In this document: piece after piece, positions 1-51,617 of the stretch
Position numbering within the stretch: position 1 is the first letter of the stretch
How the letters are laid out: every line of letters starts with the position of its first letter
DNA from: Parcubacteria group bacterium CG1_02_58_44
GTDB lineage: Bacteria; Patescibacteriota; Patescibacteriia; SG8-24
DNA length: 51,617 nt
Assembly (NCBI GenBank): GCA_001872545.1
Contig: MNWN01000018.1
Coordinates: 1-51,617, forward strand
Direction of reading: 5' to 3'
The notes under the pieces: model-generated
Databases searched by the model: none
Told to the model about the DNA's origin: nothing
Seen by the model: only the letters and a program-made list of their open reading frames with translations
Made by a program: the position numbers and the translations under genes

Positions 1-183
1 ATTGGGGAAATCCTGCGGGAACATCCTCCACTGGCATGCGGTGCGCAGCATGTACAGCACCGCACAAAAGACGTCGTAGAGATCTACGGTGCGAGGTCGC
101 GTTTTCTTTCTCGCAGATTCAAGAAGCGGAAGAATTATTGCAAATTGCTCTCGAGTGATGTCGCTCGGGTAGGGTTTACGCAT
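1..183 (-). CDS. IS5-family transposase, N-terminal part, cut by window edge
   Basis: Reading leftward from an ATG at 183, an open frame runs off the window and begins M-R-K-P-Y-P-S-D-I-T. It continues with a helix-rich stretch containing DLYDVFCAVLYMLRTACQWR and then MFPQDFP. This is the N-terminal domain (DUF4096 type) of IS5/IS4-like DDE transposases, which start with a short basic tail, '(L)T..Q...I.PLL', and 'R..(L)DA..Y.L.TGCQWR.LP.DFP'. Only about 61 codons are inside the window, so the catalytic DDE residues cannot be checked. A terminal repeat and a leftward hairpin terminator lie just outside the start codon, as expected for an insertion sequence end. Confidence 0.85.
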   Translation of the reverse strand, partial: MRKPYPSDITREQFAIILPLLESARKKTRPRTVDLYDVFCAVLYMLRTACQWRMFPQDFPN

Positions 184-206
184 ATAAAAAGCGGGCTAAC
201 GCCCGC
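184..206 (-). terminator. Leftward hairpin terminator at the IS end
   Basis: On the minus strand a 7-bp GC-rich stem (AGCGGGC / GCCCGCT, loop GTTA) is followed by TTTTTATA and then directly by the transposase ATG. It would stop transcription entering the element from outside, a common way for insertion sequences to limit transposase expression. Confidence 0.45.
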
Positions 207-209
207 TCA

Positions 210-238
210 TTGTATCTGAAATGGCGAGGAAAGATTAT
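210..238 (+). promoter_or_regulatory. Possible outward promoter in the IS end
   Basis: TTGTAT at 210-215 and GATTAT at 233-238 are separated by 17 bp and point rightward into the surface protein gene that starts at 264. The start site would be near 245. Four of six bases match in each hexamer, so this is a modest candidate. Confidence 0.3.
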
Positions 239-255
239 AGACAGGCTCTAAGCCC
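239..255. repeat. IS terminal inverted repeat (AGACAGGCTCTAAGCC)
   Basis: Read toward the transposase this is GGCTTAGAGCCTGTCT, the GAG(N)CTGTC type of end seen in IS5-group elements. Fifteen of 16 bases recur at 21215-21230. It is taken as the right end of the element whose transposase starts at 183. Confidence 0.5.
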
Positions 256-263
256 CTAGGGGT

Positions 264-1574
264 ATGTACAATTTATTACGCCTGACTTTTCGCCGGGTGA
301 CCAACGTTGCAGCCGTATTGGCTGTTTTTTCGTTGCCTTTCTGTGCGTCGGCCACCACGATCGGCACGAACATATCGACCGACGGGACATTGACCGTCAA
401 CGGCAATACGACAATCGGCAATGCGGCCACCGATACGGTCACTATCACCGCCGTACTGCAGGGCGCCTCGGCCCTGGTGTTCGAGGGTATCGCTATCGAC
501 GACTACGAGACTACGTTCGCCTTCGCGTCTCTGACCGGCGACCGTACGGTTACCTTTCCGGACGCCAGTGGCTACCCACTACTGTCGACGGCCAACATTG
601 GAGCGGCTAATGCCGTTTGGGTCGGCAATAGTTCGTTGATTTTTGAAGGTTCGTCGGTGGATGCGTACGAGACTACGCTACTTATCACCAATCCGACGGC
701 TGTTCAAACGATAACTTTTCCGGATGCCAGCGGTACGGTAGCCCTGACTTCGGATCTTGCCGGATCCGGTGCCACAACCGCCCTCGACAACTTGGCCTCG
801 GTCGACATCAACGCCTCTTTGATCTCCCATACAGCAGCCACTTACGACTTGGGTTCGGAGGATCTCTACTGGAATGACCTCTTCCTCGACAATCAGATCA
901 GCTTCGAGGGGACGTACGACGATTACCAGACGACTCTAATGGCGGCCGATACGACTCTGATAGACAAGACAATTACCCTGCCTGACTCTGACGGAACGGT
1001 CATGCTCAGCACTCTGGCCGGCAACGCTCCCGACGTTAAGAATTCTGTGACTGGAACTAGCAATGGTCTGGTTTTCGAGGGTACAGCTGACGACTACGAG
1101 ACCACTCTGACCGTCTTGGATCCCGCTTGGGGTGACAACTCGTTTATCTTTCCCGACATCGGCGGTGGAGATTTTACCGTTATTACCACCGGCAACGTCG
1201 GAGACATCACCGGAATTCCCTCCGTTACTGCTCTGACCAATGTCACTACCATCTCCGGGCTGACCAGCCTAACGATAGGTGCTGGCGTTAGTTCCGTTCC
1301 GATCACCGCCCACCTCTCCTCTACGATAACCGTCGGAGATGATGGAATATTGGCGGCCGGGGACTGTCATGCGCCGTACGAAAAGACAGTAACCGGGGCC
1401 GAATCTGGCGACACCGTAGTCCTCGGTCCTACGTTTGACTTTGCCATCGGGGGTCTCTTGGCCAAGGGAGTCGTCTCCGCTCCCGATACCGTCTGGGTCA
1501 TCGTCTGTAATTTTTCGGCTATGGCAGTTCCGCATGCTGCCGGCACCTGGAGAGTCGACGTCTGGAAGCATTAG
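264..1574 (+). CDS. Exported surface protein with FEG/DYETTL/TFPD repeats (paralogue 1)
   Basis: The 436-residue product starts with a signal peptide (basic MYNLLRLTFRRV, then a hydrophobic run ending in CASA). The mature part opens with IGTNISTDGTLTVNGNTTIG and carries four repeats of about 40-65 residues with the pattern FEG-x-DDYETT-x-TFPDxxGTV (near residues 73, 124, 212 and 273). The C-terminal 100 residues have the 'GAESGDTVVLG...V..PDTVWV..CN...GTWRVDV' pattern and end in WRVDVWKH. Similar repeats are familiar from tail-fibre and large surface proteins of phages and marine bacteria, so a fibrous beta structure is likely. Function is unknown. The next gene is a paralogue with the same two ends. 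A terminator follows at 1605. Confidence 0.85.
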   Translation: MYNLLRLTFRRVTNVAAVLAVFSLPFCASATTIGTNISTDGTLTVNGNTTIGNAATDTVTITAVLQGASALVFEGIAIDDYETTFAFASLTGDRTVTFPDASGYPLLSTANIGAANAVWVGNSSLIFEGSSVDAYETTLLITNPTAVQTITFPDASGTVALTSDLAGSGATTALDNLASVDINASLISHTAATYDLGSEDLYWNDLFLDNQISFEGTYDDYQTTLMAADTTLIDKTITLPDSDGTVMLSTLAGNAPDVKNSVTGTSNGLVFEGTADDYETTLTVLDPAWGDNSFIFPDIGGGDFTVITTGNVGDITGIPSVTALTNVTTISGLTSLTIGAGVSSVPITAHLSSTITVGDDGILAAGDCHAPYEKTVTGAESGDTVVLGPTFDFAIGGLLAKGVVSAPDTVWVIVCNFSAMAVPHAAGTWRVDVWKH

Positions 1575-1604
1575 GTTTTCTTCAGAAAAATGTTGGATTG
1601 GATT

Positions 1605-1634
1605 CCGCCGGATTGCCCGGCGGTTTCTTTTTTA
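1605..1634 (+). terminator. Rho-independent terminator
   Basis: A perfect 7-bp stem CCGCCGG/CCGGCGG with a 5-nt loop is followed by TTTCTTTTTTAG, 30 bases after the stop codon at 1574. Confidence 0.85.
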
Positions 1635-1689
1635 GAAAATGATGTTCCCTACAGCGTAAATTTTTGTCGCCTTCAATTTCAAAATCGTG

Positions 1690-1715
1690 TTGACGACAAA
1701 AACTTGTGTTATACT
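1690..1715 (+). promoter_or_regulatory. Promoter with extended -10
   Basis: An extended -10 TGTTATACT ends at 1715. A TTGACG lies at 1690-1695, but only 14 bp upstream of the -10, so the TG extension probably matters most. The predicted start near 1722 lies downstream of the earliest in-frame start at 1706, which supports the ATG at 1787 for the next gene. Confidence 0.6.
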
Positions 1716-1786
1716 ACCGTCGTAATTATCCACAAATAAAATTTCCTCAATTAACTATTTTCGAGGAGATTAGTTTTTTAGGGAGT

Positions 1787-2818
1787 ATGAATAAATCATT
1801 TCGCTCATCCGCCCGCTGGGCGGCCAACGCCTTAGCCGTGCTGGCTGTCGCCTTGGTGCCGTTCGCCTCTTCGGCCACCACCACGATCGGCACGAACATC
1901 TCGACCGGCGGTACGCTGACGGTCAATGGCAACACCACGATCGGCGATGCCCTCACCGATACGCTGACCGTCACGTCTTCGCTGCTTGGCGGTATCTACT
2001 TCGAGGGTCTGACGACTGATGACACCTATCAGACGCTGCTGCAGGTGGCCGATCCTGCCGCCGGCGACATAACGATCACTCTACCTAACGTAACCGGCAC
2101 GGTCGTGACCACAGGCGACACCGCTTCGGTCACCGGCACGATGATCACCGACGACACGGTTGTTTTGACTACCGATACCGCCGGCAACTACGTAGCTTCG
2201 GTGGCCAACGGTTCGGGCATTACGGGCGGCTCAGCCGGCTCCGAGGGTGCGGCCCTGACTCTGGCCCTGGGCGCGCTTACCGCCGACTGGACCGCGACGA
2301 CAGGCATCTTTGACATAATCTTGGCCAACAACGACTCGCAGCTTCAGATCATGGGCGATGACGGTACTTTCTACGGTACTTTCAACGTTGATGTTCTTTC
2401 CTCCGATACCACATATACCTTTCCTGAAGTCGGTGGTACAGGCACCATTATTACGAATGCCAATACCTCTGACATTCTCGATTTGGCGTCAGTTACAGTT
2501 ACAACGGATTTGACTATTGGAGAAAGTGCTGCTGCCGTTGCTATTACCGGTCATCTCAGCGTGACTTCGGTAATCGATGTTGCTGACATTACTAAGGGGA
2601 CCTGTTCTGATCTGACGACGGTCGGGGTCACTGGTGCCGCAGTCGGCGATACGGTTGTCCTTGGTGCTCCGGCCACTCTTGAGGCAGAACTTTTGCCCTT
2701 CGGTTTCGTTTCCGCTGCAGACACAGTCACGATCCGTATTTGTAACACTAACGATGACGCCGGTTTAAACATCGATCCAGGATTGGCTACATGGCGTGTT
2801 GACGTCTGGAAGCACTAA
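1787..2818 (+). CDS. Exported surface protein, paralogue 2
   Basis: The 343-residue product has a signal peptide ending in FASSA and then IGTNISTGGTLTVNGNTTIG, almost identical to the protein at 264. Two clear repeats survive (YFEGLTTDDTYQTLL..ITLPNVTGTV and the degenerate MGDDGTFYGTF..TYTFPEVGGTG). The last 90 residues again have 'GAAVGDTVVLG...VSAADTVTIRICN' and end in TWRVDVWKH. The two paralogues thus share conserved ends and differ in repeat number, as expected for a fibre that grows by internal duplication. I chose the ATG at 1787 because the promoter at 1690-1715 excludes the earlier start. The next surface gene begins 39 bp downstream with no terminator between, so the two are probably co-transcribed. 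Confidence 0.85.
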   Translation: MNKSFRSSARWAANALAVLAVALVPFASSATTTIGTNISTGGTLTVNGNTTIGDALTDTLTVTSSLLGGIYFEGLTTDDTYQTLLQVADPAAGDITITLPNVTGTVVTTGDTASVTGTMITDDTVVLTTDTAGNYVASVANGSGITGGSAGSEGAALTLALGALTADWTATTGIFDIILANNDSQLQIMGDDGTFYGTFNVDVLSSDTTYTFPEVGGTGTIITNANTSDILDLASVTVTTDLTIGESAAAVAITGHLSVTSVIDVADITKGTCSDLTTVGVTGAAVGDTVVLGAPATLEAELLPFGFVSAADTVTIRICNTNDDAGLNIDPGLATWRVDVWKH

Positions 2819-2857
2819 AGCATGCTCGCGCTAGTTGAAAACTAATCAGAGCTTGCT

Positions 2858-4189
2858 ATGGCAAACCTATCTAAAGTCAAGATCGGGTTGAGTCGGTTGC
2901 TTGCCGTAGCTGTCGCCGCGGCGACAGTGGTAGGTGGCCTGGGCCTGTCGAGTTCGACGGCCCTGGCCGCCACCACGACGACCTTCTCAGCCGACACCTC
3001 GCTCTACATGAGCGGTCCTCCGGCCATCACCCTGACCATCGATTCCGGCTCCGAAGCCGATTCTCTCGAGGTCACTACGACCACCTTCACGGTGGTGGTC
3101 TCGGCCGGTTCGACCTTCACGGTCAGGTATCCGGGTCCCACTCCGGGCAACCTGGCCAACAACGGCGGACTGGCCTCCTGCAGCTACTCGGCCGGCGACA
3201 ACGTGATTGCAGTTGCCGGACCGGTCACGGCCACCTTCACGCCGGCCGCGGCCCCGGTCTGCAATACAGTTCCGGCCTCCAGCGGCGGCGGGGGCGGAGC
3301 TCCGGCGGCCTATGCCTACCTGCTGAGCGGACCGGTCGACGGCGGCACCTATGACGCCGGCAGCACGGTCAGCCTGTCCTGGAACGCGGGCGGTCTGGGC
3401 GTCTCCTACGCCAAGATCTCGCTCTCGACCAACGGCGGCACTTCCTGGACCACGATCGTCGACCAACAGCCGACCTCGGGCTCCATGTCCTGGGCAGTGC
3501 CCAGCGTCACGACCTCCCAGGCCAAGCTGAAGGTCGAGGGTACCAACGCCAGCGGTTCGACCATGGCCTACACGGTCAGCACCGCGACCTTCTCGATAGT
3601 CGGTTCGGCTCCCGGTGCGGACGATGAAGAAATAGTCGTACCCCCGGTCGAGGAGACTCCGGTCGTCCCGGATCCGGATTCCGACCCGAATATCATCGGC
3701 GGCTTCAGCCCGCAGTCGGCCCTGAACGCCACCCGCTCGATCAACACCGACCTCGACATCACGCCGGCCGCCGAGGAGACCGACGTCTACTGCGTCTCGG
3801 GTTCGCTGATCAAGAGCGCCGACAGCTCCGCGGTCTACTACTGCGGTGCCGACGGGAAGCGCTACACCTTCCCGCACGAGCGGATCTTCTACACCTGGTT
3901 CGAGGACTTCGACGACGTGATCGTCATCGACGCCGAGACCCTGGCCCGGATCCCGCTCGGCGGCAACGTCATGTACCGCCCGGGACGTCGGATGATCAAG
4001 ATTCAGTCCGATCCCAAGGTCTATGCCGTGATCCGCGGCGGAGTTCTCCGCTGGGTTACGACGGAACGGGTCGCCCAGGAGATCTACGGCGACGACTGGA
4101 ACCAGATGATCGACGACGTGAACGTGGCTTTCTTCTTCAGCTATACGATCGGCGAGCCGATCACTGAAGCGGATCTGGGGCTGTTCTAG
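2858..4189 (+). CDS. Exported protein with Patescibacteria-type C-terminal surface domain
   Basis: The 443-residue product has an N-terminal signal peptide (residues 1-38, ending ALAA). A beta-rich Thr-rich domain follows, then a Gly-rich linker (SSGGGGGAP near residue 145). Next is an Ig-like domain of about 95 residues (LLSGPVDGGTYDAGSTVSLSW... SWTTI... TATFSI), then an acidic Pro-rich linker. The last 130 residues run from 'CVSGSLIKS...AVYYCGADGKRYTFPHE' through 'YRPGRRMIKIQSDPKVYAV' to 'GGVLRWVTTERVAQEIYG'. From memory of the family this last domain recurs in exported proteins of Parcubacteria-type genomes, where its role (wall attachment or scaffold) is not established. Two Cys in it may form a disulfide. 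Confidence 0.85.
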   Translation: MANLSKVKIGLSRLLAVAVAAATVVGGLGLSSSTALAATTTTFSADTSLYMSGPPAITLTIDSGSEADSLEVTTTTFTVVVSAGSTFTVRYPGPTPGNLANNGGLASCSYSAGDNVIAVAGPVTATFTPAAAPVCNTVPASSGGGGGAPAAYAYLLSGPVDGGTYDAGSTVSLSWNAGGLGVSYAKISLSTNGGTSWTTIVDQQPTSGSMSWAVPSVTTSQAKLKVEGTNASGSTMAYTVSTATFSIVGSAPGADDEEIVVPPVEETPVVPDPDSDPNIIGGFSPQSALNATRSINTDLDITPAAEETDVYCVSGSLIKSADSSAVYYCGADGKRYTFPHERIFYTWFEDFDDVIVIDAETLARIPLGGNVMYRPGRRMIKIQSDPKVYAVIRGGVLRWVTTERVAQEIYGDDWNQMIDDVNVAFFFSYTIGEPITEADLGLF

Positions 4190-4225
4190 TCTCGCGCCGC
4201 TCTCGGTTCGCATCTCGCGGACCAA

Positions 4226-4258
4226 CGAAAAACCGCCGGGCTCTCCGGCGGTTTTTCG
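4226..4258. terminator. Bidirectional terminator
   Basis: GAAAAACCGCCGG and CCGGCGGTTTTTC form a stem with A and T runs on both sides, so it can end transcription in both directions. It closes the surface-protein unit. Confidence 0.85.
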
Positions 4259-4280
4259 TCTGCCTTGTTTTTCTCCGGGC

Positions 4281-4590
4281 TGTCGTCCCGACGGCTATAC
4301 TCTGTCGTCCCGGACCTGATCCGGGACCCAGGAGCAGCCTTGCCGGCACTGGATCCCGGATATCGCTCGCTGCGCTCGCGATTCCGGGATGACAAACTAA
4401 AAAGGAATGCAGTTCCGAGATGACAAAAAAGCAATGTCGTCCCGACGGCTATACTCTGTCGTCCCGGACCTGATCCGGGACCCAGGAGCAGAAAAGATCG
4501 GACTCTGGATCCCGGATAATTGCTGACGCGATTTCCGGGATGACAAATTTAATAAGAGTTGCGATTCCGGGATGACAGATTAAGAAGGAA
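4281..4590. repeat. Tandem copies of a dispersed palindromic repeat (154-bp period)
   Basis: A 57-bp block beginning TGTCGTCCCGACGGC occurs identically at 4281-4337 and 4435-4491. Each copy goes on with a CCCGGACCTGATCCGGG palindrome, a TGGATCCCGGAT block and one or two TTCCGGGATGACA tails (near 4382, 4411 as a variant, 4533 and 4564). A diverged third copy lies at 26363-26464. The make-up matches the 'GTCATCCCGG...GATCCGGGA' class of extragenic palindromes scattered through many bacterial genomes. No gene is seen in 4190-4628. Confidence 0.85.
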
Positions 4591-4628
4591 TGAGGTTCCG
4601 GAACGACAGGTTTTTTCGTGACGGCTGT

Positions 4629-5213
4629 CTAGGCCAGTCTTTCGGCAACCGACTTCCAATTGATGTGCGACCAGAATCCGGCGATGAATTTGGCCCGGTC
4701 GTTGCGGTGGTCGATGTAGTAGGTGTGTTCCCAGACATCGAGCGGCAGCAGCCCTCGGTCGTCAGTTCCGCCCGGAGTCTCGGCATTCTGATACTGCCGG
4801 ACTTCTAGTCGGTCGTCCGTGGTCTGCATCAGCCAGACCCAACCAGATCCGAACAGGCCGCCCGCCAATCCAGAAAATTTCTCTTTTAAGGTCTCAAACG
4901 ATCCGAAGTCACTCTCTATCTTTTCGAGCAGCTGATCTTCCGGCGTCTGTTCCGTCGGGGAAAGCGAGAGCCAGAACCGGTCATGATTGAAGTGCTGGGC
5001 TGCGTTGTTGAAGACAGCCGGATTGACGTCCCCGGAGACTCGGATCAGCTCCTCGAGCGGTCGGCCGTCCAGTTCAGTGCCGGAGACGGCGGCATTGAGC
5101 TTGCTAACGTAGGCGGCATGATGCTTGCCGTGATGATAGGAAAACGATTCGGCCGACAGCCACGGCTCCAGGGATGTCGGTTCGAAGGTTAGGTCGGGCA
5201 GAACGAAAGGCAT
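4629..5213 (-). CDS. sodB: Superoxide dismutase, Fe/Mn family
   Basis: The 194-residue protein is a full-length Fe/Mn superoxide dismutase, converting superoxide to oxygen and hydrogen peroxide in the cytoplasm. The four metal ligands are visible: His27 in YHHGKHH, His77 in FNHDRFW, and Asp159 and His163 in LDVWEHTYY. The GGLFGSGWVWL segment (118-128) and the C-terminal FWSHINW are also typical. The sequence does not settle iron versus manganese, so the symbol is tentative. It stands alone, reading leftward, with an extended -10 (TGCTAAGAT on the minus strand, 5244-5252) some 30 bp before the ATG. No signal peptide is present. Confidence 0.95.
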   Translation of the reverse strand: MPFVLPDLTFEPTSLEPWLSAESFSYHHGKHHAAYVSKLNAAVSGTELDGRPLEELIRVSGDVNPAVFNNAAQHFNHDRFWLSLSPTEQTPEDQLLEKIESDFGSFETLKEKFSGLAGGLFGSGWVWLMQTTDDRLEVRQYQNAETPGGTDDRGLLPLDVWEHTYYIDHRNDRAKFIAGFWSHINWKSVAERLA

Positions 5214-5243
5214 ATTCTTAGGATGACGATAGCTTAGGAATTC

Positions 5244-5252
5244 ATCTTAGCA
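5244..5252 (-). promoter_or_regulatory. Extended -10 for superoxide dismutase
   Basis: TGC-TAAGAT reads leftward, giving a start near 5237 and a leader of about 24 nt. No good -35 is seen. Confidence 0.4.
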
Positions 5253-5321
5253 TTTCGGACCGCAGTAAGTTTCAGTCCAAGTTACGTTTTGTCCGGTTTA
5301 AGCCATTTTTGACCCAAATCC

Positions 5322-5351
5322 CTGACAGTTCGGTCGTTAGGTAGCTATAAT
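5322..5351 (+). promoter_or_regulatory. Promoter of the M23 peptidase gene
   Basis: CTGACA at 5322-5327 and a perfect TATAAT at 5346-5351 are separated by 18 bp. The start would be near 5358, which makes the TTG at 5360 unlikely as initiator and favours the ATG at 5387. Confidence 0.7.
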
Positions 5352-5386
5352 GGTTTCAGTTGGGCTATCTTCTGTGGATATTTCTT

Positions 5387-6613
5387 ATGAACGACAGACG
5401 AAAATTTGGAATGACCGCCTTTCGTATTTTTGGCGTCTTGCTGGTGGTTTCCCTATGGACCGCGGCTTTTGTGGTTCGAGCTCAGGCCGAGGAGATCAAC
5501 ACTAAGGCCCTGTCTCTCGTAGTTGAAAAGTATCCTTACACCAAGAAGGTCGTTGAAGTCGTGGAAGGATCGACCTATGGGGTCCTGATGGAAGAGGCTG
5601 AGATCGGCGGAACCGACGCGGCCGACATTTTTTTAGCCGCGCAGGACGTATACGACCTGTCGAAGGTGAAGGTCGGACACGAGATCGAACTGATCTTTGG
5701 TCGGGACAGCGGTCAGCTGCTGACGTTGGTCTATCAAATCGATACGGAAGAGAAGCTTTACGTGTCCCGCGACGGTGACGGCTGGAGCGCCGAACGCCGC
5801 GAGATAGAATACGACGTCAGGGTCAGGACGGTCGAAGGGCACATCGACACTTCGCTCTACGCCTCGGCCCTGGAGCAGGGGATCGACGAACGGGCCATCA
5901 TCGCCTTGGCCGACACTTTCCAATGGACGGTGGACTTCGCCATGGACGTGCGTCAGGGCGACCTATACCGGTTCCTCTATGAGGAAAGGTATCTGGACGG
6001 CAAGTACGTCATGCCGGGCCGCGTTTTCGCCGCCAAGTTCGAGAATGCTGGCCGTACGTTTTACGCTTTCCGCTATCAGGATCCGGACGGCACGGTCGGC
6101 TACTACAGCGAGACCGGCGAGTCGCTGCAGAAGATGTTCCTGAAGGCACCGGTGGCCTTCCGCTACATTTCCTCCGGCTTCACGACCGGACTGCGCTACG
6201 TTAGCGCCTTCAACGTCTCGACCGGACATCGGGCCATCGACTATGCGGCGCCGGTCGGTACGCCGATTCGGGCCGTGGGAGACGGGGTGGTGACCTGGGC
6301 CAGCTGGAACGGTCCGTACGGAAATTTCGTCAGCCTACGCCACAATTCCACGTACTCGACCAACTACGGACATATGTCGAAGATCGCGGTTCGGGTCGGC
6401 CAACGGGTGGTTCAGGGAGATACCATCGGTTACGTCGGCTCGACCGGCTTCTCGACCGGTCCGCACCTTCATTACGAGATGGTCAAGAACGGCGTCAAGA
6501 TCAACCCTCTCTTGGAAGATTTTCCCGGAACAGATCCGGTGCCGGCCGAGGAACTGGATGCCTTTACGTCTGGGATCGACGACTGGCGGCGTCAGCTCGA
6601 CAGCGACGACTAG
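5387..6613 (+). CDS. M23-family peptidoglycan endopeptidase
   Basis: The 408-residue exported protein has a signal peptide or N-terminal anchor (residues 10-35, ending VVRAQA). An OapA/LysM-associated type of N-terminal region follows ('KVKVGHEIELIF' etc.), then a C-terminal lysostaphin-like M23 domain. Zinc ligands are visible in GHRAIDYAAPVGTPI (HxxxD) and in the closing GPHLHYE (HxH). The order matches MepM-like enzymes that cut cross-linked peptide stems during wall growth. The ATG at 5387 is chosen over TTG at 5360 because of the promoter. The gene has its own promoter and is flanked by unrelated genes. Confidence 0.9.
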   Translation: MNDRRKFGMTAFRIFGVLLVVSLWTAAFVVRAQAEEINTKALSLVVEKYPYTKKVVEVVEGSTYGVLMEEAEIGGTDAADIFLAAQDVYDLSKVKVGHEIELIFGRDSGQLLTLVYQIDTEEKLYVSRDGDGWSAERREIEYDVRVRTVEGHIDTSLYASALEQGIDERAIIALADTFQWTVDFAMDVRQGDLYRFLYEERYLDGKYVMPGRVFAAKFENAGRTFYAFRYQDPDGTVGYYSETGESLQKMFLKAPVAFRYISSGFTTGLRYVSAFNVSTGHRAIDYAAPVGTPIRAVGDGVVTWASWNGPYGNFVSLRHNSTYSTNYGHMSKIAVRVGQRVVQGDTIGYVGSTGFSTGPHLHYEMVKNGVKINPLLEDFPGTDPVPAEELDAFTSGIDDWRRQLDSDD

Positions 6614-6784
6614 CGGCATTGTCCGACGGCTTGCGGATTGACTTTCGTGGCCGTTTTTTGTTTTCGGCGGACAGGACTGCATCGATGCGGACCGTCAGGT
6701 CCGACTTGCATGTCGGACGATGGACGCGACAGGTCGATTGCCGGTAACATGCCCGTGTAATATCGAACTCGTCACGCAAAAAAT

Positions 6785-8359
6785 ATGGCAGGTCAAAGTG
6801 CAGGGGCGAACATGCCGAAAACGCGCGGTACGGCTGAGGCGCTGCTGTACGTCTTTGCGGCCGGGTTTTGTCTGATGGTCATCGAACTGGTGGCCGGACG
6901 GATAATGGCACCGTATCTCGGCTCGTCGCTCTACACCTGGACCAGCGTGATCGGGGTGGTACTGCTGGGCATGGCAGTCGGCAACTACACTGGCGGAGTG
7001 ATCGCCGAGCGCGGAGCGGCCTGGCGGGCAGTGTCGCTGATCTTCGCCGCCTCTGCCCTGGCCGCCGCCGTCTCCTACTACACCTACGCTCCGGCCTCCA
7101 GACTGATCTACGGTCTCGGTCTGCCCGTCGTGCCGGCGACCTTCATCTTTGCCTTCTTCGGCTTCTTTCCGGTCAGCTTCCTGCTGAGCCTGATTACGCC
7201 GATCGTCATCGCCCTGACTTTGCCGTCGGTCGAGAAGGCCGGCACTACCGTCGGACGCATCTATGCCGTCTCGTCCCTGGCCAGCATTCTTGGCACCTTC
7301 GCCTCCGGTTACGTGCTCATTCCCTTCCTGGGGGTGAAGACCATCGTCCTTTCCGTGGCGGCTGTCCTGCTCCTGACTTCAGTCGTGGCCTCGCGGGGAC
7401 TGACGGCCCGTCGGCTGTCGGTTCAGGCGACAGTGGCGCTGCTGTGGCTGGGGCTCTTCGGGTCCAGTTTCTGCGACGTCGAGTCGGCCTACTACTGCAT
7501 TAACGTTGAGCCGTCGTCGTCGGAGCGGGGGACCGGATACCGCTTGGTGCTCGACCGTCTGACGCACAGTTTCGTCTTTTCCGATCCGACGGTACTCGAA
7601 TACGACTACGAGACGGTCTATGGCGTGGCGGCCGAATACGTTCACGAGCTTCTGGACGGACGGCGTCCGCTTCGGACCTTGAGCGTCGGCGGGGGCGGCT
7701 ACACCATGCCCAAGTTCGTGCTGGAGAACTATCCTGACTCGCTGGTCGACGTGGTGGAGATAGATCCGGAAGTCACGGAAATCAACGAACGCCGCTTGGG
7801 TCTGGAGCCGCATGGCCGGATCAGGACGTTCAACGAGGACGCCCGCGTATTCTTCGCCCGCGGTGCGGAGGGCGAGCGCTACGACATTATCTTCGGTGAT
7901 GCCTTCGACGACTATGCGATTCCGTATCACCTGACCACCCTGGAGTTCGCACAGGCGGTCCGTAGCCGGCTGACGCCGGACGGCGTCTACGCCCTGAACA
8001 TGATCGATGATACGAGTGACGGACGGCTGCTGGCGTCCTTTTTGAGGACCATGTCCGACGTGTTTCCTCACATCGAAGTCTCTTCCGTAGGACGTCCTCT
8101 GACTACGGCCGGCCGCAACACTTTCGTCATATTGGCTTCCGACAGTCCGATCGACACGGCCGACTGGAGGCAGGCCGCGGTCACCGCCTACTCGTCGCGC
8201 ATCGCCATGTCGCAGTCCCTGACCTTGGACCAGGCCAGCGGGCTGTTGAGCCGAAGGCAGATCGACGAACTGGCCGGAAGGAAGGGCAGTGTCCTGTTGA
8301 CCGACAATTACGCACCGGTCGACAGCCTGGTTGCCCCGCTCTTCGGTCGGAAGCGGTGA
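6785..8359 (+). CDS. Membrane protein fused to a spermidine-synthase-like domain
   Basis: The 524-residue protein has an N-terminal half of about seven to eight membrane helices (residues 16-225; GFCLMVIELVAGRIMAPYLG is the characteristic first segment). The C-terminal half has the Rossmann methyltransferase fold of the spermidine synthase family. The cofactor loop is LSVGGGGYTMPKFVLENYP, the acidic end of strand 2 is VVEIDPEV, and GDAFDDYAIPYHLTT corresponds to the catalytic loop. Such fusions are common in bacteria, but the reaction is often unproven. The synthase Asp is present in GDAF, yet polyamine synthesis should not be assumed. An alternative start is the ATG at 6812. A terminator follows at 8386. 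Confidence 0.8.
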   Translation: MAGQSAGANMPKTRGTAEALLYVFAAGFCLMVIELVAGRIMAPYLGSSLYTWTSVIGVVLLGMAVGNYTGGVIAERGAAWRAVSLIFAASALAAAVSYYTYAPASRLIYGLGLPVVPATFIFAFFGFFPVSFLLSLITPIVIALTLPSVEKAGTTVGRIYAVSSLASILGTFASGYVLIPFLGVKTIVLSVAAVLLLTSVVASRGLTARRLSVQATVALLWLGLFGSSFCDVESAYYCINVEPSSSERGTGYRLVLDRLTHSFVFSDPTVLEYDYETVYGVAAEYVHELLDGRRPLRTLSVGGGGYTMPKFVLENYPDSLVDVVEIDPEVTEINERRLGLEPHGRIRTFNEDARVFFARGAEGERYDIIFGDAFDDYAIPYHLTTLEFAQAVRSRLTPDGVYALNMIDDTSDGRLLASFLRTMSDVFPHIEVSSVGRPLTTAGRNTFVILASDSPIDTADWRQAAVTAYSSRIAMSQSLTLDQASGLLSRRQIDELAGRKGSVLLTDNYAPVDSLVAPLFGRKR

Positions 8360-8385
8360 CTTTTTTCGGCTTATTCGGCGGTGGG

Positions 8386-8406
8386 ACGGTCTTGGGACCG
8401 TTTTTT
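8386..8406 (+). terminator. Rho-independent terminator
   Basis: The stem ACGGTC/GACCGT with loop TTGG is followed by six T, 27 bases after the stop at 8359. Confidence 0.75.
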
Positions 8407-8454
8407 CGTCAGTGGACGTTTTGATGCAGGTAAATGTAAAAAAACGGCCAGATT

Positions 8455-8463
8455 TGCTATAAT
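8455..8463 (+). promoter_or_regulatory. Extended -10 promoter
   Basis: TGC-TATAAT is a perfect extended -10, with the start near 8470 and an ATG at 8493. No matching -35 is seen. Confidence 0.6.
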
Positions 8464-8492
8464 TGCAGAGATAAATAATCATTCCGCATCCT

Positions 8493-10595
8493 ATGGGCTA
8501 CAACCAGGAAAAACTTAAGGGCCGACGGACGGCGACTTTCGGCGTGCTGCTGACCCTCGTGCTCACCGTCGGGCTGTTCGGTGGAGCACTGTACCTGTGG
8601 TATCTGGGACTGGACGTCGTCGGACCGACTCCCGACATCAACTATCGTCCGCCGTCGACCGGACAGGACAGGGGAGAGGTCGAGACGTTCGATTCCGAGC
8701 AGGACTTTACCGACTGGCTGACCGAGGCCGACAGCCTGGCCGTCTCCAACGGTCTGGGAATGGGAATGAATGCGGGCATAATGCGTACGGCCAGCGGCAT
8801 TCAGGCAGAGGACATGGCGGTGTCCGCTCCGATGGCTGCCGCTGACGAGAAGGTATCGCTCGATATGGGTGGCGGACCGGCACCCGACCGCATTTCCGAG
8901 ACTAACGTCCAGGTCGCTGGTATCGATGAACCAGACATCTTGAAGACCGACGGGAGAGAGATATATTTTTCGCCCGGAGTGATGCCGTATTTCTATCGCG
9001 GAGGGGCTATTCCCATGCCGATGGACGCCATGCCGGAGGTGTTTTCCGTGGAGGAGATGCCTTACGGTCGCGAGCCGGGAATCAGCGTCGTCAATGCCTT
9101 CCCTCCCGAGGACTTGGCGTTGGATTCGAAGATCGCGGGTGACGGCGATCTGCTGCTTAAGGACGGAGTGCTGGCGGTCCTGTCCTATGACGGGATCCGT
9201 GCCAATGACGTCAGCGATCCGAAGGCTTCCAAGGAAGCCTGGCAACTCTCATACGAGAACGGAAGTTGGCTGGTCGATGCACGCCTCAAGGACGACAAGC
9301 TGTTTCTGATCCTTTCCGGCGGCATCAACCGTGCCCGACCCTGTCCGTACGTTCCGCTTGCCGGAACCGAGGGTGAGGTGGAGATCGCCTGTTCCGTCAT
9401 CTGGCATCCGGTCGTGCCGACGCCGACCGACGTGACCTACACCGTGCTGAAAGTCGATATGGCCACCGGTAAGGTCGAGCGGACAGCCTCGTTCGTAGGT
9501 ACGCAGGGCTCGTCTACCGTCTACATGTCCGCGGACAGCATCTATGCGACCTATTCGCTGCCGGTCGACACCTTCACGTTCGTCTACGGGTTCCTGACCG
9601 CGAACTCCGACATCGTTCCGTCGTTCGTCCTGGAGAAGCTCAAGCAGGTCGTCAGCTATGACCTGGCCGAGGAGACGAAGTCGGTCGAGCTTCGGACAGT
9701 GCTGGGACGCTGGTTCCAGACGCTCGACCAGGACGAGGCGCTGGGTCTCATGAACGAGATCGATAACCGTATGGGCGACTACATCAAGGCCCATCGGCGG
9801 GAGCTGCAGCAGACCGGCATCGTCCGGCTCGACACCGACAAGCTGGAGGTCAAGTCGTCCGGATTCGTCCCAGGCACCCTGCTGAACCAGTTCTCGCTCG
9901 ACGAGTATGACGGCTTTCTGCGCGTGGCCACGACCTCGGGCGAGACCGGTGGCATATTTTGGCAATACGGCTTCGGCGGCGGACGCAGCGACAGCGTCAA
10001 CGACCTCTATGTCCTGGACATGAAGCTGAAGGTAGTGGGTGAGGCCCTGGGCATGGGTCCCGACGAGCGCATCTACGCCGTACGTTTCGTGGGCGAGCGG
10101 GGCTACGTCGTGACCTTCCGCCAGACCGACCCGTTCTATGTCCTGGACCTTTCGAATCCGCGTCGGCCGACGGTCGAGGGCGAGCTGAAGATCCCCGGCT
10201 ATTCCTCCTATCTGCATCCGCTCAAGGACGGGCGGATACTGGGCATCGGTCAGGAGGACAACCGAGTCAAGCTGTCGCTCTTCGACGTGACCGATCCGGC
10301 CAATCCGAGCGAACTCGACAAGTACAGCCTCAACGAGTACTGGTCCGACGTGCTCGACACACACCACGCTTTTCTCCTGGACGCCGAGCATGAGATCTTC
10401 TTCCTGCCCGGGTCAGACGGCGGCTACGTGATGTCCTATGCGGACGACAGGCTCAAGCTGTCGAAGGCAGTGAGCGGCATCCGGGCCAGACGGGCACTGT
10501 ACCTGGACAACTATCTCTATGTCGTCGGCGACGACCAGATCGTGGCGCTCGACATGACCGACTGGCAGCGGGTCAACCAGCTGAAGCTCCAGTAG
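8493..10595 (+). CDS. Secreted beta-propeller protein (PF09826-like)
   Basis: The 700-residue protein has one N-terminal membrane segment (residues 15-38) and a large outside domain. The segment NVQVAGIDEPDILKTDGREI near residue 137 is the hallmark of the secreted beta-propeller family PF09826 (usual form 'TNVQVEGVDEADIVKTDG.YIY'). Later blade-like motifs are 'VYMSADSIYATY', 'LYVLDMKLKVVGEALGMGPDERIYAVRF', 'GYVVTFRQTDPFYVLDLSNPRRPTVEGELKIPGYSSYLHP' in part, and 'LYVVGDDQIVALDMTDW' at the end. The role is unknown. A Met/Pro-rich insert lies between residues 155 and 190. It has its own promoter and terminator. Confidence 0.8.
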   Translation: MGYNQEKLKGRRTATFGVLLTLVLTVGLFGGALYLWYLGLDVVGPTPDINYRPPSTGQDRGEVETFDSEQDFTDWLTEADSLAVSNGLGMGMNAGIMRTASGIQAEDMAVSAPMAAADEKVSLDMGGGPAPDRISETNVQVAGIDEPDILKTDGREIYFSPGVMPYFYRGGAIPMPMDAMPEVFSVEEMPYGREPGISVVNAFPPEDLALDSKIAGDGDLLLKDGVLAVLSYDGIRANDVSDPKASKEAWQLSYENGSWLVDARLKDDKLFLILSGGINRARPCPYVPLAGTEGEVEIACSVIWHPVVPTPTDVTYTVLKVDMATGKVERTASFVGTQGSSTVYMSADSIYATYSLPVDTFTFVYGFLTANSDIVPSFVLEKLKQVVSYDLAEETKSVELRTVLGRWFQTLDQDEALGLMNEIDNRMGDYIKAHRRELQQTGIVRLDTDKLEVKSSGFVPGTLLNQFSLDEYDGFLRVATTSGETGGIFWQYGFGGGRSDSVNDLYVLDMKLKVVGEALGMGPDERIYAVRFVGERGYVVTFRQTDPFYVLDLSNPRRPTVEGELKIPGYSSYLHPLKDGRILGIGQEDNRVKLSLFDVTDPANPSELDKYSLNEYWSDVLDTHHAFLLDAEHEIFFLPGSDGGYVMSYADDRLKLSKAVSGIRARRALYLDNYLYVVGDDQIVALDMTDWQRVNQLKLQ

Positions 10596-10613
10596 TCGAT
10601 CGGATGGCAAACG

Positions 10614-10643
10614 AAAAAGGGGCGGACTGTCCGCCCCTTTTTG
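10614..10643. terminator. Bidirectional terminator between convergent genes
   Basis: AAAAAGGGGCGGA and TCCGCCCCTTTTT pair with loop CTG. It serves the beta-propeller gene (plus) and the methyltransferase gene (minus, ending at 10654). Confidence 0.9.
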
Positions 10644-10653
10644 GTCGGTCGGG

Positions 10654-11331
10654 CTAGCTCTCTTTTTCGTGCCGCAGGAACAGTCCGATGGCCAGCGCAT
10701 GGGTGACGTTGAGCGATTCCAGCCGTCCGTCGTGCGGTATCTCGATTCCCTGTCCGGCAAGCGGCAGCCGGATGCCGGAACCCTCCGAGCCGGCGATCAG
10801 GGCGATCCGTCGCGGTCCGACCAGTCCGTCCGGGCCGCTGCAGCCAGGTCGCCTCTCCAGGCGGAACAGCTGACGGTCAGTGCCGGAAAGGTAGGCGATA
10901 GCTTCCTCCGGCGGAAGTCGGAGCCAGGGGACGGAGAACATCGCCCCTGCCGACGACCGGATTACTTTAGGCGACGTGACGTCAGCCGACTCGATGAGCA
11001 GTAGGGACGCACCGAAACCCAGACACAGTCTCAGGACAGCGCCGACGTTGCCGGGATCCTGCACACCGTCGAGCACCACCAGAGTGGAGGAACCGTCCAG
11101 GTCGTCCTCCGACCAGCGCGGCGTGCGGGCCACAGCGGCCATGCCTTGAGGTGTTTCGGTCGAGACCAGGCGGTCAAACTCCGGCGTATCGTCACGGGAA
11201 AAAGTGAACTCGACCGCTGATCCGGCGGTGTCTATGACTTTCGTCCCCTCGACCAGACATCGGCCGGATTCCTCACGACTCTTCCCGCGATGCAGCGAAC
11301 GGATCAGTTTTTCCTGGACTTTGGTCAGCAT
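10654..11331 (-). CDS. TrmH/SpoU-family RNA 2'-O-methyltransferase
   Basis: The 225-residue protein has a small substrate-binding N-terminal domain (residues 1-75) and a trefoil-knot SPOUT domain. All three SpoU motifs are visible: LDGVQDPGNVGAVLR (motif 1), IAGSEGSGI (motif 2) and IPHDGRLESLNV (motif 3). It would methylate a ribose in rRNA or tRNA using S-adenosylmethionine; the site cannot be told from the sequence. The usual 'EG.R.V..A' start of RlmB/TsnR-like members is seen as VEGTKVIDTA. The coding length is normal. Confidence 0.85.
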   Translation of the reverse strand: MLTKVQEKLIRSLHRGKSREESGRCLVEGTKVIDTAGSAVEFTFSRDDTPEFDRLVSTETPQGMAAVARTPRWSEDDLDGSSTLVVLDGVQDPGNVGAVLRLCLGFGASLLLIESADVTSPKVIRSSAGAMFSVPWLRLPPEEAIAYLSGTDRQLFRLERRPGCSGPDGLVGPRRIALIAGSEGSGIRLPLAGQGIEIPHDGRLESLNVTHALAIGLFLRHEKES

Positions 11332-11391
11332 GGCGTATGTATTTATTTGACGAGTGAAGTGTAGGCTTCGGACGCGCTTCGGGTCAATCGC

Positions 11392-11420
11392 TTGACCTTT
11401 AGACCTGCTCCTGTTATCTT
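11392..11420 (+). promoter_or_regulatory. Promoter, TTGACC-N17-TATCTT with TG extension
   Basis: TTGACC lies at 11392-11397 and TATCTT at 11415-11420, with TGT just before the -10 and ideal 17-bp spacing. The start near 11427 lies 15 bp before the ATG at 11442. Confidence 0.7.
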
Positions 11421-11441
11421 GTTATTTCGTCCGTGTGACGA

Positions 11442-11720
11442 ATGGAGGAACCGTTGAGAAATTCAGTCTGGTCGATGGTCGCTTTTGCCATGTCGTCGTT
11501 GATATTTTCCGGCATGGCTCTCAAGGCTTGTCTGTTGGCGTCTGAAGCCGACAGCATGAATTTCCCTGTTGGTTCAGGGGATACCTTCTTAGGCGCTGCC
11601 GTTTTCTTCTCCTTATCGGCAGCCGTCAGCGGCTGGATGTTCAGGTATTTCTTGGCGCGGTATAGTCAGGAGGTCAGTTCTGACAGACGGTCGGAATTGA
11701 GGAGACAAAGGATTTCGTAG
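11442..11720 (+). CDS. Small two-helix membrane protein, unknown
   Basis: The 92-residue protein has two hydrophobic helices (about residues 9-32 and 48-68) and a basic C-terminal tail (SSDRRSELRRQRIS). It is not recognised as any family. Two starts are possible: the ATG at 11442, or an in-frame TTG at 11454 that is preceded by GGAGGA at good spacing, a rarely good Shine-Dalgarno for this window. The gene has its own promoter (11392) and its own terminator (11720), so it is a single-gene transcript. Confidence 0.6.
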   Translation: MEEPLRNSVWSMVAFAMSSLIFSGMALKACLLASEADSMNFPVGSGDTFLGAAVFFSLSAAVSGWMFRYFLARYSQEVSSDRRSELRRQRIS

Positions 11721-11748
11721 CTCGCGGCTTCGCGGGCTTCTTTTTTTG
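11720..11748 (+). terminator. Rho-independent terminator
   Basis: GCTCGCG and CGCGGGC pair (one G-T pair) with loop GCTT and are followed by TTCTTTTTTT, directly after the stop codon. Confidence 0.85.
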
Positions 11749-11776
11749 GCCAAGATGTCCATTTTTAGGGTCTGTC

Positions 11777-11805
11777 TTGACTTCTCCTCGGAGAAGAAGT
11801 ATCTT
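11777..11805 (+). promoter_or_regulatory. Promoter TTGACT-N17-TATCTT of the zinc-ribbon gene
   Basis: TTGACT at 11777-11782 and TATCTT at 11800-11805 have 17-bp spacing. The start would be near 11812, giving an unusually long leader of about 128 nt before the ATG at 11941. A palindrome fills the spacer (separate entry). Confidence 0.7.
11781..11796. promoter_or_regulatory. Palindromic operator candidate inside the promoter spacer
   Basis: CTTCTCC-tc-GGAGAAG has perfect 7-bp arms and lies between the -35 and -10 elements. A second dyad, CTTACC-tctt-GGTAAG (11803-11818), covers the -10 end and the start site. Such positions fit a repressor or a MerR-type regulator. No regulator gene is adjacent. 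Confidence 0.4.
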
Positions 11806-11811
11806 ACCTCT

Positions 11812-11940
11812 TGGTAAGACGGCCTTGGGCCAACGAAGACGTCACGTTTCGACGAACGATCTCGAAGGCGAGAAAGGGAAAGTCTACCGAAAGGTCGGTT
11901 AATTAAAACGAAACGACAACAAGTCGAAACGTACACACAT
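11812..11940 (+). other. Long structured 5' leader of the zinc-ribbon gene
   Basis: The leader contains several short hairpins: CTCG-AAGG-CGAG near 11860, and ACC-GAAA-GGT with a GNRA loop near 11895. It then has an A-rich unpaired stretch before the ATG. I do not recognise a riboswitch class. It is either a stabilising leader for a highly expressed small protein or an undescribed regulatory RNA. Confidence 0.3.
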
Positions 11941-12124
11941 GGACGACTTCCAGATGGGTGGAGCCCGCGCTCCTCGTCAGATGTTCGATGTCTCCTCTCT
12001 CGGCCTCAAGTGCGCCGAGTGCGGCAACGACATCAAGGAGCTCCCGTTCGAGCCCAACCAGGATCGCCCGGTCTACTGCCGCGATTGCAACCGCAACCGC
12101 CGGCCAGCTCGACCGCGATTCTAA
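11941..12124 (+). CDS. Small CxxC...CxxC zinc-ribbon protein
   Basis: The 61-residue basic protein has two CxxC knuckles, CAEC (residues 25-28) and CRDC (47-50), separated by 18 residues. The intervening PFEPNQDRPVYC is the signature of the 'CxxC-x17-CxxC' family (usual form PFKPDPDRPVYC), which is abundant in CPR genomes. Here the gap is one residue longer than the family name. The N-terminal MDDFQMGGARAPRQMFDVS and C-terminal RNRRPARPRF are probably disordered and could bind nucleic acid. Zinc binding is likely, and the function is unknown. Strong promoter, long leader and strong terminator suggest high expression. Confidence 0.85.
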
Positions 12125-12129
12125 GACAT

Positions 12130-12169
12130 AAACCAAAAACCCCACCTTCGGGTGGGGTTTTTGGTTTAT
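12130..12169. terminator. Strong bidirectional terminator
   Basis: AACCAAAAACCCCACC and GGTGGGGTTTTTGGTT form a stem with a UUCG loop, the most stable tetraloop. It serves the zinc-ribbon gene and the convergent ATP-grasp gene. Confidence 0.9.
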
Positions 12170-12196
12170 GCTGTTTACTCTTTCGAATGTGGGCGG

Positions 12197-13057
12197 CTAG
12201 CTGCTGGTGAAGTAGTTGATGACCTCATGAGCGACATTCATACCTGTCGCCGCCTCGAAGCCGGCGAAACCGGGTGTGCGGTTGACCTCCAGAATGACCT
12301 GGCGGCCGTCCTCGGTTTCGGCCAGGTCCACGCCGGCGAATTCATATCGGAGGGTCCCGGCGGCCAGTTCGCACATCTCTGACGTTTCGGTCGACAGGCT
12401 GGCCGGTTCGGCCCGTCCGCCCAAGGATAGGTTGCGGCGGAAGTCACCGGCCGGAGCCTTCTTGCTGATTGCCCCCAGAACGCGGAAGCCGAGCACCAGG
12501 ACACGATATTCCTTCTTGATTTCCAGCTTTTCCTGCAGCAGACAGGGCCATTCGGTCTCGCTCGCCAGCGACGCCTCGGCCTCACTTCGGTTGCGGGCCA
12601 GGTGAACCCGTTCGCCTCTCGAGCCGTGCACGGACTTGACGACGATCGGCCAGCTGGTCCGGTCAAGCCGATTCCGGATTTCCGTCGGCGAGCTGGTCTG
12701 AAGGCCGTACGGCACCGGCAGTCCGGCCAGCAGCAGCTTCCAGGCGGAGTAGGTCTTGCTCTGGATGTAGACGTCCGTGGCGAGCGTCCGGTCCATGACT
12801 CGTCGGCCGGACCGGTGGAACAGCTCGGCCAGGAACAGTGACTCCGAGACATGAGGAAACAGCGAACGGAACAGCAGTCCGTCGAAGGAGTCGAGCAGGT
12901 CACGTCCGGCCAACGTCGCGGCAAAGCCGGACTTCGAGAATTCGAAGGCCATTTGCTCGACCGGTGAGACGGTCGCGGCATGACCGGCCAGCCGTGCCTC
13001 GCTCGCCAGCCGTTTATGCTCGACGAAATCCGGGTGTCCCAGTATCAGCAGTCTCAT
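12197..13057 (-). CDS. RimK-like ATP-grasp ligase
   Basis: The 286-residue protein begins MRLLILGHPDF and has the ATP-grasp layout of RimK-type ligases. There is an N-terminal Rossmann-like domain (1-95), then 'YSAWKLLLAGLPVPYGLQTSS' in part, the ATP-binding lysine in WPIVVKSVHGSRGERVHL, the adenine-side LLQEKLEIKKEYRVLVLG, and the metal-binding end VDLAETEDGRQVILEVNRTPGF (E...N). It should join an amino acid or peptide to a carboxylate using ATP. The substrate is unknown; RimK itself adds glutamates to ribosomal protein S6. The frame is open further upstream to 13216, but a promoter at 13066-13094 places the RNA start two bases before the ATG at 13057. Confidence 0.85.
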   Translation of the reverse strand: MRLLILGHPDFVEHKRLASEARLAGHAATVSPVEQMAFEFSKSGFAATLAGRDLLDSFDGLLFRSLFPHVSESLFLAELFHRSGRRVMDRTLATDVYIQSKTYSAWKLLLAGLPVPYGLQTSSPTEIRNRLDRTSWPIVVKSVHGSRGERVHLARNRSEAEASLASETEWPCLLQEKLEIKKEYRVLVLGFRVLGAISKKAPAGDFRRNLSLGGRAEPASLSTETSEMCELAAGTLRYEFAGVDLAETEDGRQVILEVNRTPGFAGFEAATGMNVAHEVINYFTSS

Positions 13058-13065
13058 ATGGGCGC

Positions 13066-13094
13066 AGTATAGAGATTCATTCTGCGGCCGGCAA
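13066..13094 (-). promoter_or_regulatory. Promoter giving a nearly leaderless mRNA
   Basis: On the minus strand TTGCCG (13094-13089) and TATACT (13071-13066) are 17 bp apart. The start would be near 13059, with the ATG at 13057. Confidence 0.65.
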
Positions 13095-13130
13095 TATGCT
13101 ACGCAAGATGTGACGGCAGCCAGGCGGCGG

Positions 13131-13158
13131 AAAAAAAGCGGGCCCGTTCGGGTCCGCT
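13131..13158 (-). terminator. Leftward terminator of the znu/nuclease operon
   Basis: On the minus strand AGCGGACCCG and CGGGCCCGCT pair with one mismatch and are followed by seven T. It lies just after the stop of the ATP-cone nuclease at 13180. Confidence 0.8.
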
Positions 13159-13179
13159 TCCGCGTTTTTGTCTCTAGTC

Positions 13180-14010
13180 TCAGCTTGAGCCGACTACTGC
13201 CCGACACTCCTCCCATATCTGTCTGGTTCGGCTACGCGGCAGCTGCAGCCGTCCGGATAGCCGGTCCGGATCTTCGGTAACCACCTCGCGACAGAGCAGC
13301 AGGTCGTTCTTGGCGAAGCGTTCCAGTTCCCATTGGCGCAGGCTGTCGATGACCGTGATCGGGTAGAGTGCGGTATGGTCGACCATCTCGGCCAGCGACT
13401 GGCCCATCCTCCAGCCGACCATGTTGATGCCGCGGCACTGGCCGAACTGCATGGCTCGGTCGGAGAAGGTGCCGTTGGTAACGATCCAGATTTCGTCGAA
13501 CAGCGGACAGCTGCGGTTGGTCTCGGCGCCGTCGCGCAGGTCGTTGTATCTGGCCCAGGTGGCCAGCGCATCTCGGAGCGTCACCGTATCGGCGAAGCGG
13601 TTGCGGAACTTGGCTTCGATCACCACCGAGCGTCCTCCCTTGGTCGCCACGACATCGACCTCATGTCTGACGCAAAGTCCGACGTAATCTTGTTCGGGAA
13701 CCGAGGCGGCGTATTCGTATGCGTTCAGGATCGAGGCTACGTACTTCTCGAACTTGAAGCCGGCCGGACCCAACCGCAGCAGGGCCGTTCGCAGGTTGTA
13801 GCGCTGGGCCAGATGTTGGCTTTCGCGTCGCAGTTCCTTGTGGACTATGGCGAAAAGCCGTCTGGTGGCCATACCGTCGCGGACTTTGGGTTGGACACGT
13901 CGCAGGACGCGGTCCGCCAGATCATCGCTGGCGCCGGCGCGCATGATCGTCGCGCGTATTTTTTCCGGATTGAACGTTACCCGTTCGCCGTTCGACTTTT
14001 TTATCAGCAT
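13180..14010 (-). CDS. ATP-cone domain fused to a PD-(D/E)XK nuclease-like domain
   Basis: The 276-residue protein starts with an ATP-cone (MLIKKSNGERVTFNPEKIRATIMRAG, to about residue 85). This is the nucleotide-sensing module best known from NrdR and ribonucleotide reductase. A restriction-endonuclease-like domain follows: HEVDVVATKGGRSVVIEAKF gives the D...ExK catalytic core near residues 117-135, and WIVTNGTFSDRAMQFG is a typical later strand of the Mrr-like fold. The C-terminal part (from residue 215, ITVIDSLRQWELERF) is helical. A nucleotide-controlled DNase is inferred. It starts 11 bp after the znuB stop and shares its operon, an unexplained link with zinc uptake. Confidence 0.8.
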   Translation of the reverse strand: MLIKKSNGERVTFNPEKIRATIMRAGASDDLADRVLRRVQPKVRDGMATRRLFAIVHKELRRESQHLAQRYNLRTALLRLGPAGFKFEKYVASILNAYEYAASVPEQDYVGLCVRHEVDVVATKGGRSVVIEAKFRNRFADTVTLRDALATWARYNDLRDGAETNRSCPLFDEIWIVTNGTFSDRAMQFGQCRGINMVGWRMGQSLAEMVDHTALYPITVIDSLRQWELERFAKNDLLLCREVVTEDPDRLSGRLQLPRSRTRQIWEECRAVVGSS

Positions 14011-14021
14011 GGTGGTTCGGG

Positions 14022-14834
14022 CTATCTTTTTAGCCTGCCGGCCAGTGCGGTCAGAAGGAAGATGGCCGTACCGGTCAGGATGATCGTAGCTCCGGACGGC
14101 AGGTCATATAGGCAGGAGACCGCCAGTCCCAAGAGGACCATCAGTTCGGACATTACGACCGACATGACGACGTGACCGCGGAAGTTCGACGACAGCAGTC
14201 GGCTGGCGGCCGGCGGCAGGATCAGCAGGGCCGAGACCAGGATGATTCCCAGTATCTTGACCCCCAGCACCGTAGCCAGGGCCAGGGCGACGTACAGGAT
14301 GACCGTCTGCAGGCGTACCGGAATGCCGCTTACGATGGCCTGGTCTTCGGACAGCGACATGTAGGTCAGGTGGCGGAAGGACAGGAGCAGCCAGGTCAGA
14401 ATGACGGCGCCGATCGCCAGGATGTAGGTCAGGTCGATCGAACGGACGGAAAGGATGCTGCCGAACAGGAACGACACCAGCTCCGGCTGGTAGCCGCGGG
14501 TGAAGCTCATCAGCACTACGCCTAGGGCCATGCTGGCGGTGAACAGGATGCCGATCAGGGTGTCTGACGACAGCCGGGTGCTGCGTTCCAGCCACCAGAC
14601 GGCCAGGGCCACGGCCGCGGCCCAAGCCAGCGCCACCGGCAGGGGAGAGACTCCGACCAGGATGGCGATGGCGATGCCGGCCAGCGAGGCGTGGGCGATG
14701 CCGTCGCCGAAAAAGGCCATCCGCCGGACCGTGACGAAGATTCCCAGGATCGACAGCAGCAGCGCCAGCATCGCACCGGCGATCAGGGCCCGCTGCATGA
14801 AGGGAAATTGGAGCATCTCGAGCAGTAGCTGCAT
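14022..14834 (-). CDS. znuB: Zinc/manganese ABC transporter permease
   Basis: The 270-residue protein is an ABC-3 family permease with about eight helices. It starts MQLLLEMLQFPFMQRALIAG, the usual start of ZnuB/MntB proteins, and the segment FFGDGIAHASLAGIAI near residue 44 is the family hallmark (FxGDxxSHxSLxG). The C-terminal KILGIILVSALLILPPAAS is also typical. It forms the membrane channel with the ATPase encoded 3 bp upstream and the binding protein before it. Zinc is favoured because of the Zur-like regulator at the head of the operon, but manganese cannot be excluded. Confidence 0.92.
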   Translation of the reverse strand: MQLLLEMLQFPFMQRALIAGAMLALLLSILGIFVTVRRMAFFGDGIAHASLAGIAIAILVGVSPLPVALAWAAAVALAVWWLERSTRLSSDTLIGILFTASMALGVVLMSFTRGYQPELVSFLFGSILSVRSIDLTYILAIGAVILTWLLLSFRHLTYMSLSEDQAIVSGIPVRLQTVILYVALALATVLGVKILGIILVSALLILPPAASRLLSSNFRGHVVMSVVMSELMVLLGLAVSCLYDLPSGATIILTGTAIFLLTALAGRLKR

Positions 14835-14837
14835 AGT

Positions 14838-15686
14838 TCAGCGTTTCTTTTTCTTGGTGACAGGTCTTTTCTTTACGATGTCGTCGTGGTCAGCGGCGTG
14901 GCTGTGGGCCGAGTCGTGAACGTGGACGTGACCTAACGACTGGATAAGGTCGTGTTCGAAGGTCTGCGTCTGGTCTCCGAAGATACGACCGATGCCCTTG
15001 ACGGTCAGCAGCTTTTTGGGCGGTCCAAAACAGATCATCTTGTGGTTGAGGCAGACGACCGTGTCGACAAGCTTGGAGACTACGGACAGTTCGTGAGAGA
15101 CCATCAGTACGGTCGTGTCGTGTTCGCGGTTGAGGTGGCGGATGATGTCGTAGAATGCCTTCTCGCCGACGATGTCTATGCCGCTCGCCGGCTCGTCCAG
15201 CACCAACAGGTCGGGATTGTTCAATATGGCCTGGGCGATCAGTACGCGCTGCAGCTGTCCGCCGGAAAGCTGTCCGAGCTGCTTCTTCAGGGTACTGTCC
15301 GGCAGTCCGACCTCGTCGATCATCTCGTCGATCTTTTCCCTTTCGAGGTGGCGGTGGCGTGCCAGCTCCATGAACTCGGCGACGGTGATCGGGAAACGGC
15401 GGTCGAAGTCCAGATGCTGCGGCACATAGCCGATCATGGGGTGGGCGTCGGCGATCGGATGGTCGAAGATGCGGACCTGACCGGAATCCATGGGGACCAG
15501 TCCCAGGATGGCCTTGACCAGGGTGGTCTTGCCCGATCCGTTAGGTCCGATTATGGCCGCCACCGAGCCGGACGGAATCGAAAACGACACGTCGCTGACG
15601 ACCCGTTGTCCGCTGAAGGAAACCGTGCATCCGACTACGGAGATGGCTGACGGTCCGCTATTGGTTTTCGGCGATGGTCTCGGCAT
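14838..15686 (-). CDS. znuC: Zinc/manganese ABC transporter ATP-binding protein with His-rich tail
   Basis: The 282-residue ATPase has all motifs: Walker A GPNGSGKTTL (about residue 50), signature LSGGQLQRVLIA (142), Walker B LLVLDEPASG (160) and the switch His in MVSHELS. It energises ZnuB. The last 45 residues are unusual for the family: a His-rich stretch (HVHVHDSAHSHAADHD) followed by a Lys-rich end. This could bind zinc in the cytoplasm and report metal status or buffer it. The start overlaps the end of the binding-protein gene by 29 nt, suggesting coupled translation. Downstream, znuB follows with a 3-bp gap. Confidence 0.93.
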   Translation of the reverse strand: MPRPSPKTNSGPSAISVVGCTVSFSGQRVVSDVSFSIPSGSVAAIIGPNGSGKTTLVKAILGLVPMDSGQVRIFDHPIADAHPMIGYVPQHLDFDRRFPITVAEFMELARHRHLEREKIDEMIDEVGLPDSTLKKQLGQLSGGQLQRVLIAQAILNNPDLLVLDEPASGIDIVGEKAFYDIIRHLNREHDTTVLMVSHELSVVSKLVDTVVCLNHKMICFGPPKKLLTVKGIGRIFGDQTQTFEHDLIQSLGHVHVHDSAHSHAADHDDIVKKRPVTKKKKR

Positions 15687-16578
15687 TGGCGAGCATGGTT
15701 TTGATGTAGGAAGTGCGGTCGCCGGTTCCTCCCAGCGGGTCGAGGACGGCGATCTTCAGCTGGTGGTCGTGGATGAACGGCTGCAGCGTGTCGGTCGAGA
15801 TTTGCGGCTCGGAGAACAGCGTCTGTGAGCCGGAGCGGCTGACGGCCTGGCCCAGTGCGGCCAGATATTGCGGCGTCGGCTCCCGTCCGGGCGTCGGCAC
15901 GAACGAGCCGACGATCGTCAATCCGTATTCTTCAGCGAAATAGTACCACGCGTCATGGAGGGTGACTATTTCGCGGCTGCCGGTCAGCGTGAGCGTCTCA
16001 CGCAGCTGTACGTCGGCCCGATCCAACTCCGAACGGTAGCGGTCCAGGTTGGCCGAGAGGTGCGCCGATAGGTCGGGATACCTGGCGGTCAGGTCGGCGG
16101 CGACGTTGGCGGCGATCAGCTTGGCGTTGGGTATGGAGAGCCAGTAGTGCGGATCGACGCCGTCGGAATGCTCGTCGTCGTGACCCTCCTCCTCTTCCTC
16201 CTCGTCGAGCGCGCGGCGGAGCGGTATGTTCGTGTCCACTGTCGTCGTCGGTTTTTCGGCGCCGTCAGCCAATGTCTCGGCCCAGGCGTCGATGCCGTGT
16301 CCCAGGACGAAGACTACCGATGCCGAACTGACCTGGCGTATGACCGATGGGGTCGGCTCGAAGGTGTGCGGACTGGCACCGGGCGGCAGCAGGCAGGCGA
16401 CGGTTAGGTCATCTCCGGCCACGTTGCGGACGATGTCGCAGAGAGGGAAGATGGTGGCGGCCACCGTCCGGTTCGGGATTCCTTCGGTTGTCTTCCGTGA
16501 TGCGAGGGCGATGAGCAGCAGGGCGATCGCGGCCACGGCGACGGCCACGGCGATGATTTTCTTGGTGTTGACGTTCAT
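15658..16578 (-). CDS. znuA: Zinc/manganese-binding ABC transporter substrate-binding protein
   Basis: The 306-residue protein is a cluster A-I metal-binding protein tethered outside the cell. Residues 7-27 form a membrane anchor; no lipobox Cys is seen. The metal ligands are His71 in PGASPHTFEP, a His in DPHYWLS (near 143), a His in TLHDAWYYFAEEYGL (near 207) and an acidic residue near the C-terminus (AVLDPLGG region). Between the first two lies a short acidic, His-containing loop (RRALDEEEEEEGHDDEHSDG), the feature that usually marks zinc rather than manganese members. Its start overlaps the regulator stop by 4 nt (ATGA). Confidence 0.93.
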   Translation of the reverse strand: MNVNTKKIIAVAVAVAAIALLLIALASRKTTEGIPNRTVAATIFPLCDIVRNVAGDDLTVACLLPPGASPHTFEPTPSVIRQVSSASVVFVLGHGIDAWAETLADGAEKPTTTVDTNIPLRRALDEEEEEEGHDDEHSDGVDPHYWLSIPNAKLIAANVAADLTARYPDLSAHLSANLDRYRSELDRADVQLRETLTLTGSREIVTLHDAWYYFAEEYGLTIVGSFVPTPGREPTPQYLAALGQAVSRSGSQTLFSEPQISTDTLQPFIHDHQLKIAVLDPLGGTGDRTSYIKTMLANAETIAENQ

Positions 16579-16967
16579 GCTTTTCGGTTTAGTCGGCGAC
16601 GCTTGGCGAGACAGGCTTCGCAGGTTTCGAAGAATTCGAGTAGATGGTCAGAACTGTCTTTCAGCGGGCAGGGGATGCAGCCGACTTGGCCGCAGTCGCG
16701 ACAGACCGTGTGTGCATGGTGGCTCCGTTCGGCCAGCTCGTAGAGCGCCTTGCCGTCGTGGCCGACAGTCGAACATAAGATGTTCCTTTCGGTCAGGGCG
16801 GTCAGGTTGCGGTAGACGGTCGACAGGTTGACGTCTCCGAGTTTGACGAACAGCCGGTCGGCGGTCCAGGCACGGTCCGGATCGAACAGTTCGAGCAGAC
16901 GCAGTCGGTCGGCGGTCTTGCGCAGGCCGGTCTGCTGGAGGGTCTTTTCGGTGGCGTCCTTGGTCAT
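16575..16967 (-). CDS. Fur-family regulator, probably zinc-sensing (Zur-like)
   Basis: The 130-residue protein has a winged-helix DNA-binding domain (TGLRKTADRLRLLELF...LSTVYRNLTALTERNIL) and a metal-binding C-terminal domain. HHAHTVCRDCG and CEACLAK provide the two CxxC pairs of the structural zinc site, and an additional CIPC follows the first pair. It heads the znuACB operon and overlaps znuA by 4 nt, so a zinc uptake repressor is the best reading. PerR and iron Fur are less likely by context. A 19-bp 9-1-9 dyad on the only -35-like TTGACA upstream (17010-17028) suggests that it represses its own operon. Confidence 0.88.
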   Translation of the reverse strand: MTKDATEKTLQQTGLRKTADRLRLLELFDPDRAWTADRLFVKLGDVNLSTVYRNLTALTERNILCSTVGHDGKALYELAERSHHAHTVCRDCGQVGCIPCPLKDSSDHLLEFFETCEACLAKRRRLNRKA

Positions 16968-17009
16968 GGTTAGCGTTTGGGAGTTACCTTTTCATTTTTG
17001 CAAATCAAT

Positions 17010-17028
17010 TCGCATCTGTCAATTGCGA
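17010..17028. promoter_or_regulatory. 19-bp Fur/Zur-type operator candidate
   Basis: The dyad TCGCATCTG-t-CAATTGCGA has a 9-1-9 layout with 7 of 9 pairs matching, the geometry of Fur-family boxes. On the minus strand it contains TTGACA (17022-17017), the -35 of the regulator operon, so a bound dimer would block polymerase. The matching -10 is poor. Confidence 0.5.
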
Positions 17029-17034
17029 GAACGT

Positions 17035-17154
17035 CTGTCTGTACTTTTCGAAGAAAAGACAGGTGTTTTGCTCGACCTTCCGGCGCCTCACCCCACAAGA
17101 TGCGGCGCTTTTTTTCTTTCAATGCCTGTATCTCTCACCTCCGAGTACAGACAG
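17035..17154. repeat. 10-bp inverted repeat in the regulator-cca intergenic region
   Basis: CTGTCTGTAC at 17035-17044 is exactly inverted as GTACAGACAG at 17145-17154. The first arm abuts the dyad CTTTTC-gaa-GAAAAG (17044-17058). The second forms AGTAC-agacag-GTACT (17144-17159). They could be paired sites for a second regulator acting toward cca. In between, GCGCC...GGCGC followed by seven T (near 17110) resembles a weak terminator. Confidence 0.35.
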
Positions 17155-17227
17155 GTACTAGTAGCCGGTCGGTTCTGGGGGCTATATACTTTAGATACAT
17201 AAGGTCAAAGCCTAAATAGCCGCTGCA

Positions 17228-18748
17228 ATGATCGAATCGGACCGACAAAAATTGCAAGACCTCTCCCGCCGATCGCAGCTCGGTTTTTTGGCGACGGTGC
17301 GGGAGCGCCTGCCGAGGTCGGAGTGGTTCCTGGTCGGCGGGGCAGTACGTGACGCGCTACTGGGTCGGATCGACGGAGCACAGGACCTGGATTTGGTGGT
17401 TCGGGGCGTGGGACTTGATGAGCTAACGGCGGTACTCGAGGGGATGGGTCAGGTGGATGCGGTCGGCCGCAGTTTTGGCGTGCTGAAGTTCAGATCAGAT
17501 GGATCTGCCTCCGGTCAGCCGGCCATCGACATCGCCTGGCCACGCACCGAACGGGCCGGCGGCAGCGGAGCCTATCGTGACTTCGAGGTCAGTTTCGATC
17601 CTGACCTGCCGATCGAGGATGACCTGTCGCGTCGCGACTTCACTGTGAACGCCATGGCCTGGGATTTCGCGCATGAGGAGCTGATCGATCCGTTCTCCGG
17701 CCGAGACGATTTGGAACGTAAGCTCGTGCGGTCGGTCGAGGATCCGGATGCCCGGCTGTCCGAGGACCTGTCGCGTGTGCTGCGGGCGATCAGGTTTGCC
17801 TGTCAGCTCGGCTTCGACATCGAGGAGCAGACTTGGGCGGCGTGCGTTCGGCTTGCTTCGAAGTTGAATGGTACTCATCAGGCCGACAACGGCGAGAATG
17901 TCCGCGTGGTTCCGTACGAGACCGTGGCCAAGGAACTGGTCATGTCGCTGAAGGCCGACGCATCGCGGGCCATGGGGCTGCTCCTGGACGGAGGTCTGGT
18001 GAAAGCGCTGCTACCCGAGCTCGGTCGGACGGTCGGTACCGAGCAGCCGATCGAGTACCACAGCGAGGGCGACGTCTGGACGCATACGATGCTGGCCCTG
18101 GAGCGGGCGACTTCGCCGGAGTTCGGACGGTTTTTCGACGGCGAGACGCCGACTGTCGAGACGCTTTTGGCCATCGTCCTGCATGACGTCGGCAAGCCCG
18201 GAACCATGAACTTCCACTCTGACGGACATATCAGCTTTCACGGCCATGACCTGATCGGTGCCGACTTGGCGCGCGGGCTCGTGGAGCGGCTGCGGCTGTC
18301 GAGCGCGGCCGGCGAGACGCTGCGGCCGGATCGGATCTGGTGGCTGGTGCGCTGGCACATGTTTCCGCTGCTGGTTGACCTCGATCACGTGCGCAAGACG
18401 CGGCTGGCGGCGCTGTTTCTGGACGACCCGGAAGCCGGCCGTCAGCTGCTGCAGCTTTCGTGCTGCGACCGGCTGGCTTCGATCTCCGAGGGAGGTGAAT
18501 CGAATCTGGACGGACTGATTCATCTGATGGACGAGCTGAAGGAGCTGGCCGGACGGTCGGCGAACCGGACCAGATGGCTGCTGTCGGGCGAAGAGGCCAT
18601 GGAGACGCTGGGGCTGGAGCCCGGGCCCGAGGTCGGCCGTCTGCTCGAGGAACTGCACGAGGCTCAGCTGTCCGGCGAGATCTACGACTCCGACGGGGCC
18701 AAGGACTGGCTGCTGCGGCAGCGGAAGGCGGAAAGGCGGAATGACTAA
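17228..18748 (+). CDS. cca: CCA tRNA nucleotidyltransferase with HD domain
   Basis: The 506-residue enzyme adds or repairs the 3' CCA of tRNAs. The class II polymerase head is clear: FLVGGAVRDALLG, the metal-binding DLDLVV, then RRDFTVNAMAWD and SEDLSRVLRAIRFACQLGF. The C-terminal part has an HD phosphohydrolase domain (HTMLALERAT, LLAIVLHDVGKPGTMNFHSDG), as in long bacterial Cca proteins that also remove 2',3'-cyclic phosphates. The ATG at 17228 lies about 40 bp after a TATACT (17185-17190) with no clear -35. The tRNA-Gln in this window encodes its own CCA, so repair may be one of the roles of this enzyme. Confidence 0.95.
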   Translation: MIESDRQKLQDLSRRSQLGFLATVRERLPRSEWFLVGGAVRDALLGRIDGAQDLDLVVRGVGLDELTAVLEGMGQVDAVGRSFGVLKFRSDGSASGQPAIDIAWPRTERAGGSGAYRDFEVSFDPDLPIEDDLSRRDFTVNAMAWDFAHEELIDPFSGRDDLERKLVRSVEDPDARLSEDLSRVLRAIRFACQLGFDIEEQTWAACVRLASKLNGTHQADNGENVRVVPYETVAKELVMSLKADASRAMGLLLDGGLVKALLPELGRTVGTEQPIEYHSEGDVWTHTMLALERATSPEFGRFFDGETPTVETLLAIVLHDVGKPGTMNFHSDGHISFHGHDLIGADLARGLVERLRLSSAAGETLRPDRIWWLVRWHMFPLLVDLDHVRKTRLAALFLDDPEAGRQLLQLSCCDRLASISEGGESNLDGLIHLMDELKELAGRSANRTRWLLSGEEAMETLGLEPGPEVGRLLEELHEAQLSGEIYDSDGAKDWLLRQRKAERRND

Positions 18749-18797
18749 ACGTTGACGGTTGCGCTGACCGCCACCGCAAAAAATTTTCCGCACAAAA

Positions 18798-18838
18798 CAA
18801 AATCGTCAGCGTCCGATTTGGATCGGCTGACGATTTTT
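18798..18838. terminator. Bidirectional terminator after cca
   Basis: AAAATCGTCAGC and GCTGACGATTTT pair, with an inner stem CCGAT/ATCGG. A and T runs on both sides serve cca and the convergent small gene. Confidence 0.9.
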
Positions 18839-18844
18839 CGTTTC

Positions 18845-19180
18845 CTACTTCTTGGCCTTGGGACTGCTCTCGAACATGGCCTTCACTCCGTCCCAGCTGC
18901 CCTTCAGCTCTGACCCCAGTTCGGTCAGCTCCTCCTCGGACAGGTCCTTGACTCCGCGGAATTCGGCGACCGTGGTGTCCACGATCTTGCCGTAGGCCGT
19001 CTTGGTCAGCTTGCCGACGCTCTTGGCGTGGGCCATTACCTTGCGGCGGATGCGGTCGGCCGCCTTGGCGATGGCCGCCTTCTTCTCGTCCTTGTGCTCC
19101 ATGCTCAGGACCAGGTGCGCGACCGCGCCCAGCACCGCTCCGGCGGCCAGTCCCTTGATCAGTCCGACGTGTTTGCTCAT
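18845..19180 (-). CDS. Small membrane-anchored protein (YtxH-like layout)
   Basis: The 111-residue protein has a glycine/alanine-rich N-terminal membrane segment (LIKGLAAGAVLGAVAHLVLS, residues 7-26). A charged, helical Lys-rich region follows and ends SSPKAKK. This is the general layout of YtxH-type small stress proteins, but the sequence is not diagnostic. It is probably in the inner membrane with the tail in the cytoplasm. A promoter lies 30-60 bp upstream (19216-19244). Confidence 0.7.
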   Translation of the reverse strand: MSKHVGLIKGLAAGAVLGAVAHLVLSMEHKDEKKAAIAKAADRIRRKVMAHAKSVGKLTKTAYGKIVDTTVAEFRGVKDLSEEELTELGSELKGSWDGVKAMFESSPKAKK

Positions 19181-19215
19181 ATGATTTTCGTTCCCGTGAG
19201 TTAGGTTCCGTCGTC

Positions 19216-19244
19216 AGTATAGCAGATCGGTCCGGTGTCGGCAG
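19216..19244 (-). promoter_or_regulatory. Promoter of the small membrane protein
   Basis: On the minus strand CTGCCG (19244-19239) and TATACT (19221-19216) are separated by 17 bp, with TGC before the -10. The start is near 19209. Confidence 0.6.
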
Positions 19245-19296
19245 ATAAGTCGAGACTGTTCGGACCAAAGAAAAGGACCGTCCGAGTGGGCGGTCT

Positions 19297-19845
19297 CTAG
19301 TTTAGCTGATCATTTCGAACCGTCGGGTTAACGTACGGCATATCCTCGTTCCAGTAGGCGGTCGGGTCGAGATAGTCCGGATATCTCTCCTGTAGCCATT
19401 GGGTCAGGTCGGCACGTGTCTCCTCGCGTTCTTCAGCGCTGATCGCACCTGTTGTCTTTCTCATCAGTAGGACAGGTTGACCCGTGACGCGGTCAAGTAT
19501 CAGGCCCCTCACCTGCGGATCGTCGTTCTCGCTCTCAATCACGAAGCGGCGCAGCAGTTCGAAGCCGATCAGCTTCGGGTATCGCGACTGCCTGATTGCC
19601 GACTTCGCTTCCGTTAGCAGGATGCGCGGTTGTCCTAACTGGTTGAAGCAGTACCGTACGGTCGGCGGTGACGATCCATTGGTGGATATCGTTTCTGACC
19701 GCCATCCTGACGGCAGGGTCAAGGTCGTCATTTCGCCGCTGGCCGACGTGTCTACCCCCAGATCGATGAGCCATTTGAACTCATCCTTGATCAGGGAAAT
19801 CCAAAACTTCCTCTCTTCGTCTTGGTATGTCAGCACTTCTCTCAT
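19297..19845 (-). CDS. Protein of unknown function
   Basis: The 182-residue soluble protein has no recognised motif. It is acidic at the N-terminus (MREVLTYQDEERKFWISL) and ends ...YWNEDMPYVNPTVRND. No signal peptide or membrane helix is seen. The ATG at 19845 is chosen over the in-frame GTG at 19857 because GGGAGG sits five bases before it. A perfect -35 TTGACA lies upstream (minus strand, 19891-19886), but the -10 at the right distance (CAGTCT) is weak, which may mean an activator. It diverges from the small gene at 19964. Confidence 0.65.
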   Translation of the reverse strand: MREVLTYQDEERKFWISLIKDEFKWLIDLGVDTSASGEMTTLTLPSGWRSETISTNGSSPPTVRYCFNQLGQPRILLTEAKSAIRQSRYPKLIGFELLRRFVIESENDDPQVRGLILDRVTGQPVLLMRKTTGAISAEEREETRADLTQWLQERYPDYLDPTAYWNEDMPYVNPTVRNDQLN

Positions 19846-19925
19846 TTCGCCTCCCACCGTTTAGACTGGCGGCTTTTGTATTTAATGTCAACAGTGGGGT
19901 CGGTGAGTCGGCTGATTCGAGTGGC

Positions 19926-19954
19926 TTGTTCGACTGCCGGTGCCGTCCTATACT
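19926..19954 (+). promoter_or_regulatory. Promoter giving a nearly leaderless mRNA
   Basis: TTGTTC (19926-19931) and TATACT (19949-19954) are separated by 17 bp. The start near 19961 is only about three bases before the ATG at 19964. Confidence 0.6.
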
Positions 19955-19963
19955 GACCGCACT

Positions 19964-20284
19964 ATGGAATGCACCGAGATCGATCGCGAGACCGCCGAAC
20001 GCTACCTGGCCGACGCCCAACCGGCTTGGCGGTCGTTCTGGTTTCACACCTTTCTGATGGCCAGAAACTTGGAAGAGTTCGCGGCAGGTCTGGCGGAGAT
20101 CGACGACGGCGTATATGACTATCACGTTCAGGGTCACTCGCAAGACTTGTCGCGTTGGGTGCGCGAAGTGGCGGGCGACGGTGCGCTGGCCGACGCCATG
20201 GAGAAGGTGCACACTCGCTCCGAGGCGGCCGAGCTGGTGGCGATGCGGGTCAAGGAATTAAAGAAGGTCATCGGACTGAAGTGA
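19964..20284 (+). CDS. Small DUF5752-like protein
   Basis: The 106-residue protein has the helical pattern 'SFWFHTFLMARNLEEFAAGL..IDDGVYDYHV...QDLSRWVREVAGDGALADAM'. This resembles the DUF5752 family of small helical proteins with conserved His and Trp residues. The function is unknown. The promoter position points to the ATG at 19964 rather than the in-frame GTG at 19940. A terminator lies at 20371. Confidence 0.6.
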   Translation: MECTEIDRETAERYLADAQPAWRSFWFHTFLMARNLEEFAAGLAEIDDGVYDYHVQGHSQDLSRWVREVAGDGALADAMEKVHTRSEAAELVAMRVKELKKVIGLK

Positions 20285-20370
20285 TCGGTGACGACACTGC
20301 CGGCTACTTGACCGGAGCGTTGAAACCGTCTTCATGACGTTGTAAATTGTCACTGGCTGCGGAGCGGCGC

Positions 20371-20393
20371 AAGGTCCATCGGACCATTTTTGT
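20371..20393 (+). terminator. Rho-independent terminator
   Basis: GGTCC-atc-GGACC is followed by ATTTTTG, 85 bp after the stop at 20284. Confidence 0.6.
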
Positions 20394-20462
20394 TTAAGGC
20401 CGCTTCGGTCAGCCGTTTGAGAAAGGAACGCCCTCGGGCGGGCCGTAACCTACATTGGTTCT

Positions 20463-21041
20463 ATGGGCAAGGAGGTAGTGCTCGACATCGAAACATCGAA
20501 CAGCTTCGCCGACGTGGGCAAGTATGACCCGTCGCTCCTGAAGATTTCGCTCGTGGGAGTCTACTCCTACGCCACCGACCAGTATCTTTCATTTCTCGAA
20601 CCGGAGCTGTCCAAGCTGTGGCCGCTTCTGGAGTCGGCCGATCGGATCATCGGCTACAACCTGTTCGGTTTCGACTATCAGGTGATGAATACCTATTATC
20701 CCGGTGACTTCGCCGGCTTTCCGACGCTTGATGTCATGAAGGAGATCGAGAAGGCGATCGGTTTTCGGATCAAGCTCGACGATGTGGCCCAGGAGACATT
20801 AGGCGAGGGCAAGTCCGGCAACGGTCTGCAGGCTATCGAGTTCTTCCGGCGGGGCGAGATCGACAAGCTGCGCGACTACTGCCTGCAGGACGTCAAGGTG
20901 ACGAAGGAGGTGTATGAGTACGGTCTGCAGCACGGAAAGGTGAAGTTTCGCGATCGGGCCGGTCAGGTGGTCACTCCGTCGGTAGACTTTGCCCTGAACA
21001 GGGAGCTGTCGCGTCCGGTCAGCATGACCTTGCCGCTTTAG
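20463..21041 (+). CDS. DEDD-family 3'-5' exonuclease (RNase H-like fold)
   Basis: The 192-residue protein has the three exonuclease motifs of the DEDD superfamily: VVLDIETSNSF (Exo I, D-x-E, residue 7), IIGYNLFGFDYQVM (Exo II, N...FD) and LRDYCLQDVKVTKEVYEYG (Exo III, YxxxD). It is close to the YprB-like/RNase H-like proteins that are widespread in CPR, and probably trims 3' ends of RNA or DNA. It is a single domain without a partner helicase or polymerase. A TACATT (20451-20456) just upstream would make this another leaderless message. Confidence 0.85.
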   Translation: MGKEVVLDIETSNSFADVGKYDPSLLKISLVGVYSYATDQYLSFLEPELSKLWPLLESADRIIGYNLFGFDYQVMNTYYPGDFAGFPTLDVMKEIEKAIGFRIKLDDVAQETLGEGKSGNGLQAIEFFRRGEIDKLRDYCLQDVKVTKEVYEYGLQHGKVKFRDRAGQVVTPSVDFALNRELSRPVSMTLPL

Positions 21042-21230
21042 ATCCTGTCCGAAGTTTTGCCTCTCGAACCGATTCGAGGTTTGTCGGCCCGCGATTAGAA
21101 GAGATGTCTCGGATTGAAGCGGTTAAGTCCTCGCTCCGTCTCGACTTCACATTTTGTCGCCCTTCGGTGTTTTCGTCGGGAACGAGATTCGAGCGTTCTC
21201 GGAAGGCAGACCTCAGACAGGCTCTTAGCC
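21042..21230. repeat. Possible IS-derived relic or MITE with imperfect terminal repeats
   Basis: The left end (GATCCTGTCCGAAG at 21042) and the right end (CTCAGACAGGCTCTTAG near 21212-21228) are imperfectly inverted. The right end matches the IS5-type terminal repeat at 239-254 in 15 of 16 bases. No reading frame lies inside. A related partial left end (GATCCTATCCGA) lies at about 27093. Confidence 0.35.
21109..21149. repeat. 41-nt dispersed repeat, copy 1
   Basis: The segment starting TCGGATTGAAGCGGTTAAGT matches 26276-26315 at about 36 of 41 positions. In the second copy GACTGAA/TTCAGTC forms a small stem. Confidence 0.6.
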
Positions 21231-21272
21231 GGGCAGTCGGATCCGACGTAGGATCTTTCGTATGAAATCGAG

Positions 21273-21394
21273 TATAGTGTTGTACGAGTCAGATCGGGCT
21301 GTGGACTAAGTCCACCAGACGATCGAATTCAGACAAGCAAACGTTCTTTTGGTATGTCGTGGAGGGGAGAAAAATCGGACATTGTCCGTTTTTT
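21273..21394 (+). ncRNA. Candidate small RNA upstream of nrdJ
   Basis: A TATAGT (21273-21278) is followed by about 110 bases with no reading frame. They contain a perfect GTGGAC-taa-GTCCAC hairpin and end in a terminator (21376-21394), with a second terminator right behind. No upstream plus-strand gene lacks a closer explanation, so an RNA gene is possible. There is no good -35. Confidence 0.25.
21376..21394 (+). terminator. Terminator 1 upstream of nrdJ
   Basis: CGGACA-t-TGTCCG is followed by six T. Confidence 0.65.
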
Positions 21395-21400
21395 AGGTGC

Positions 21401-21436
21401 CCCCCTCCGTCGGTTTTGTACGGTGGGGTTTTTAGT
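21401..21436 (+). terminator. Terminator 2 upstream of nrdJ
   Basis: CCCCTCCGT and ACGGTGGGG pair with one mismatch and are followed by five T. Together with terminator 1 it insulates nrdJ from upstream transcription. Confidence 0.65.
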
Positions 21437-21497
21437 TAGGCGGACACAGTTCCGTTGAACTTTCGAGGCAAATTGCCGTACCGCTGTCCACACTAGG

Positions 21498-21546
21498 CCA
21501 CAAGATGTTGTGGTATAATCTCTTCGGTCAACACTACATATTGTAA
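21498..21546 (+). promoter_or_regulatory. nrdJ promoter flanked by two NrdR-box-like dyads
   Basis: Box 1 is CCACAAGATGTTGTGG (21498-21513, perfect 6-bp arms). Box 2 is ACACTACATATTGTAA (21531-21546), close to the NrdR consensus ACAC-A/T-A-N-AT-N-T-A/T-GTGT. Their starts are 33 bp apart, about three helical turns, as in known NrdR regulons. The extended -10 TGG-TATAAT (TATAAT at 21514-21519) sits directly between them, so bound NrdR would block polymerase. No nrdR gene is in the window. Confidence 0.65.
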
Positions 21547-21576
21547 AATGCGCCAAGGCGCTAGTTATCATGCCTT

Positions 21577-24500
21577 ATGATGAATCCAGTTCCGAACGCC
21601 ACCTCTACCGCTGACCGCCGTACGGAGGAGAGTCGGCGCGTGGTCTCCGCTATATTGGAACAGATCCCCGGGCTGCAGAAGGTAAAACAAGTCCGGCAGC
21701 GGGACGGCTCAGCGGTAGACTTTAGGCCGGAACAGGTTGGAATGGCGCTGTCGGCGGCTCTGACTCGGGTCGGCATTGACGACCAGATGGCGCTGGCCAA
21801 ATGCACTCACCAGTCGCTGATGCGGCTGGAGCGGGAGTTCGACGAACGTACCATTCCGACTACCGACGACATTAGTCGGATCGTGGGTACGGTTTTGATA
21901 GACAACAATCTTTCCTTCGCGGCCAAGAAGTACTTCGCGGCCATGCTGCCGGAACGCAGCCGTCAGCCACAGAGGCTGAGCGCCGGGTTGAAGTTCAGTC
22001 GGCTGTTCACCAGGGCAGAGGTCCATCCCTACGATCAGGTCGAATGGGAAAGGAGGGATGCGGTCATCAAGAACGAGAAGGGACAGACGGTTTTCGAACA
22101 GCGTGGAGTCGAGGTCCCCAAATCTTGGAGCCAGTCCGCGACCAATATCGTGACGTCGAAGTATTTCCGCGGCGAGATCGGCAAGCCGGAACGGGAATAT
22201 TCGGTCCGGCAGATGGTCGATCGGGTGGCTCAGACCATCGCCCATTGGGGGCGTCAGGACGGATATTTTGCGTCCGAGGAGGATGCGACCGTTTTCGAGG
22301 CGGAGCTGACGTCCATACTCGTCAACCAGCGAGCGGCCTTCAACAGTCCGGTCTGGTTTAACGTCGGCGTCAGTCCGCGGCCGCAGTGCTCGGCCTGCTT
22401 CATCAACTCGGTACGTGACGACATGCGCTCGATCCTTAACTTGGCCGTGACCGAAGGAATGCTCTTCAAGTACGGCTCCGGCACCGGCACCAACCTGTCG
22501 TCGCTGCGTTCCTCCAAGGAGCTGCTGGCCAACTCGTCCGGCAAGTCGTCCGGTCCGGTCTCGTTCATGAAGGGCTTTGACGCCTTCGCCGGCGTCATCA
22601 AGTCCGGCGGCAAGACCCGGCGGGCGGCCAAGATGGTCATTTTGAACGTCGACCATCCGGACATCGAGGATTTCGTCGAATGCAAGATCAGGGAGGAGCG
22701 CAAGGCCAAGCAGCTGATCAAGGCCGGGTACGACGCCTCGATGGACGGCGACGCCTACAGCTCCGTATTCTTCCAGAACGCCAACAACAGCGTGCGGGTC
22801 ACGGACGACTTCATGGGCGCGGTGGTTGACGGTCACGAGTGGACCACCAGGGCGGTGACTACCGGACAGGTGATGGGCTCCATGCCGGCCAAGTCGTTAT
22901 TTCGCAAGATTTCGCAGGCGGCCTGGGAGTGCGGCGATCCGGGACTGCAGTTCGACTCCATGGCCAACCGCTGGAATCCGGTCCCGAATTCGGGACGAAT
23001 CAACGCTTCTAATCCATGCGTCACCGGCGACACGCTGGTGGCCACGTCTGATGGCTGGCGCCGCATCGACTCGCTGCTCGACGGACCAATGTCGACGATA
23101 GGATCCGATGGTCAGGCACACGGCACCGGACCGGCCTTCTCGACCGGAACCAAGCCGGTCTACCGGCTGACCACCAGGGCTGGCTTCGAACTCAAGCTGA
23201 CCGCCGATCATCGCGTCCTGACTTCGAACCGCGGTGACGTGCCGGCCTGCGAACTGACTAAAGATGACATGGTGCTGTTGGGGCGGCCGGGCTTCGGTTC
23301 GGCTGAACTGGACCAGAGGCTGGGTGAGTTCTTGGGGTTGCTCGTGGGCGATGGCTGCATCAGCGGCGAGCAACGGACGGCCGCATTGACGCTGTCGCCG
23401 GACGAGTCTGCCGTGGCCGAGCGGGTGCATGCCCGACTGACCGAGTATCGGCAGGAGAAGGCTGCCGATGGACGGGCGGCCCGCGAGACGGAGGTCACCA
23501 AACCCCAAGGTACTTTGCGGATCAACACCAGTGCCAAGTGCGTAACGGATGAGCTGGACCGGCTGGCCGTTCTAGACCGCGGCAGCCAAGCCAAGGAATT
23601 TATGCCGGATGTCTTCGATCTAGACGAAGGCTCGTTGGCCGCCGTGCTTCGTGGCCTGTTTACCGCCGATGGTACCGTCGCCAACTACGCAGACAAGTCG
23701 CAGTATGTAGGACTCGACAGCGTTTCGCTCGGTTTGCTGGGGCAGGTTCAGCTGCTGCTGATGGCGTTCGGAATCAAGTCGAATATCTATCGTGACCGGC
23801 GGGTCATCGGCCAGACCACGGCGCTGCTTCCTGACGGTCAGGGTGGCAGCAGGGAATACGAGGTCAGTCAGATTCACAGCCTACGCATCAGCTGCAGTTC
23901 GCGTCTGGCGTTCGAGAAGAGGATCGGTTTCGTTGCTGGGAGCGTCAAGGTCGACCGGCTGTCAGCGATGAACCGGGAGGTCGGAACTCATGAAGACCGG
24001 TTTGAGGACCAGGTCGAGTCTTTCGACTACCTAGGAGAGGAACCGGTCTACGATCTGACCGAACCGGACACTTCGCATTTTGTCGCCTCCGGCTTGGTGG
24101 TCCATAACTGCTCCGAATACATGTTCCTCGACGATTCGGCATGCAACCTGTCGTCCCTGAACCTCCTGAAGTTCGTCCGGTCCGACGGATCGTTCGATAC
24201 CGGGTCCTTCCGGCAGGCGTCCGAGGTGATGATCACGGCCATGGAGATACTGGTCGGCAACTCGTCGTATCCCACGCCGTCTATCGAGGAGAACAGCTAC
24301 GACTTTCGGGCGCTGGGCATCGGCTACGCCAACCTGGGTGCGCTGCTCATGTCGTACGGCTTGGCCTACGATTCCGACGACGGGCGTAACTTCGCCGCGG
24401 CTGTGACCGCGCTGCTGACCGCCTGCAGCTACCGGCAGTCGGCGCGCGTGGCTTCGGTCCTCGGTCCGTTCCGCTACTACCGCATGAACGAGGAGTCCTT

Positions 24501-25983
24501 CCTGCGCATCATCGGCATGCACCGCGACTATGCCCACGCCATCCGGCCGGCCGGCGTGTCCGGCGAGCTGGTCGATGAGGTAAAACGGAGTTGGGACGCC
24601 GCACTCGAGGAGGGGATGACGCACGGATTCAGGAACGCGCAGATATCGCTGCTGGCTCCGACCGGAACGATCGGCTTCCTGATGGACTGCGACACCACCG
24701 GCATCGAGCCGGACATCGCACTCGTCAAGTACAAGTGGCTGGTCGGCGGCGGCCTGATGAAGATCGTCAACGGCACCGTCAGACCGGCGTTGGTTCGGTT
24801 GGGCTACGGCGACGGACAGATCGTCGACATCATGAAGTTCCTGGACGAGAACGACACCATCGAGGGGGCGCCGCATCTCAAGGATGAGCACCTGTCGGTG
24901 TTCGACTGCGCCTTCCGACCGGCCAAGGGCCAGCGCTGCATCAATTACATGGGACACATCAGGATGATGTCCGCGGTCCAGCCGTTTCTGTCCGGCGCCA
25001 TTTCCAAGACGGTCAACCTGCCCAGCGAGGCCACTGTCGAGGACGTCGAGGACGCGTATCTCGAGGCCTGGCGGTTGGGACTCAAGTCCATTGCCGTCTA
25101 CCGCGACGGGTCCAAGGGTCAGCAGGTACTGACCACCTCGGTCGACCAGGACAGGAAAGTAAGCGGCGCCGAGGCGGCGCGCGAGCTGGCGGCGGCCAAC
25201 GAGGAGATCAACGGCCTCAGGAAGGATCTTGAGGCCGCGATGTCTAGGACCAGACTCGACCGTCGGCCCCTGCGTCGTCACTTGCCGGACGAGCGTCGGT
25301 CGGTGACGCATAAGTTCTCGATTGCCGGACATGAGGGCTACATTACGGTCGGACTGTACGACGACGGCACTCCGGGTGAGATGTTCATCCGCATGGCCAA
25401 GGGCGGTTCGGTGATCTCGGGCCTGATCGACGCCTTCGCCACTACGACCTCGATCGCCCTGCAGTACGGCGTACCCCTGAAAGTCCTGGTCAACAAGTTC
25501 GTGCATCTGAGGTTCGAACCGTCTGGCTTCACTTCCAACCCAAATATCCGTATCGCCAAGTCGATTGTCGACTACCTGTTCCGCTGGCTGGCGCTGAAGT
25601 TCCTGCCTCTCGAGGATCAGATGGCGGTTGGGGTGAACATTGACGCGCCGATCTTGGCCGAGGCCGGACGTGAGGATGTCGAGGCTTCACTTGATACGGT
25701 GATGGACGACAGCAGCGTGCTGAACGGCGATCCGGTCGTGCCGTCCGCCAAGCAGATGAACATCGACGAGGGACGGAAGGGGAGCGGGGCTGCAGGGCCG
25801 TCTTCCGACAGTCGGTCTCCGGACGCATTGGCCGACCGGTCCGAGCCGTCGTCCAACTCGCTGACCATGGGCTTCGACATCCAGTCCGACGCCCCGCCCT
25901 GCGATACCTGCGGCGCGATCATGGTCAGGAACGGGGCGTGCTATAAGTGCCTGAACTGCGGGGGAACCAGCGGCTGCAGCTAG
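21577..25983 (+). CDS. nrdJ: Class II (B12-dependent) ribonucleotide reductase with intein
   Basis: The 1468-residue precursor makes deoxynucleotides with adenosylcobalamin as radical source. An ATP-cone lies at about residues 35-125. The catalytic barrel follows, with a redox Cys in QCSACFINSV, substrate-site residues in KYGSGTGTNLSSLRSS and a later LAPTGTIGFLMDCDTTGIEPD loop. Residues 481-844 are an intein inserted in the active-site motif N-P/C-S-E; after splicing, Cys845 becomes the thiyl-radical cysteine. The C-terminal part has a TSCPD domain (HKFSIAGHEGYITVGL) and a zinc-ribbon tail with CDTC and CYKCLNC. The spliced protein would have about 1104 residues. A neighbouring adenosyltransferase gene fits the cofactor need. 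Confidence 0.95.
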   Translation: MMNPVPNATSTADRRTEESRRVVSAILEQIPGLQKVKQVRQRDGSAVDFRPEQVGMALSAALTRVGIDDQMALAKCTHQSLMRLEREFDERTIPTTDDISRIVGTVLIDNNLSFAAKKYFAAMLPERSRQPQRLSAGLKFSRLFTRAEVHPYDQVEWERRDAVIKNEKGQTVFEQRGVEVPKSWSQSATNIVTSKYFRGEIGKPEREYSVRQMVDRVAQTIAHWGRQDGYFASEEDATVFEAELTSILVNQRAAFNSPVWFNVGVSPRPQCSACFINSVRDDMRSILNLAVTEGMLFKYGSGTGTNLSSLRSSKELLANSSGKSSGPVSFMKGFDAFAGVIKSGGKTRRAAKMVILNVDHPDIEDFVECKIREERKAKQLIKAGYDASMDGDAYSSVFFQNANNSVRVTDDFMGAVVDGHEWTTRAVTTGQVMGSMPAKSLFRKISQAAWECGDPGLQFDSMANRWNPVPNSGRINASNPCVTGDTLVATSDGWRRIDSLLDGPMSTIGSDGQAHGTGPAFSTGTKPVYRLTTRAGFELKLTADHRVLTSNRGDVPACELTKDDMVLLGRPGFGSAELDQRLGEFLGLLVGDGCISGEQRTAALTLSPDESAVAERVHARLTEYRQEKAADGRAARETEVTKPQGTLRINTSAKCVTDELDRLAVLDRGSQAKEFMPDVFDLDEGSLAAVLRGLFTADGTVANYADKSQYVGLDSVSLGLLGQVQLLLMAFGIKSNIYRDRRVIGQTTALLPDGQGGSREYEVSQIHSLRISCSSRLAFEKRIGFVAGSVKVDRLSAMNREVGTHEDRFEDQVESFDYLGEEPVYDLTEPDTSHFVASGLVVHNCSEYMFLDDSACNLSSLNLLKFVRSDGSFDTGSFRQASEVMITAMEILVGNSSYPTPSIEENSYDFRALGIGYANLGALLMSYGLAYDSDDGRNFAAAVTALLTACSYRQSARVASVLGPFRYYRMNEESFLRIIGMHRDYAHAIRPAGVSGELVDEVKRSWDAALEEGMTHGFRNAQISLLAPTGTIGFLMDCDTTGIEPDIALVKYKWLVGGGLMKIVNGTVRPALVRLGYGDGQIVDIMKFLDENDTIEGAPHLKDEHLSVFDCAFRPAKGQRCINYMGHIRMMSAVQPFLSGAISKTVNLPSEATVEDVEDAYLEAWRLGLKSIAVYRDGSKGQQVLTTSVDQDRKVSGAEAARELAAANEEINGLRKDLEAAMSRTRLDRRPLRRHLPDERRSVTHKFSIAGHEGYITVGLYDDGTPGEMFIRMAKGGSVISGLIDAFATTTSIALQYGVPLKVLVNKFVHLRFEPSGFTSNPNIRIAKSIVDYLFRWLALKFLPLEDQMAVGVNIDAPILAEAGREDVEASLDTVMDDSSVLNGDPVVPSAKQMNIDEGRKGSGAAGPSSDSRSPDALADRSEPSSNSLTMGFDIQSDAPPCDTCGAIMVRNGACYKCLNCGGTSGCS
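23017..24108 (+). other. Intein with LAGLIDADG homing endonuclease inside nrdJ
   Basis: The intein spans precursor residues 481-844 (364 residues). Block A starts CVTGDTLVAT with nucleophile Cys1, and block B is KLTADHRVLTS with the TxxH motif. The two endonuclease helices are LGEFLGLLVGDGCIS and LAAVLRGLFTADGTVA, each with the acidic residue that binds metal. The C-terminal splice end is VYDLTEPDTSHF...ASGLVVHN followed by Cys+1. All splice residues (Cys1, block B His, penultimate His, Asn, Cys+1) are present, so splicing and homing are both expected to work. Confidence 0.95.
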
Positions 25984-25986
25984 ATC

Positions 25987-26113
25987 GCAGGCTCTGGACC
26001 GAGCGCACTGCATCCGGCTTCGTGGTCTGCTTGTTCAACGTACTTTTTCAGTACGTCTTACTTCACAAACCACTCCAGCCGGATACGTTGCATCTCGTCC
26101 AGAGCCTGCTTTT
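25987..26113. repeat. 123-nt long imperfect hairpin after nrdJ
   Basis: GCAGGCTCTGGAC (25987-25999) pairs perfectly with GTCCAGAGCCTGC (26097-26109). Further in, ATCCGGC/GCCGGAT, GTGGT/ACCAC and a terminal CGTACT-ttttc-AGTACG continue the same stem. TTTT follows. It begins four bases after the nrdJ stop. It could be an unusually long terminator, an RNA stability element or a palindromic mobile element. Confidence 0.7.
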
Positions 26114-26121
26114 GGTTGGAA

Positions 26122-26151
26122 GCACTCCTTCCCATTATTAGAGAGGAGTGC
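26122..26151. repeat. 8-bp inverted repeat
   Basis: GCACTCCT (26122-26129) and AGGAGTGC (26144-26151) are exact inverts, 14 bp apart, beside the long hairpin. The rest of 26152-26529 holds only repeats and no gene. Confidence 0.4.
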
Positions 26152-26230
26152 ATGTGGGGCGTCATTCCTCGAATGATCGTTTATTTTTAAGTCTCGTCAT
26201 CTGTTTTCCTGTCGTTTCGGCAACTCGACG

Positions 26231-26252
26231 GGTCCGGTCGGACGACCGGACC
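26231..26252. repeat. Perfect 9-bp hairpin
   Basis: GGTCCGGTC-ggac-GACCGGACC lies in the nrdJ-cobO intergenic region. No T run follows, so it is not a classical terminator. Confidence 0.45.
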
Positions 26253-26275
26253 ATCGTCTGGTCAGTCTCGTCGTG

Positions 26276-26315
26276 TCGGACTGAAGCGGTTCAGTCCTCG
26301 CTCCTCCTCGACTTC
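26276..26315. repeat. 41-nt dispersed repeat, copy 2
   Basis: This matches 21109-21149 with about five differences. Both copies lie between genes that flank nrdJ. Confidence 0.6.
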
Positions 26316-26362
26316 GGCAAGCGGCGGGGATCGATCGGATCAAAAAATGTAAAAAAGAGTAA

Positions 26363-26464
26363 TGTCGCCCCGGCCTCCGAGCCGGGGCCCAGAAGCAGAA
26401 AAGAGTTGAATTGATCCTGGATCCCGGATATTGCTCACCGCATTCGCAATTCCGGGATGACAAA
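26363..26464. repeat. Dispersed palindromic repeat, third copy
   Basis: GCCCCGGC-ctccga-GCCGGGGC is followed by CCAGAAGCAG, TGGATCCCGGATATTGCT and TTCCGGGATGACAAAA, the same order as in 4281-4590 but diverged in the first palindrome. Confidence 0.8.
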
Positions 26465-26529
26465 AATAGTAACGTTCATGGGCTGTTTCTAGAACACACA
26501 AAAGCACAAGGTTTAAAAGTTACAAAATT

Positions 26530-27072
26530 ATGAGTAAGAGTCTGATTCAGATCTACACCGGCGACGGAAAGGGGAAGACGACTGCGGCGTTGGGGTTGGC
26601 CGTGCGGGCGGTCGGTGCCGGAAAGAAGGTCGCCATCGTCTATTTCGATAAGGGCGGCGATCATTACAGCGAGCGGAAGGTGCTCGCGGAGCGGTTTGCG
26701 GGTGAGATCGACTTCTTTGCCACCGGACAGGACCGAATTGCCCCGGACAGCGGACAGTTTCGCTTCGGGGTCGAGCGGCTGGACATCGACGAGGCGGCGC
26801 GCGGATTGGAGCTGGTACGGGAACTGATTCGAGAGGCTCGTTATGACCTGATCGTACTCGATGAGATCAATACCTCGGCTTCGCTCGGTCTGCTCCCGGC
26901 CGAACCGGTCGTCGAGTTGCTTCGTAACAAGCCGGATTCAGTCGAGCTGGTGCTGACCGGTCGCAACGCCCCTCAGTCTTTTTTGGATCAGGCCGATTTG
27001 GTGACTGAAATGGGGCTCGTGGACCACTACTACCGTCGGGGAGTGAAGGCCCGGGAAGGGTTCGATTTTTGA
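26530..27072 (+). CDS. cobO: Cob(I)alamin adenosyltransferase, CobO/BtuR type
   Basis: The 180-residue P-loop enzyme transfers the adenosyl group of ATP to cobalamin to make adenosylcobalamin. IQIYTGDGKGKTTAALGLAVRA carries the P-loop, DLIVLDEINTSASLGLL the metal-binding Walker B-like motif, and VELVLTGRNAP the typical closing strand. The length is normal for CobO. It follows the B12-dependent reductase gene (distance 546 bp, filled by repeats), so it probably serves that enzyme. No cobalamin synthesis genes are seen, so B12 is probably taken up or salvaged. 27073-27329 downstream holds no gene that I can support. Confidence 0.93.
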   Translation: MSKSLIQIYTGDGKGKTTAALGLAVRAVGAGKKVAIVYFDKGGDHYSERKVLAERFAGEIDFFATGQDRIAPDSGQFRFGVERLDIDEAARGLELVRELIREARYDLIVLDEINTSASLGLLPAEPVVELLRNKPDSVELVLTGRNAPQSFLDQADLVTEMGLVDHYYRRGVKAREGFDF

Positions 27073-27329
27073 GGTCGTAATGCCTTAGACTAGATCCTAT
27101 CCGATAGTCGGTCGTCGGCGTTTTCGTCGGGCAAGCTAAGGGAATCGTCAATCAGCTCGCTGTGGTGTTACGACAGAGAAATAACGGATAAAAATGGAGA
27201 CTGTCCGGTGCTGTCGGCTGCGCGGTGTCGGTCAAGTTCCTCCTTCTGCGGACTGAGTACGGATCGGCTCTCTTTTCCGGGCGGTTGTGGTAACATTAAG
27301 TCCGATAAACTGAAACGAACACGATCAGC

Positions 27330-27839
27330 ATGGACGATATCAGCAAAAAGCCAGTCGAGATCAGGCCGACTCTGCGCAGACCGGAAAGCGGCCGACAGCC
27401 TGAGTCCGGCCTTGAGCTTGAGCCGACGGCGGAAGGTGCTGCGGCAGAAAGTGAGCCGGCGGAAGAGTCAGCCGACGAGTCGGTCGGTCAGCTTCCGGCA
27501 GTGCAGACCGTTGCCCCGGCCGTAATTCCGGCGGCGGACCGCAGTCGCGACATGCTGCTGATCGAGGTCGAAGAGAAGCTCGAGGACAATCTGTGGGATG
27601 CCTATCGTGCCATGACGCCAGACCTGCGGCTGAAGTTCAAGATGGAAGGCGAGAGGATCGCCCAGGTAGTCAGGGAAGGCATCGCCACCGGTCGGGTGGT
27701 GGCCCACAACATCCTGACCATGATCGTGGAGTGGCTCGGCATGATCCCCGGAGTGAACCGTTGGTTCCTGATTCAGGAGGCCAAGATCAAGACTGACGCG
27801 CTGATAAAGCTCGGAAGAAACCGTAGCCACCAGGAATGA
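27330..27839 (+). CDS. Unknown protein coupled to the TraD/VirB4-like ATPase
   Basis: The 169-residue protein has a disordered, acidic Pro/Ala/Glu-rich N-terminal half. A folded C-terminal half (residues 72-169) contains LEDNLWDAYRAMTPDLRLKF and a hydrophobic helix region (HNILTMIVEWLGMIPGVNRW). No known family is recognised. Its stop overlaps the ATG of the ATPase gene (ATGA), so translation is coupled and the two proteins probably work together. No signal peptide is seen. Confidence 0.7.
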   Translation: MDDISKKPVEIRPTLRRPESGRQPESGLELEPTAEGAAAESEPAEESADESVGQLPAVQTVAPAVIPAADRSRDMLLIEVEEKLEDNLWDAYRAMTPDLRLKFKMEGERIAQVVREGIATGRVVAHNILTMIVEWLGMIPGVNRWFLIQEAKIKTDALIKLGRNRSHQE

Positions 27840-30391
27840 CTATGCTGCCGCTGCTTCAGGTGACAATCATGACCCCCGAACAGGAACTGGCCATGCAGGG
27901 CTTTTTCGGAAGCCCGTCTTTCTATTCCCTGTTGGCTGTCGGCGTGGTTCTGGCCGCCATAGTCGTAGCCCTGCTCATGCTGCGCTTCCGGATCAGGTCC
28001 AGATACCAGAAGGCGGCGGCCTTCAGTCGGACCGTCATGCTGGTCACCGTCCCCAAGGAGTCGGCCGAGAAGGGCGACGCCGGACAGCGCGAGAAGGCCC
28101 TGTCCGAGATTCAGGAGGACATCGCCATCATGACCGGAATCTTCTCCGCGATCGGCGGACTGAAGGCCCAGCGCGGCGGTCGGGCTGCCATCTTCGGCCG
28201 GGACGACACCATCTCCTTCGAGATCGTGGCTCAGGAAAGTGTCATCTCCTTCTACATCGTCGTGCCGGAGAGCCTGCGCGAGTTCATCGAACAGCAGGTT
28301 CAGGCCCAGTACAACCACGCGCATATCGAGATCCTTGACGACTACAACATCTTCAAGTCGCAGGGGTCGATTGCGGCCAACGATTTCTCGTTCCGAAGGC
28401 AGCTGTTCTTTCCGGTCAGGACCTTCGAGAGCATGGAGACCGATCCGCTGAACGCCATCACCAACGCCATGTCCAAGGTGGAGAAGGACGACGGGGTGGC
28501 GCTTCAGATTCTCGTCCGGTCGGCCAAGAAGGGCTGGCGGGACTTGGGACTGAAGGTGGCCAAGGAGATGCATCAGGGCAAGAACTTTAAGGAGGCATTG
28601 CATGGCGAACCGAAGCTCAAGATACTGACCGACGCCCTGAAGTCCAGCAAGTCGGCCGAGTCCGCCGCTCCGAAGAGGGACTATCAGATGTCCGAACGTG
28701 AGAGGGAGATGGTAAAGTCGATCGAAGACAAGGCCGGGCATCTTGGTCTGGACGTGAACGTCAGAGTCATCGCCTCGGCCGGCAATCCCGGCAAGGCCCA
28801 GGCTTACCTCAACAATGTCGTCGCCTCGTTCGCCCAATACAACATTCCCCAGTACGGCAACGAGCTGGTGCCGTCCGGAAAGCGTCAGTCGGCGATACTG
28901 GAGAACTTCATCTACAGGACGTTCGACGAACGGCGTCGCATGGTGATGACCGGCAGCGAGCTGGCCAGCATCTACCACCTGCCGCTGCCGTCGACCGAGA
29001 CACCCAACATCCGGTGGCTCATGGCCAGGAAGGCGCCGCCGCCCGGGAACATCCCCAAGGAGGGCATTTTTCTCGGGACCTCCGAGTACCGCGGCGTCAC
29101 CACCAAGATCTACCAGAAGCACGAGGACCGGTTTCGTCACATGTACGTCATCGGCGGTTCCGGTTCCGGTAAGTCGGAGTTCATCGCCGCCATGGCCGCG
29201 CAGGACATCAAGGCCGGCTTCGGCATAGGCGTCATCGACCCGCACGGCGACCTGGTCGAGACCATCCTGTCGTCCGTGCCCAAGGAGCGGGCCGAGGACG
29301 TGATCATCTTCGATCCGTCCGACTACGACCGTCCGCTCGGCCTGAACATGCTCGAGGCCCCGTCCAAGGAGATGCAGGACTTCGTGGTCGGCGAGATGAT
29401 CGCCATCTTCTACAAGCTGTTCCCGCCGGAGACCATGGGTCCGATGTTCGAGCACACCATGCGCAACATGATGCTGACGCTGATGGCCGAGGTCGACAAT
29501 CCGGGCACTATCGCCGAGATTCCGCGGCTGATCACCGACCCCGAGTACCAGAAGAAGTGGATCGCCAAGGTCACCGATACGGCCGTCCGTTCCTACTGGG
29601 AGAACGAGGTCGCCAAGACGTCGGACTTCCACAAGTCGGAGATGTTCGGTTACTTGACCTCCAAGGTCGGCCGGTTCGTAGAGAACGCCATGATGCGCAA
29701 CATCGTCGGCCAGACCAAGTCGGCCTTCGACTTCCGCGAGGTGATGGACCAGAAGAAGATCCTGCTGGTGAACCTGTCGAAGGGCAAGATCGGCGACATC
29801 AACGCCAACCTGCTCGGACTGATCATGGTCACCAAACTGCAGATGGCGGCCATGGCCCGAGCGGACATACCCAAGGAGGAGCGCAGCGACTTCTTCCTGT
29901 ACATCGACGAGTTCCAGAACTTTATCACCCCGTCGATCGCGACCATCCTGTCCGAGGCGCGCAAGTACCGCCTGTCGCTGACCATCGCCCATCAGTATAT
30001 CGCCCAGCTGGCGCCGAAGGGGGACACCGAGATCCGCGACGCGGTCATGGGCAACGTCGGCACCAAGCTGGTCGGACGCATCGGCATAGACGACGCTGAA
30101 TTCCTCGAGAAGGAGTTCGCACCGGTATTCACCGCCTTCGACCTGATGAACGTGGACAAGATCCACTGGAACGCCAAGATGCTGATCGACAACACCGTCT
30201 CCCGTCCGTTCGTCATGAAGTCGCCGCCGATGGTGGTCGGCAACCGGCGGCTGTCCGATGCCATCAAGCAACTGGCCCGACTGAAGTACGGCCGGGACCG
30301 GGTCATGGTCGAACAGGAGATCCTGGATCGGACGCGGATAGAGAGCATGCCGGCACCGCCGCCGGAGCAGCCCAAGCCCAGGACGGTCTAG
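27836..30391 (+). CDS. Membrane-anchored TraD/VirB4-like ATPase
   Basis: The 851-residue protein has one N-terminal membrane helix (residues 30-50). A long region with a conserved 'FEIVAQESVISFYIVVPESLREFIEQQV' style fold (in part) follows. Then comes a RecA-like motor: Walker A VIGGSGSGKSEF near residue 440, IGVIDPHGDLVE, and Walker B FFLYIDEFQNF near residue 690, followed by ARKYRLSLTIAHQYIAQL. This layout matches type IV secretion DNA-binding ATPases (TraD/VirD4/VirB4) that occur singly in CPR genomes. It could pump DNA or drive a surface structure. No other secretion genes are nearby except the overlapped partner at 27330. An in-frame ATG at 27866 is an alternative start. Confidence 0.85.
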   Translation: MTMLPLLQVTIMTPEQELAMQGFFGSPSFYSLLAVGVVLAAIVVALLMLRFRIRSRYQKAAAFSRTVMLVTVPKESAEKGDAGQREKALSEIQEDIAIMTGIFSAIGGLKAQRGGRAAIFGRDDTISFEIVAQESVISFYIVVPESLREFIEQQVQAQYNHAHIEILDDYNIFKSQGSIAANDFSFRRQLFFPVRTFESMETDPLNAITNAMSKVEKDDGVALQILVRSAKKGWRDLGLKVAKEMHQGKNFKEALHGEPKLKILTDALKSSKSAESAAPKRDYQMSEREREMVKSIEDKAGHLGLDVNVRVIASAGNPGKAQAYLNNVVASFAQYNIPQYGNELVPSGKRQSAILENFIYRTFDERRRMVMTGSELASIYHLPLPSTETPNIRWLMARKAPPPGNIPKEGIFLGTSEYRGVTTKIYQKHEDRFRHMYVIGGSGSGKSEFIAAMAAQDIKAGFGIGVIDPHGDLVETILSSVPKERAEDVIIFDPSDYDRPLGLNMLEAPSKEMQDFVVGEMIAIFYKLFPPETMGPMFEHTMRNMMLTLMAEVDNPGTIAEIPRLITDPEYQKKWIAKVTDTAVRSYWENEVAKTSDFHKSEMFGYLTSKVGRFVENAMMRNIVGQTKSAFDFREVMDQKKILLVNLSKGKIGDINANLLGLIMVTKLQMAAMARADIPKEERSDFFLYIDEFQNFITPSIATILSEARKYRLSLTIAHQYIAQLAPKGDTEIRDAVMGNVGTKLVGRIGIDDAEFLEKEFAPVFTAFDLMNVDKIHWNAKMLIDNTVSRPFVMKSPPMVVGNRRLSDAIKQLARLKYGRDRVMVEQEILDRTRIESMPAPPPEQPKPRTV

Positions 30392-30423
30392 TCGCAGAGT
30401 TTCTACCTGTCCCGCACACGCAG

Positions 30424-30449
30424 GAAGATCGCGTTTCGGCGCGATCTTT
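30424..30449 (+). terminator. Hairpin after the ATPase gene
   Basis: AAGATCGCG and CGCGATCTT pair around TTTCGG. The T run is weak (TTTG), so termination may be partial. Confidence 0.45.
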
Positions 30450-30511
30450 GCTCTAGCGCATCGTCGATCTGAGGCCAGTCTCAAGTAGGACGTTTTTCTC
30501 GAGGGGCCAAG

Positions 30512-30552
30512 AGGGGACTGCCGACTCCCCTGCCAAAAAACGGTTTTTTGGC
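30512..30552. repeat. Two adjacent hairpins
   Basis: AGGGGA...TCCCCT (30512-30531) is directly followed by the perfect GCCAAAAAA-cgg-TTTTTTGGC (30532-30552). The second could end transcription in either direction. Confidence 0.45.
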
Positions 30553-30578
30553 CCAGACCGAAGGGTTTTCGGGATGGT

Positions 30579-30607
30579 TTGACCGGGGTCGGCGTTCGTG
30601 ATAATAC
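30579..30607 (+). promoter_or_regulatory. Promoter of the conserved unknown upstream of dnaX
   Basis: TTGACC (30579-30584) is followed by GATAATAC; TAATAC (30602-30607) has 17-bp spacing. The leader would be about 55 nt. Confidence 0.45.
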
Positions 30608-30668
30608 AAAGGAGTATTAGAGGCTCTTTTCTTCGCAAATATCAAATAAAAAAGTTAGTCATATTCGT

Positions 30669-31502
30669 ATGGACGAACAAACAAAACCGAATTTCAATGC
30701 TAATTTATCCGTCGGACAGGACTTTCCGACGGACCGGCCACTGACCGACTTTCTGCAGGCTAAGGCCCAGGTCAGGCTCGATGAGCCGTCGGAAGCGGCT
30801 GTCGTCGGAACGTCCGCGGTGGAGCCGGAAGACTCGGTTCGGCAATTCGCCTCGCCGATCGACGAGCCGGAAGGGACTCTGGTCGTCATGCCTGCCGTGT
30901 CGGGTCGTCCGGAGGACAATCGGACCGTGGTCGCACTCAGGGCCCTGCGGCAGATGGAGCAGCAGCTCGCCGCCGTGATCCGCCTGCTCGGTGCTGACGG
31001 CCAGACGACGGCGGACGGAATGCCGCCCGAACCTCAGGTGTCGACTAGGCCGTCGTTCGGAAACGGCGACTGGTCTGCGGCCCCCCGTGAGGATCTCTCG
31101 ACGCTCAAGCCGATCGACGGACGGGTGGTCGAGGGCGTGTTCGACGGTCGGGGCATGGTCGGCTCGGACGGCAAGTGCTATCTCGTCCCCCCGAACTACG
31201 CCTCCAAGTCCAAGCTGGTCGAAGGCGACATGCTGAAGCTGATCATCACCCCCAAAGGCTCCTTCATCTACAAGCAGATCGGACCGATCGACCGTTCGCG
31301 ACTCATCGGTTCGCTCGGCTACGACCAGACCACCGGCGAGTACTACGCCACGTCGGACAACCGCCGATGGAACGTCATCAAGGCCAGCGTCACCTACTTC
31401 AAGGGTGAGCCGGGCGATGAGGTCGTCCTGCTGGTGCCGAAAAACGCCCCCTCGAAGTGGGCGGCGGTCGAGAATATCATCAAGCGTAGTTCGCTAGTCT
31501 GA
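30669..31502 (+). CDS. Conserved unknown protein upstream of dnaX
   Basis: The 277-residue protein has a disordered N-terminal part (1-75), a helix likely to form a coiled coil (TVVALRALRQMEQQLAAVIRLL, residues 86-107 in part) and a globular C-terminal domain (145-277). The latter reads GRVVEGVFDGRGMVGSDGK, YASKSKLVEGDMLKLIIT and GSFIYKQIGPIDR. From memory, this C-terminal domain is conserved in Parcubacteria-type genomes; its function is not known to me. The closing 'GDEVVLLVPKNAPSKWAAVENII' (in part) suggests a small beta-barrel. No membrane segment is seen. Confidence 0.75.
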   Translation: MDEQTKPNFNANLSVGQDFPTDRPLTDFLQAKAQVRLDEPSEAAVVGTSAVEPEDSVRQFASPIDEPEGTLVVMPAVSGRPEDNRTVVALRALRQMEQQLAAVIRLLGADGQTTADGMPPEPQVSTRPSFGNGDWSAAPREDLSTLKPIDGRVVEGVFDGRGMVGSDGKCYLVPPNYASKSKLVEGDMLKLIITPKGSFIYKQIGPIDRSRLIGSLGYDQTTGEYYATSDNRRWNVIKASVTYFKGEPGDEVVLLVPKNAPSKWAAVENIIKRSSLV

Positions 31503-31596
31503 GAGTATGGGCACGCCGGTCGGGCCATCTTGGTCGGTTCGTTCCGCCTTCCGTTGAGTCATGGTCGAAATTTCTAAAGCCAGACAAGTTTCTCAG

Positions 31597-33429
31597 ATGT
31601 CGTCATCCACTCTTTATCGCAAATACCGTCCTCAGGGCTGGTCAGAAGTCGCCGGACAGGAACACGTCAAGGATACGCTCGCCTTCGAGGTATCCTCCGG
31701 CCGGACGGTTCACGCCTACCTTTTTTCCGGTCCGCGCGGGGTGGGCAAGACCACGACCGCCCGTATCTTCGCCAAGGCGATCAACTGTCTGGAGCGCGAG
31801 GACGGATCCGGCGAGCCTTGCGGCCGGTGCGTGGCCTGCCTGGCGGTGACCGAGGGCGGTTCCATGGACATCATCGAGATCGACGCCGCCTCGAACCGCG
31901 GCATCGACAGCGTGCGCGACAACATCATCGACAACGCGCGCTTTTCCCCTTCGCGACTGAAGAACAAGGTCTTCATCGTGGACGAGGTGCATATGCTGAC
32001 GACCGAGGCCTTCAACGCGCTGCTGAAGACGCTCGAGGAGCCGCCGGCGAACGTCGTCTTTCTGTTGGCCACGACCGAGCTGCATAAGGTGCCGGCGACT
32101 ATCGTCTCGCGCTGTCAGAGGTTCGACTTCCGGAAGATACCGGTCGAATCGGTAGTCGATCGGCTGGTCGGCATCTCGGCGAAGGAGGAGATCGAGGTCG
32201 ATCGTGAGGTGCTGCTCGAGATCGCTCGTCGGTCCGAGGGATGCCTGCGCGATGCCGAGGGACTGCTCGGCAAGGTGCTGGCCGCGGCGGACGGCGAGAG
32301 GGTGACGATCGAGTCGGTGCGGGCGGTTCTGCCGCGTTCGGACTGGGAGACGGCCGCATCCTTCGTCGAGGCCTTGCTGGCAGGGGATACGGCAACGGCG
32401 CTGGCCACGGTCGGCGGGATGCTGGATGCGGGATCCGAGCCAGAGCATCTGGCTAACGAGGCATTGGACATCATCCGCAAGACGCTGATCGCCAAGGTAT
32501 CGGGTGACGTCAATTTTCTGCGGGCGGAACTCGACGAGAGTCGTCTGGCGCGCATTTCGTCCTGGATGGGAACGACCACAGTCGGATCGTTGGTGCGGAC
32601 TCTCGAGGTACTGCTCGAAAAACGGCGGGACATGAAGGGAAGTCCCCTTCCTCAGCTGCCGCTCGAGTTGGCTGCAGTGCTGATCTGTCAGGAGGTGAAC
32701 GGTGGTTCGGCTGCGTCTGCGGTCCTTTCGTCGTCCAATTCGGAGTTAGGTGGAACGAAGACCGACGGACGTACGGTAGCGTTGGATACGGTTGCGGCGA
32801 TGAAGCCGGCAGCGGCGAGCGGTGATGCTGGATCCGGGCCGGACGTCGTTTCACGGACTGAGATAGAGATCAAAAAGACCGAATCGAATGAAGTAGAGGC
32901 GAAGGAGGCGGGGGAATCGGAGGAGTCAGCTCTAGATAAGGAGGTGCAGGTTTCGGCACCGGAGCCTTTAGGAGAGAAGGAAGTAGTTATCGAGGCAACG
33001 GCTGTGACCGTCGAGAATGTTGTCGAGGAATCGGTTGAGGATACGGTCACGGCGATCGAGATCGGGTCGGTCAGCGCCAAGTGGGAGGAGATCGTCAAAC
33101 GGGTGTCCGAGGTCAGCCAGTCGCTGTCGCTCCTTATGGGAGCGGTCAGTCCGGTTCGGATGGATGGCAATACCGTGGAGCTGGGGTCATGCTTTCCCTT
33201 TCACCGTGATCGGCTCAATGAGCACAAGACTAGGGACGTGCTGGAGACGGCTTTTTCCGCCGTTTTGGGGCAGAAGCTGCTGGTCCGGGCCGTGACTATT
33301 GAAAGAAAACCCGAGATCGGGCATGATGATGTCGCCGAAGGGGCGATTAAGGAGCAAGTCAGCCCGGTTGAGGCCGCGCCGGCGGTCCAGAAAATCGCCG
33401 AGGCGTTCGGTGGTCGGGTCATCAGTTGA
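31597..33429 (+). CDS. dnaX: DNA polymerase III gamma/tau subunit
   Basis: The 610-residue clamp-loader subunit opens with the classic LYRKYRPQGWSEVAGQEHV. It has Walker A SGPRGVGKTTTARIFAKAINC and the four-Cys zinc module (C..., CGRCVAC). Walker B is FIVDEVHMLTTEAFNALLKTLEEPP, sensor 1 is LLATTELHKVP and the arginine finger is SRCQRF. A long acidic linker (about residues 390-500) leads to a C-terminal domain with SAKWEEIVKRV. The frame is open from an ATG at 31561, but the family normally starts at MSSSTLYRKYRPQ, so I chose 31597. No A-rich slippery site like that of E. coli is seen. Confidence 0.95.
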   Translation: MSSSTLYRKYRPQGWSEVAGQEHVKDTLAFEVSSGRTVHAYLFSGPRGVGKTTTARIFAKAINCLEREDGSGEPCGRCVACLAVTEGGSMDIIEIDAASNRGIDSVRDNIIDNARFSPSRLKNKVFIVDEVHMLTTEAFNALLKTLEEPPANVVFLLATTELHKVPATIVSRCQRFDFRKIPVESVVDRLVGISAKEEIEVDREVLLEIARRSEGCLRDAEGLLGKVLAAADGERVTIESVRAVLPRSDWETAASFVEALLAGDTATALATVGGMLDAGSEPEHLANEALDIIRKTLIAKVSGDVNFLRAELDESRLARISSWMGTTTVGSLVRTLEVLLEKRRDMKGSPLPQLPLELAAVLICQEVNGGSAASAVLSSSNSELGGTKTDGRTVALDTVAAMKPAAASGDAGSGPDVVSRTEIEIKKTESNEVEAKEAGESEESALDKEVQVSAPEPLGEKEVVIEATAVTVENVVEESVEDTVTAIEIGSVSAKWEEIVKRVSEVSQSLSLLMGAVSPVRMDGNTVELGSCFPFHRDRLNEHKTRDVLETAFSAVLGQKLLVRAVTIERKPEIGHDDVAEGAIKEQVSPVEAAPAVQKIAEAFGGRVIS

Positions 33430-33455
33430 GCTTTTGGCTCTGACAAGAAAAACGA

Positions 33456-33529
33456 TGCGGGATCGTCTAATGGTAGGACAACAGACTCTGAATCTGTTTA
33501 TCTAGGTTCGAATCCTAGTCCCGCAGCCA
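33456..33529 (+). tRNA. tRNA-Gln (anticodon CTG)
   Basis: The acceptor stem TGCGGGA/TCCCGCA, the D arm with TCTAATGGTAGGA, the anticodon stem ACAGA/TCTGT with loop CTCTGAA, and the T arm CTAGG-TTCGAAT-CCTAG are all present. CCA is encoded. It marks the start of the accessory-looking stretch to the right. A copy of its 3' end is not seen in the window. Confidence 0.95.
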
Positions 33530-33532
33530 TGC

Positions 33533-33560
33533 AAAACACGACCGGAAACGGTCGTGTTTT
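33533..33560 (+). terminator. Terminator after tRNA-Gln
   Basis: AAAACACGACCG and CGGTCGTGTTTT form a perfect 12-bp stem with a GAAA loop. Confidence 0.85.
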
Positions 33561-33666
33561 GGTATGATGAGATAGTAGGTAAAAGGGGTACGATGGTGAA
33601 TAAAATCTATTGCAAGGACAGATTTAACAATTTTCTATTCATGGCCAAGTTTAGCCCCGCGGAATT

Positions 33667-34071
33667 ATGACCGTTAAAAGAAAGCTTCTCATCACATTTG
33701 GAGTGGTTGTAGCCATTATTTTCGTGTTGCCGTACGTCGTGTCGGGGACGAAAAGAAGTTCGCTTGTCTGTAGGATGAGCGGTGGAAAGCCAGTCAGCGG
33801 AGGCGTGAGCTTTTCCGGCGATTCCGTTATCCTTTGTGCCCGGCCGTATGCTGACGGCGGGAATGCCTGCCGGTCATCGGGCGAATGCGATGGGAGGTGT
33901 GTGATTGGAGAGTGGAAAGACCGGCCAATCTTTCATTTCGATCCGAACTACTACCCAAAGAATGCCGTTGGACATTGCGACTACTACGATCAGCAGCCTA
34001 ACTGCCTTTACAACGTTGAGCTGCTGGGTGACGATAGGGTCCTTCAGGTAGGCTGGTGTATAGTAAGTTAA
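33667..34071 (+). CDS. Small exported Cys-rich protein
   Basis: The 134-residue protein has an N-terminal membrane or signal segment (LLITFGVVVAIIFVLPYVVSG). The outside domain has eight Cys. The stretch ARPYADGGNACRSSGECDGRCV matches the 'DaGkxCxsSxxCxgxC' pattern found in small secreted disulfide-rich proteins. Disulfides are likely, and the role is unknown. The end is followed by the first copy of the repeated 3' tail (34127-34183). Confidence 0.7.
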   Translation: MTVKRKLLITFGVVVAIIFVLPYVVSGTKRSSLVCRMSGGKPVSGGVSFSGDSVILCARPYADGGNACRSSGECDGRCVIGEWKDRPIFHFDPNYYPKNAVGHCDYYDQQPNCLYNVELLGDDRVLQVGWCIVS

Positions 34072-34126
34072 TCACTTTTTGCGGGCAAATTGGTGTAGCT
34101 ACTTGAATTGCGTTTCAAGAGTTTCT

Positions 34127-34183
34127 AGCACGCCCAAGACGGGCAGCTAACAAGAGCAGGTCTCACTGAGGCCTGCTCTTTGC
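34127..34183 (+). repeat. Repeated 3' tail module, copy A
   Basis: CACGCCCAAGACGGGCAGCT is followed by AACAAGAGCAGGTCTC and a terminator hairpin (AAGAGCAGGTC / GCCTGCTCTT). Twenty-six bases around GGGCAGCTAACAAGAGCAGG are identical in copy B. Confidence 0.8.
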
Positions 34184-34233
34184 GAAGACCAAACCCTCGG
34201 CATGAGACCAGGGAGTGTCACTTAGCTCCCTTA

Positions 34234-36132
34234 TTACAACCCAAAGCCGCGGGGAAACAGAGGTGTACTACCATCGGACGTTTGTCCATCAACAGTCATC
34301 GGTAGCTGTTCGATCGTGCGCGGCCACGGCAGCGGTAGCCTGCCGGTGAAGGGGGATGCACCGAAAAGCGCGTCCGCCACGCCCCTTCCTTCGCTTCCGG
34401 GAAGCCACGCTGCGACTGTCGCGTCCCACTTTGAAATTTCGTCCGTCACGATGAGTGGCCTGCCGGAGACGATGATCACGACGACCCTCTTGCTCGTTTT
34501 CTGGAGGCTTGCGATTGCCGCAAGGTCGATATCATCGAGGCGAGGCTGCACATTGTCTCCCCATCCTTCCGCATAAGGCTTTTCGCCGACAATAGCGATT
34601 CCAACATCGGCGAGGTCCTTGTTCGGGAAGTCCCCATTCAGATCGTACTCCACCGTCGTCTGCATGCTGACGGCGGCCCGGATCCCCGCGAGAATGGACG
34701 TCGCTCCAGGTAGCCAGTTCCCGTCGATGCCTTGCCATTCGACTGTCCATCCGCCCGTCTGCCGGCCCACGTTGTCGGCGGCGCTCCCGGCCACTCTTAT
34801 ATGGCGTATATCGGACGACAGGGGCAATGTACGTTTCTGGTTACGGAGCAGGACCAACGAACACGCAACCGTTTCACGGGCCAGTGCGCGATGTTCCGTT
34901 GAACCAACGGTTTCAAGACCAGACCTCGATGCGCCATTGTCGTCGAATAGACCCATCGAGAATTTCGCGCGGAGAATGCGGCGAACGGCGTCATCAACAC
35001 GTGCTTGAGGGATGTCACCGCGAATGACTGCCTTATGCATGTCCGAGACGAAACCCTTGTAATCAAAAGGGAGCATGGCCATATCGATGCCGGCGTTGAT
35101 GGCCGAAACGGTCGAATCATAGCTGTTCCAGGAAATCGCGTACACGCCATACCAGTCGGACACCACGAATCCACGGAAGCCAAGTTCGTCCTTGAGCACG
35201 TCTGTCAGAATATACTCGCTCGCCGAAATGTCGCCTCCTCCCCAGGAGGCTAGTCCGGCCATGACACTCAATATCCCCGCATCGATCGCCGTGCGATACG
35301 GAGGCAGATAGACATCGGTCAGTGTTTCGCTGTCGTCGTTAGATACGACGCCCTGGTCGATACGAAAATCGTCGTTGTCCGATGTTCCCCAGGTCATGCT
35401 TCCCAGTCCGACGTAGTGCTTTGCGGTCGCGAGAACGTCAATCCGTGCGCCTTGTCCGGCGGCCTGCTGTAAGCCCCGTATGTAGGCAGCACCAAGCGTG
35501 CCGGCGCGCATGGGATCGTCTGAAAACGCCTCATAGACCCGTCCCCATCGAATGTCCATCGGAAGATCGAACGTCGGCGAAAAATGCCACCGGATGCCCA
35601 TGGCGGCGGATTCCTCGGCGATCGCGCGCGCGACACGCTCTGTTAGTACGGGATCGTTTGCCGCTCCGAGACCGATGAGATGCGGAAACAGCGTCGCACC
35701 AAGCACGTTCCCATTTCCGTGATTTGCGTCAGTGCCATAGAGTATCGGAATGCCAAGCCGCGTACCGCTGGCCGCGTCGGTGAACTCCGCGACCATATTC
35801 TTCCACCCCTGCGGCGTATTATCGTCCGGTTTTCCACCCGCACCGCTCAGGACTGCGCCGATTCCATAAGCAGCGACGTCTTTTGTGTTCTTAAGACTGT
35901 TCTTTTCCACGAGCGCCATTTGTCCAATCTTCTCCTCGAGTGTCATGTAGCCAAGAAGGTCCTCTACACGCGTTTCGATCGGCAACGACGCATCACGATA
36001 TAGTGCTTCATTTGGTGGGACAGGCGGTGGAGAGGGTGGCGTGAAAAATATCGCCAAAAGCACCGATCCTGTTATCAGGATCATTCCCAACACGGCAAAC
36101 GCAACTCTTTGTCTCCAAGGAGAGGTGAACAT
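34234..36132 (-). CDS. Glycoside hydrolase family 3 beta-glucosidase, membrane-anchored
   Basis: The 632-residue protein has one N-terminal membrane helix (residues 10-31), a Pro-rich linker and the two GH3 domains of exo-beta-glucosidases. The nucleophile is Asp326 in GFVVSDWYGV; substrate-site residues are in LATAKHYVGLG and GTDANHGNGN. The acid/base Glu is likely Glu522 in GEKPYAEGWGDN, the same place as in plant and bacterial ExoP enzymes. It should release glucose from beta-glucans outside the cell. GH3 enzymes of this size are unusual in reduced CPR genomes. It lies in the block after the tRNA and is read against its neighbours, both consistent with gain by transfer. Confidence 0.92.
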   Translation of the reverse strand: MFTSPWRQRVAFAVLGMILITGSVLLAIFFTPPSPPPVPPNEALYRDASLPIETRVEDLLGYMTLEEKIGQMALVEKNSLKNTKDVAAYGIGAVLSGAGGKPDDNTPQGWKNMVAEFTDAASGTRLGIPILYGTDANHGNGNVLGATLFPHLIGLGAANDPVLTERVARAIAEESAAMGIRWHFSPTFDLPMDIRWGRVYEAFSDDPMRAGTLGAAYIRGLQQAAGQGARIDVLATAKHYVGLGSMTWGTSDNDDFRIDQGVVSNDDSETLTDVYLPPYRTAIDAGILSVMAGLASWGGGDISASEYILTDVLKDELGFRGFVVSDWYGVYAISWNSYDSTVSAINAGIDMAMLPFDYKGFVSDMHKAVIRGDIPQARVDDAVRRILRAKFSMGLFDDNGASRSGLETVGSTEHRALARETVACSLVLLRNQKRTLPLSSDIRHIRVAGSAADNVGRQTGGWTVEWQGIDGNWLPGATSILAGIRAAVSMQTTVEYDLNGDFPNKDLADVGIAIVGEKPYAEGWGDNVQPRLDDIDLAAIASLQKTSKRVVVIIVSGRPLIVTDEISKWDATVAAWLPGSEGRGVADALFGASPFTGRLPLPWPRTIEQLPMTVDGQTSDGSTPLFPRGFGL

Positions 36133-36279
36133 ATAGGGTTACTTTAATAGAAGCGTAGCACGTTTAGTTTATTCTTCGTCTTCGTAACTTTTAAAGCGCT
36201 CAAGGCAAAAAGTTACGAAAATCCGAGCCATCAGGCTCGAATTTTAGGCCATAAAACGGAACCGTTTTTTGTGGGCCGT

Positions 36280-36522
36280 TTATCTCAGAATAATTCGTAC
36301 GATCGCGATCAATATGCAGGAACCCAAGAGTGCCACCAGGAAACTGTATATATTGAAGCCACCAACGCCGCTTTTACCCAGGACACTCATTAGGTATCCG
36401 CCGATAAGTGCGCCGATCATGCCGACGATAACGTCGCGAATCAGTCCGCCTTGTGACCCCATGATCATCGATGCCACCCAGCCGACCAGGCCACCGAAGA
36501 ATATCCAAATGATGATTCCCAT
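36280..36522 (-). CDS. GlsB/YeaQ/YmgE-type stress membrane protein
   Basis: The 80-residue protein has three short membrane helices with Gly-rich faces: MGIIIWIFFGGLVGWVASMI, GLIRDVIVGMIGALIGGYLM and a last hydrophobic helix. This is the pattern of the transglycosylase-associated (YeaQ/GlsB) family. These proteins are induced by envelope or salt stress, with unknown mechanism. It lies 4 bp after the upstream YggT-like gene, so both share a transcript. Confidence 0.85.
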   Translation of the reverse strand: MGIIIWIFFGGLVGWVASMIMGSQGGLIRDVIVGMIGALIGGYLMSVLGKSGVGGFNIYSFLVALLGSCILIAIVRIILR

Positions 36523-36526
36523 AGTG

Positions 36527-36910
36527 TCATTTCTTTATCTGCGCGTTTAATTTCGCGGCAGCTTCCGGCGTCGATACTGTCTTTCCGATCAGGATTAGTT
36601 TGATTATTCCTACAGCGACGATCCAATAGACGACCATCGCAAGAAGTGTGGTCCATTCAAAGATGTTGCTAGCAACCGATGAAATACGGAAGACTGCAAG
36701 AAAAGGAGCAGTGAAGATATAGGTGACACCGTAAATAAAAACGCTAAAACCAGCGGATGGATTTGCCCCCATCAATTTTAGTACAAAACGGAAGGCAAGA
36801 AGGACTTCCATTGCGCCGAGTAGGTACCATACGATTTGTGTGCCGCGATACAATGGCTTGGTGCTAGGCGAGTCAGCTGAATTCATTTGGTGTCTCGGGC
36901 AACTATGCAT
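36527..36910 (-). CDS. YggT-like membrane protein
   Basis: The 127-residue protein has about three to four membrane helices. QIVWYLLGAMEVLLAFRFVLK and GANPSAGFSVFIYGVTYIFTAPF in part follow the YggT pattern ('LL..Rf.l...g.np...f...iy..T.pfl.P'). YggT proteins are linked to membrane stress and cell-shape factors in other bacteria. A promoter (36930-36957) lies just upstream. The ATG at 36886 (MNSADSP) is an equally good start. Confidence 0.65.
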   Translation of the reverse strand: MHSCPRHQMNSADSPSTKPLYRGTQIVWYLLGAMEVLLAFRFVLKLMGANPSAGFSVFIYGVTYIFTAPFLAVFRISSVASNIFEWTTLLAMVVYWIVAVGIIKLILIGKTVSTPEAAAKLNAQIKK

Positions 36911-36929
36911 TATTTGAGAGAATTCCCTA

Positions 36930-36957
36930 AGTATACACTAAAAAATGGATTTGTCAG
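36930..36957 (-). promoter_or_regulatory. Promoter of the YggT/GlsB pair
   Basis: On the minus strand CTGACA (36957-36952) and TATACT (36935-36930) are separated by 16 bp. The start is near 36923. Confidence 0.55.
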
Positions 36958-37033
36958 TCTTTGTTGGCTGCTAGGCTTAAAATGATTCAAATGGTATACG
37001 TTGGCTACGTTAACTGGTCAGTTGGTGCGTGTT

Positions 37034-37144
37034 ATGGAACTTCGGTTCGACTCTGGAGTCGACGATATCTCAGTGTCTAATTTAGTTTTGTCTAGGCTTA
37101 ACGGTCGGAATGACCGCAGTTTGATAAACCAGCTCAGAAAATAG
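37034..37144 (+). CDS. Possible 36-residue small protein or gene remnant
   Basis: An ATG at 37034 opens a 36-codon frame (MELRFDSGVDDISV...LINQLRK) ending 16 bp before copy B of the 3' tail module. The other copies all follow the stop codon of a longer gene, so by position this may be a real small gene or the end of a decayed one. No family is recognised, and no Shine-Dalgarno sequence is seen. Confidence 0.3.
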   Translation: MELRFDSGVDDISVSNLVLSRLNGRNDRSLINQLRK

Positions 37145-37160
37145 CGTATTCATTTTAATT

Positions 37161-37222
37161 GTCCCGAACGCATTCAAAACGGGCAGCTAACAAGAGCAGG
37201 TCTCTCCGAGGCCTGTTTCTGC
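37161..37222 (+). repeat. Repeated 3' tail module, copy B
   Basis: CCGAACGCATTCAAAACGGG is followed by GGGCAGCTAACAAGAGCAGG and the hairpin CAGGTCTC-tcc-GAGGCCTG, then TTTCTGC. Confidence 0.8.
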
Positions 37223-37263
37223 AATACTATGATTTTTAGCGTTTTTTTTGTCTGCAAAACCTC

Positions 37264-37397
37264 GGGCCAAGGCCCGGGATTCCTTATGATCCCTTGTCCT
37301 CATGGATTTTTTCGGATGAGACATATTTGGATGCGGACATGAGGACAAGGGACAAATGAAGTATCTCTAGTAAAGATACCCCAGGCCTTGCCCCGGG
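37264..37397. repeat. Nested inverted-repeat element
   Basis: CCCTTGTCCTCATG (37291-37304) is exactly inverted as CATGAGGACAAGGG (37338-37351). Outside them GGGCCAAGGCCCGGG and CCCCAGGCCTTGCCCCGGGG are imperfect inverts, and GTATCT/AGATAC forms a small hairpin within the right half. There is no gene in 37223-37521. It resembles a palindromic mobile element without coding capacity. Confidence 0.6.
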
Positions 37398-37536
37398 GAG
37401 TGTTGTTTGGAGGAGTGGTTTGGGGTCATAGGGTGAAGGCTATAGTTTTTTGTCTCCGTAAAGTACGGGCAAACTATGTGATTTTGTGGCACCCTGATAA
37501 CATAGTTTCGTTTAACGGTCTATGCTGTTTGTCACT

Positions 37537-39415
37537 ATGGGCGCCGAACACGGTCTACAACGCGAATCCAAATCGGAGGAGGAGGTCGGAGCGGAGTCCA
37601 TCATGACTCCTGAACAGAGACGAATGTCCGAGGAACGGGCCGAATTTGATGTTCAGGAACAGCCTCCTTGGGAGGATTTTGAGGAGAATTCAGTTGACGA
37701 GAATTACGAACGTCGGAAGCCGACAGTCGAAGAGAAGGAACGGATGGATCGTACCATGGAGGAGCTTGGTCAACTCATGAGTCAGTCCGATGTCCGCTGG
37801 CAGCTCGATGGGGCCATCAACATTCCGCTCTTATGGCGGAGAATACATTGGTATCCACAAGGACGTCGACATCTCAGTCGAGCCGGATGATCTATCAGCT
37901 CTCGAGGCACATTTGGTCGGTCGGGGATACGGTCTGTTCGAGTCGTTGCCTCGCGACGGCGATGATTCGTCTCGTCGCCTGCGGCGTGTCTCTGCTGATC
38001 GAGTATTGGGCAGCGAATTGAGAGAAAAATTGGCAGTCAATAAGATCGACGGACGGGGCAAGATTATCCCCGGAGGTGACCTAAGCTCCATTGATCTTCA
38101 TGTCATCGGGCGCGATTCGGACGGTCGGGCGTTAGGTAAGAAAGGTACTCCGCTGCCCGAACGTTGGATGACCCCCGAGCGGATTACGGTTGTTGGCGGT
38201 AAGGAAGTTAACATTAGTCATCCGGCTCGCACCCTGTACTACAAATTGCACCAGGGACGCAACTACGATTTTACCGATCTTGATCGGTTGGTAGAGACTG
38301 GAGCGTTATCCGAACAGGACCTTTTCGAGGTCAAGCAAGTGTTGGCTGAAGAGCGTCAGGCCGATTATTCCATGATTGATCGTGCCTTGGCACCGATAGC
38401 CGACCGGTTGGCCGAAGCATCTGACGCAGGGGAGGTTTTTGCGGCGTTTGCCAATTCGCCGACATTCATTGAACACATGACGCCGGAAAAGGAAGAAACT
38501 CTTCGTAAGATAGCCGAGCGACTAGCGATGGCTGAGGATCGTACGCCTGCCGGATTGACCAAAGAAATGATTGCGTTCGCCGGATTGGACCGGCAGCATG
38601 ATCAGCGTCAAATGTGTATCGAACGTCTGATCGGGAAACTGAATGAAAATAAAAAAATGGTGCAGGCACGAAAGGAGATCGGTGAGGTCGGAGGTGAGAA
38701 GAAGACTTTAAGGATTGAAGGTTTTACTGCTGGCCTAGAGAATTTGACTGCCAGTGTTTTGAATAGGCTGCAGGATCGGGAGCATGTACTGCTGGCGATC
38801 AGCGGCAAATCCGGTTCTGGTAAGTCAGAACTGGCCCGGCAGCTCCGTGACCAGTTGGGCGAACAGGGTGTGAAAGCGACTGTGGTCAGCAGCGATGACT
38901 TCTACGACAGTGAAGACCCTCGTCGTCCGCAGGACAAGCATCTTGACCACGAGAGATTGCACGGTCTTTTTCGTGACCTTCAGGCGGGTAAGGCTTCGGG
39001 TAAATATGAACCGTCGTCGGTGATTATTATTGAGGGCCTGCAGACTATCGATGACAAGGTGGTCGGTCAGACACCGGATATGCGTGCGCATGTGGAGACC
39101 GACTTTAGTCAGCGCATGGGACGAAGGTTGGTGCGTGACGAACGGATTGGGTATCGTAATGCCGGTGTTTCGCTCGATATGCTCGCCAAAGTGGCGGTCA
39201 GCAATCCCGAGTTGATTCGAAAGTTCGAGACCGATGTTGATACGGACCATTGCGATTTCGTTATAGAAAACGATCACAAAGAGCCTCATGAACCAGAGAT
39301 TTTTATTCAGAACAATGAGCTTGTTTTTGTTATTGATGGTCAGATGAAGGAATCCCGTCGGCTCAGCCAAGACGAAAAGATGGCAATACTGGCGCTGGGT
39401 TTTGATGAAAGATAA
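37537..39415 (+). pseudogene. Nucleotidyltransferase-P-loop kinase fusion, interrupted by a single-base frameshift
   Basis: Two overlapping frames form one protein. Frame 1 (from ATG 37537 or 37522) gives an acidic N-terminus and ends in the start of a nucleotidyltransferase fold (RWQLDGAINIPL). Skipping one T at about 37831 continues with YGGEYIGIHKDVDISVEPDD, where DVD are the expected metal-binding Asp residues. A helical middle follows, then a uridine-kinase-like domain: Walker A ISGKSGSGKSELARQL, VVSSDDFYDSEDP, IIIEGLQTIDD and RRLVRDERIGYRNAG. The joined product would have about 626 residues. The frameshift may be a mutation, a sequencing error or a +1 recoding event. Substrates are unknown. 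Copy C of the tail module follows. Confidence 0.75.
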
Positions 39416-39424
39416 GGTGGCATC

Positions 39425-39488
39425 GTTCCGAACGCGTCCAAGACGGGCAGTCACGACAGAAAATCGCCCACAACAGGCGGTTTTTTGC
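39425..39488 (+). repeat. Repeated 3' tail module, copy C
   Basis: CCGAACGCGTCCAAGACGGG is conserved, but the hairpin part is different (AATCGCCCACAACAGGCGGTTTTTT), so the conserved head can be joined to an unrelated terminator. Confidence 0.75.
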
Positions 39489-39547
39489 TTGGTTAGGTTA
39501 GTAGCGTATTATCTAGATAAATAATCTTTGACTCTCTTCCGTTAACT

Positions 39548-41515
39548 ATGGAAAGTCATTTTTCTCCAGAACGTTTCGGTCTTGATTCCGCTGATCCACA
39601 GAAAGAATCAGCGGAACTGCCGAAATTGGATACCAGTCCGGAAGTGTCCGTCGTTCCAGAAACCGGACCAGAGCGAGAGCTGCGGGAGCATTGGGAACTA
39701 ATAGATAGGCAAATTGATTCCGTCATCGGTTACGTTAGCCTAGTCGAGGATATCGAGGGTGCGGAGCTGCACGGCGAATCTGCCGACGAGGCGCTCGAAC
39801 GGGGCTTTGACAAAATAATGAAAGATCAGGGGTGGCAGCGATTACCGGACGAACTTAGCGCTCTTGAAAAGGAAAATGATGAGTTGCTCGAAGAATTTTG
39901 TGAGGCACCGGAGTCCGAGTCCGAACCTGATCGGACAGAAGAGGACAGTCAACGCCTTAAGGAAGATTTGCTCAATAGGGCCAAGAAGAACGGGGACAAA
40001 ATTAGACGACTGAGAAAGGATCCGAACCTGCTGTTCGCGAACGAGATGGCCGGCCTGAAGAATGACCTGCTGAAGAAACGCAAAGAGGTCGACGGTCTGC
40101 GCGAACAGAAAATTAACGATTGGCCGTTCTGGGAGGACAGTCATCCGGAATTTGGTCCGGACGATGCCGATCCAGACTTCGGGACCTTTGCTGTACGCCT
40201 TAATGTGGGTCCGGGTAAGTTGAGAAAAAGCCTCGGTGTCAGCTTCGGAGGAACGCCGATATTCGTGGTAGGTGCGGCCGATAGACATCAGGAAGGCGTT
40301 GCCGTGCATGAGACAATTCATACGATGATGCACGACCATTACAGGAACGTCACCCTGCTACTGTTGCAGAAATTTGACTTGGCGTTGGCCTCTGTTGAGA
40401 AGCTACATATTAGTGATGCTGAGCGGTTTCGGGAGAAAATTGGCACATTGGAGGATGTTTTCGCCGCCAGCAAAGACGAGCTGGTGGCAAACGTGCCCTA
40501 CCTAGAAAAAAAGCTGCTTGACCCGCTGGTCGAACCGAAGTTCAATGGCAACCTCATGGAGTCCGGTAACGTTTACGGCGAGGACTCTTTTTTCGACGAG
40601 AGCTACTCGACTGCCGCTATCGAGCTTAAGGGCTATATCGGCACTCTTAGGCATCATCGAGATAAGATTCTAGAGGACCTAGAAACCGCCGAAGGTGGGG
40701 AGGTTCTCGAGATAGCGCGCTCTCTGCAGGCACTTGTTGGTCACTGCAGCCGTCTGGAGCGGGAGATCGTTAAGATGCAGCGCGGAATGGAGCGCGGTAT
40801 CGTTGCCGCCGAACTGATGGGGTCCGAGATGCAGGGCCGGATGATGGCCTACTTTATGGTCAGCGATCCTGGCCAGTACAAGAATTCGCTGCGTTTTCTG
40901 GAGCGGCAGCCCGGTGGCGAAGGCGTGCGCGAAAAGGGGCCGCAGATAGACGGGATGGTCGCGTTTCAGAAGACCGGTCTCGTCTTGCCGGAACTTCTTG
41001 AGGCGGTATCCTCGTCGGGTGGTGACGATTGGACAGAACGCATGCGGAACAAATATGCGGCATGGACGCCGGAGCAGCTTCTTGGCAGATGCCTGTTTAC
41101 CGGTGTGGCTAGCGAGAAGATGCCGACCGATAAGTTCGGCGAGCAGCTGCGTCGACAGGTCGATTTCCTATGGGCGATGGACATACTGGTACCACCGGAA
41201 AAACTTGCCGAGGTGAAACGGGAATACTGTCGGAATAAGCTAGACCGCGTTTTGGCTAGAGATGAATGGGTGGATTCTTTCCGTGATTTCTTGTCCGGGG
41301 AACACAATCAAGACATGCGAATTGAGGCAGCCGAGCAAATCAGTCAAGGAATCAGAGAATTCTTAAAAACCGGAGAATACATCAGTATTGGTCCTGCGTA
41401 CTGGAGACTGAGGGGAATGGTCAAAAAAGCAGTGATGCTCGGCCTTGTCGAAGAATTGACGCTATCAGAACAGGAAATGGATCGTCTACCTCCGTATTTT
41501 ATTCATATCGACTGA
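39548..41515 (+). CDS. Putative zinc metalloprotease (HExxH), unknown family
   Basis: The 655-residue soluble protein has a disordered acidic N-terminus (1-45) and coiled-coil segments (about 105-185). Near residue 256 it has VAVHETIHTMMHDHY, a good HExxH zinc-protease motif with another His four residues later. A possible third ligand, Glu, lies in AASKDELVANVPYLEKK about 60 residues on. The C-terminal 300 residues are helical without known motifs. It has no signal peptide, so it would act in the cytoplasm or leave by a non-classical route. The N-terminal style resembles the genes at 37537, 43488 and 48805. The tail module copy D follows. Confidence 0.65.
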   Translation: MESHFSPERFGLDSADPQKESAELPKLDTSPEVSVVPETGPERELREHWELIDRQIDSVIGYVSLVEDIEGAELHGESADEALERGFDKIMKDQGWQRLPDELSALEKENDELLEEFCEAPESESEPDRTEEDSQRLKEDLLNRAKKNGDKIRRLRKDPNLLFANEMAGLKNDLLKKRKEVDGLREQKINDWPFWEDSHPEFGPDDADPDFGTFAVRLNVGPGKLRKSLGVSFGGTPIFVVGAADRHQEGVAVHETIHTMMHDHYRNVTLLLLQKFDLALASVEKLHISDAERFREKIGTLEDVFAASKDELVANVPYLEKKLLDPLVEPKFNGNLMESGNVYGEDSFFDESYSTAAIELKGYIGTLRHHRDKILEDLETAEGGEVLEIARSLQALVGHCSRLEREIVKMQRGMERGIVAAELMGSEMQGRMMAYFMVSDPGQYKNSLRFLERQPGGEGVREKGPQIDGMVAFQKTGLVLPELLEAVSSSGGDDWTERMRNKYAAWTPEQLLGRCLFTGVASEKMPTDKFGEQLRRQVDFLWAMDILVPPEKLAEVKREYCRNKLDRVLARDEWVDSFRDFLSGEHNQDMRIEAAEQISQGIREFLKTGEYISIGPAYWRLRGMVKKAVMLGLVEELTLSEQEMDRLPPYFIHID

Positions 41516-41521
41516 ATTGCT

Positions 41522-41585
41522 GGTTACGAACGCGTCCAAGATGGGCATTCAACAAAAACAGGCCTCTCCGAGGCCTGTTTTTGTC
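41522..41585 (+). repeat. Repeated 3' tail module, copy D
   Basis: ACGAACGCGTCCAAGATGGG is followed by CAACAAAAACAGGCCTC-tcc-GAGGCCTGTTTTTG, a perfect terminator with flanking A and T runs. Confidence 0.85.
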
Positions 41586-41627
41586 GACAGCCTAGATAAG
41601 CATGGGACTTTTGGGCGGGTAGCATAG

Positions 41628-41657
41628 TTGGTCAGCGACATGATCGACAGCTATACT
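41628..41657 (+). promoter_or_regulatory. Promoter of the beta-helix gene
   Basis: TTGGTC (41628-41633) and TATACT (41652-41657) are separated by 18 bp. The leader of about 110 nt contains the hairpin CTCCTT-gga-AAGGAG. Confidence 0.5.
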
Positions 41658-41775
41658 AATAAATAGCCAGCTCGCCTTCGTGACTCCTTGGAAAGGAGGG
41701 ATTTTAGAACCAAGTAAACCCACCGTTCATCGTGTTATTTTTATCATGCGGTCCGCTGTCCATAATCCTACATCC

Positions 41776-43443
41776 ATGAAAAAAACTGTAATCTTACTAT
41801 CCTTGCTTTTAATGGTTTTGGCCGTTACTCCCAGTTTGGCGGCGACATCGATCGCCGAAAGGGTCAGGGGAAAGATCGTCTTGCAGGTTGAAAGCCATGG
41901 GGAGGCTCATTATGTCTCTCCGGACAATCTTCGGAGATACTATTTGGGCCGACCTCAGGATGCTTTTGACATAATGCGGACCATGGGATTGGGAATAACC
42001 GACGCCAATCTGGCCAGAATTCCCAAGGACACCGACAGCTGGACCGGAGAAACCCCTTTCATAAATCTCATAAGGGGCAAGATTTTGCTTCAGGTCGAGC
42101 AGCATGGCGAGGCTTGGTACGTCTATCCGGACAACGGCAAGAGATACTTTTTGGGACGTCCCAGCGACGCCTTTAACATCATGAGCAGTTTGGGGCTCGG
42201 TATCTCGACCAGAGATCTTTCGACTATTGCCGTGGGGACGATGGCTGCAAGTGAGACAGAAGAGACAAATGGGAACGGTCAACCGGTACCAGCTGACGAA
42301 GAAGATGCGTCGGGTGACGTCGGCAGCGGCGATACAATTGTCAACACAAACACTGAAGATCCAAATTCTGTTGTCGTAAGCAGCGTTTCCGCCCTGATGA
42401 CTGCCATCGAAAACGCCAACAACGGCAGCAAGAAGACGATTCTGATTGAAGACGGAACCTACACGCTAGGCAATATGCTCTGGGTTTCGGCGGACGGGGT
42501 TACGGTGAGAGGCCGTTCGGGAAACCGCGAGGCGGTTATCCTGCAGGGCGACGGGATGACCGGCAGCGTTTCGCACATCTTTAATGTCGCCGGAGACGAT
42601 TTTACCGTCCGTGATCTGACCCTAAGGAGGGTTGCCAATCATGCAATCCAACTGCAGGTAAACGTCGACGGTTTTACCGTCGATAATGCCCACTTCTTGG
42701 ACACGGGCGAGCAGATGCTGAAGGTCGCCTATGATGCAGGGAACATGTCGGCAAGTTCCGATGGCGGCTTGGTCGAGAACAGTCTGTTCGAATATAGCGC
42801 CGGGCGCGGGCCGCAGTACTATATCGGTGGGGTCGACGCGCACAACGCCAAGAATTGGATTGTCCGTGACAACGTCTTCAAGAACATCAAGAGTCCTAGC
42901 GACGACATCGCCGAGTTTGCCATCCATTTTTGGTCTGAGTCGGCGAATACCCTAGTCGAAAGAAACACGATCGTGAACTGCGACCGGGGAATCGGCTTTG
43001 GTCTCGGCGATCGCGGTCATGTCGGCGGGACCATCCGCAACAACATGATCTACCATGACGGCTCGGAGGGATTCGCCGACGTTCAGATCGGACTTGAGGA
43101 CGCCAGAAATTCGCAGGTCTACAACAATACTATTTTCATGGCCAACAGCTATCAGAATGCCATCGAGTATCGCTTCGAAAGCACGACGGGGGTGCAGATC
43201 TACAACAACTTGACCAACCGGGCCATCACTGCCCGTGACGGAGCCTCAGGAACAGTCGCGAGCAACATCACCAATGCCCAGGCCGGTTGGTTCGTCTCCC
43301 CGTCGTCGGGAAATCTCCACTTGAGCAGCTCCGTCTCTTCGGTCGTAGATCAGGGGCGAAACATCTCCGGATTAACCAACGATTTCGACGGTGAGTTACG
43401 GCCGAGGGGGAGTGGAATAGATGTCGGTGCAGACGAGCTTTAG
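41776..43443 (+). CDS. Exported right-handed beta-helix protein with N-terminal surface repeats
   Basis: The 555-residue product has a signal peptide (MKKTVILLSLLLMVLAVTPSLAA). Two copies of a 55-residue domain follow (GKIVLQVESHGEAHYVSPDN..YYLGRPQDAFDIMRTMGLGI and GKILLQVEQHGEAWYVYPDN..YFLGRPSDAFNIMSSLGLGI), a module of Parcubacteria exported proteins. After a linker comes a pectate-lyase-like beta-helix with repeated 'V.N..F......IV.N.I' turns (FTVRDLTLRRVANHAIQLQ, WIVRDNVFKNI, TLVERNTIVNCDRGIGFG, SQVYNNTIFMAN). The end DFDGELRPRGSGIDVGADEL is common in choice-of-anchor polysaccharide-binding proteins. A sugar-chain lyase or binder at the cell surface is likely. I chose ATG 41776 because of the signal peptide. 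Confidence 0.85.
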   Translation: MKKTVILLSLLLMVLAVTPSLAATSIAERVRGKIVLQVESHGEAHYVSPDNLRRYYLGRPQDAFDIMRTMGLGITDANLARIPKDTDSWTGETPFINLIRGKILLQVEQHGEAWYVYPDNGKRYFLGRPSDAFNIMSSLGLGISTRDLSTIAVGTMAASETEETNGNGQPVPADEEDASGDVGSGDTIVNTNTEDPNSVVVSSVSALMTAIENANNGSKKTILIEDGTYTLGNMLWVSADGVTVRGRSGNREAVILQGDGMTGSVSHIFNVAGDDFTVRDLTLRRVANHAIQLQVNVDGFTVDNAHFLDTGEQMLKVAYDAGNMSASSDGGLVENSLFEYSAGRGPQYYIGGVDAHNAKNWIVRDNVFKNIKSPSDDIAEFAIHFWSESANTLVERNTIVNCDRGIGFGLGDRGHVGGTIRNNMIYHDGSEGFADVQIGLEDARNSQVYNNTIFMANSYQNAIEYRFESTTGVQIYNNLTNRAITARDGASGTVASNITNAQAGWFVSPSSGNLHLSSSVSSVVDQGRNISGLTNDFDGELRPRGSGIDVGADEL

Positions 43444-43487
43444 GATAAGCTATTACCTAGTCCGTTATTTACTAATCAGTTCGGTCC

Positions 43488-43919
43488 ATGGAATCAAGAA
43501 AATCGGAGTCACATCAAGAAACAGGTCTGGAAGCAGGTAAGGCGGCAGGACCCGTAGTCGCACATGAACAGCTGACTCCCGAACAGGAGGAACAGGCTAG
43601 GTTTTGGTTGGAAAAGATCAGAGAAGGTCAGCTCGTGGAAAAAAGTCTTGAACCAGCGGAGAAAGAAAAGATTGCTTCGGAAATCGAAGTGTTTTTTGAG
43701 ACATGGTTGGTGCCGGAGAAGCTCGGGCCGCTTCTTGCTTTAGAGACACAAGCAGAAGCGTTGGCGAGTCCTCTTAGGGCGGAAGCAAAAGAGGATTTAG
43801 CGGGTATTTTGAGAAGAATTATTCTTTTGGGTAAACTAAAAGAATTTATGGAAAATTACATGACCCTATCAAAGGCTGTAGGCATCATCAACGGCGGTGT
43901 GGTCGATCATGTCAGATGA
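43488..43919 (+). CDS. Unknown acidic helical protein with LTPEQ motif
   Basis: The 143-residue protein is rich in Glu and Lys and mostly helical. A disordered start (MESRKSESHQETG) is followed by EQLTPEQEEQARFWLEKIRE, a motif shared in style with the genes at 37537 (MTPEQRRMSEER) and 48805 (LTPEQIQYFKHL). No membrane segment or signal peptide is seen. The function is unknown. A perfect terminator hairpin overlaps the stop codon. Confidence 0.6.
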   Translation: MESRKSESHQETGLEAGKAAGPVVAHEQLTPEQEEQARFWLEKIREGQLVEKSLEPAEKEKIASEIEVFFETWLVPEKLGPLLALETQAEALASPLRAEAKEDLAGILRRIILLGKLKEFMENYMTLSKAVGIINGGVVDHVR

Positions 43920-43941
43920 CTTAATAAGTCATCTGACCCTT
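43911..43941 (+). terminator. Terminator overlapping the stop codon
   Basis: GTCAGATGACT-taata-AGTCATCTGAC is a perfect 11-bp stem followed by CCTTTT. The stop codon lies in the left arm, so a ribosome at the end of the gene could open the hairpin. Confidence 0.65.
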
Positions 43942-43991
43942 TTAGAATTTCTGAACGCCCCCCCTCAATTGTTCACGCAGGTCTGGTGTCA

Positions 43992-44432
43992 ATGTCTATG
44001 CTGATCGTCAGGAAAGCCGGTGCCGTGGTGCTGTCCAAGAGTGATCCGTCATTGGTCGCGCTGATTTTTCGTGCGGGACACGGCGATTGGTCGTTTCCCA
44101 AGGGGCACGTCGAAGAGGGCGAGACTTCCGTCCGGGCTATGGCCAGGGAGGTCGCCGAGGAGACCGGGCTGTCTGTCCATTCGGTCGGTGTTCCGCTTCC
44201 GGCCATGGAATACGATCATCCGAGCGGCAGTCACGTGATCCTCGACATGTTTCTTGCGCAGTCCGAGGACGATACGGCACTCAGAACCGAGTTCAATGGC
44301 GATCGAGTCGTCTGGGTCGATTATGCAGAGGTCGCGGACAGACTCAGCCATGAGAATGTCAGACAATACTACTCAGGTGTCCAAGCGAGGATCAAGACGA
44401 CCATCGACGGTCTTCGAGTCGTGGAGCCGTAG
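43992..44432 (+). CDS. NUDIX hydrolase
   Basis: The 146-residue protein has the full Nudix box in GHVEEGETSVRAMAREVAEE followed by TGL, i.e. G-x5-E-x7-R-E-x2-E-E-x-G. It hydrolyses a nucleoside diphosphate linked to another group. The FPKGHVEEGE start resembles Ap4A-hydrolase-like or MutT-like members, but the substrate cannot be assigned. The frame is open from a GTG at 43986; ATG 43992 or 43998 is more likely. Confidence 0.9.
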   Translation: MSMLIVRKAGAVVLSKSDPSLVALIFRAGHGDWSFPKGHVEEGETSVRAMAREVAEETGLSVHSVGVPLPAMEYDHPSGSHVILDMFLAQSEDDTALRTEFNGDRVVWVDYAEVADRLSHENVRQYYSGVQARIKTTIDGLRVVEP

Positions 44433-44494
44433 GTAAGATATTGCTGTCGTTCACCGCTGTTTATTTTTTGTCGTCTCCTTCGTCAAATAAAAAC

Positions 44495-44731
44495 GCGGGA
44501 CCACCAAGGGGTGATCCCGCTGAGTTCTGCTTGAGTGCGGCCGGACTGGCGGTCAGATGGTGCTATCGACCGTAGTTCGGCGCACACTCAGGTCCGCGGC
44601 GTTCGCACTGTCGTTGCGCTCCGTGCATTGACAGCTACGAAAAAAGAACCAAAAGTTTCCTGACTTCCATGGAGTTTTCTCCTTTCCTGGAAGGTCTTCA
44701 CGATGATAACAACTGAGGTTAGAGCTGACAA
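44495..44731 (-). ncRNA. Candidate structured small RNA unit with an 11-codon ORF
   Basis: A promoter reads leftward (TTGTCA 44731-44726, 17 bp, TATCAT 44708-44703). The start is near 44696. A terminator closes the unit (GCGGGATCACC/GGTGGTCCCGC with one mismatch, then GTTTTTATTT, 44520-44486). The transcript of about 200 nt has a Shine-Dalgarno AAAGGAG inside a GGAG-aaaa-CUCC hairpin, then ATG 44670 and an 11-codon frame (MEVRKLLVLFS). The rest forms stems such as CTGTC/GACAG, CGGTC/GACCG and GAGTG/CACTC. No gene follows on this strand before the terminator, so it is not an attenuator of a visible gene. I do not recognise the class. Confidence 0.4.
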
Positions 44732-44851
44732 GTCAACAGTATCCACTAATTGTGGATATTCTGAAATCACTTTCGAAGCATCTCATCATGAGGTTGTCCG
44801 CAGTCATGACTAGGCATGGCTTGTGGGAACTGAGCTTGTCATAATCCAGGT

Positions 44852-45537
44852 ATGTGTTTTTCCGCGACAGCCAGCTTCGTCGCCGCCGCCGGCTTGAGTG
44901 CCATGGGCGTGGTGACCCTGCGCGAGGCCAAATCGATAGACCGGATTCCGCTCGCGGCCATGCCGCTGCTTTTCGGCGCCCAGCAGGCCGTGGAGGGAAT
45001 CGTCTGGGTTTCGTCCGGCGTCCCTTGGCTGCACTCGTCGGCCGCCTTCGTCTACGTGATGTTCTCGCACGTGCTGTGGCCGTTCTACGTTCCGTTGGCG
45101 GTCGGTGCGCTCGAGCCGCCCGGCCGCAGGAGGACAGCCCTCAGGATATTCCTGCTGATCGGGTCGCTCTCAGTCTCTGGCTCCTGACCTACGTTTTGCG
45201 CGGACCTGTTACAGCGTCCTGCGCGACAGGCAGCATCATTTACCGTATGGTTCTGCCGCCCATTCCGTACGGTCTGGCCGTCTACGTGCTCGTGACCTGC
45301 TGTTTCTGCCTGATTTCCAGTCATAAGTTCATCCGCGTCCTCGGTCTGGCGCTCGTTGGTGCGCTGGCGATCTCGCTTTGGTCCTACCTGACGGCGTTCT
45401 ATTCGGTCTGGTGTTTCTTCTCGGCTCTCTTGAGCGCCGTCATCTACGTGCATTTGAGGCACGGGAAAGAGCTGTCTCGACTGGTCAGGAAGTACGAGAA
45501 TACGGCCCGCAGACGTTTTCGCAGCGGCGGACGGTGA
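44852..45537 (+). pseudogene. DUF6629-like membrane protein with a frameshift
   Basis: The first frame starts with the diagnostic MCFSATASFVAAAGLSAMG and covers about half of a multi-helix membrane protein (PLLFGAQQAVEGIVWVS). It stops at 45187. The second frame takes over near 45165-45180 (SLWLLTYVLRGPV) and continues with IPYGLAVYVLVTCCFCLISSHKF and three further helices to 45537. Joining them gives about 227 residues, the normal length of the family, so one base has been lost or gained, or misread. The function of DUF6629 is unknown. A CATAAT at 44840 would start RNA at the ATG itself. Confidence 0.65.
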
Positions 45538-45556
45538 CTGATCGAGAGGATCCAAT

Positions 45557-45754
45557 ATGAAAGACGGAACAAGGCGAGCGGACATTTTTCCGGGACAGGC
45601 GGTGGCGATCACCCTAAAGAAGGATCAGGGCACGAGCGTCCTGACGCAGGGGTTCGTTCGGGACATCCTGACCGGTTCGGCTGTCCATCCGCGCGGCATC
45701 AAGGTCAGGCTGACCACCGGCGAGGTCGGACGGGTGCAGGTGATCGTCGAGTAG
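45557..45754 (+). CDS. ywbE: YwbE family protein
   Basis: The 65-residue basic protein follows the YwbE (DUF2196) pattern along its length: R-x-DIFPGQAVAITLKKDQGT, LTQGFVRDILT, HPRGIKVRLTTGEVGRVQ. It is predicted to be a small beta-barrel of the KOW or SH3 type and may bind RNA. The role is not established. It starts 20 bp after the frameshifted membrane gene and may share its transcript. Confidence 0.9.
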   Translation: MKDGTRRADIFPGQAVAITLKKDQGTSVLTQGFVRDILTGSAVHPRGIKVRLTTGEVGRVQVIVE

Positions 45755-45818
45755 GCTTTCTTTTGGGTTAAGGTTCCTGATTGAGAAAAGCCGATCCAAG
45801 GTGCAGTGAGGTCGATTT

Positions 45819-45827
45819 TGATATACT
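45819..45827 (+). promoter_or_regulatory. Extended -10 of the antiporter gene
   Basis: TGA-TATACT lies 45 bp before the ATG at 45872; the start is near 45834. No -35 is clear. Confidence 0.5.
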
Positions 45828-45871
45828 TCTTTTCGACAATTAAGAATTAGCTTTCGTCCTAGCCGATTATT

Positions 45872-47077
45872 ATGAACCTATTTCTGTTCGTCGCCGGTAC
45901 CCTTCTGCTGACGTTGCTTTTCGGGAAGGCACTGGAGAGGTTTCGCGTGCCGTGGATATTTGCTGCGCTGCTGATCGGCGCGGGCATCGCCGTTTTCGGA
46001 CATCCGTTCGACGGCATCATCTCGTCCGAAACCTTCCGGTCGTTCGCGGAGATAGGCATGTACCTGCTGCTGTTTCTGGTCGGTCTTGAGCTCGACCTGG
46101 ACAAGTTGCGTCAGCGCGGGAAGTTCATAGTCACGTCGGCCCTGATAATAATTCCGGCGGAGGCGGTCTTCGGTACGCTGCTGATCCATTTCATTTTCGG
46201 TACGTCCTGGCTGATCGCCGCGGTCGTCGCCCTGTCGTTCGCGACCGTCGGCGAGGCGATTCTCATCCCCATTCTCCAGGAGTTCGGCATCGTCAACACC
46301 ACTTTAGGACAGTCGATTCTCGGCATCGGTACGGTCGATGACGTCATCGAGCTGCTGATGCTGCTGGCCGTGATCTTTCTCATCGGCCGGCACGATCCGT
46401 GGGCGTTCGGGACGGTCTTTGTCTTTTTGGCCTTTCTGGTCGTCCTGACCGCCGGCCTGCGCTGGCTGAAGTCGACCGTAAAGAAGTTCAGGTTCGGCGG
46501 CACCGAGACGCTGCTTGTCTTCGTCCTGGCCATCTTCTTCCTCTTCGTCGGCATTGGGTCGTATGCGAGCGCCGGTCCGATCGCGGCGATATTGGCTGGC
46601 ATCATCCTGCGGCTGTTCGTGCCAGCCGAACGGATGGCACTGCTCGAATCCGAGATCAAGGGGCTGACCTACGGACTGTTCGTGCCGATCTTTTTCCTCT
46701 CCGTTGGGGCCGAACTTGATTTCGGATATCTGATCGTCCATCCGTTCGTCGTGCTGCTGATCGTGGCCGTCTCCAACTGCGTCAAGATTCTTGCGAGTTA
46801 TGCAGTCGGTCGTAAGCAGCTCGGAACCAAAGGCTCCATCCTGCTCGGTATCGGCCTTTCCGTGCGGTTCAGCACCAGCATCGTGATCATGACTCTCTTG
46901 TTTAGTAATGGACTGATCGGCCCCGAGCTGTTTTCGGCCGTCATCGCCTCCAGCATCGTCTTCAAGTTCGTGATACCGGTTTTGTTTTCGCGGCTGCTGG
47001 TCCGGTGGGGGTTCGCGCAGGCCAAGCCGGGTGTTGGGTCCAAGGCTTCGGGCATCAGCTCAGAGCTAGCCGGATAA
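45872..47077 (+). CDS. Cation/proton antiporter, CPA2 (KefB-like) family
   Basis: The 401-residue protein has about twelve to thirteen membrane helices. Typical CPA2 motifs are FRVPWIFAALLIGAGIAVFG, 'EIGMYLLLFLVGLELDLDKLR' (in part) and ATVGEAILIPILQEFG. IGTVDDVIELLMLL holds the ion-binding acidic pair (here VDD). It exchanges Na+ or K+ for protons. There is no C-terminal RCK/TrkA-N domain, so it is a short version without nucleotide control. It stands alone with its own promoter. Confidence 0.9.
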   Translation: MNLFLFVAGTLLLTLLFGKALERFRVPWIFAALLIGAGIAVFGHPFDGIISSETFRSFAEIGMYLLLFLVGLELDLDKLRQRGKFIVTSALIIIPAEAVFGTLLIHFIFGTSWLIAAVVALSFATVGEAILIPILQEFGIVNTTLGQSILGIGTVDDVIELLMLLAVIFLIGRHDPWAFGTVFVFLAFLVVLTAGLRWLKSTVKKFRFGGTETLLVFVLAIFFLFVGIGSYASAGPIAAILAGIILRLFVPAERMALLESEIKGLTYGLFVPIFFLSVGAELDFGYLIVHPFVVLLIVAVSNCVKILASYAVGRKQLGTKGSILLGIGLSVRFSTSIVIMTLLFSNGLIGPELFSAVIASSIVFKFVIPVLFSRLLVRWGFAQAKPGVGSKASGISSELAG

Positions 47078-47144
47078 GGACTAAATTGGCCGTCGTGACA
47101 GGACAGCCATTTTTTACTCCAGATCTACCTTGAGGGGCTGCCCA

Positions 47145-47173
47145 TTGCCAGAACGCCCCGAATCTGGTACCTT
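47145..47173 (+). promoter_or_regulatory. Promoter giving a nearly leaderless ABC-F mRNA
   Basis: TTGCCA (47145-47150) and TACCTT (47168-47173), with TGG before it, are separated by 17 bp. The start near 47180 lies about three bases before the ATG at 47183. Confidence 0.55.
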
Positions 47174-47182
47174 CTTCGCCAT

Positions 47183-48658
47183 ATGCCGAACGACAACGTG
47201 GTCCTTCGCTTCGACGGCGTGACCTATAAGTATGGAGAGAGCAAGACGATCCTCGATGAGGTCGACCTTTCGGTACGCAACGGCTCGAAGTTTGCGCTCA
47301 TGGGACAGAACGGCGCCGGCAAAACTACACTCTTCAGCCTGATTCTCGGCGAGCTCAAGCCTAAAGAAGGGAAGATTTTCCTGACGCCCGAGGATGCGAC
47401 TGTCGGCATCGCCAAGCAGGTGATACCGCAGGAGTGCATGGACCTTAGCGTCCGCGAATGGTTCGCCGGGACGTTCGCCGAAGTGCCTTACAACCTGGAC
47501 AAACAGATCGCCGACGTTCTTGAGGCGGTGAATTTCAGGACCGATCTCGACAAGAAACTGAGTGAGCATTCCGGCGGACAGCAGGCGCGTCTGCTGCTCT
47601 CATACGCTCTCATACAGAGTCCTGACATCCTGCTTCTCGACGAGCCGACCAATAACCTGGATCAGGAGGGCATCGAACATCTGACAGGTTTCCTGATGAT
47701 GTACGAGAAGACGGCTATCGTGATTTCGCATGACGCCGAGTTCCTGAATGCTTTCACTGACGGCGTGCTCTATCTTGATGTGTTCAATCATAAGATCGAA
47801 CAGTATCGCGGCAACTACCTGAACGTGGTCGAAGAGATCGAGGGGCGTATCGAGCGCGAACGCATGCTTAACGCGCGCGCCGAGGCCGAGATCAAGCGCA
47901 AGATGGCACAATCCGGCAAGTTCGCGCATAAGGGCGGCAAGCTGCGCAGCGTGGCCAAGACCATGCGGGAGCGCGCGGACGAGATGCGCGAGTCTATGGT
48001 CGAGGTTCGGCGCGAGGACAAGACCATCCGCGAGTTCGAGATACCGTCACAGGAGTTTGATTTCGAGTTTAACGGGAAGATCTTGGAGTTGAGCAGGATT
48101 GGCGCGATCAGGGATGGTCAGTATGTGACCAAAGAAGTCGACGTAGTGCTGCGTCGCGGCTCGCATGTCCTTTTGGCTGGACCGAACGGCATCGGCAAGA
48201 GCACACTGCTCCGGCGGATTTTCAACCGGACGGCGGAGGGCGCGGTTCTCGGCCGCGACGTACGTATGGGCTACTACTCTCAGGATTTTTCGACACTCAA
48301 CTTCGGCCGCACGGCCTATGACACGCTGCTCGAAGTCATGAGGGAGCAGGACGAGCAGGTGCTGCGTTCGACTGCTGCGGGATTCCTGCTGGACGGCAAG
48401 GCGCTGGCGAGCGAGGTTGGTGGGCTGTCCGAGGGACAGAAGGGACTGCTGTCGATCGCCCGTCTGGTGCTGATGGAGCCGGGTCTGCTGATACTCGACG
48501 AGCCGACCAATCACATCAACTTCCGCCACCTTCCCGTTTTGGCTCAGGCGTTCAACTCCTTTAAGGGGGCGATGATCATGGTCAGCCATATTCCTGATTT
48601 CGTAAGCCAGATTCGTATCGACGAGATTGTCGATCTAGGCAAGGGGTCTTCAAACTGA
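47183..48658 (+). CDS. ABC-F family ATPase
   Basis: The 491-residue protein has two ABC domains and no membrane part, as in translation-acting ABC-F factors. Domain 1 has GQNGAGKTT, SEHSGGQQARLLLS and LLLDEPTNNLD. Domain 2 has GPNGIGKST, GGLSEGQKGLLSIA and LLILDEPTNHIN, with Asn instead of Asp at the end of the motif. The linker (about residues 215-290) is long and charged, as expected for the P-site tRNA interaction motif. It may rescue stalled ribosomes (EttA/Uup-like) or protect from antibiotics. Its subgroup cannot be fixed by eye. Confidence 0.9.
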   Translation: MPNDNVVLRFDGVTYKYGESKTILDEVDLSVRNGSKFALMGQNGAGKTTLFSLILGELKPKEGKIFLTPEDATVGIAKQVIPQECMDLSVREWFAGTFAEVPYNLDKQIADVLEAVNFRTDLDKKLSEHSGGQQARLLLSYALIQSPDILLLDEPTNNLDQEGIEHLTGFLMMYEKTAIVISHDAEFLNAFTDGVLYLDVFNHKIEQYRGNYLNVVEEIEGRIERERMLNARAEAEIKRKMAQSGKFAHKGGKLRSVAKTMRERADEMRESMVEVRREDKTIREFEIPSQEFDFEFNGKILELSRIGAIRDGQYVTKEVDVVLRRGSHVLLAGPNGIGKSTLLRRIFNRTAEGAVLGRDVRMGYYSQDFSTLNFGRTAYDTLLEVMREQDEQVLRSTAAGFLLDGKALASEVGGLSEGQKGLLSIARLVLMEPGLLILDEPTNHINFRHLPVLAQAFNSFKGAMIMVSHIPDFVSQIRIDEIVDLGKGSSN

Positions 48659-48675
48659 CGTGACGTAAGGATCAG

Positions 48676-48702
48676 AAGGCCGTGTCCCACGCGGCCTTTT
48701 TT
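48676..48702 (+). terminator. Terminator after the ABC-F gene
   Basis: AAGGCC and GGCCTT pair around GTGTCCCACGC and are followed by further T. The hairpin covers an upstream GTG that would otherwise extend the next gene. Confidence 0.65.
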
Positions 48703-48804
48703 ATGTTGATGATGTCTTTGGATTTCTCAAAATCCGCCGCATTTGCTAGTATCGTATTAGTAATGTCGGGCCAAGTATCGTTTGATCGTAACCACAGAAG
48801 GAGT

Positions 48805-49488
48805 ATGGAAGGAAATCGGTTCGGAGGGGAGGGGTCTTTTTCACCTGAAAGCAGAGAAAGCGAAGCTACCGTTTTTCTTACACCTGAACAGATCCAGTAT
48901 TTCAAACATCTCTCGGATGAGGTCTACGTCCAGCCGTCGGAGAAACTCATCGATGCCGATTTTAATAAACTGAATCCGGAACAGCAGAAGGGGATTGAGG
49001 GTCTTGAAGAGGAGTGTAGAAATGCGCAGTTGGTGGTGCGTGGTAGCGCAGCCAAGAGTCGGCTGCAACTTTTGGGACAGGCAGTGCAACGAGCGGCGGA
49101 GTTTCTTGATTTGGATACCAAAGAAAAGATTATGTCCGCGGCGCTCGAGGTTATTCCTTACGTCGGTTTGGCTTACGCCTTTTTTGGCAAGCGGGTCGTA
49201 ATCGAGAAGGATTCGGAGACTGGACGACATGGAGTTAGCTTTGAGGATCTGTCTATGTTGGACCGGGTGATCTACCTGGCCGGAGAGGTGGTGGTCAGCG
49301 GGCATGCGTTGAGAGGCTTAATCAACTCCATCAAACGTGAAGGCTGGAGGAAGGTCGCGGTTCCGTTCGCCAAGAAGGTCGCGCAGGACGGCGGTCAGTT
49401 GCTAGTCAGGCGGGTCAAGCAGGGTGTGGAGCGTGAGTTAGGGGCTCTTCCTGGCAAGGGGGAGACTAGCGGACAAGATGAAGAATAA
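48805..49488 (+). CDS. Unknown protein with pre-toxin-TG-like segment
   Basis: The 227-residue protein has a disordered start (MEGNRFGGEGSFSPESRESE), then VFLTPEQIQYFKHL. A helical middle follows, and then VIPYVGLAYAFFGKRV...SFEDLSMLDRVIYLAGEVVV (residues about 117-165). The latter resembles the pre-toxin TG segment ('IP.vGd...a..G....g..Ls..eR...'), which precedes toxin domains in polymorphic toxins. A basic helical end follows (KREGWRKVAVPFAKKVAQDG). There is no recognisable toxin domain. ATG 48805 is chosen because the upstream GTG frame lies in a terminator and a GAAGGAG precedes this ATG closely. Confidence 0.55.
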   Translation: MEGNRFGGEGSFSPESRESEATVFLTPEQIQYFKHLSDEVYVQPSEKLIDADFNKLNPEQQKGIEGLEEECRNAQLVVRGSAAKSRLQLLGQAVQRAAEFLDLDTKEKIMSAALEVIPYVGLAYAFFGKRVVIEKDSETGRHGVSFEDLSMLDRVIYLAGEVVVSGHALRGLINSIKREGWRKVAVPFAKKVAQDGGQLLVRRVKQGVERELGALPGKGETSGQDEE

Positions 49489-49499
49489 TCTTTGGACCT

Positions 49500-49742
49500 A
49501 TGGTAGATATTGAAAAATTGGTAGCGCTTCTCAACAGCGCTGACCTACCAGAAGGCGAACGTGAAGCCTGGATCAAGTTAGTTCCACTTCTTCCGGTTGA
49601 TCAGATCGAGGAATTAATGAAGACGCTAGAGACCGAGCAGTCCCAGCTGACTGCCCTACGGCAGGACTATCTGGCCAGAGCCCAGGCCGTCATCGACGAC
49701 ATTCCTGATGGAATAACGAATCATCTGACGAACACACCATGA
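49500..49742 (+). CDS. Small helical protein coupled to DUF389 gene
   Basis: The 80-residue acidic protein is all helix with a likely coiled coil (VDQIEELMKTLETEQSQLTALRQDYL, in part, residues 33-58). Its TGA overlaps the ATG of the DUF389 gene (ATGA), so translation is coupled. It begins 11 bp after the stop of the pre-toxin-like gene. No family is recognised. A regulatory or assembly partner of the DUF389 membrane protein is possible. Confidence 0.7.
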   Translation: MVDIEKLVALLNSADLPEGEREAWIKLVPLLPVDQIEELMKTLETEQSQLTALRQDYLARAQAVIDDIPDGITNHLTNTP

Positions 49743-50452
49743 CTACCCTATTCACTAGTCTGACCGAGGCCGACAAGAGGGGAGCGGTCGAGCGTCTGAT
49801 CGCCGATAGTACTCCACGCGACGATTTTTTCCTGATGATCACCCTGTCCGTGATTATGGCGACCTTCGGGCTGTTGGTCGGTAGCGCCAGCATCATCATC
49901 GGCAGCATGCTGATCGCGCCGCTGCTGTCGCCCATACTCGGCTTTTCCATGGGCATCGTCATGGCCGACCGTCCGCTTATTTCGCGTTCCTTCTTCACTG
50001 TTTTGAAGTCGATGGCCTTCGCCCTGCCGTGCTCGGTCGTGGTGACCCTGTTTTTTTCGCGCATCGCCGGACTGGATTCCGGTCTCAATCCGGAAATCAT
50101 CTCTAGATTGAGTCCTGACGTGATCTCCGCCTTCGTTGCCTTGGTGGCCGGTCTGGCCGCATCCTATGCGCTCATCAGGCCGCAGTTGAGCGCCAGTCTG
50201 CCGGGTGTCGTCGTTTCGGTGGCGCTAATCCCGCCGCTCGCGGTCACCGGGATCGGTATCGCGCGACTTGAGTGGGCTATTATCGCCGACTCGTTCGTGT
50301 TGTTTCTGCTGAACGTCGGCCTGATCGTGTTCGCCAGTTCGGTCGTTTTTTCCTTGACTCACCTCTATACCAAGCAGTCGATCGCCGAAATGGCCATCAA
50401 GAAGGAAAATGAGCAGCTCCGGAAGGAAGTCGAGAAGGCAAAGAGGAGATAA
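49739..50452 (+). CDS. DUF389 membrane protein
   Basis: The 237-residue protein has about six membrane helices. The family hallmarks are IIIGSMLIAPLLSPILGFSM (usual form IGAMLiaPLmsPi) and ASLPGVVVSVALIPPLAVTG. The C-terminus is a charged helix (MAIKKENEQLRKEVEKAKRR). DUF389 proteins are widespread, with unknown transport role. The usual N-terminal soluble domain is absent, and the small helical protein encoded just upstream with an overlapping stop may take its place. Confidence 0.88.
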   Translation: MTTLFTSLTEADKRGAVERLIADSTPRDDFFLMITLSVIMATFGLLVGSASIIIGSMLIAPLLSPILGFSMGIVMADRPLISRSFFTVLKSMAFALPCSVVVTLFFSRIAGLDSGLNPEIISRLSPDVISAFVALVAGLAASYALIRPQLSASLPGVVVSVALIPPLAVTGIGIARLEWAIIADSFVLFLLNVGLIVFASSVVFSLTHLYTKQSIAEMAIKKENEQLRKEVEKAKRR

Positions 50453-50656
50453 TGCCGTGTCCCCGACGTGCGGATAGCGGTGGGTTGAATGAGTAAAGTC
50501 GGGAACCCCGAACTCTAGTCCGGGGAGGATGTCTTTTTTTTGTCGATAGACCACGAAATTGTCTTTGATGCGGGTGGTCATTTGAGGTAAGCTGATCTCG
50601 TCAGACGGCCGTTCGGCCGTTCCCATATCGAGGAATTATTTCTTAATCATCAGAAT

Positions 50657-51373
50657 ATGAATGAAGGCGGAAAGACAGCTCGTTTGGTTATTGAACTGGC
50701 CGTCGCAGTGGCCATCACCGTTGGAATGGCGGTACTGATCGGCCTGTCGGTCAGGCAGTATCAGAAATTGGCGCAGGTAGCGGTGACGGTTGACGGTCTG
50801 AATCTGGACGACGTCAAGGTCATGGATTCAGAAATCTCTGACGTTCAAACTAGTGGCGAAACTGCGACTGAGTTTATGGTCCACTGTTTTTCTGGCAGTG
50901 ACCTGCCGACTAGGTTTGCTGAGGTAGAGAGGCTGATTGTTGCGGAAGGATGGGCGCCGTTGACGGGGGAAAATTCCGAGGTCTGTACAAGATTTCGAGA
51001 CGACAAAAATTTTATCGTTAAAACCAATAATTTTCCGTCACCCTTGTCCGACCAGAGGTTTAGCGGTCAGTTTGAGTCGATATTGCTGGTCGATATTTCG
51101 AAGGGTGATGTGCGGGAAGTGGTACGTGAAGAATGGAACGAGCTATACGGAAGGTCCGCCTTGGGCAACATCGTAGGTTGGTCACCCCTGTCGGTCTCCT
51201 ATGAAAAATGGGAATTCACCGGGGAGGGGATTGATTTGTGCTCCGACAGCATGGCTGGAGCTCCGGTCTATTCGGTTGAATCAACTGATTTGGTCGGTGG
51301 CTTTATCGAAACAGAAAAAACATGTCGGCAGGTCGATTGCGATTCTGATGTCTTTAGCTGTTCGAGGGAATAG
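50657..51373 (+). CDS. Membrane-anchored protein of unknown function
   Basis: The 238-residue protein has one N-terminal membrane helix (LVIELAVAVAITVGMAVLIG, residues 10-29) and an outside domain with about six Cys, of which four cluster at the end (CRQVDCDSDVFSC). No family is recognised. It is likely outside the cell and disulfide-bonded. A hairpin with CCCCG/CGGGG and a T run lies in the gap before it (near 50501-50540). The terminator at 51416 follows. Confidence 0.65.
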   Translation: MNEGGKTARLVIELAVAVAITVGMAVLIGLSVRQYQKLAQVAVTVDGLNLDDVKVMDSEISDVQTSGETATEFMVHCFSGSDLPTRFAEVERLIVAEGWAPLTGENSEVCTRFRDDKNFIVKTNNFPSPLSDQRFSGQFESILLVDISKGDVREVVREEWNELYGRSALGNIVGWSPLSVSYEKWEFTGEGIDLCSDSMAGAPVYSVESTDLVGGFIETEKTCRQVDCDSDVFSCSRE

Positions 51374-51415
51374 TCATTCTTGTCACGACAGATTACAAGG
51401 GTAATTGTTGAGTTA

Positions 51416-51439
51416 GCCACCTGCGCGGTGGCTTTTTTT
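51416..51439 (+). terminator. Rho-independent terminator
   Basis: GCCACC-tgcgc-GGTGGC is followed by seven T. Confidence 0.9.
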
Positions 51440-51458
51440 GTTTTCGTGCAGCGATAAA

Positions 51459-51521
51459 ACGGGCATGCTGTCGGTACAATTTTCTCTCCGGAAAAAAGTA
51501 TGCCCAAGCCAGCATGCCCGT
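51459..51521 (+). repeat. 11-bp inverted repeat around the transposase start
   Basis: ACGGGCATGCT (51459-51469) is inverted exactly as AGCATGCCCGT (51511-51521). In RNA it would enclose the ATG at 51500 in the loop region and pair early codons with the leader. Confidence 0.6.
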
Positions 51522-51617
51522 CTTGTTCATATACCCGATTTTGGAACGTTCGTCGAGGCCGAAGAAAGTGTGCGCGATGTCGTCGAGAATGGACGCCGGG
51601 GGTTCATGTTGCCGCAG
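51500..51617 (+). CDS. Zinc-ribbon transposase, N-terminus, cut by window edge (IS1595-like)
   Basis: The frame starts at ATG 51500 (MPKPACPSCSYTRFWNV) and is still open at the window end after 39 codons. Two CxxC pairs (Cys6/9 and Cys24/27) with a WxxG/R-rich middle and a Trp soon after the second pair form the zinc-ribbon that opens IS1595/ISXO2-type transposases ('CP.C.......G..rC..C...(W/F)'). The catalytic part lies outside the window, so the family call rests on the ribbon alone. Confidence 0.55.
   Translation, partial: MPKPACPSCSYTRFWNVRRGRRKCARCRREWTPGVHVAA

Follow-up and report, generated by a model that had tools for sequence, protein, structure and literature searches.

Trimeric autotransporter adhesins are long trimeric beta-fibres with variable heads and a C-terminal beta-barrel membrane anchor. 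The two fibre-like proteins considered here, A and B, would share with them the long trimeric beta-fibre and the variable heads; they differ in having no C-terminal membrane anchor and ending, in the model, in a soluble beta-sandwich. Further likenesses come from phages. Repeats of the form FEG..D.FETTL....PTADRTIT.P...GT are common to A and B, the fibre-like proteins of Pelagibacter phage HTVC008M and a 424-aa protein of the podovirus-like contig L020, in which the LTVNGNTTIGDA base is shared as well; the HTVC008M and L020 proteins that we read sit in phage virion gene blocks and do not carry the tip of A. That tip, the C-terminal domain, is related in sequence to the tailspike of E. coli phage SZH-1 and those of phrog_27156, which are virion proteins, unlike A and B. 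In fold it resembles the Helix pomatia and Helix aspersa agglutinins, SLL-2 and discoidin II, which we take to be H-type lectins, with Z-scores of 6.1–8.9, a range where common beta-sandwich arrangements also score; unlike those lectins, its sequence matches no lectin family. The lectin-like (LEC) domain of Klebsiella phage KP32gp38 shares both the terminal position and the beta-sandwich fold, but A and B show no visible enzymatic beta-helix and have a signal-like start and a cysteine pair, which in A, at C368 and C415, is predicted to form a disulfide. This ultimate domain of KP32gp38 is reported to be necessary and sufficient for trimers and on its own to form large multimers that do not bind the capsule (PMC13082707); clean trimers or sugar binding thus do not follow from the fold. 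Among ultrasmall CPR bacteria, for which the choice and hold of a host is an open question, two reports name as candidates type IV pili together with a small number of envelope proteins (PMC10633639; PMC12206443). For archaea-parasitising Ca. Paceibacteria, proteins that carry a signal peptide along with peptidoglycan-binding and Ig-like domains have been reported as highly expressed (PMC10936435), with PMX_810_sub_00350, PMX.50_00411 and PMX.108_00302 as the peptidoglycan-binding ones from cultured members; as described there, their domain make-up resembles that of the partner proteins below, and the part of the report available mentions no fibre partner.

The window analysed is a stretch of 51,617 nucleotides, contig MNWN01000018.1 of Parcubacteria group bacterium CG1_02_58_44, near whose start A and B lie in tandem before a third gene, ORF3 (Table 1). 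The adjacency of fibre and ORF3-like partner is present here and recurrent elsewhere in the class, and the recurrent gene pair is probably a two-gene surface-fibre cassette with a role in adhesion.

Table 1. Features at the start of the window, with the basis of each assignment
Feature	Position	Strand	Basis or remark
End of IS5-family element	1..252	-	Transposase N-terminal part at 1-183; contig start
Fibre protein A, 436 aa	264..1574	+	ORF; four phage-type repeats; tailspike-type tip
Putative signal peptide region of A, about residues 1-30	264..353	+	Modelled helix 2-23; N-terminus conserved in alignment A6
FEG repeat 1 of A, residues 71-103	474..572	+	28.2 bits
FEG repeat 2 of A, residues 125-164	636..755	+	48.0 bits
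FEG repeat 3 of A, residues 212-249	897..1010	+	19.5 bits
FEG repeat 4 of A, residues 269-297	1068..1154	+	21.0 bits
C-terminal tailspike/lectin-like domain of A, residues 344-436	1293..1571	+	Alignment A3; AlphaFold2; fold matches
Terminator-like hairpin after A	1605..1623	+	7 G-C pairs then T-run; consensus match, no proof
Fibre protein B, 343 aa	1787..2818	+	ORF; likely ATG at 1787, stop at 2818
FEG repeat of B, residues 71-112	1997..2122	+	34.0 bits
C-terminal tailspike/lectin-like domain of B	2528..2815	+	46-47% identical to A domain
Partner protein ORF3, 443 aa	2858..4189	+	Starts 39 bases after B; held-out partner HMM match E 3.1e-15
Conserved partner domain of ORF3	2879..3298	+	Alignment A9; two near-invariant cysteines in family
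'GADGKRYTFP' C-terminal domain of ORF3, residues 312-438	3791..4171	+	Resembles other places in own genome
Terminator-like hairpin after ORF3	4225..4264	+	15-bp perfect stem

An earlier note, made from the sequence alone, had described A and B as paralogous, and the comparison bears this out: blastp aligns them at E 2e-39 with 31% identity over the whole length, and in the genome assembly (1,061,238 bases, 51 contigs) B is the sole match to A besides itself at E<=1. The 'identical ends' of the same note are better called homologous, as only the last nine residues, TWRVDVWKH, are identical, with the N-terminal match at 63% and the C-terminal one at about 46% (44–47%). Its 'spreading by duplication' holds for one plain tandem duplication; in G001, a genome of the same genus, one fibre combines a signal of B type (28/30) with a stem of A type (25/33, last stretch), and this chimaera speaks for exchanged modules no less than for copy number. 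Both proteins are likely exported, judging from a hydrophobic segment at each N-terminus and the predicted helix in A. The ORF list starts B upstream of the ATG, at GTG 1706, and the scan that found the hairpins recognised no promoters. Searches of whole A, B and ORF3 against Pfam, PHROGs and NCBIfam gave little, the best match being phrog_38058 'tail fiber protein' for A (E 1.3e-4), and when A is modelled at full length, the quality is poor outside the N-terminal helix and the tip.

The repeats of the stem had been read as phage-tail-type and as differing in number between the copies, and both readings are upheld. A profile built from 13 repeats of HTVC008M scores 19.5–48.0 bits at four places in A and 34.0 bits at one in B, above the best of 1000 shuffles (8.9 bits for A, 7.3 for B); shuffles reaching a domain E <1e-3 at Z=1 numbered 4/1000 and 7/1000, respectively. 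The weak second repeat of B, at 3.4 bits, lies inside the shuffle range. The closest phage stem is that of the L020 protein, 43% identical over 190 residues, with an E-value of 1.6e-21 that refers to the small set of 66 viral loci compared. Judged by these matches, the stem is homologous to phage proteins. In the monomer model, the stem of A (residues 24–348) has pLDDT mostly <60, which would be compatible with a fold adopted only in the trimer and equally with disorder.

Homology to phage proteins, again by sequence comparison, extends to the tip. The earlier note had proposed looking for the C-terminal domain in phages of CPR. The domain is found at the C-terminus of phage proteins as well as in 9 long CPR-type proteins, the window included, and other CPR-type fibres also end in it: the tip of A matches phage MW202554 directly (E 9e-8), and the relative L102 links it to the annotated SZH-1 tailspike (URG18185.1), where the domain ends about 5 residues before the stop. 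The link to SZH-1 runs only through this intermediate, and A's own row reaches phrog_19253 with E 0.078 only. The domain is rare: among 380 genomes of the class, 8 have it, one of these with a marginal match, and in a phylum-wide draw of 379 genomes a 20-row tip profile found the own genome and two weak matches. In a tree of 20 tip domains, the CPR rows need 3 changes, and with good support for a single inner branch out of 17, the tree does not settle the direction of transfer. No tip domain was met in any phage shown to infect CPR bacteria, the hosts of metagenomic contigs being left aside. Pfam lectin models match none of the 20 members at E<=0.1, and sequence searches of the PDB with A, its tip alone and the tip profile gave no solid match; the best hit of the profile, an antifreeze-adhesin repeat (E 0.002), was judged compositional.

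The last ~90 residues of A are modelled by AlphaFold2 as a beta-sandwich (pLDDT 92.7). With this model, a viral structure library gave 20 matches at E<=1e-3, and the best Foldseek match in the PDB had E 0.022. Structural alignment matched the tip to discoidin II (Z 8.9, rmsd 2.7, 90 residues aligned) and to KP32gp38, whose last domain aligned by VIA-align with Z 7.9, rmsd 2.7 over 85 residues and another entry of which gave Z 8.1, rmsd 4.7 over 89 residues, at 14–16% identity; from its terminal position, the matched range would be the lectin-like domain. LKA1 gp49 (Z 7.6, rmsd 3.0, 89 residues), phi297 gp61 (Z 7.5, rmsd 3.0, 87 residues), Helix aspersa agglutinin (Z 7.1, rmsd 2.9, 85 residues) and the R2 pyocin fibre (Z 7.0, rmsd 3.0, 75 residues) also match, and dUTPases and plant-virus capsids score Z 4–5. 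The beta-sandwich is common, and Z-scores of 6–9 in the PDB can therefore arise without a specific relationship; the absence of a family from the fold listings was not counted as its exclusion. The earlier note had named an unrelated globular fold without fibre homologues as the outcome that would speak against it, and what the model gives is a tip resembling phage tailspike domains.

ORF3 lies beyond the region that the earlier note covered. A partner HMM built from 11 partners recovered 16 more from the 28 other loci; among 37 background ORFs, it matched none. The C-terminal ends of the partners vary: PG_binding_1, a peptidoglycan-binding domain, stands at the end of 4 of the 27 partners, such as L155, and in the domain-model search it was absent from ORF3 and from 23 of the 27; five of all 27 are cut by an end of the stretch (L011, L163, L165, L169 and L180). 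Of 7 neighbours scanned, 5 have an O-antigen ligase (Wzy_C) upstream.

A census covering 30 genomes contained 13 held-out partner copies, of which 11 adjoin a fibre, one does not and one is undecidable. In a fresh set, at a cut of E<=1e-8 chosen after the table was seen, a gene of fibre-like composition lies immediately upstream of 16 of 29 partners (15 on reading) and immediately downstream of 2 of 17; the upstream count is 15/28 at 1e-9 and 16/32 down to 1e-3. Composition as a fibre test gives false positives: among the other ORFs of the first set, 16 of 222 pass, and 9 of those are fibres by reading. There is no fibre directly beside the partner in G000:C41, L200, L208, L209, L211, L217, L219 and L220, nor, by reading, in L214, whose upstream gene passes the composition test and reads as another surface protein; the partner-model matches in L223 and L221 look false by reading. 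Across 285 sampled class genomes, the partner is found in 59, the fibre base in 46 and both in 34, against 9.5 expected with kinship ignored, and when the 14 genomes behind the partner model are removed, 20 co-occurrences stand against 5.3 expected in 271 genomes (p 2.3e-10, kinship again ignored). The N-terminal model A6 missed fibres that were reached through the partner model, so the fibre counts made with it are low estimates. Genomes with any fibre-base match have one to three, and several fibres in related genomes have, in place of a tailspike tip, short cysteine-containing tails.

On balance, we lean towards A and B being exported trimeric surface fibres of phage type, ORF3 being their cell-wall anchor and the tip binding a glycan on another cell; export, trimerisation, anchoring, glycan binding and the use in attachment are what we infer from the features above. 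Both proteins would be Sec-exported to the cell surface, with an architecture like that of phage receptor-binding proteins: a signal peptide, a 'TIGTNIST.GTLTVNG' base, a phage-type beta-repeat stem and a C-terminal lectin-like tailspike domain would follow in this order, the last trimerising the chain and forming the tip that binds a glycan on the other cell. ORF3 and its relatives would be a dedicated partner, exported and made of a conserved domain of ~120 residues and a variable C-terminus, peptidoglycan-binding in some, and it would most likely hold the fibre at the cell wall.

The recurrence of the gene pair despite varying tips, and the related fibres that have no tailspike tip, would also suit a surface-layer or sheath-like coat that protects the cell and binds no host, and the Wzy_C genes upstream would suit a glycosylated one; we think such a coat unlikely, as the few fibre-base matches per genome, the receptor-binding type of the tip and the G001 chimaera, none of them decisive, look more like binding proteins. 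Tips of this type could as well bind the cell's own glycans, in which case fibre and partner might serve cell–cell aggregation, biofilm or as a phage decoy rather than attachment to a host of another species, but the variation of tips and stems between genomes appears stronger than self-recognition would lead one to expect, and we hold this to be quite improbable. Least probable of all is that A and B are a prophage remnant or phage cargo, the tail-fibre genes of an element inserted next to the IS: stem and tip are of phage type and the contig edge hides the upstream genes, but the signal-like N-termini, the downstream genes, chromosomal by reading (superoxide dismutase, M23 peptidase and spermidine-synthase-like ORFs), and the similar gene pairs in other class genomes argue against it, and no capsid, terminase or tail genes were seen on reading the ORF lists of the window, phage models having been run on A, B and ORF3 only.

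Anchored surface fibres of phage type would link the way CPR bacteria choose their hosts to receptor-binding modules like those of phages, and with a recognisable fibre–partner family there are specific proteins that can be expressed, labelled and tested. A bolder extension, which we find conceivable and somewhat doubtful, is that CPR-type bacteria have a widespread two-gene surface organelle of recruited phage receptor-binding fibres, trimeric and with exchangeable stems and tips, fixed to the cell wall by the partner and sometimes glycosylated by the ligase, that sets host recognition. If this were true, the host range of CPR bacteria would evolve as that of phages does, by the swapping of tips.

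The IS stretch of ~250 bases at the start of the window has copies in 3 further contigs of the genome, 2 of these at or near base 1, and the window probably begins at an assembly break in this multi-copy element; the adjacency of IS and fibre genes may thus carry no meaning, and we abandoned the idea that the IS has a dedicated role, 3 of its 4 copies lying at the start of a contig or close to it. The earlier note was right in placing the fibre genes beside an IS: on the minus strand, positions 1–183 match the transposase models PF13340 (E 5.3e-14, above its cut-off) and NF033580 (E 2.3e-17), the latter with 63.4 bits against a whole-protein cut-off of 110, as expected of a fragment.

The window opens at base 1 of one contig (C29) of a 1.06-Mb genome in 51 contigs, and because this contig begins at the end of an IS5-family element, the genes upstream of the fibre gene A are out of view. 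A and its paralogue B share a common order, with a signal-peptide-like start leading into the base (TIGTNIST.GTLTVNGNTTIG), which is followed by the beta-repeat stem and, last, by a common C-terminal domain, the tip. Judged on their sequences, the paralogous fibre-like pair proposed in the earlier note exists, and its phage-fibre reading holds as far as homology goes: the FEG repeats are of phage type, score far above shuffled sequences and, as claimed, differ in number, with four in A and one clear in B. The supposedly identical ends of the two proteins proved homologous on sequence comparison but not identical. Since a terminator-like hairpin lies 3' of A, a gap of 39 bases separates B from the next gene, ORF3, and a perfect 15-bp hairpin lies 3' of ORF3, the last two genes look like a single transcript.

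Features of the window and of related loci, with coordinates
Feature	Location	Strand	Remark	Basis
Fibre ORF A	264-1574		tandem with B	ORF reading
Fibre ORF B	1787-2818		tandem with A	ORF reading
ORF3, partner protein	2858-4189	+
DGKRYTFP / RRYYLGRP type repeats	3791-4171, 41680-43443		several genomic matches to ORF3 C-terminal part
REP-like intergenic element	about 4260-4610		two copies	reading
Ribonucleotide-reductase-like ORF	21577-25983	+	intein-like insertion	reading
Second partner copy of the window genome	L186:7134-8393 (G000:C41)		without fibre
Phage virion-block proteins	L020:3787-5061, L012:9761-10255		signal-peptide-like N-termini; A/B stem grammar or tip

The more interesting part lies just beyond the region covered by that note: a recurrent fibre–partner cassette, in which known kinds of parts stand in a new arrangement. 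In up to ~12 kb fetched round 29 fibre-base and 5 tip matches, one kind of secreted gene, the partner family that includes ORF3, was seen on reading to adjoin many fibres. Across 39 loci (the window, L010, L011, L105, L107 and L152-L185), a model trained on 11 partners found 16 further ones in the 28 loci outside training, and it matched none of 37 ORFs from the rest of the window. A census of 30 genomes picked for a fibre or tip match gave 27 partner copies at E<=1e-3, 14 used in the model and 13 held out; of the latter, 11 adjoin a fibre, one lies at a contig end and one, in the window genome (C41), does not adjoin a fibre. Three of the 11 have an intervening gene (genomes G140, G176 and G008), the copies of G008 and of contig G004:C73 lie upstream of the fibre, and four neighbouring fibres were identified by reading alone (G195:C50, G004:C9, G260 and G176). 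Near the fibreless copy on C41 stands a 1349-aa protein with a GRRYVFPNEKTY domain.

Among 285 genomes drawn from the class (partner E<=1e-3, fibre base E<=0.01), the partner occurs in 59, the fibre base in 46 and both in 34, against 9.5 expected with kinship ignored; minus the 14 model-building genomes, both occur in 20 of 271, against 5.3 expected on the same terms. A fresh set, of 33 stretches round unread partner copies and one previously known stretch of G001, yielded 30 copies in 29 loci at E<=1e-8, with the upstream gene readable for 29. A same-strand gene of fibre-like composition stands immediately upstream in 16 of these 29, or 15 on reading, the gene at L214 being another surface protein despite its composition; immediately downstream, a same-strand fibre-like gene was found in 2/17. 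The fibre is downstream of the partner at L197 and L213 and one gene away at L206, L215 and perhaps L216, and partners without a fibre occur at L200, L208, L209, L211, L217, L219 and L220. At L164, L167, L181, L183, L191 and L216, reading shows proteins of a single-pass membrane family (PTMA.I.D..AL type) between or beside fibre and partner; the family is possibly a third component of the cassette.

In a set of 9 phage records, proteins matching A occur in Pelagibacter phages and in one cyanophage; the best match among 66 viral loci lies in the virion gene block of contig L020, a protein of 424 aa (43% over 190 residues) that likewise has a signal-like N-terminal segment. In G001, of the same genus as the window genome, a fibre fragment whose remainder is cut off by the contig end has a B-type signal (28/30 identical) fused to an A-type stem (33/36, 25/44 and 25/33 in successive pieces against A), a combination that reads as evidence of module exchange among fibres. 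Stem types vary widely, since fibres of other genomes (L168, L176, L157) bear, by reading, NTA.G..AL..NTTG..N type repeats, which resemble YadA-head repeats. Predicted as a monomer, the stem gave no confident structure, a result uninformative either way on a trimer.

A profile seeded with A, B and one 164-aa phage protein located the ~90-residue tip in 8 of 380 class genomes, the window genome among them (G016 is marginal and not relied on), in 10 viral loci and, within the named genome set, in two CPR-type records (one Ca. Terrybacteria) and one Streptosporangium record. In the phage and CPR-type ORFs read, it sits at the C-terminus or at most about ten residues from the end, the phage ORFs being 99 to 1019 aa long. 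Searched directly against annotated phages, A's tip returned a single significant record (MW202554, E 9e-8); its relative L102 returned 10, including proteins annotated as tailspikes in the E. coli phages HSE2 and SZH-1, the match to the latter stopping about five residues short of the stop codon. No Pfam model fits the tip, and its PHROGs matches are mostly families without known function, one being a tail spike family. The confidently predicted fold (pLDDT 92.7) is like phage tailspike ends and lectins. Its closest solved tailspike is KP32gp38, where the matched range, from its terminal position, is presumably the lectin-like domain; according to excerpts of PMC13082707, this ultimate domain is necessary and sufficient for trimerisation and alone forms large multimers that do not bind capsule.

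All nine long CPR-type tip members (A, B, L086-L090, L105 and L107), six with a signal-like start and three N-terminally cut (L086, L088, L107), contain a cysteine pair (residues 368 and 415 in A), as does the phage protein of L012, which bears a signal. The complete pair occurs in 0/8 other phage members and is absent from L106 (the Streptosporangium record) and L091, a short CPR-type ORF with no visible signal. This distribution would fit a predicted disulfide acquired by exported versions.

Partner C-termini vary, with PG_binding_1 in 4 of 27 scanned (L155, L158, L011, L179) and, by eye, a common ending of the kind WDAVRAIAYSGA.R in some ten fresh-set partners. ORF3 ends in a GADGKRYTFP domain that is repeated elsewhere in the window genome; this C-terminal part of ORF3 has no Pfam name. 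Since it recurs beside fibres and some of its members end in a wall-binding domain, the partner is a candidate wall anchor of the fibre, and Wzy_C O-antigen ligase genes, upstream in 5 of 7 scanned, suggest glycan decoration. As a grounded hypothesis for the cassette's function, the fibre would be a trimer held on the cell wall by the partner, with the tip facing outward and binding glycans of another cell.

For host contact in Saccharibacteria, reported candidates include type IV pili as well as envelope proteins whose domains are glycan-binding-like (PMC10633639, excerpts). In Ca. Paceibacteria that parasitise methanogens, genes for secreted PG-binding and Ig-like proteins rank with the most expressed of those that have a signal peptide and no known function (PMC10936435, excerpts). 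In the open-access literature searched, no paper was found to describe these bacteria as having a fibre–partner pair or a tip of tailspike type; the excerpts of PMC13059738 and PMC12625730 mention adhesion domains or attachment, but neither the pair nor the tip.

Elsewhere in the window, an intein-like insertion interrupts the ribonucleotide-reductase-like ORF, and both copies of the REP-like element start with GTCGTCCCGACGGCTATACTC.

What the first reader, a model, noticed from the sequence alone, without database searches (positions are those of the whole stretch)
34127..41585. Four copies of a conserved 3' tail module give the accessory block a cassette-like look
Copies at 34127, 37161, 39425 and 41522 share a head close to CCGAACGCGTCCAAGACGGG followed by GCAGCTAACAA and a terminator. 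Three of them follow the stop codons of unrelated genes (Cys-rich exported protein, nucleotidyltransferase-kinase, HExxH protein); the fourth follows a 36-codon frame. The head is conserved even where the hairpin differs (copy C), so it is not simply terminator sequence similarity. This would fit a recombination or capture system that attaches a common tail to genes, or an RNA tag at the 3' end of these messages.
Basis: partly seen in the sequence, partly recalled or inferred. Interest (0 to 1): 0.75.

Follow-up and report, generated by a model that had tools for sequence, protein, structure and literature searches.

The report
Short sites bounding exchangeable gene cassettes
In a group of tiny, uncultured bacteria (Ca. 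Uhrbacteria), a conserved 31-letter DNA site sits just after unrelated accessory genes, and comparing two genomes shows that a whole gene was inserted precisely at such a site, which points to a cassette-swapping system that is not an integron.

Summary
Four copies of a 31-bp head (consensus GTTCCGAACGCGTCCAAGACGGGCAGCCAAC) lie at 34121, 37161, 39425 and 41523, all on the + strand. In the window's own genome they occur only here. Among 381 genomes of the class, full heads occur only in the same family (six genomes; a degenerate one in a seventh).

Flanks reassort at the heads. The HExxH gene between heads C and D recurs in a congener with 96% identity at fourfold-degenerate sites, against 39-45% in three backbone genes upstream of the array. 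The homologous block ends inside a head on both sides. In the congener it sits at a different place, inside a tRNA-Gln island. The congener's third head is the empty site: the window's left flank of C plus right flank of D aligns across it without a break. The terminator after a head travels with the downstream unit, so head plus terminator is not one inherited tail.

Best reading: the head is a recombination site and the block is a small array of mobile gene cassettes, integron-like in architecture. It fails the integron definition (no attC boxes in order, no IntI) and no canonical dif was found. The enzyme is unknown; Xer is the best candidate by presence. An RNA-tag role is not excluded, but structure lacks covariation.

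The parts
34121..34151 (+). head A (GTTTCTAGCACGCCCAAGACGGGCAGCTAAC), 49 nt after the stop of the exported 134-aa gene
   Evidence: 26.9 bits, E 1.4e-6
34150..34181 (+). hairpin/terminator right of head A, homologous to those right of B, D and G001 c1
37161..37191 (+). head B, 16 nt after the stop of a 36-codon frame (37034-37144)
   Evidence: 28.4 bits
37190..37221 (+). hairpin/terminator right of head B (left end of the NTase-kinase unit)
37522..39415 (+). nucleotidyltransferase-kinase cassette gene, B to C; split in two frames (37522-37890 and 37790-39415)
39425..39455 (+). head C, 9 nt after the NTase-kinase stop; left border of the exchanged unit
   Evidence: 37.0 bits
39456..39487 (+). 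different hairpin/terminator right of head C; shared with G001 a1, so it belongs to the HExxH cassette
39548..41515 (+). HExxH gene (655 aa), cargo of the exchanged cassette
   Evidence: 95.4% DNA identity with G001, 96.3% at fourfold-degenerate sites
41523..41553 (+). head D, 7 nt after the HExxH stop; right border of the exchanged unit
   Evidence: 30.8 bits
41552..41584 (+). hairpin/terminator right of head D, homologous to that right of the empty site G001 c1
33456..33529 (+). tRNA-Gln(CTG) after dnaX; the array locus starts here in G000, G001, G004 and G006

Best explanation
The head is a ~31-bp DNA recombination site and the block is a small array of mobile gene cassettes. Each cassette runs from the middle of one head to the middle of the next: right half of a head, an insulating terminator, usually one accessory gene, then the left half of the next head within ~50 nt of the stop codon. 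A circular or linear donor carrying one head recombines with a resident head, inserts its gene and leaves a head on both sides. Shown: the sequence conservation, the restriction to short arrays, the flank reassortment at heads, the HExxH unit bounded by heads in two genomes at different places, and the empty site. Inferred: that a site-specific recombinase does it, that a circle is the donor, and which enzyme. The host's single Xer-type tyrosine recombinase is the best candidate by presence; an integrase supplied in trans is the alternative.
For: (1) The head is conserved across genera (11 of 31 positions invariant in 13 copies) while flanks differ, and it forms short arrays: 4 in G000, 3 in G001, 3 plus a degenerate one in G005, 2 in G007. 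(2) The HExxH unit is 95.4% identical over window 39418-41547 against L030 8310-10431. Most 60-bp windows inside are at 0.93 or more (lowest 0.87 in the gene, 0.65 in the terminator next to head C) and fall to 0.35-0.55 outside both heads. Fourfold-degenerate identity is 96.3%, against 39-45% for three genes left of the array, 39% for a gene to its right, and 71% for the lyase-like gene next to D. (3) Discordance: C and G001 c1 share the left flank, D and b1 the left; C and a1 share the right, D and c1 the right; none of these pairs shares both. (4) Empty site: window left-of-C joined to right-of-D aligns without a break to G001 c1 (kinase 3' remnant, head, same hairpin). (5) In G001 the unit lies inside a tRNA-Gln-bounded island, in G000 outside any such duplication, so the cassette moved independently of the island. 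(6) The HExxH protein occurs in 2 of 381 class genomes. (7) Heads fill ~1.3% of the 33.5-43.4 kb block, so both breakpoints landing in heads by chance is about 2e-4 (my estimate).
Against: Only one clean exchange, in two genomes, is documented. No recombinase gene is linked to any array; tyrosine and serine recombinases beyond Xer do not track the heads, and in the window's own genome the only Phage_integrase match is a 32-residue fragment. The dyad symmetry of the head is weak (8 of 15 positions, shuffle fraction 0.12). Heads 5c and 7a do not follow a same-strand gene. TspO precedes the head in G004 but has none at the same locus in G009. G001 has a scaffold gap (10516-10523) 78 nt right of head b1.
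Confidence: 0.6

Rival explanations
1. Repeat-mediated homologous or illegitimate recombination: the head has another role (for example a 3'-UTR element) and merely served as short homology through which a transferred HExxH gene entered, with natural transformation as the likely route.
For: No dedicated recombinase tracks the heads. D and c1 share head plus hairpin (~60 bp), which gives somewhat longer homology than the head alone.
Against: Identity shared by recombining heads is about 20-31 bp, short for RecA-type exchange on both sides (general knowledge). Breakpoints fall in heads on both sides in two different contexts.
Confidence: 0.18
2. RNA 3'-UTR tag or signal: the head is a conserved transcript-end element between stop codon and terminator (stability, binding of an RNA-binding protein, or the 3' end of an sRNA).
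For: Most heads lie 5-75 nt after a stop codon and are followed within ~40 nt by a hairpin, often with a T-run; orientation follows the upstream gene where there is one.
Against: No Rfam match; no covariation for either candidate stem; heads absent from the rest of the genome and from most relatives; the terminator segregates with the downstream gene; heads 5c and 7a have no upstream same-strand gene.
Confidence: 0.12
3. The head is the lineage's chromosomal dif site or a pdif-like copy, and the units are Xer-exploiting elements integrated at dif, each insertion duplicating the site.
For: A 31-bp imperfect palindrome centred on CAA; a single XerA/C/D-type recombinase encoded intact in nine of the ten family genomes (three of them typed); no canonical dif found in the family; several genomes have a single head.
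Against: No GC-skew sign change at the heads; no head in G003, G008 and G009, which have Xer; no resemblance to XerC/XerD arms.
Confidence: 0.08

Closest known systems
Integron gene-cassette arrays (attC/IntI), including CALINs
   Same: Tandem, mostly one-gene units in one orientation, each ending in a recombination site just after the stop codon; no linked integrase, as in CALINs (PMC9668308).
   Different: The 31-bp site lacks RYYYAAC...GTTRRRY boxes in the attC order, exchange occurs inside the head upstream of the hairpin, cassettes carry a 5' terminator, and no integron integrase was found.
dif/pdif modules of Acinetobacter and IMEX-type Xer elements
   Same: Short sites of similar length flank modules of one to a few genes that move between replicons; the enzyme would be the host's own Xer (PMC6449649).
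   Different: Sequence unrelated to dif, all sites in the same orientation, chromosomal array beside tRNA-Gln, no terminus position shown.
tRNA-targeted integrative islands
   Same: The array begins directly after tRNA-Gln, which has an attR-like 17-bp duplication in G001 and an abutting large serine recombinase in G007.
   Different: Heads are not tRNA 3' ends, and the HExxH unit moved independently of the island.

Membership tests
Integron cassette (attC) | R'' RYYYAAC upstream and R' GTTRRRY downstream bounding a foldable site | tested here: not met
   the RYYYAAC test is met at head D only; GTTRRRY lies downstream of three other heads (C, a1, 7a); no head has both
Integron cassette (attC) | exchange junction at the 3' end of the site, so the site's hairpin stays with the upstream gene | tested here: not met
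   the hairpin segregates with the downstream unit; the junction is inside the head
Integron | integron integrase IntI (TIGR02249 above cut-off) | tested here: not met
   seven tyrosine recombinases of the family score 52-122 bits against a cut-off of 265; one search lists all detected in 10 genomes. IntI on a missing contig or in trans is not excluded
Integron-like cassette behaviour | units bounded by sites inserted and exchanged as discrete blocks | tested here: met
   (one cassette, two genomes)
dif/pdif module | 28-bp XerC/XerD site (11-6-11) resembling dif | tested here: not met
   the dif pattern with up to 3 mismatches does not hit any head and has only two 3-mismatch hits in 10 genomes
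dif | location at the replication terminus (GC-skew switch) | tested here: not met
   skew positive on both sides of the arrays in G000 and G001; fragmented assemblies limit this
dif/pdif module | recombination catalysed by host Xer | not testable with these tools
   only presence shown: one full-length Xer-type protein in nine of ten family genomes
Structured RNA element | match to a known RNA family or covarying pairs | tested here: not met
   Rfam; no covariation beyond shuffles

The most novel reading that the evidence does not exclude
A distinct gene-cassette system of Patescibacteria: 31-bp sites, neither attC nor dif, that let a site-specific recombinase (host Xer or an unlinked enzyme) insert and shuffle insulated gene cassettes at a tRNA-Gln hotspot and elsewhere.
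Probability: 0.35. Interest if true: 0.85.

Novelty: new variant of a known kind. Interest (0 to 1): 0.62.

Why it matters
How ultra-small, probably host-dependent bacteria with ~1 Mb genomes acquire and shuffle accessory genes is poorly known, and the searches of the open-access paper library found no paper on integron integrases in this radiation, on mobile elements in Uhrbacteria, or on dif in this radiation beyond one incidental mention. A short, defined site with an empty/occupied pair gives a direct, testable entry: clone two heads, supply the Xer protein, look for exchange. The site also serves as a search key for the mobile gene pool of this family.

Tried and rejected
Rfam at gathering and permissive thresholds: only the tRNA. 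RNA hairpin: two alternative stems fit the consensus, neither covaries. Integron attC: box order and IntI tests fail. dif: no terminus position and no canonical dif. Linked serine or tyrosine recombinase: none tracks the heads. Viral, plasmid and phage collections: no head and no HExxH relative. Diversity-generating retroelement: considered and set aside because only ~31 nt is shared and upstream coding sequence is not; no reverse-transcriptase search was run. Head as a tRNA-Gln 3' end relic: shares GCAGCCA, but T-arm spacing does not fit. Defence islands: PADLOC gave only a weak P-loop match.

Full report
What is there. The window (G000:C29, 51.6 kb, GC 0.57; relatives carrying the same site are titled Candidatus Uhrbacteria or unclassified Patescibacteria) holds four + strand copies of a 31-nt head at 34121, 37161, 39425 and 41523. 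The consensus from 13 copies is GTTCCGAACGCGTCCAAGACGGGCAGCCAAC, with 11 invariant columns. A, B, C and D follow stop codons by 49, 16, 9 and 7 nt; B follows only a 36-codon frame. In the own genome there are no other copies.

Distribution. A sequence model of the head over 381 genomes of the class finds full copies only in the same family: G000 (4), G001 (3), G002 (1), G004 (1), G005 (3) and G007 (2, one weak). Three genomes of other families gave partial matches of 18-19 positions at 17-18 bits, which I treat as chance. With laxer settings a degenerate second copy appears 44 nt after one G005 head, and a half-decayed copy in G006, 35 nt after an M14-type peptidase gene and ~1.2 kb after tRNA-Gln. 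A 23-base degenerate pattern over 84,980 species genomes found six records, all of this group: MGFG01000020 (Uhrbacteria RIFOXYC2_FULL_47_19), JACQSM010000076, JAFGIV010000004, JAHFIW010000011 and JAHFIW010000030, JAHJAU010000064. Viral, plasmid and phage collections gave nothing.

Upstream genes are unrelated: an exported Cys-rich protein (A), NTase-kinase (C), HExxH protein (D), a 207-aa P-loop kinase (G001 a1), an M16-type peptidase (G002), TspO (G004), a DUF6624 protein (G005a), a 222-aa unknown (G005b), an M14-type peptidase (G006, named by eye) and a different HExxH-containing protein (G007b). Exceptions are head 5c and its neighbour 5c', between two minus-strand genes, and 7a, whose left neighbour is a divergent gene.

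The decisive comparison is G000 against its congener G001. Backbone genes left of the array are 79-93% identical in protein, but synonymous sites are saturated (fourfold-degenerate identity 39-45%; GC3 0.74-0.88 against 0.41-0.45). Between heads C and D, however, 2.1 kb is 95.4% identical, fourfold sites 96.3%, GC3 0.58 in both, dN/dS about 0.42. The block begins in head C and ends in head D: 60-bp windows drop to 0.35-0.55 outside. The HExxH protein is found in no other genome of 381. This is a recent horizontal arrival in at least one of the two.

Its location differs. In G001 it follows the 207-aa kinase (head a1) inside a segment bounded by tRNA-Gln and a 17-bp copy of the tRNA 3' end (TCCTAGTCCCGCAGCCA at ~12848), after which sequence homologous to that directly following the tRNA in G000 resumes. 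In G000 it follows the NTase-kinase. G001 retains only about the last 45 residues of that kinase, directly followed by head c1 and by the same hairpin that lies to the right of D in G000. Joining the window's left flank of C to its right flank of D gives a sequence that aligns without interruption to G001 c1. So c1 is the unoccupied site and C-HExxH-D the occupied one.

Strong left-flank pairs are C-c1 and D-b1; strong right-flank pairs are A/B/D/c1, C-a1 and 5b-5c' (the 5c-5c' pair is an artefact of the two lying 44 nt apart; a few scores near the chance limit are ignored). No other pair shares both sides. This is what crossing over inside the head predicts, and it separates head from hairpin: the terminator right of C is part of the HExxH cassette (shared with a1), while the hairpin right of D belongs to what followed the kinase. 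The exchange must lie between head position 4 (A in D/b1, C in most others) and about position 26.

Mechanism. I favour site-specific recombination. Shown: conserved site, array organisation, exchange at the site, empty/occupied pair. Inferred: the enzyme and the donor form. Tyrosine recombinases in the family are one Xer-type protein per genome (full length in nine of ten; the window's own genome shows only a 32-residue fragment near tRNA-Glu) plus sporadic integrases in G001, G003, G004 and G007. Serine recombinases occur in G001, G007 and G009 only. Head-bearing G002 and G005 have Xer alone, so Xer, or an enzyme acting in trans, is the candidate. The head's dyad (CGTC CAA GACG with GTT/AAC ends) is suggestive but weak.

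Against integron membership: the RYYYAAC and GTTRRRY boxes are not present together at any head, the junction lies upstream of the hairpin, and no recombinase reaches the integron-integrase cut-off. Against dif: no GC-skew switch at the arrays, no head in three Xer-bearing genomes, no similarity to canonical dif. Against a plain RNA tag: no Rfam match, no covariation, and the terminator does not co-segregate with the head. A secondary role in the transcript is still possible because most heads sit between stop codon and terminator.

Limits. One cassette in two genomes carries the exchange argument; G001 has a scaffold gap (10516-10523) 78 nt right of head b1, although a1-b1 and the c1 region are contiguous; the named genomes are MAGs; G004 has TspO followed by a head where G009 has TspO at the same place without one, so a head can lie after a gene that may be vertically inherited. 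The ~2e-4 coincidence figure is a simple area estimate of mine.

Noticed in passing
window 37522-39415: The NTase-kinase gene is split in two overlapping frames (122-aa and 541-aa ORFs); four relatives match both ORFs as consecutive parts, so the window copy carries a frameshift or a sequencing error.
   Followed up: yes
L030 7334-12870 (G001): About 5.5 kb between tRNA-Gln and a 17-bp copy of the tRNA 3' end looks like an integrated island; it contains a scaffold gap at 10516-10523 flanked by near-identical ~75-bp repeats.
   Followed up: partly
L142 612-2153 (G007): A large serine recombinase gene whose 3' end overlaps tRNA-Gln(CTG) downstream of dnaX, suggesting that this tRNA is a general integration hotspot in the family.
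   Followed up: no
L049 5837-6127 (G000:C23): tRNA-Glu(CTC) is abutted by a short tyrosine-recombinase remnant, apparently a decayed tRNA island; no intact Xer gene was found in this 95%-complete assembly.
   Followed up: no
window 41680-43443 and L141 10628-11746: Exported proteins of different function (a lyase-like and an M14-type peptidase, both named by eye) share an N-terminal repeat of the type LQVE.HGEA.YV.P...RYYLGRP.DAF.IM..GLGI.
   Followed up: no
window 4281-4608 and 26379-26464: Dispersed repeats (TTCCGGGATGACA, CGTCCCGGACCTGATCCGGGACCC) occur in two spots of the window, unrelated to the heads.
   Followed up: no
window 27836-33429 against L030 1715-7311: Two members of one genus differ enormously at third codon positions (GC3 0.74-0.88 against 0.41-0.45, fourfold identity ~40%) although proteins are 79-93% identical.
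   Followed up: partly

What the first reader, a model, noticed from the sequence alone, without database searches (positions are those of the whole stretch)
44495..44731. Orphan 200-nt transcription unit with hidden Shine-Dalgarno and 11-codon ORF
Promoter, strong ribosome-binding site inside a GGAG-AAAA-CUCC hairpin, a mini-ORF (MEVRKLLVLFS), several nested stems and a strong terminator all lie on the minus strand, with no larger gene to control. It looks like a regulatory RNA, a leader peptide RNA acting in trans, or a small toxin-like peptide.
Basis: partly seen in the sequence, partly recalled or inferred. Interest (0 to 1): 0.6.

Follow-up and report, generated by a model that had tools for sequence, protein, structure and literature searches.

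The report
Orphan structured small RNA candidate
A small symbiotic-type bacterium of the Patescibacteria carries what looks like a free-standing gene for a ~210-base folded RNA; one sister species keeps the folded part but lacks the promoter and the tiny reading frame, so it is probably an ordinary, narrowly distributed small RNA and not a peptide or toxin gene.

Summary
In detail: on the minus strand there is a good extended -10 promoter (44731-44703, 10/12), an SD + ATG 11-codon ORF, three further hairpins and a strong terminator (44520-44495). The ~208-nt transcript folds far better than shuffles (z about -4.3 to -4.5). No Rfam family, protein family, phage, plasmid or viral contig matches it meaningfully. 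The host is a ~1.06-Mb Patescibacteria (Uhrbacteria-like) genome. Of 380 genomes of its class only one other, 'Ca. Uhrbacteria' RIFOXYC2_FULL_47_19 (same genus, same neighbourhood), has it. There the promoter, hidden SD and mini-ORF are missing (about 90-nt gap), while the three-hairpin body (44650-44487) is recognisable: only 45-62% identical between flanks mostly 77-95% identical, yet with a base-pairing profile more alike than in 3 x 1000 null sequences (0, 0 and 1 reach it). So the conserved object is the RNA fold, not the hidden-SD leader peptide. Best reading: a genus-restricted stand-alone non-coding RNA gene, possibly decaying in the sister species, where the convergent NUDIX gene is also broken. 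No expression data; with two sequences, covariation is thin. New member of a known kind; modest interest.

The parts
44740..44758 (.). Perfect inverted repeat TATCCAC-N5-GTGGATA just upstream of the -35 (operator-like; arms resemble DnaA boxes)
   Evidence: Exact form occurs once in the genome; core CCAC-N5-GTGG is kept in G001
44703..44731 (-). Sigma-70-type promoter TTGTCA-17-TATCAT with extended -10 (TG); start site inferred near 44697-44695
   Evidence: absent from the sister genome
44662..44696 (-). 5' leader hairpin holding SD AAGGAG (44684-44679) in GGAG-AAAA-CUCC and covering the AUG
   Evidence: not more stable than shuffles; absent in G001
44635..44670 (-). 11-codon ORF MEVRKLLVLFS
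   Evidence: sequence; not conserved in G001; chance level 1.2% of shuffles
44591..44650 (-). Hairpin H1 closed by GGUUC/GGACC, inner stem variable between species
44532..44590 (-). Hairpin H2, 23 bp in all; basal helix UGAGUGUG/CGCACUCA
   Evidence: z -5.0; basal helix kept in G001 with one compensatory U-A to C-G change
44495..44520 (-). Hairpin H3: intrinsic terminator stem-loop, followed by a U tract (44494-44485)
   Evidence: weaker but recognisable in G001 with U tract kept
43986..44432 (+). Convergent NUDIX hydrolase gene, intact here, a remnant in G001
44852..45537 (+). Divergent DUF6629 membrane protein gene, frameshifted near 45166 here, intact in G001

Best explanation
A stand-alone, non-coding small RNA gene restricted to one Patescibacteria (Uhrbacteria-like) genus. 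RNA polymerase starts about 44696 on the minus strand and stops at the 44520-44495 terminator, giving a ~208-nt RNA of a 5' leader hairpin plus three hairpins H1-H2-H3 (shown as sequence; transcription is inferred). The selected part is the H1-H2-H3 fold, whose arms have changed in sequence while the fold stayed (shown statistically for two species). It most likely acts in trans as a riboregulator, through its accessible A/U-rich stretch between leader and H1 or through the folded body as a protein-binding shape (inferred). The hidden SD and 11-codon ORF are probably incidental or a local addition.
For: Promoter and terminator bracket the RNA with no gene between or behind. Fold z -4.5/-4.3. 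Same synteny in G001. A covariance model built from the window sequence alone finds G001 at 53.4 bits, E 2e-10 over a whole genome, and nothing else in 380 genomes of the class; the sequence-only model gives 40 bits. Flanks are mostly 77-95% identical and the body 45-62%, yet base-pair-profile similarity is 139.3 against nulls 115.2 +/- 8.3, 121.9 +/- 7.6 and 117.9 +/- 7.6 (0, 0, 1 of 1000). One compensatory and one half-compensatory change in the H2 base. Not protein-coding by Pfam or tblastx.
Against: Only two sequences. On a plain sequence alignment no double change is seen and canonical pairs are not in excess of null. In G001 the promoter and 80-90 nt of the 5' part are missing, its fold is only z -1.2 and its terminator is weaker. 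The profile-similarity test was designed after seeing the two folds. No transcript data and no target identified.
Confidence: 0.5

Rival explanations
1. A non-functional or decaying stretch: a GC-rich hairpin-prone intergenic region with a chance promoter, losing what function it had (in G001 together with the NUDIX gene).
For: G001 lacks promoter and leader, has a weaker fold and a NUDIX remnant in two frames without its first half. Body diverges faster than flanks. No relatives elsewhere.
Against: z -4.5 fold plus promoter plus terminator in register in the window; fold architecture kept beyond three nulls.
Confidence: 0.25
2. A cis element for the convergent NUDIX gene: minus-strand transcription from 44696 toward the NUDIX 3' end, insulating or dampening it by collision or by antisense read-through past 44495.
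For: Faces NUDIX (stop at 44432), about 60 bp from the terminator. Promoter and NUDIX are both lost in the one relative.
Against: The strong terminator stops transcription before NUDIX; the elaborate body would be unnecessary; co-loss rests on a single relative.
Confidence: 0.13
3. A peptide gene (leader-peptide-like or small toxin-like) with translation held back by the hairpin.
For: AAGGAG, 8 nt, ATG, 11 codons, stop; seen in 1.2% of shuffles.
Against: Start region absent in the relative; 11 residues is shorter than known membrane-acting type I toxins (own knowledge); leader hairpin not exceptional and SD only about half paired; no structural gene follows.
Confidence: 0.06
4. A divergent copy of a known housekeeping RNA (6S or SRP RNA) that this genome otherwise seems to lack.
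For: RF00013, RF00169 and RF01854 find nothing in either genome; the length would fit 6S.
Against: No Rfam match at the locus even at E up to 10 apart from chance hits; three separate hairpins instead of one long bulged rod; body poorly conserved between sister species, unlike these RNAs.
Confidence: 0.03

Closest known systems
Intergenic trans-acting bacterial sRNAs (generic class, own promoter + intrinsic terminator)
   Same: Free-standing unit of about 200 nt, strong 3' terminator hairpin with U tract, narrow distribution
   Different: No known target, no known partner protein, no expression evidence; no Rfam family matched
6S RNA (RF00013)
   Same: Similar length, own transcription unit
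   Different: No model match and a three-hairpin fold instead of one bulged rod
Type I toxin / antitoxin RNAs with sequestered SD
   Same: Short ORF with SD and start codon partly in a hairpin
   Different: ORF only 11 codons, not conserved, no antisense RNA partner seen

Membership tests
Any Rfam 15 family | Score at or above gathering threshold | tested here: not met
   Only a tRNA in the window; locus at E up to 10 gives chance hits only
Stand-alone sRNA gene | Own promoter and intrinsic terminator, no long ORF | tested here: met
   (in the window; promoter not found in G001)
Stand-alone sRNA gene | Conserved secondary structure in relatives | tested here: inconclusive
   Profile similarity beyond three nulls but only two sequences and no covariation on the plain alignment
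Stand-alone sRNA gene | Discrete transcript detected | not testable with these tools
   No RNA-seq available
6S RNA | Match to RF00013 | tested here: not met
Signal recognition particle RNA | Match to RF00169 or RF01854 | tested here: not met
Leader peptide / attenuator | Regulated gene downstream on the same strand | tested here: not met
   Terminator then antisense of NUDIX; no minus-strand gene
Small peptide or type I toxin gene | ORF conserved in relatives | tested here: not met
   Start region absent in G001
Integron attC site | Paired RYYYAAC / GTTRRRY cores at the two ends | tested here: not met
   No core in the window stretch on either strand

The most novel reading that the evidence does not exclude
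An uncatalogued RNA family, confined to one Patescibacteria genus, in which hairpin arms turn over much faster than the surrounding DNA while the three-hairpin shape is kept, so that selection acts on shape and a few islands (GGUUCUUUU, CCGCGGACCUGAGYGUGCG, GCAGAWCUCARCGGGAUCACC) instead of on base-pairing to targets.
Probability: 0.25. Interest if true: 0.45.

Novelty: new member of a known kind. Interest (0 to 1): 0.3.

Why it matters
I found no described small RNA in this group in the papers searched, and these bacteria are mostly uncultured with ~1-Mb genomes. A free-standing regulatory RNA in such a genome would be a usable example, and the pair of loci makes a simple prediction about structure under selection. 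If it is only a decaying intergenic region it matters little.

Tried and rejected
Rfam at gathering and at E up to 10: nothing. DNA search in family and class: beyond G001 only short chance-level matches, those inspected lying in unrelated contexts. Synteny in other genera via the DUF6629 gene: the gene is widespread but the RNA is not beside it. Viral contigs, phages, plasmids: none, apart from a 43-base match at E 0.01 in a Streptomyces plasmid. A second model hit in the window at 12068-12170 (22.7 bits) was the terminator of a small CxxC-protein gene, a false positive that shows how far a one-sequence model can be trusted. Degraded protein gene: no Pfam match for the ORFs overlapping the unit. 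Integron attC: no cores. Replication origin: no GC-skew switch in the window. SRP/6S identity: not met. Paper searches found no described small RNA of Uhrbacteria or Patescibacteria resembling this.

Full report
What is there. The minus strand between the NUDIX gene (43986-44432, +) and the DUF6629 gene (from 44852, +) carries an extended -10 promoter (TTGTCA-17-TATCAT, 44731-44703), and an 11-bp G-C-rich terminator stem with U tract (44520-44495). The inferred ~208-nt RNA folds at -85 to -87 kcal/mol against a shuffled mean of about -65 to -67 (z -4.3 to -4.5). Its parts are a leader hairpin (44696-44662) with AAGGAG and AUG, then H1 (44650-44591), H2 (44590-44532) and the terminator H3. The statistical strength lies in H2 (z -5.0) and H3 (z -5.2); H1 (-0.9) and the leader (+0.4) are individually unremarkable. 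The mini-ORF with SD is a 1.2% event in shuffles, and the SD is only about half paired in the ensemble, so 'hidden Shine-Dalgarno' is a weak feature.

Where it occurs. The window is contig 29 of a 1.06-Mb genome. The only other holder of the locus is G001, identified by contig match (same length, 100% protein identity, same coordinates) as 'Candidatus Uhrbacteria bacterium RIFOXYC2_FULL_47_19', MGFG01000020.1. DNA search of 19 relatives, the 10 genomes held of the family and 380 of the class, and a covariance-model search of 380 of the class, found no third member. Phage and viral collections gave nothing, and plasmids gave only one 43-base match at E 0.01.

What the relative shows. The neighbourhood is syntenic and 40-nt bins of the flanks are mostly 77-95% identical (70-100% at the extremes). 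In the RNA body identity falls to 45-62%, and the stretch of about 90 nt with promoter, leader hairpin and most of the mini-ORF is absent in G001. The gap is bounded by a TGG on either side in the window, consistent with a deletion in G001, but the direction cannot be settled with two genomes. G001 has no good minus-strand promoter in its place, its terminator is weaker (-11.9 against -21.9 kcal/mol), and its NUDIX gene is a remnant lacking the first 72 codons and shifted in frame. The locus may therefore be decaying there.

Is the fold conserved? On a plain sequence alignment: no double changes, canonical pairs not above null. But the alignment in the variable blocks is nearly arbitrary. Comparing base-pairing profiles, which needs no sequence alignment, the two RNAs score 139.3 against 115.2 +/- 8.3 (random substitutions), 121.9 +/- 7.6 (substitutions at the observed positions) and 117.9 +/- 7.6 (variable blocks shuffled, islands kept); 0, 0 and 1 of 1000 nulls reach it, and in the third null the score does not depend on folding energy (correlation 0.09). 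In both, GGUUC/GGACC closes H1, a long H2 follows, then H3. In the H2 base, anchored by conserved islands, one U-A pair became C-G, one U-G became U-A and one A-U was lost (read by eye from the pair lists). A covariance model of the window RNA scores G001 at 53.4 bits, a sequence-only model 40 bits; the two scales are not strictly comparable, and a false positive reached 23 bits. I take this as moderate evidence that the hairpin body was under selection for shape in both lineages at least until recently. The profile test was devised after both folds had been seen, and rests on two sequences.

How it most likely works. Transcription unit: shown as sequence only. Structured, non-coding body: supported. 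The cis alternative (convergent transcription toward NUDIX) gains a little from the joint loss in G001 but is weakened by the strong terminator. The peptide and leader readings fail on conservation and on the lack of a downstream gene.

Verdict. A real feature, best described as a candidate orphan small RNA of narrow distribution: new as a sequence, ordinary as a kind.

Noticed in passing
window 44852-45537: The DUF6629 membrane protein gene is split by a frameshift near 45166 (apparently one base); the sister genome has it intact (228 aa). Real mutation or assembly error not resolved.
   Followed up: partly
L003 6204-6412: NUDIX gene is a remnant in the sister genome: residues 73-141 only, in two frames, the first half missing; intact in the window.
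   Followed up: yes
window 44740-44758: Perfect inverted repeat TATCCAC-N5-GTGGATA, unique in the genome, between the divergent promoters; arms resemble DnaA boxes and CCAC-N5-GTGG is kept in the sister species.
   Followed up: partly
genomes G000 and G001: Neither small nor large bacterial SRP RNA models nor the 6S model find a match in either genome, although the same SRP searches ring in 10-11 and the 6S search in 8 of 14 control genomes.
   Followed up: partly
window 11940-12125: Short plus-strand ORF with CxxC...CxxC (zinc-ribbon-like) followed by a roughly 20-bp, probably bidirectional terminator hairpin (about 12128-12170).
   Followed up: no
window 21577-25983: 1468-aa ribonucleotide-reductase-like ORF appears to hold an intein (segment starting CVTGDTLVATSDGW and ending ...HFVASGLVVHN before the sequence resumes with CSEYMFLD).
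   Followed up: no
window 44507-44519 (minus strand): The terminator's 5' arm GGGATCACCCCTT resembles the 3' end of 16S rRNA (GGATCACCTCCTT, from memory); the GGATCACC part is kept in the sister species. Probably coincidence.
   Followed up: no
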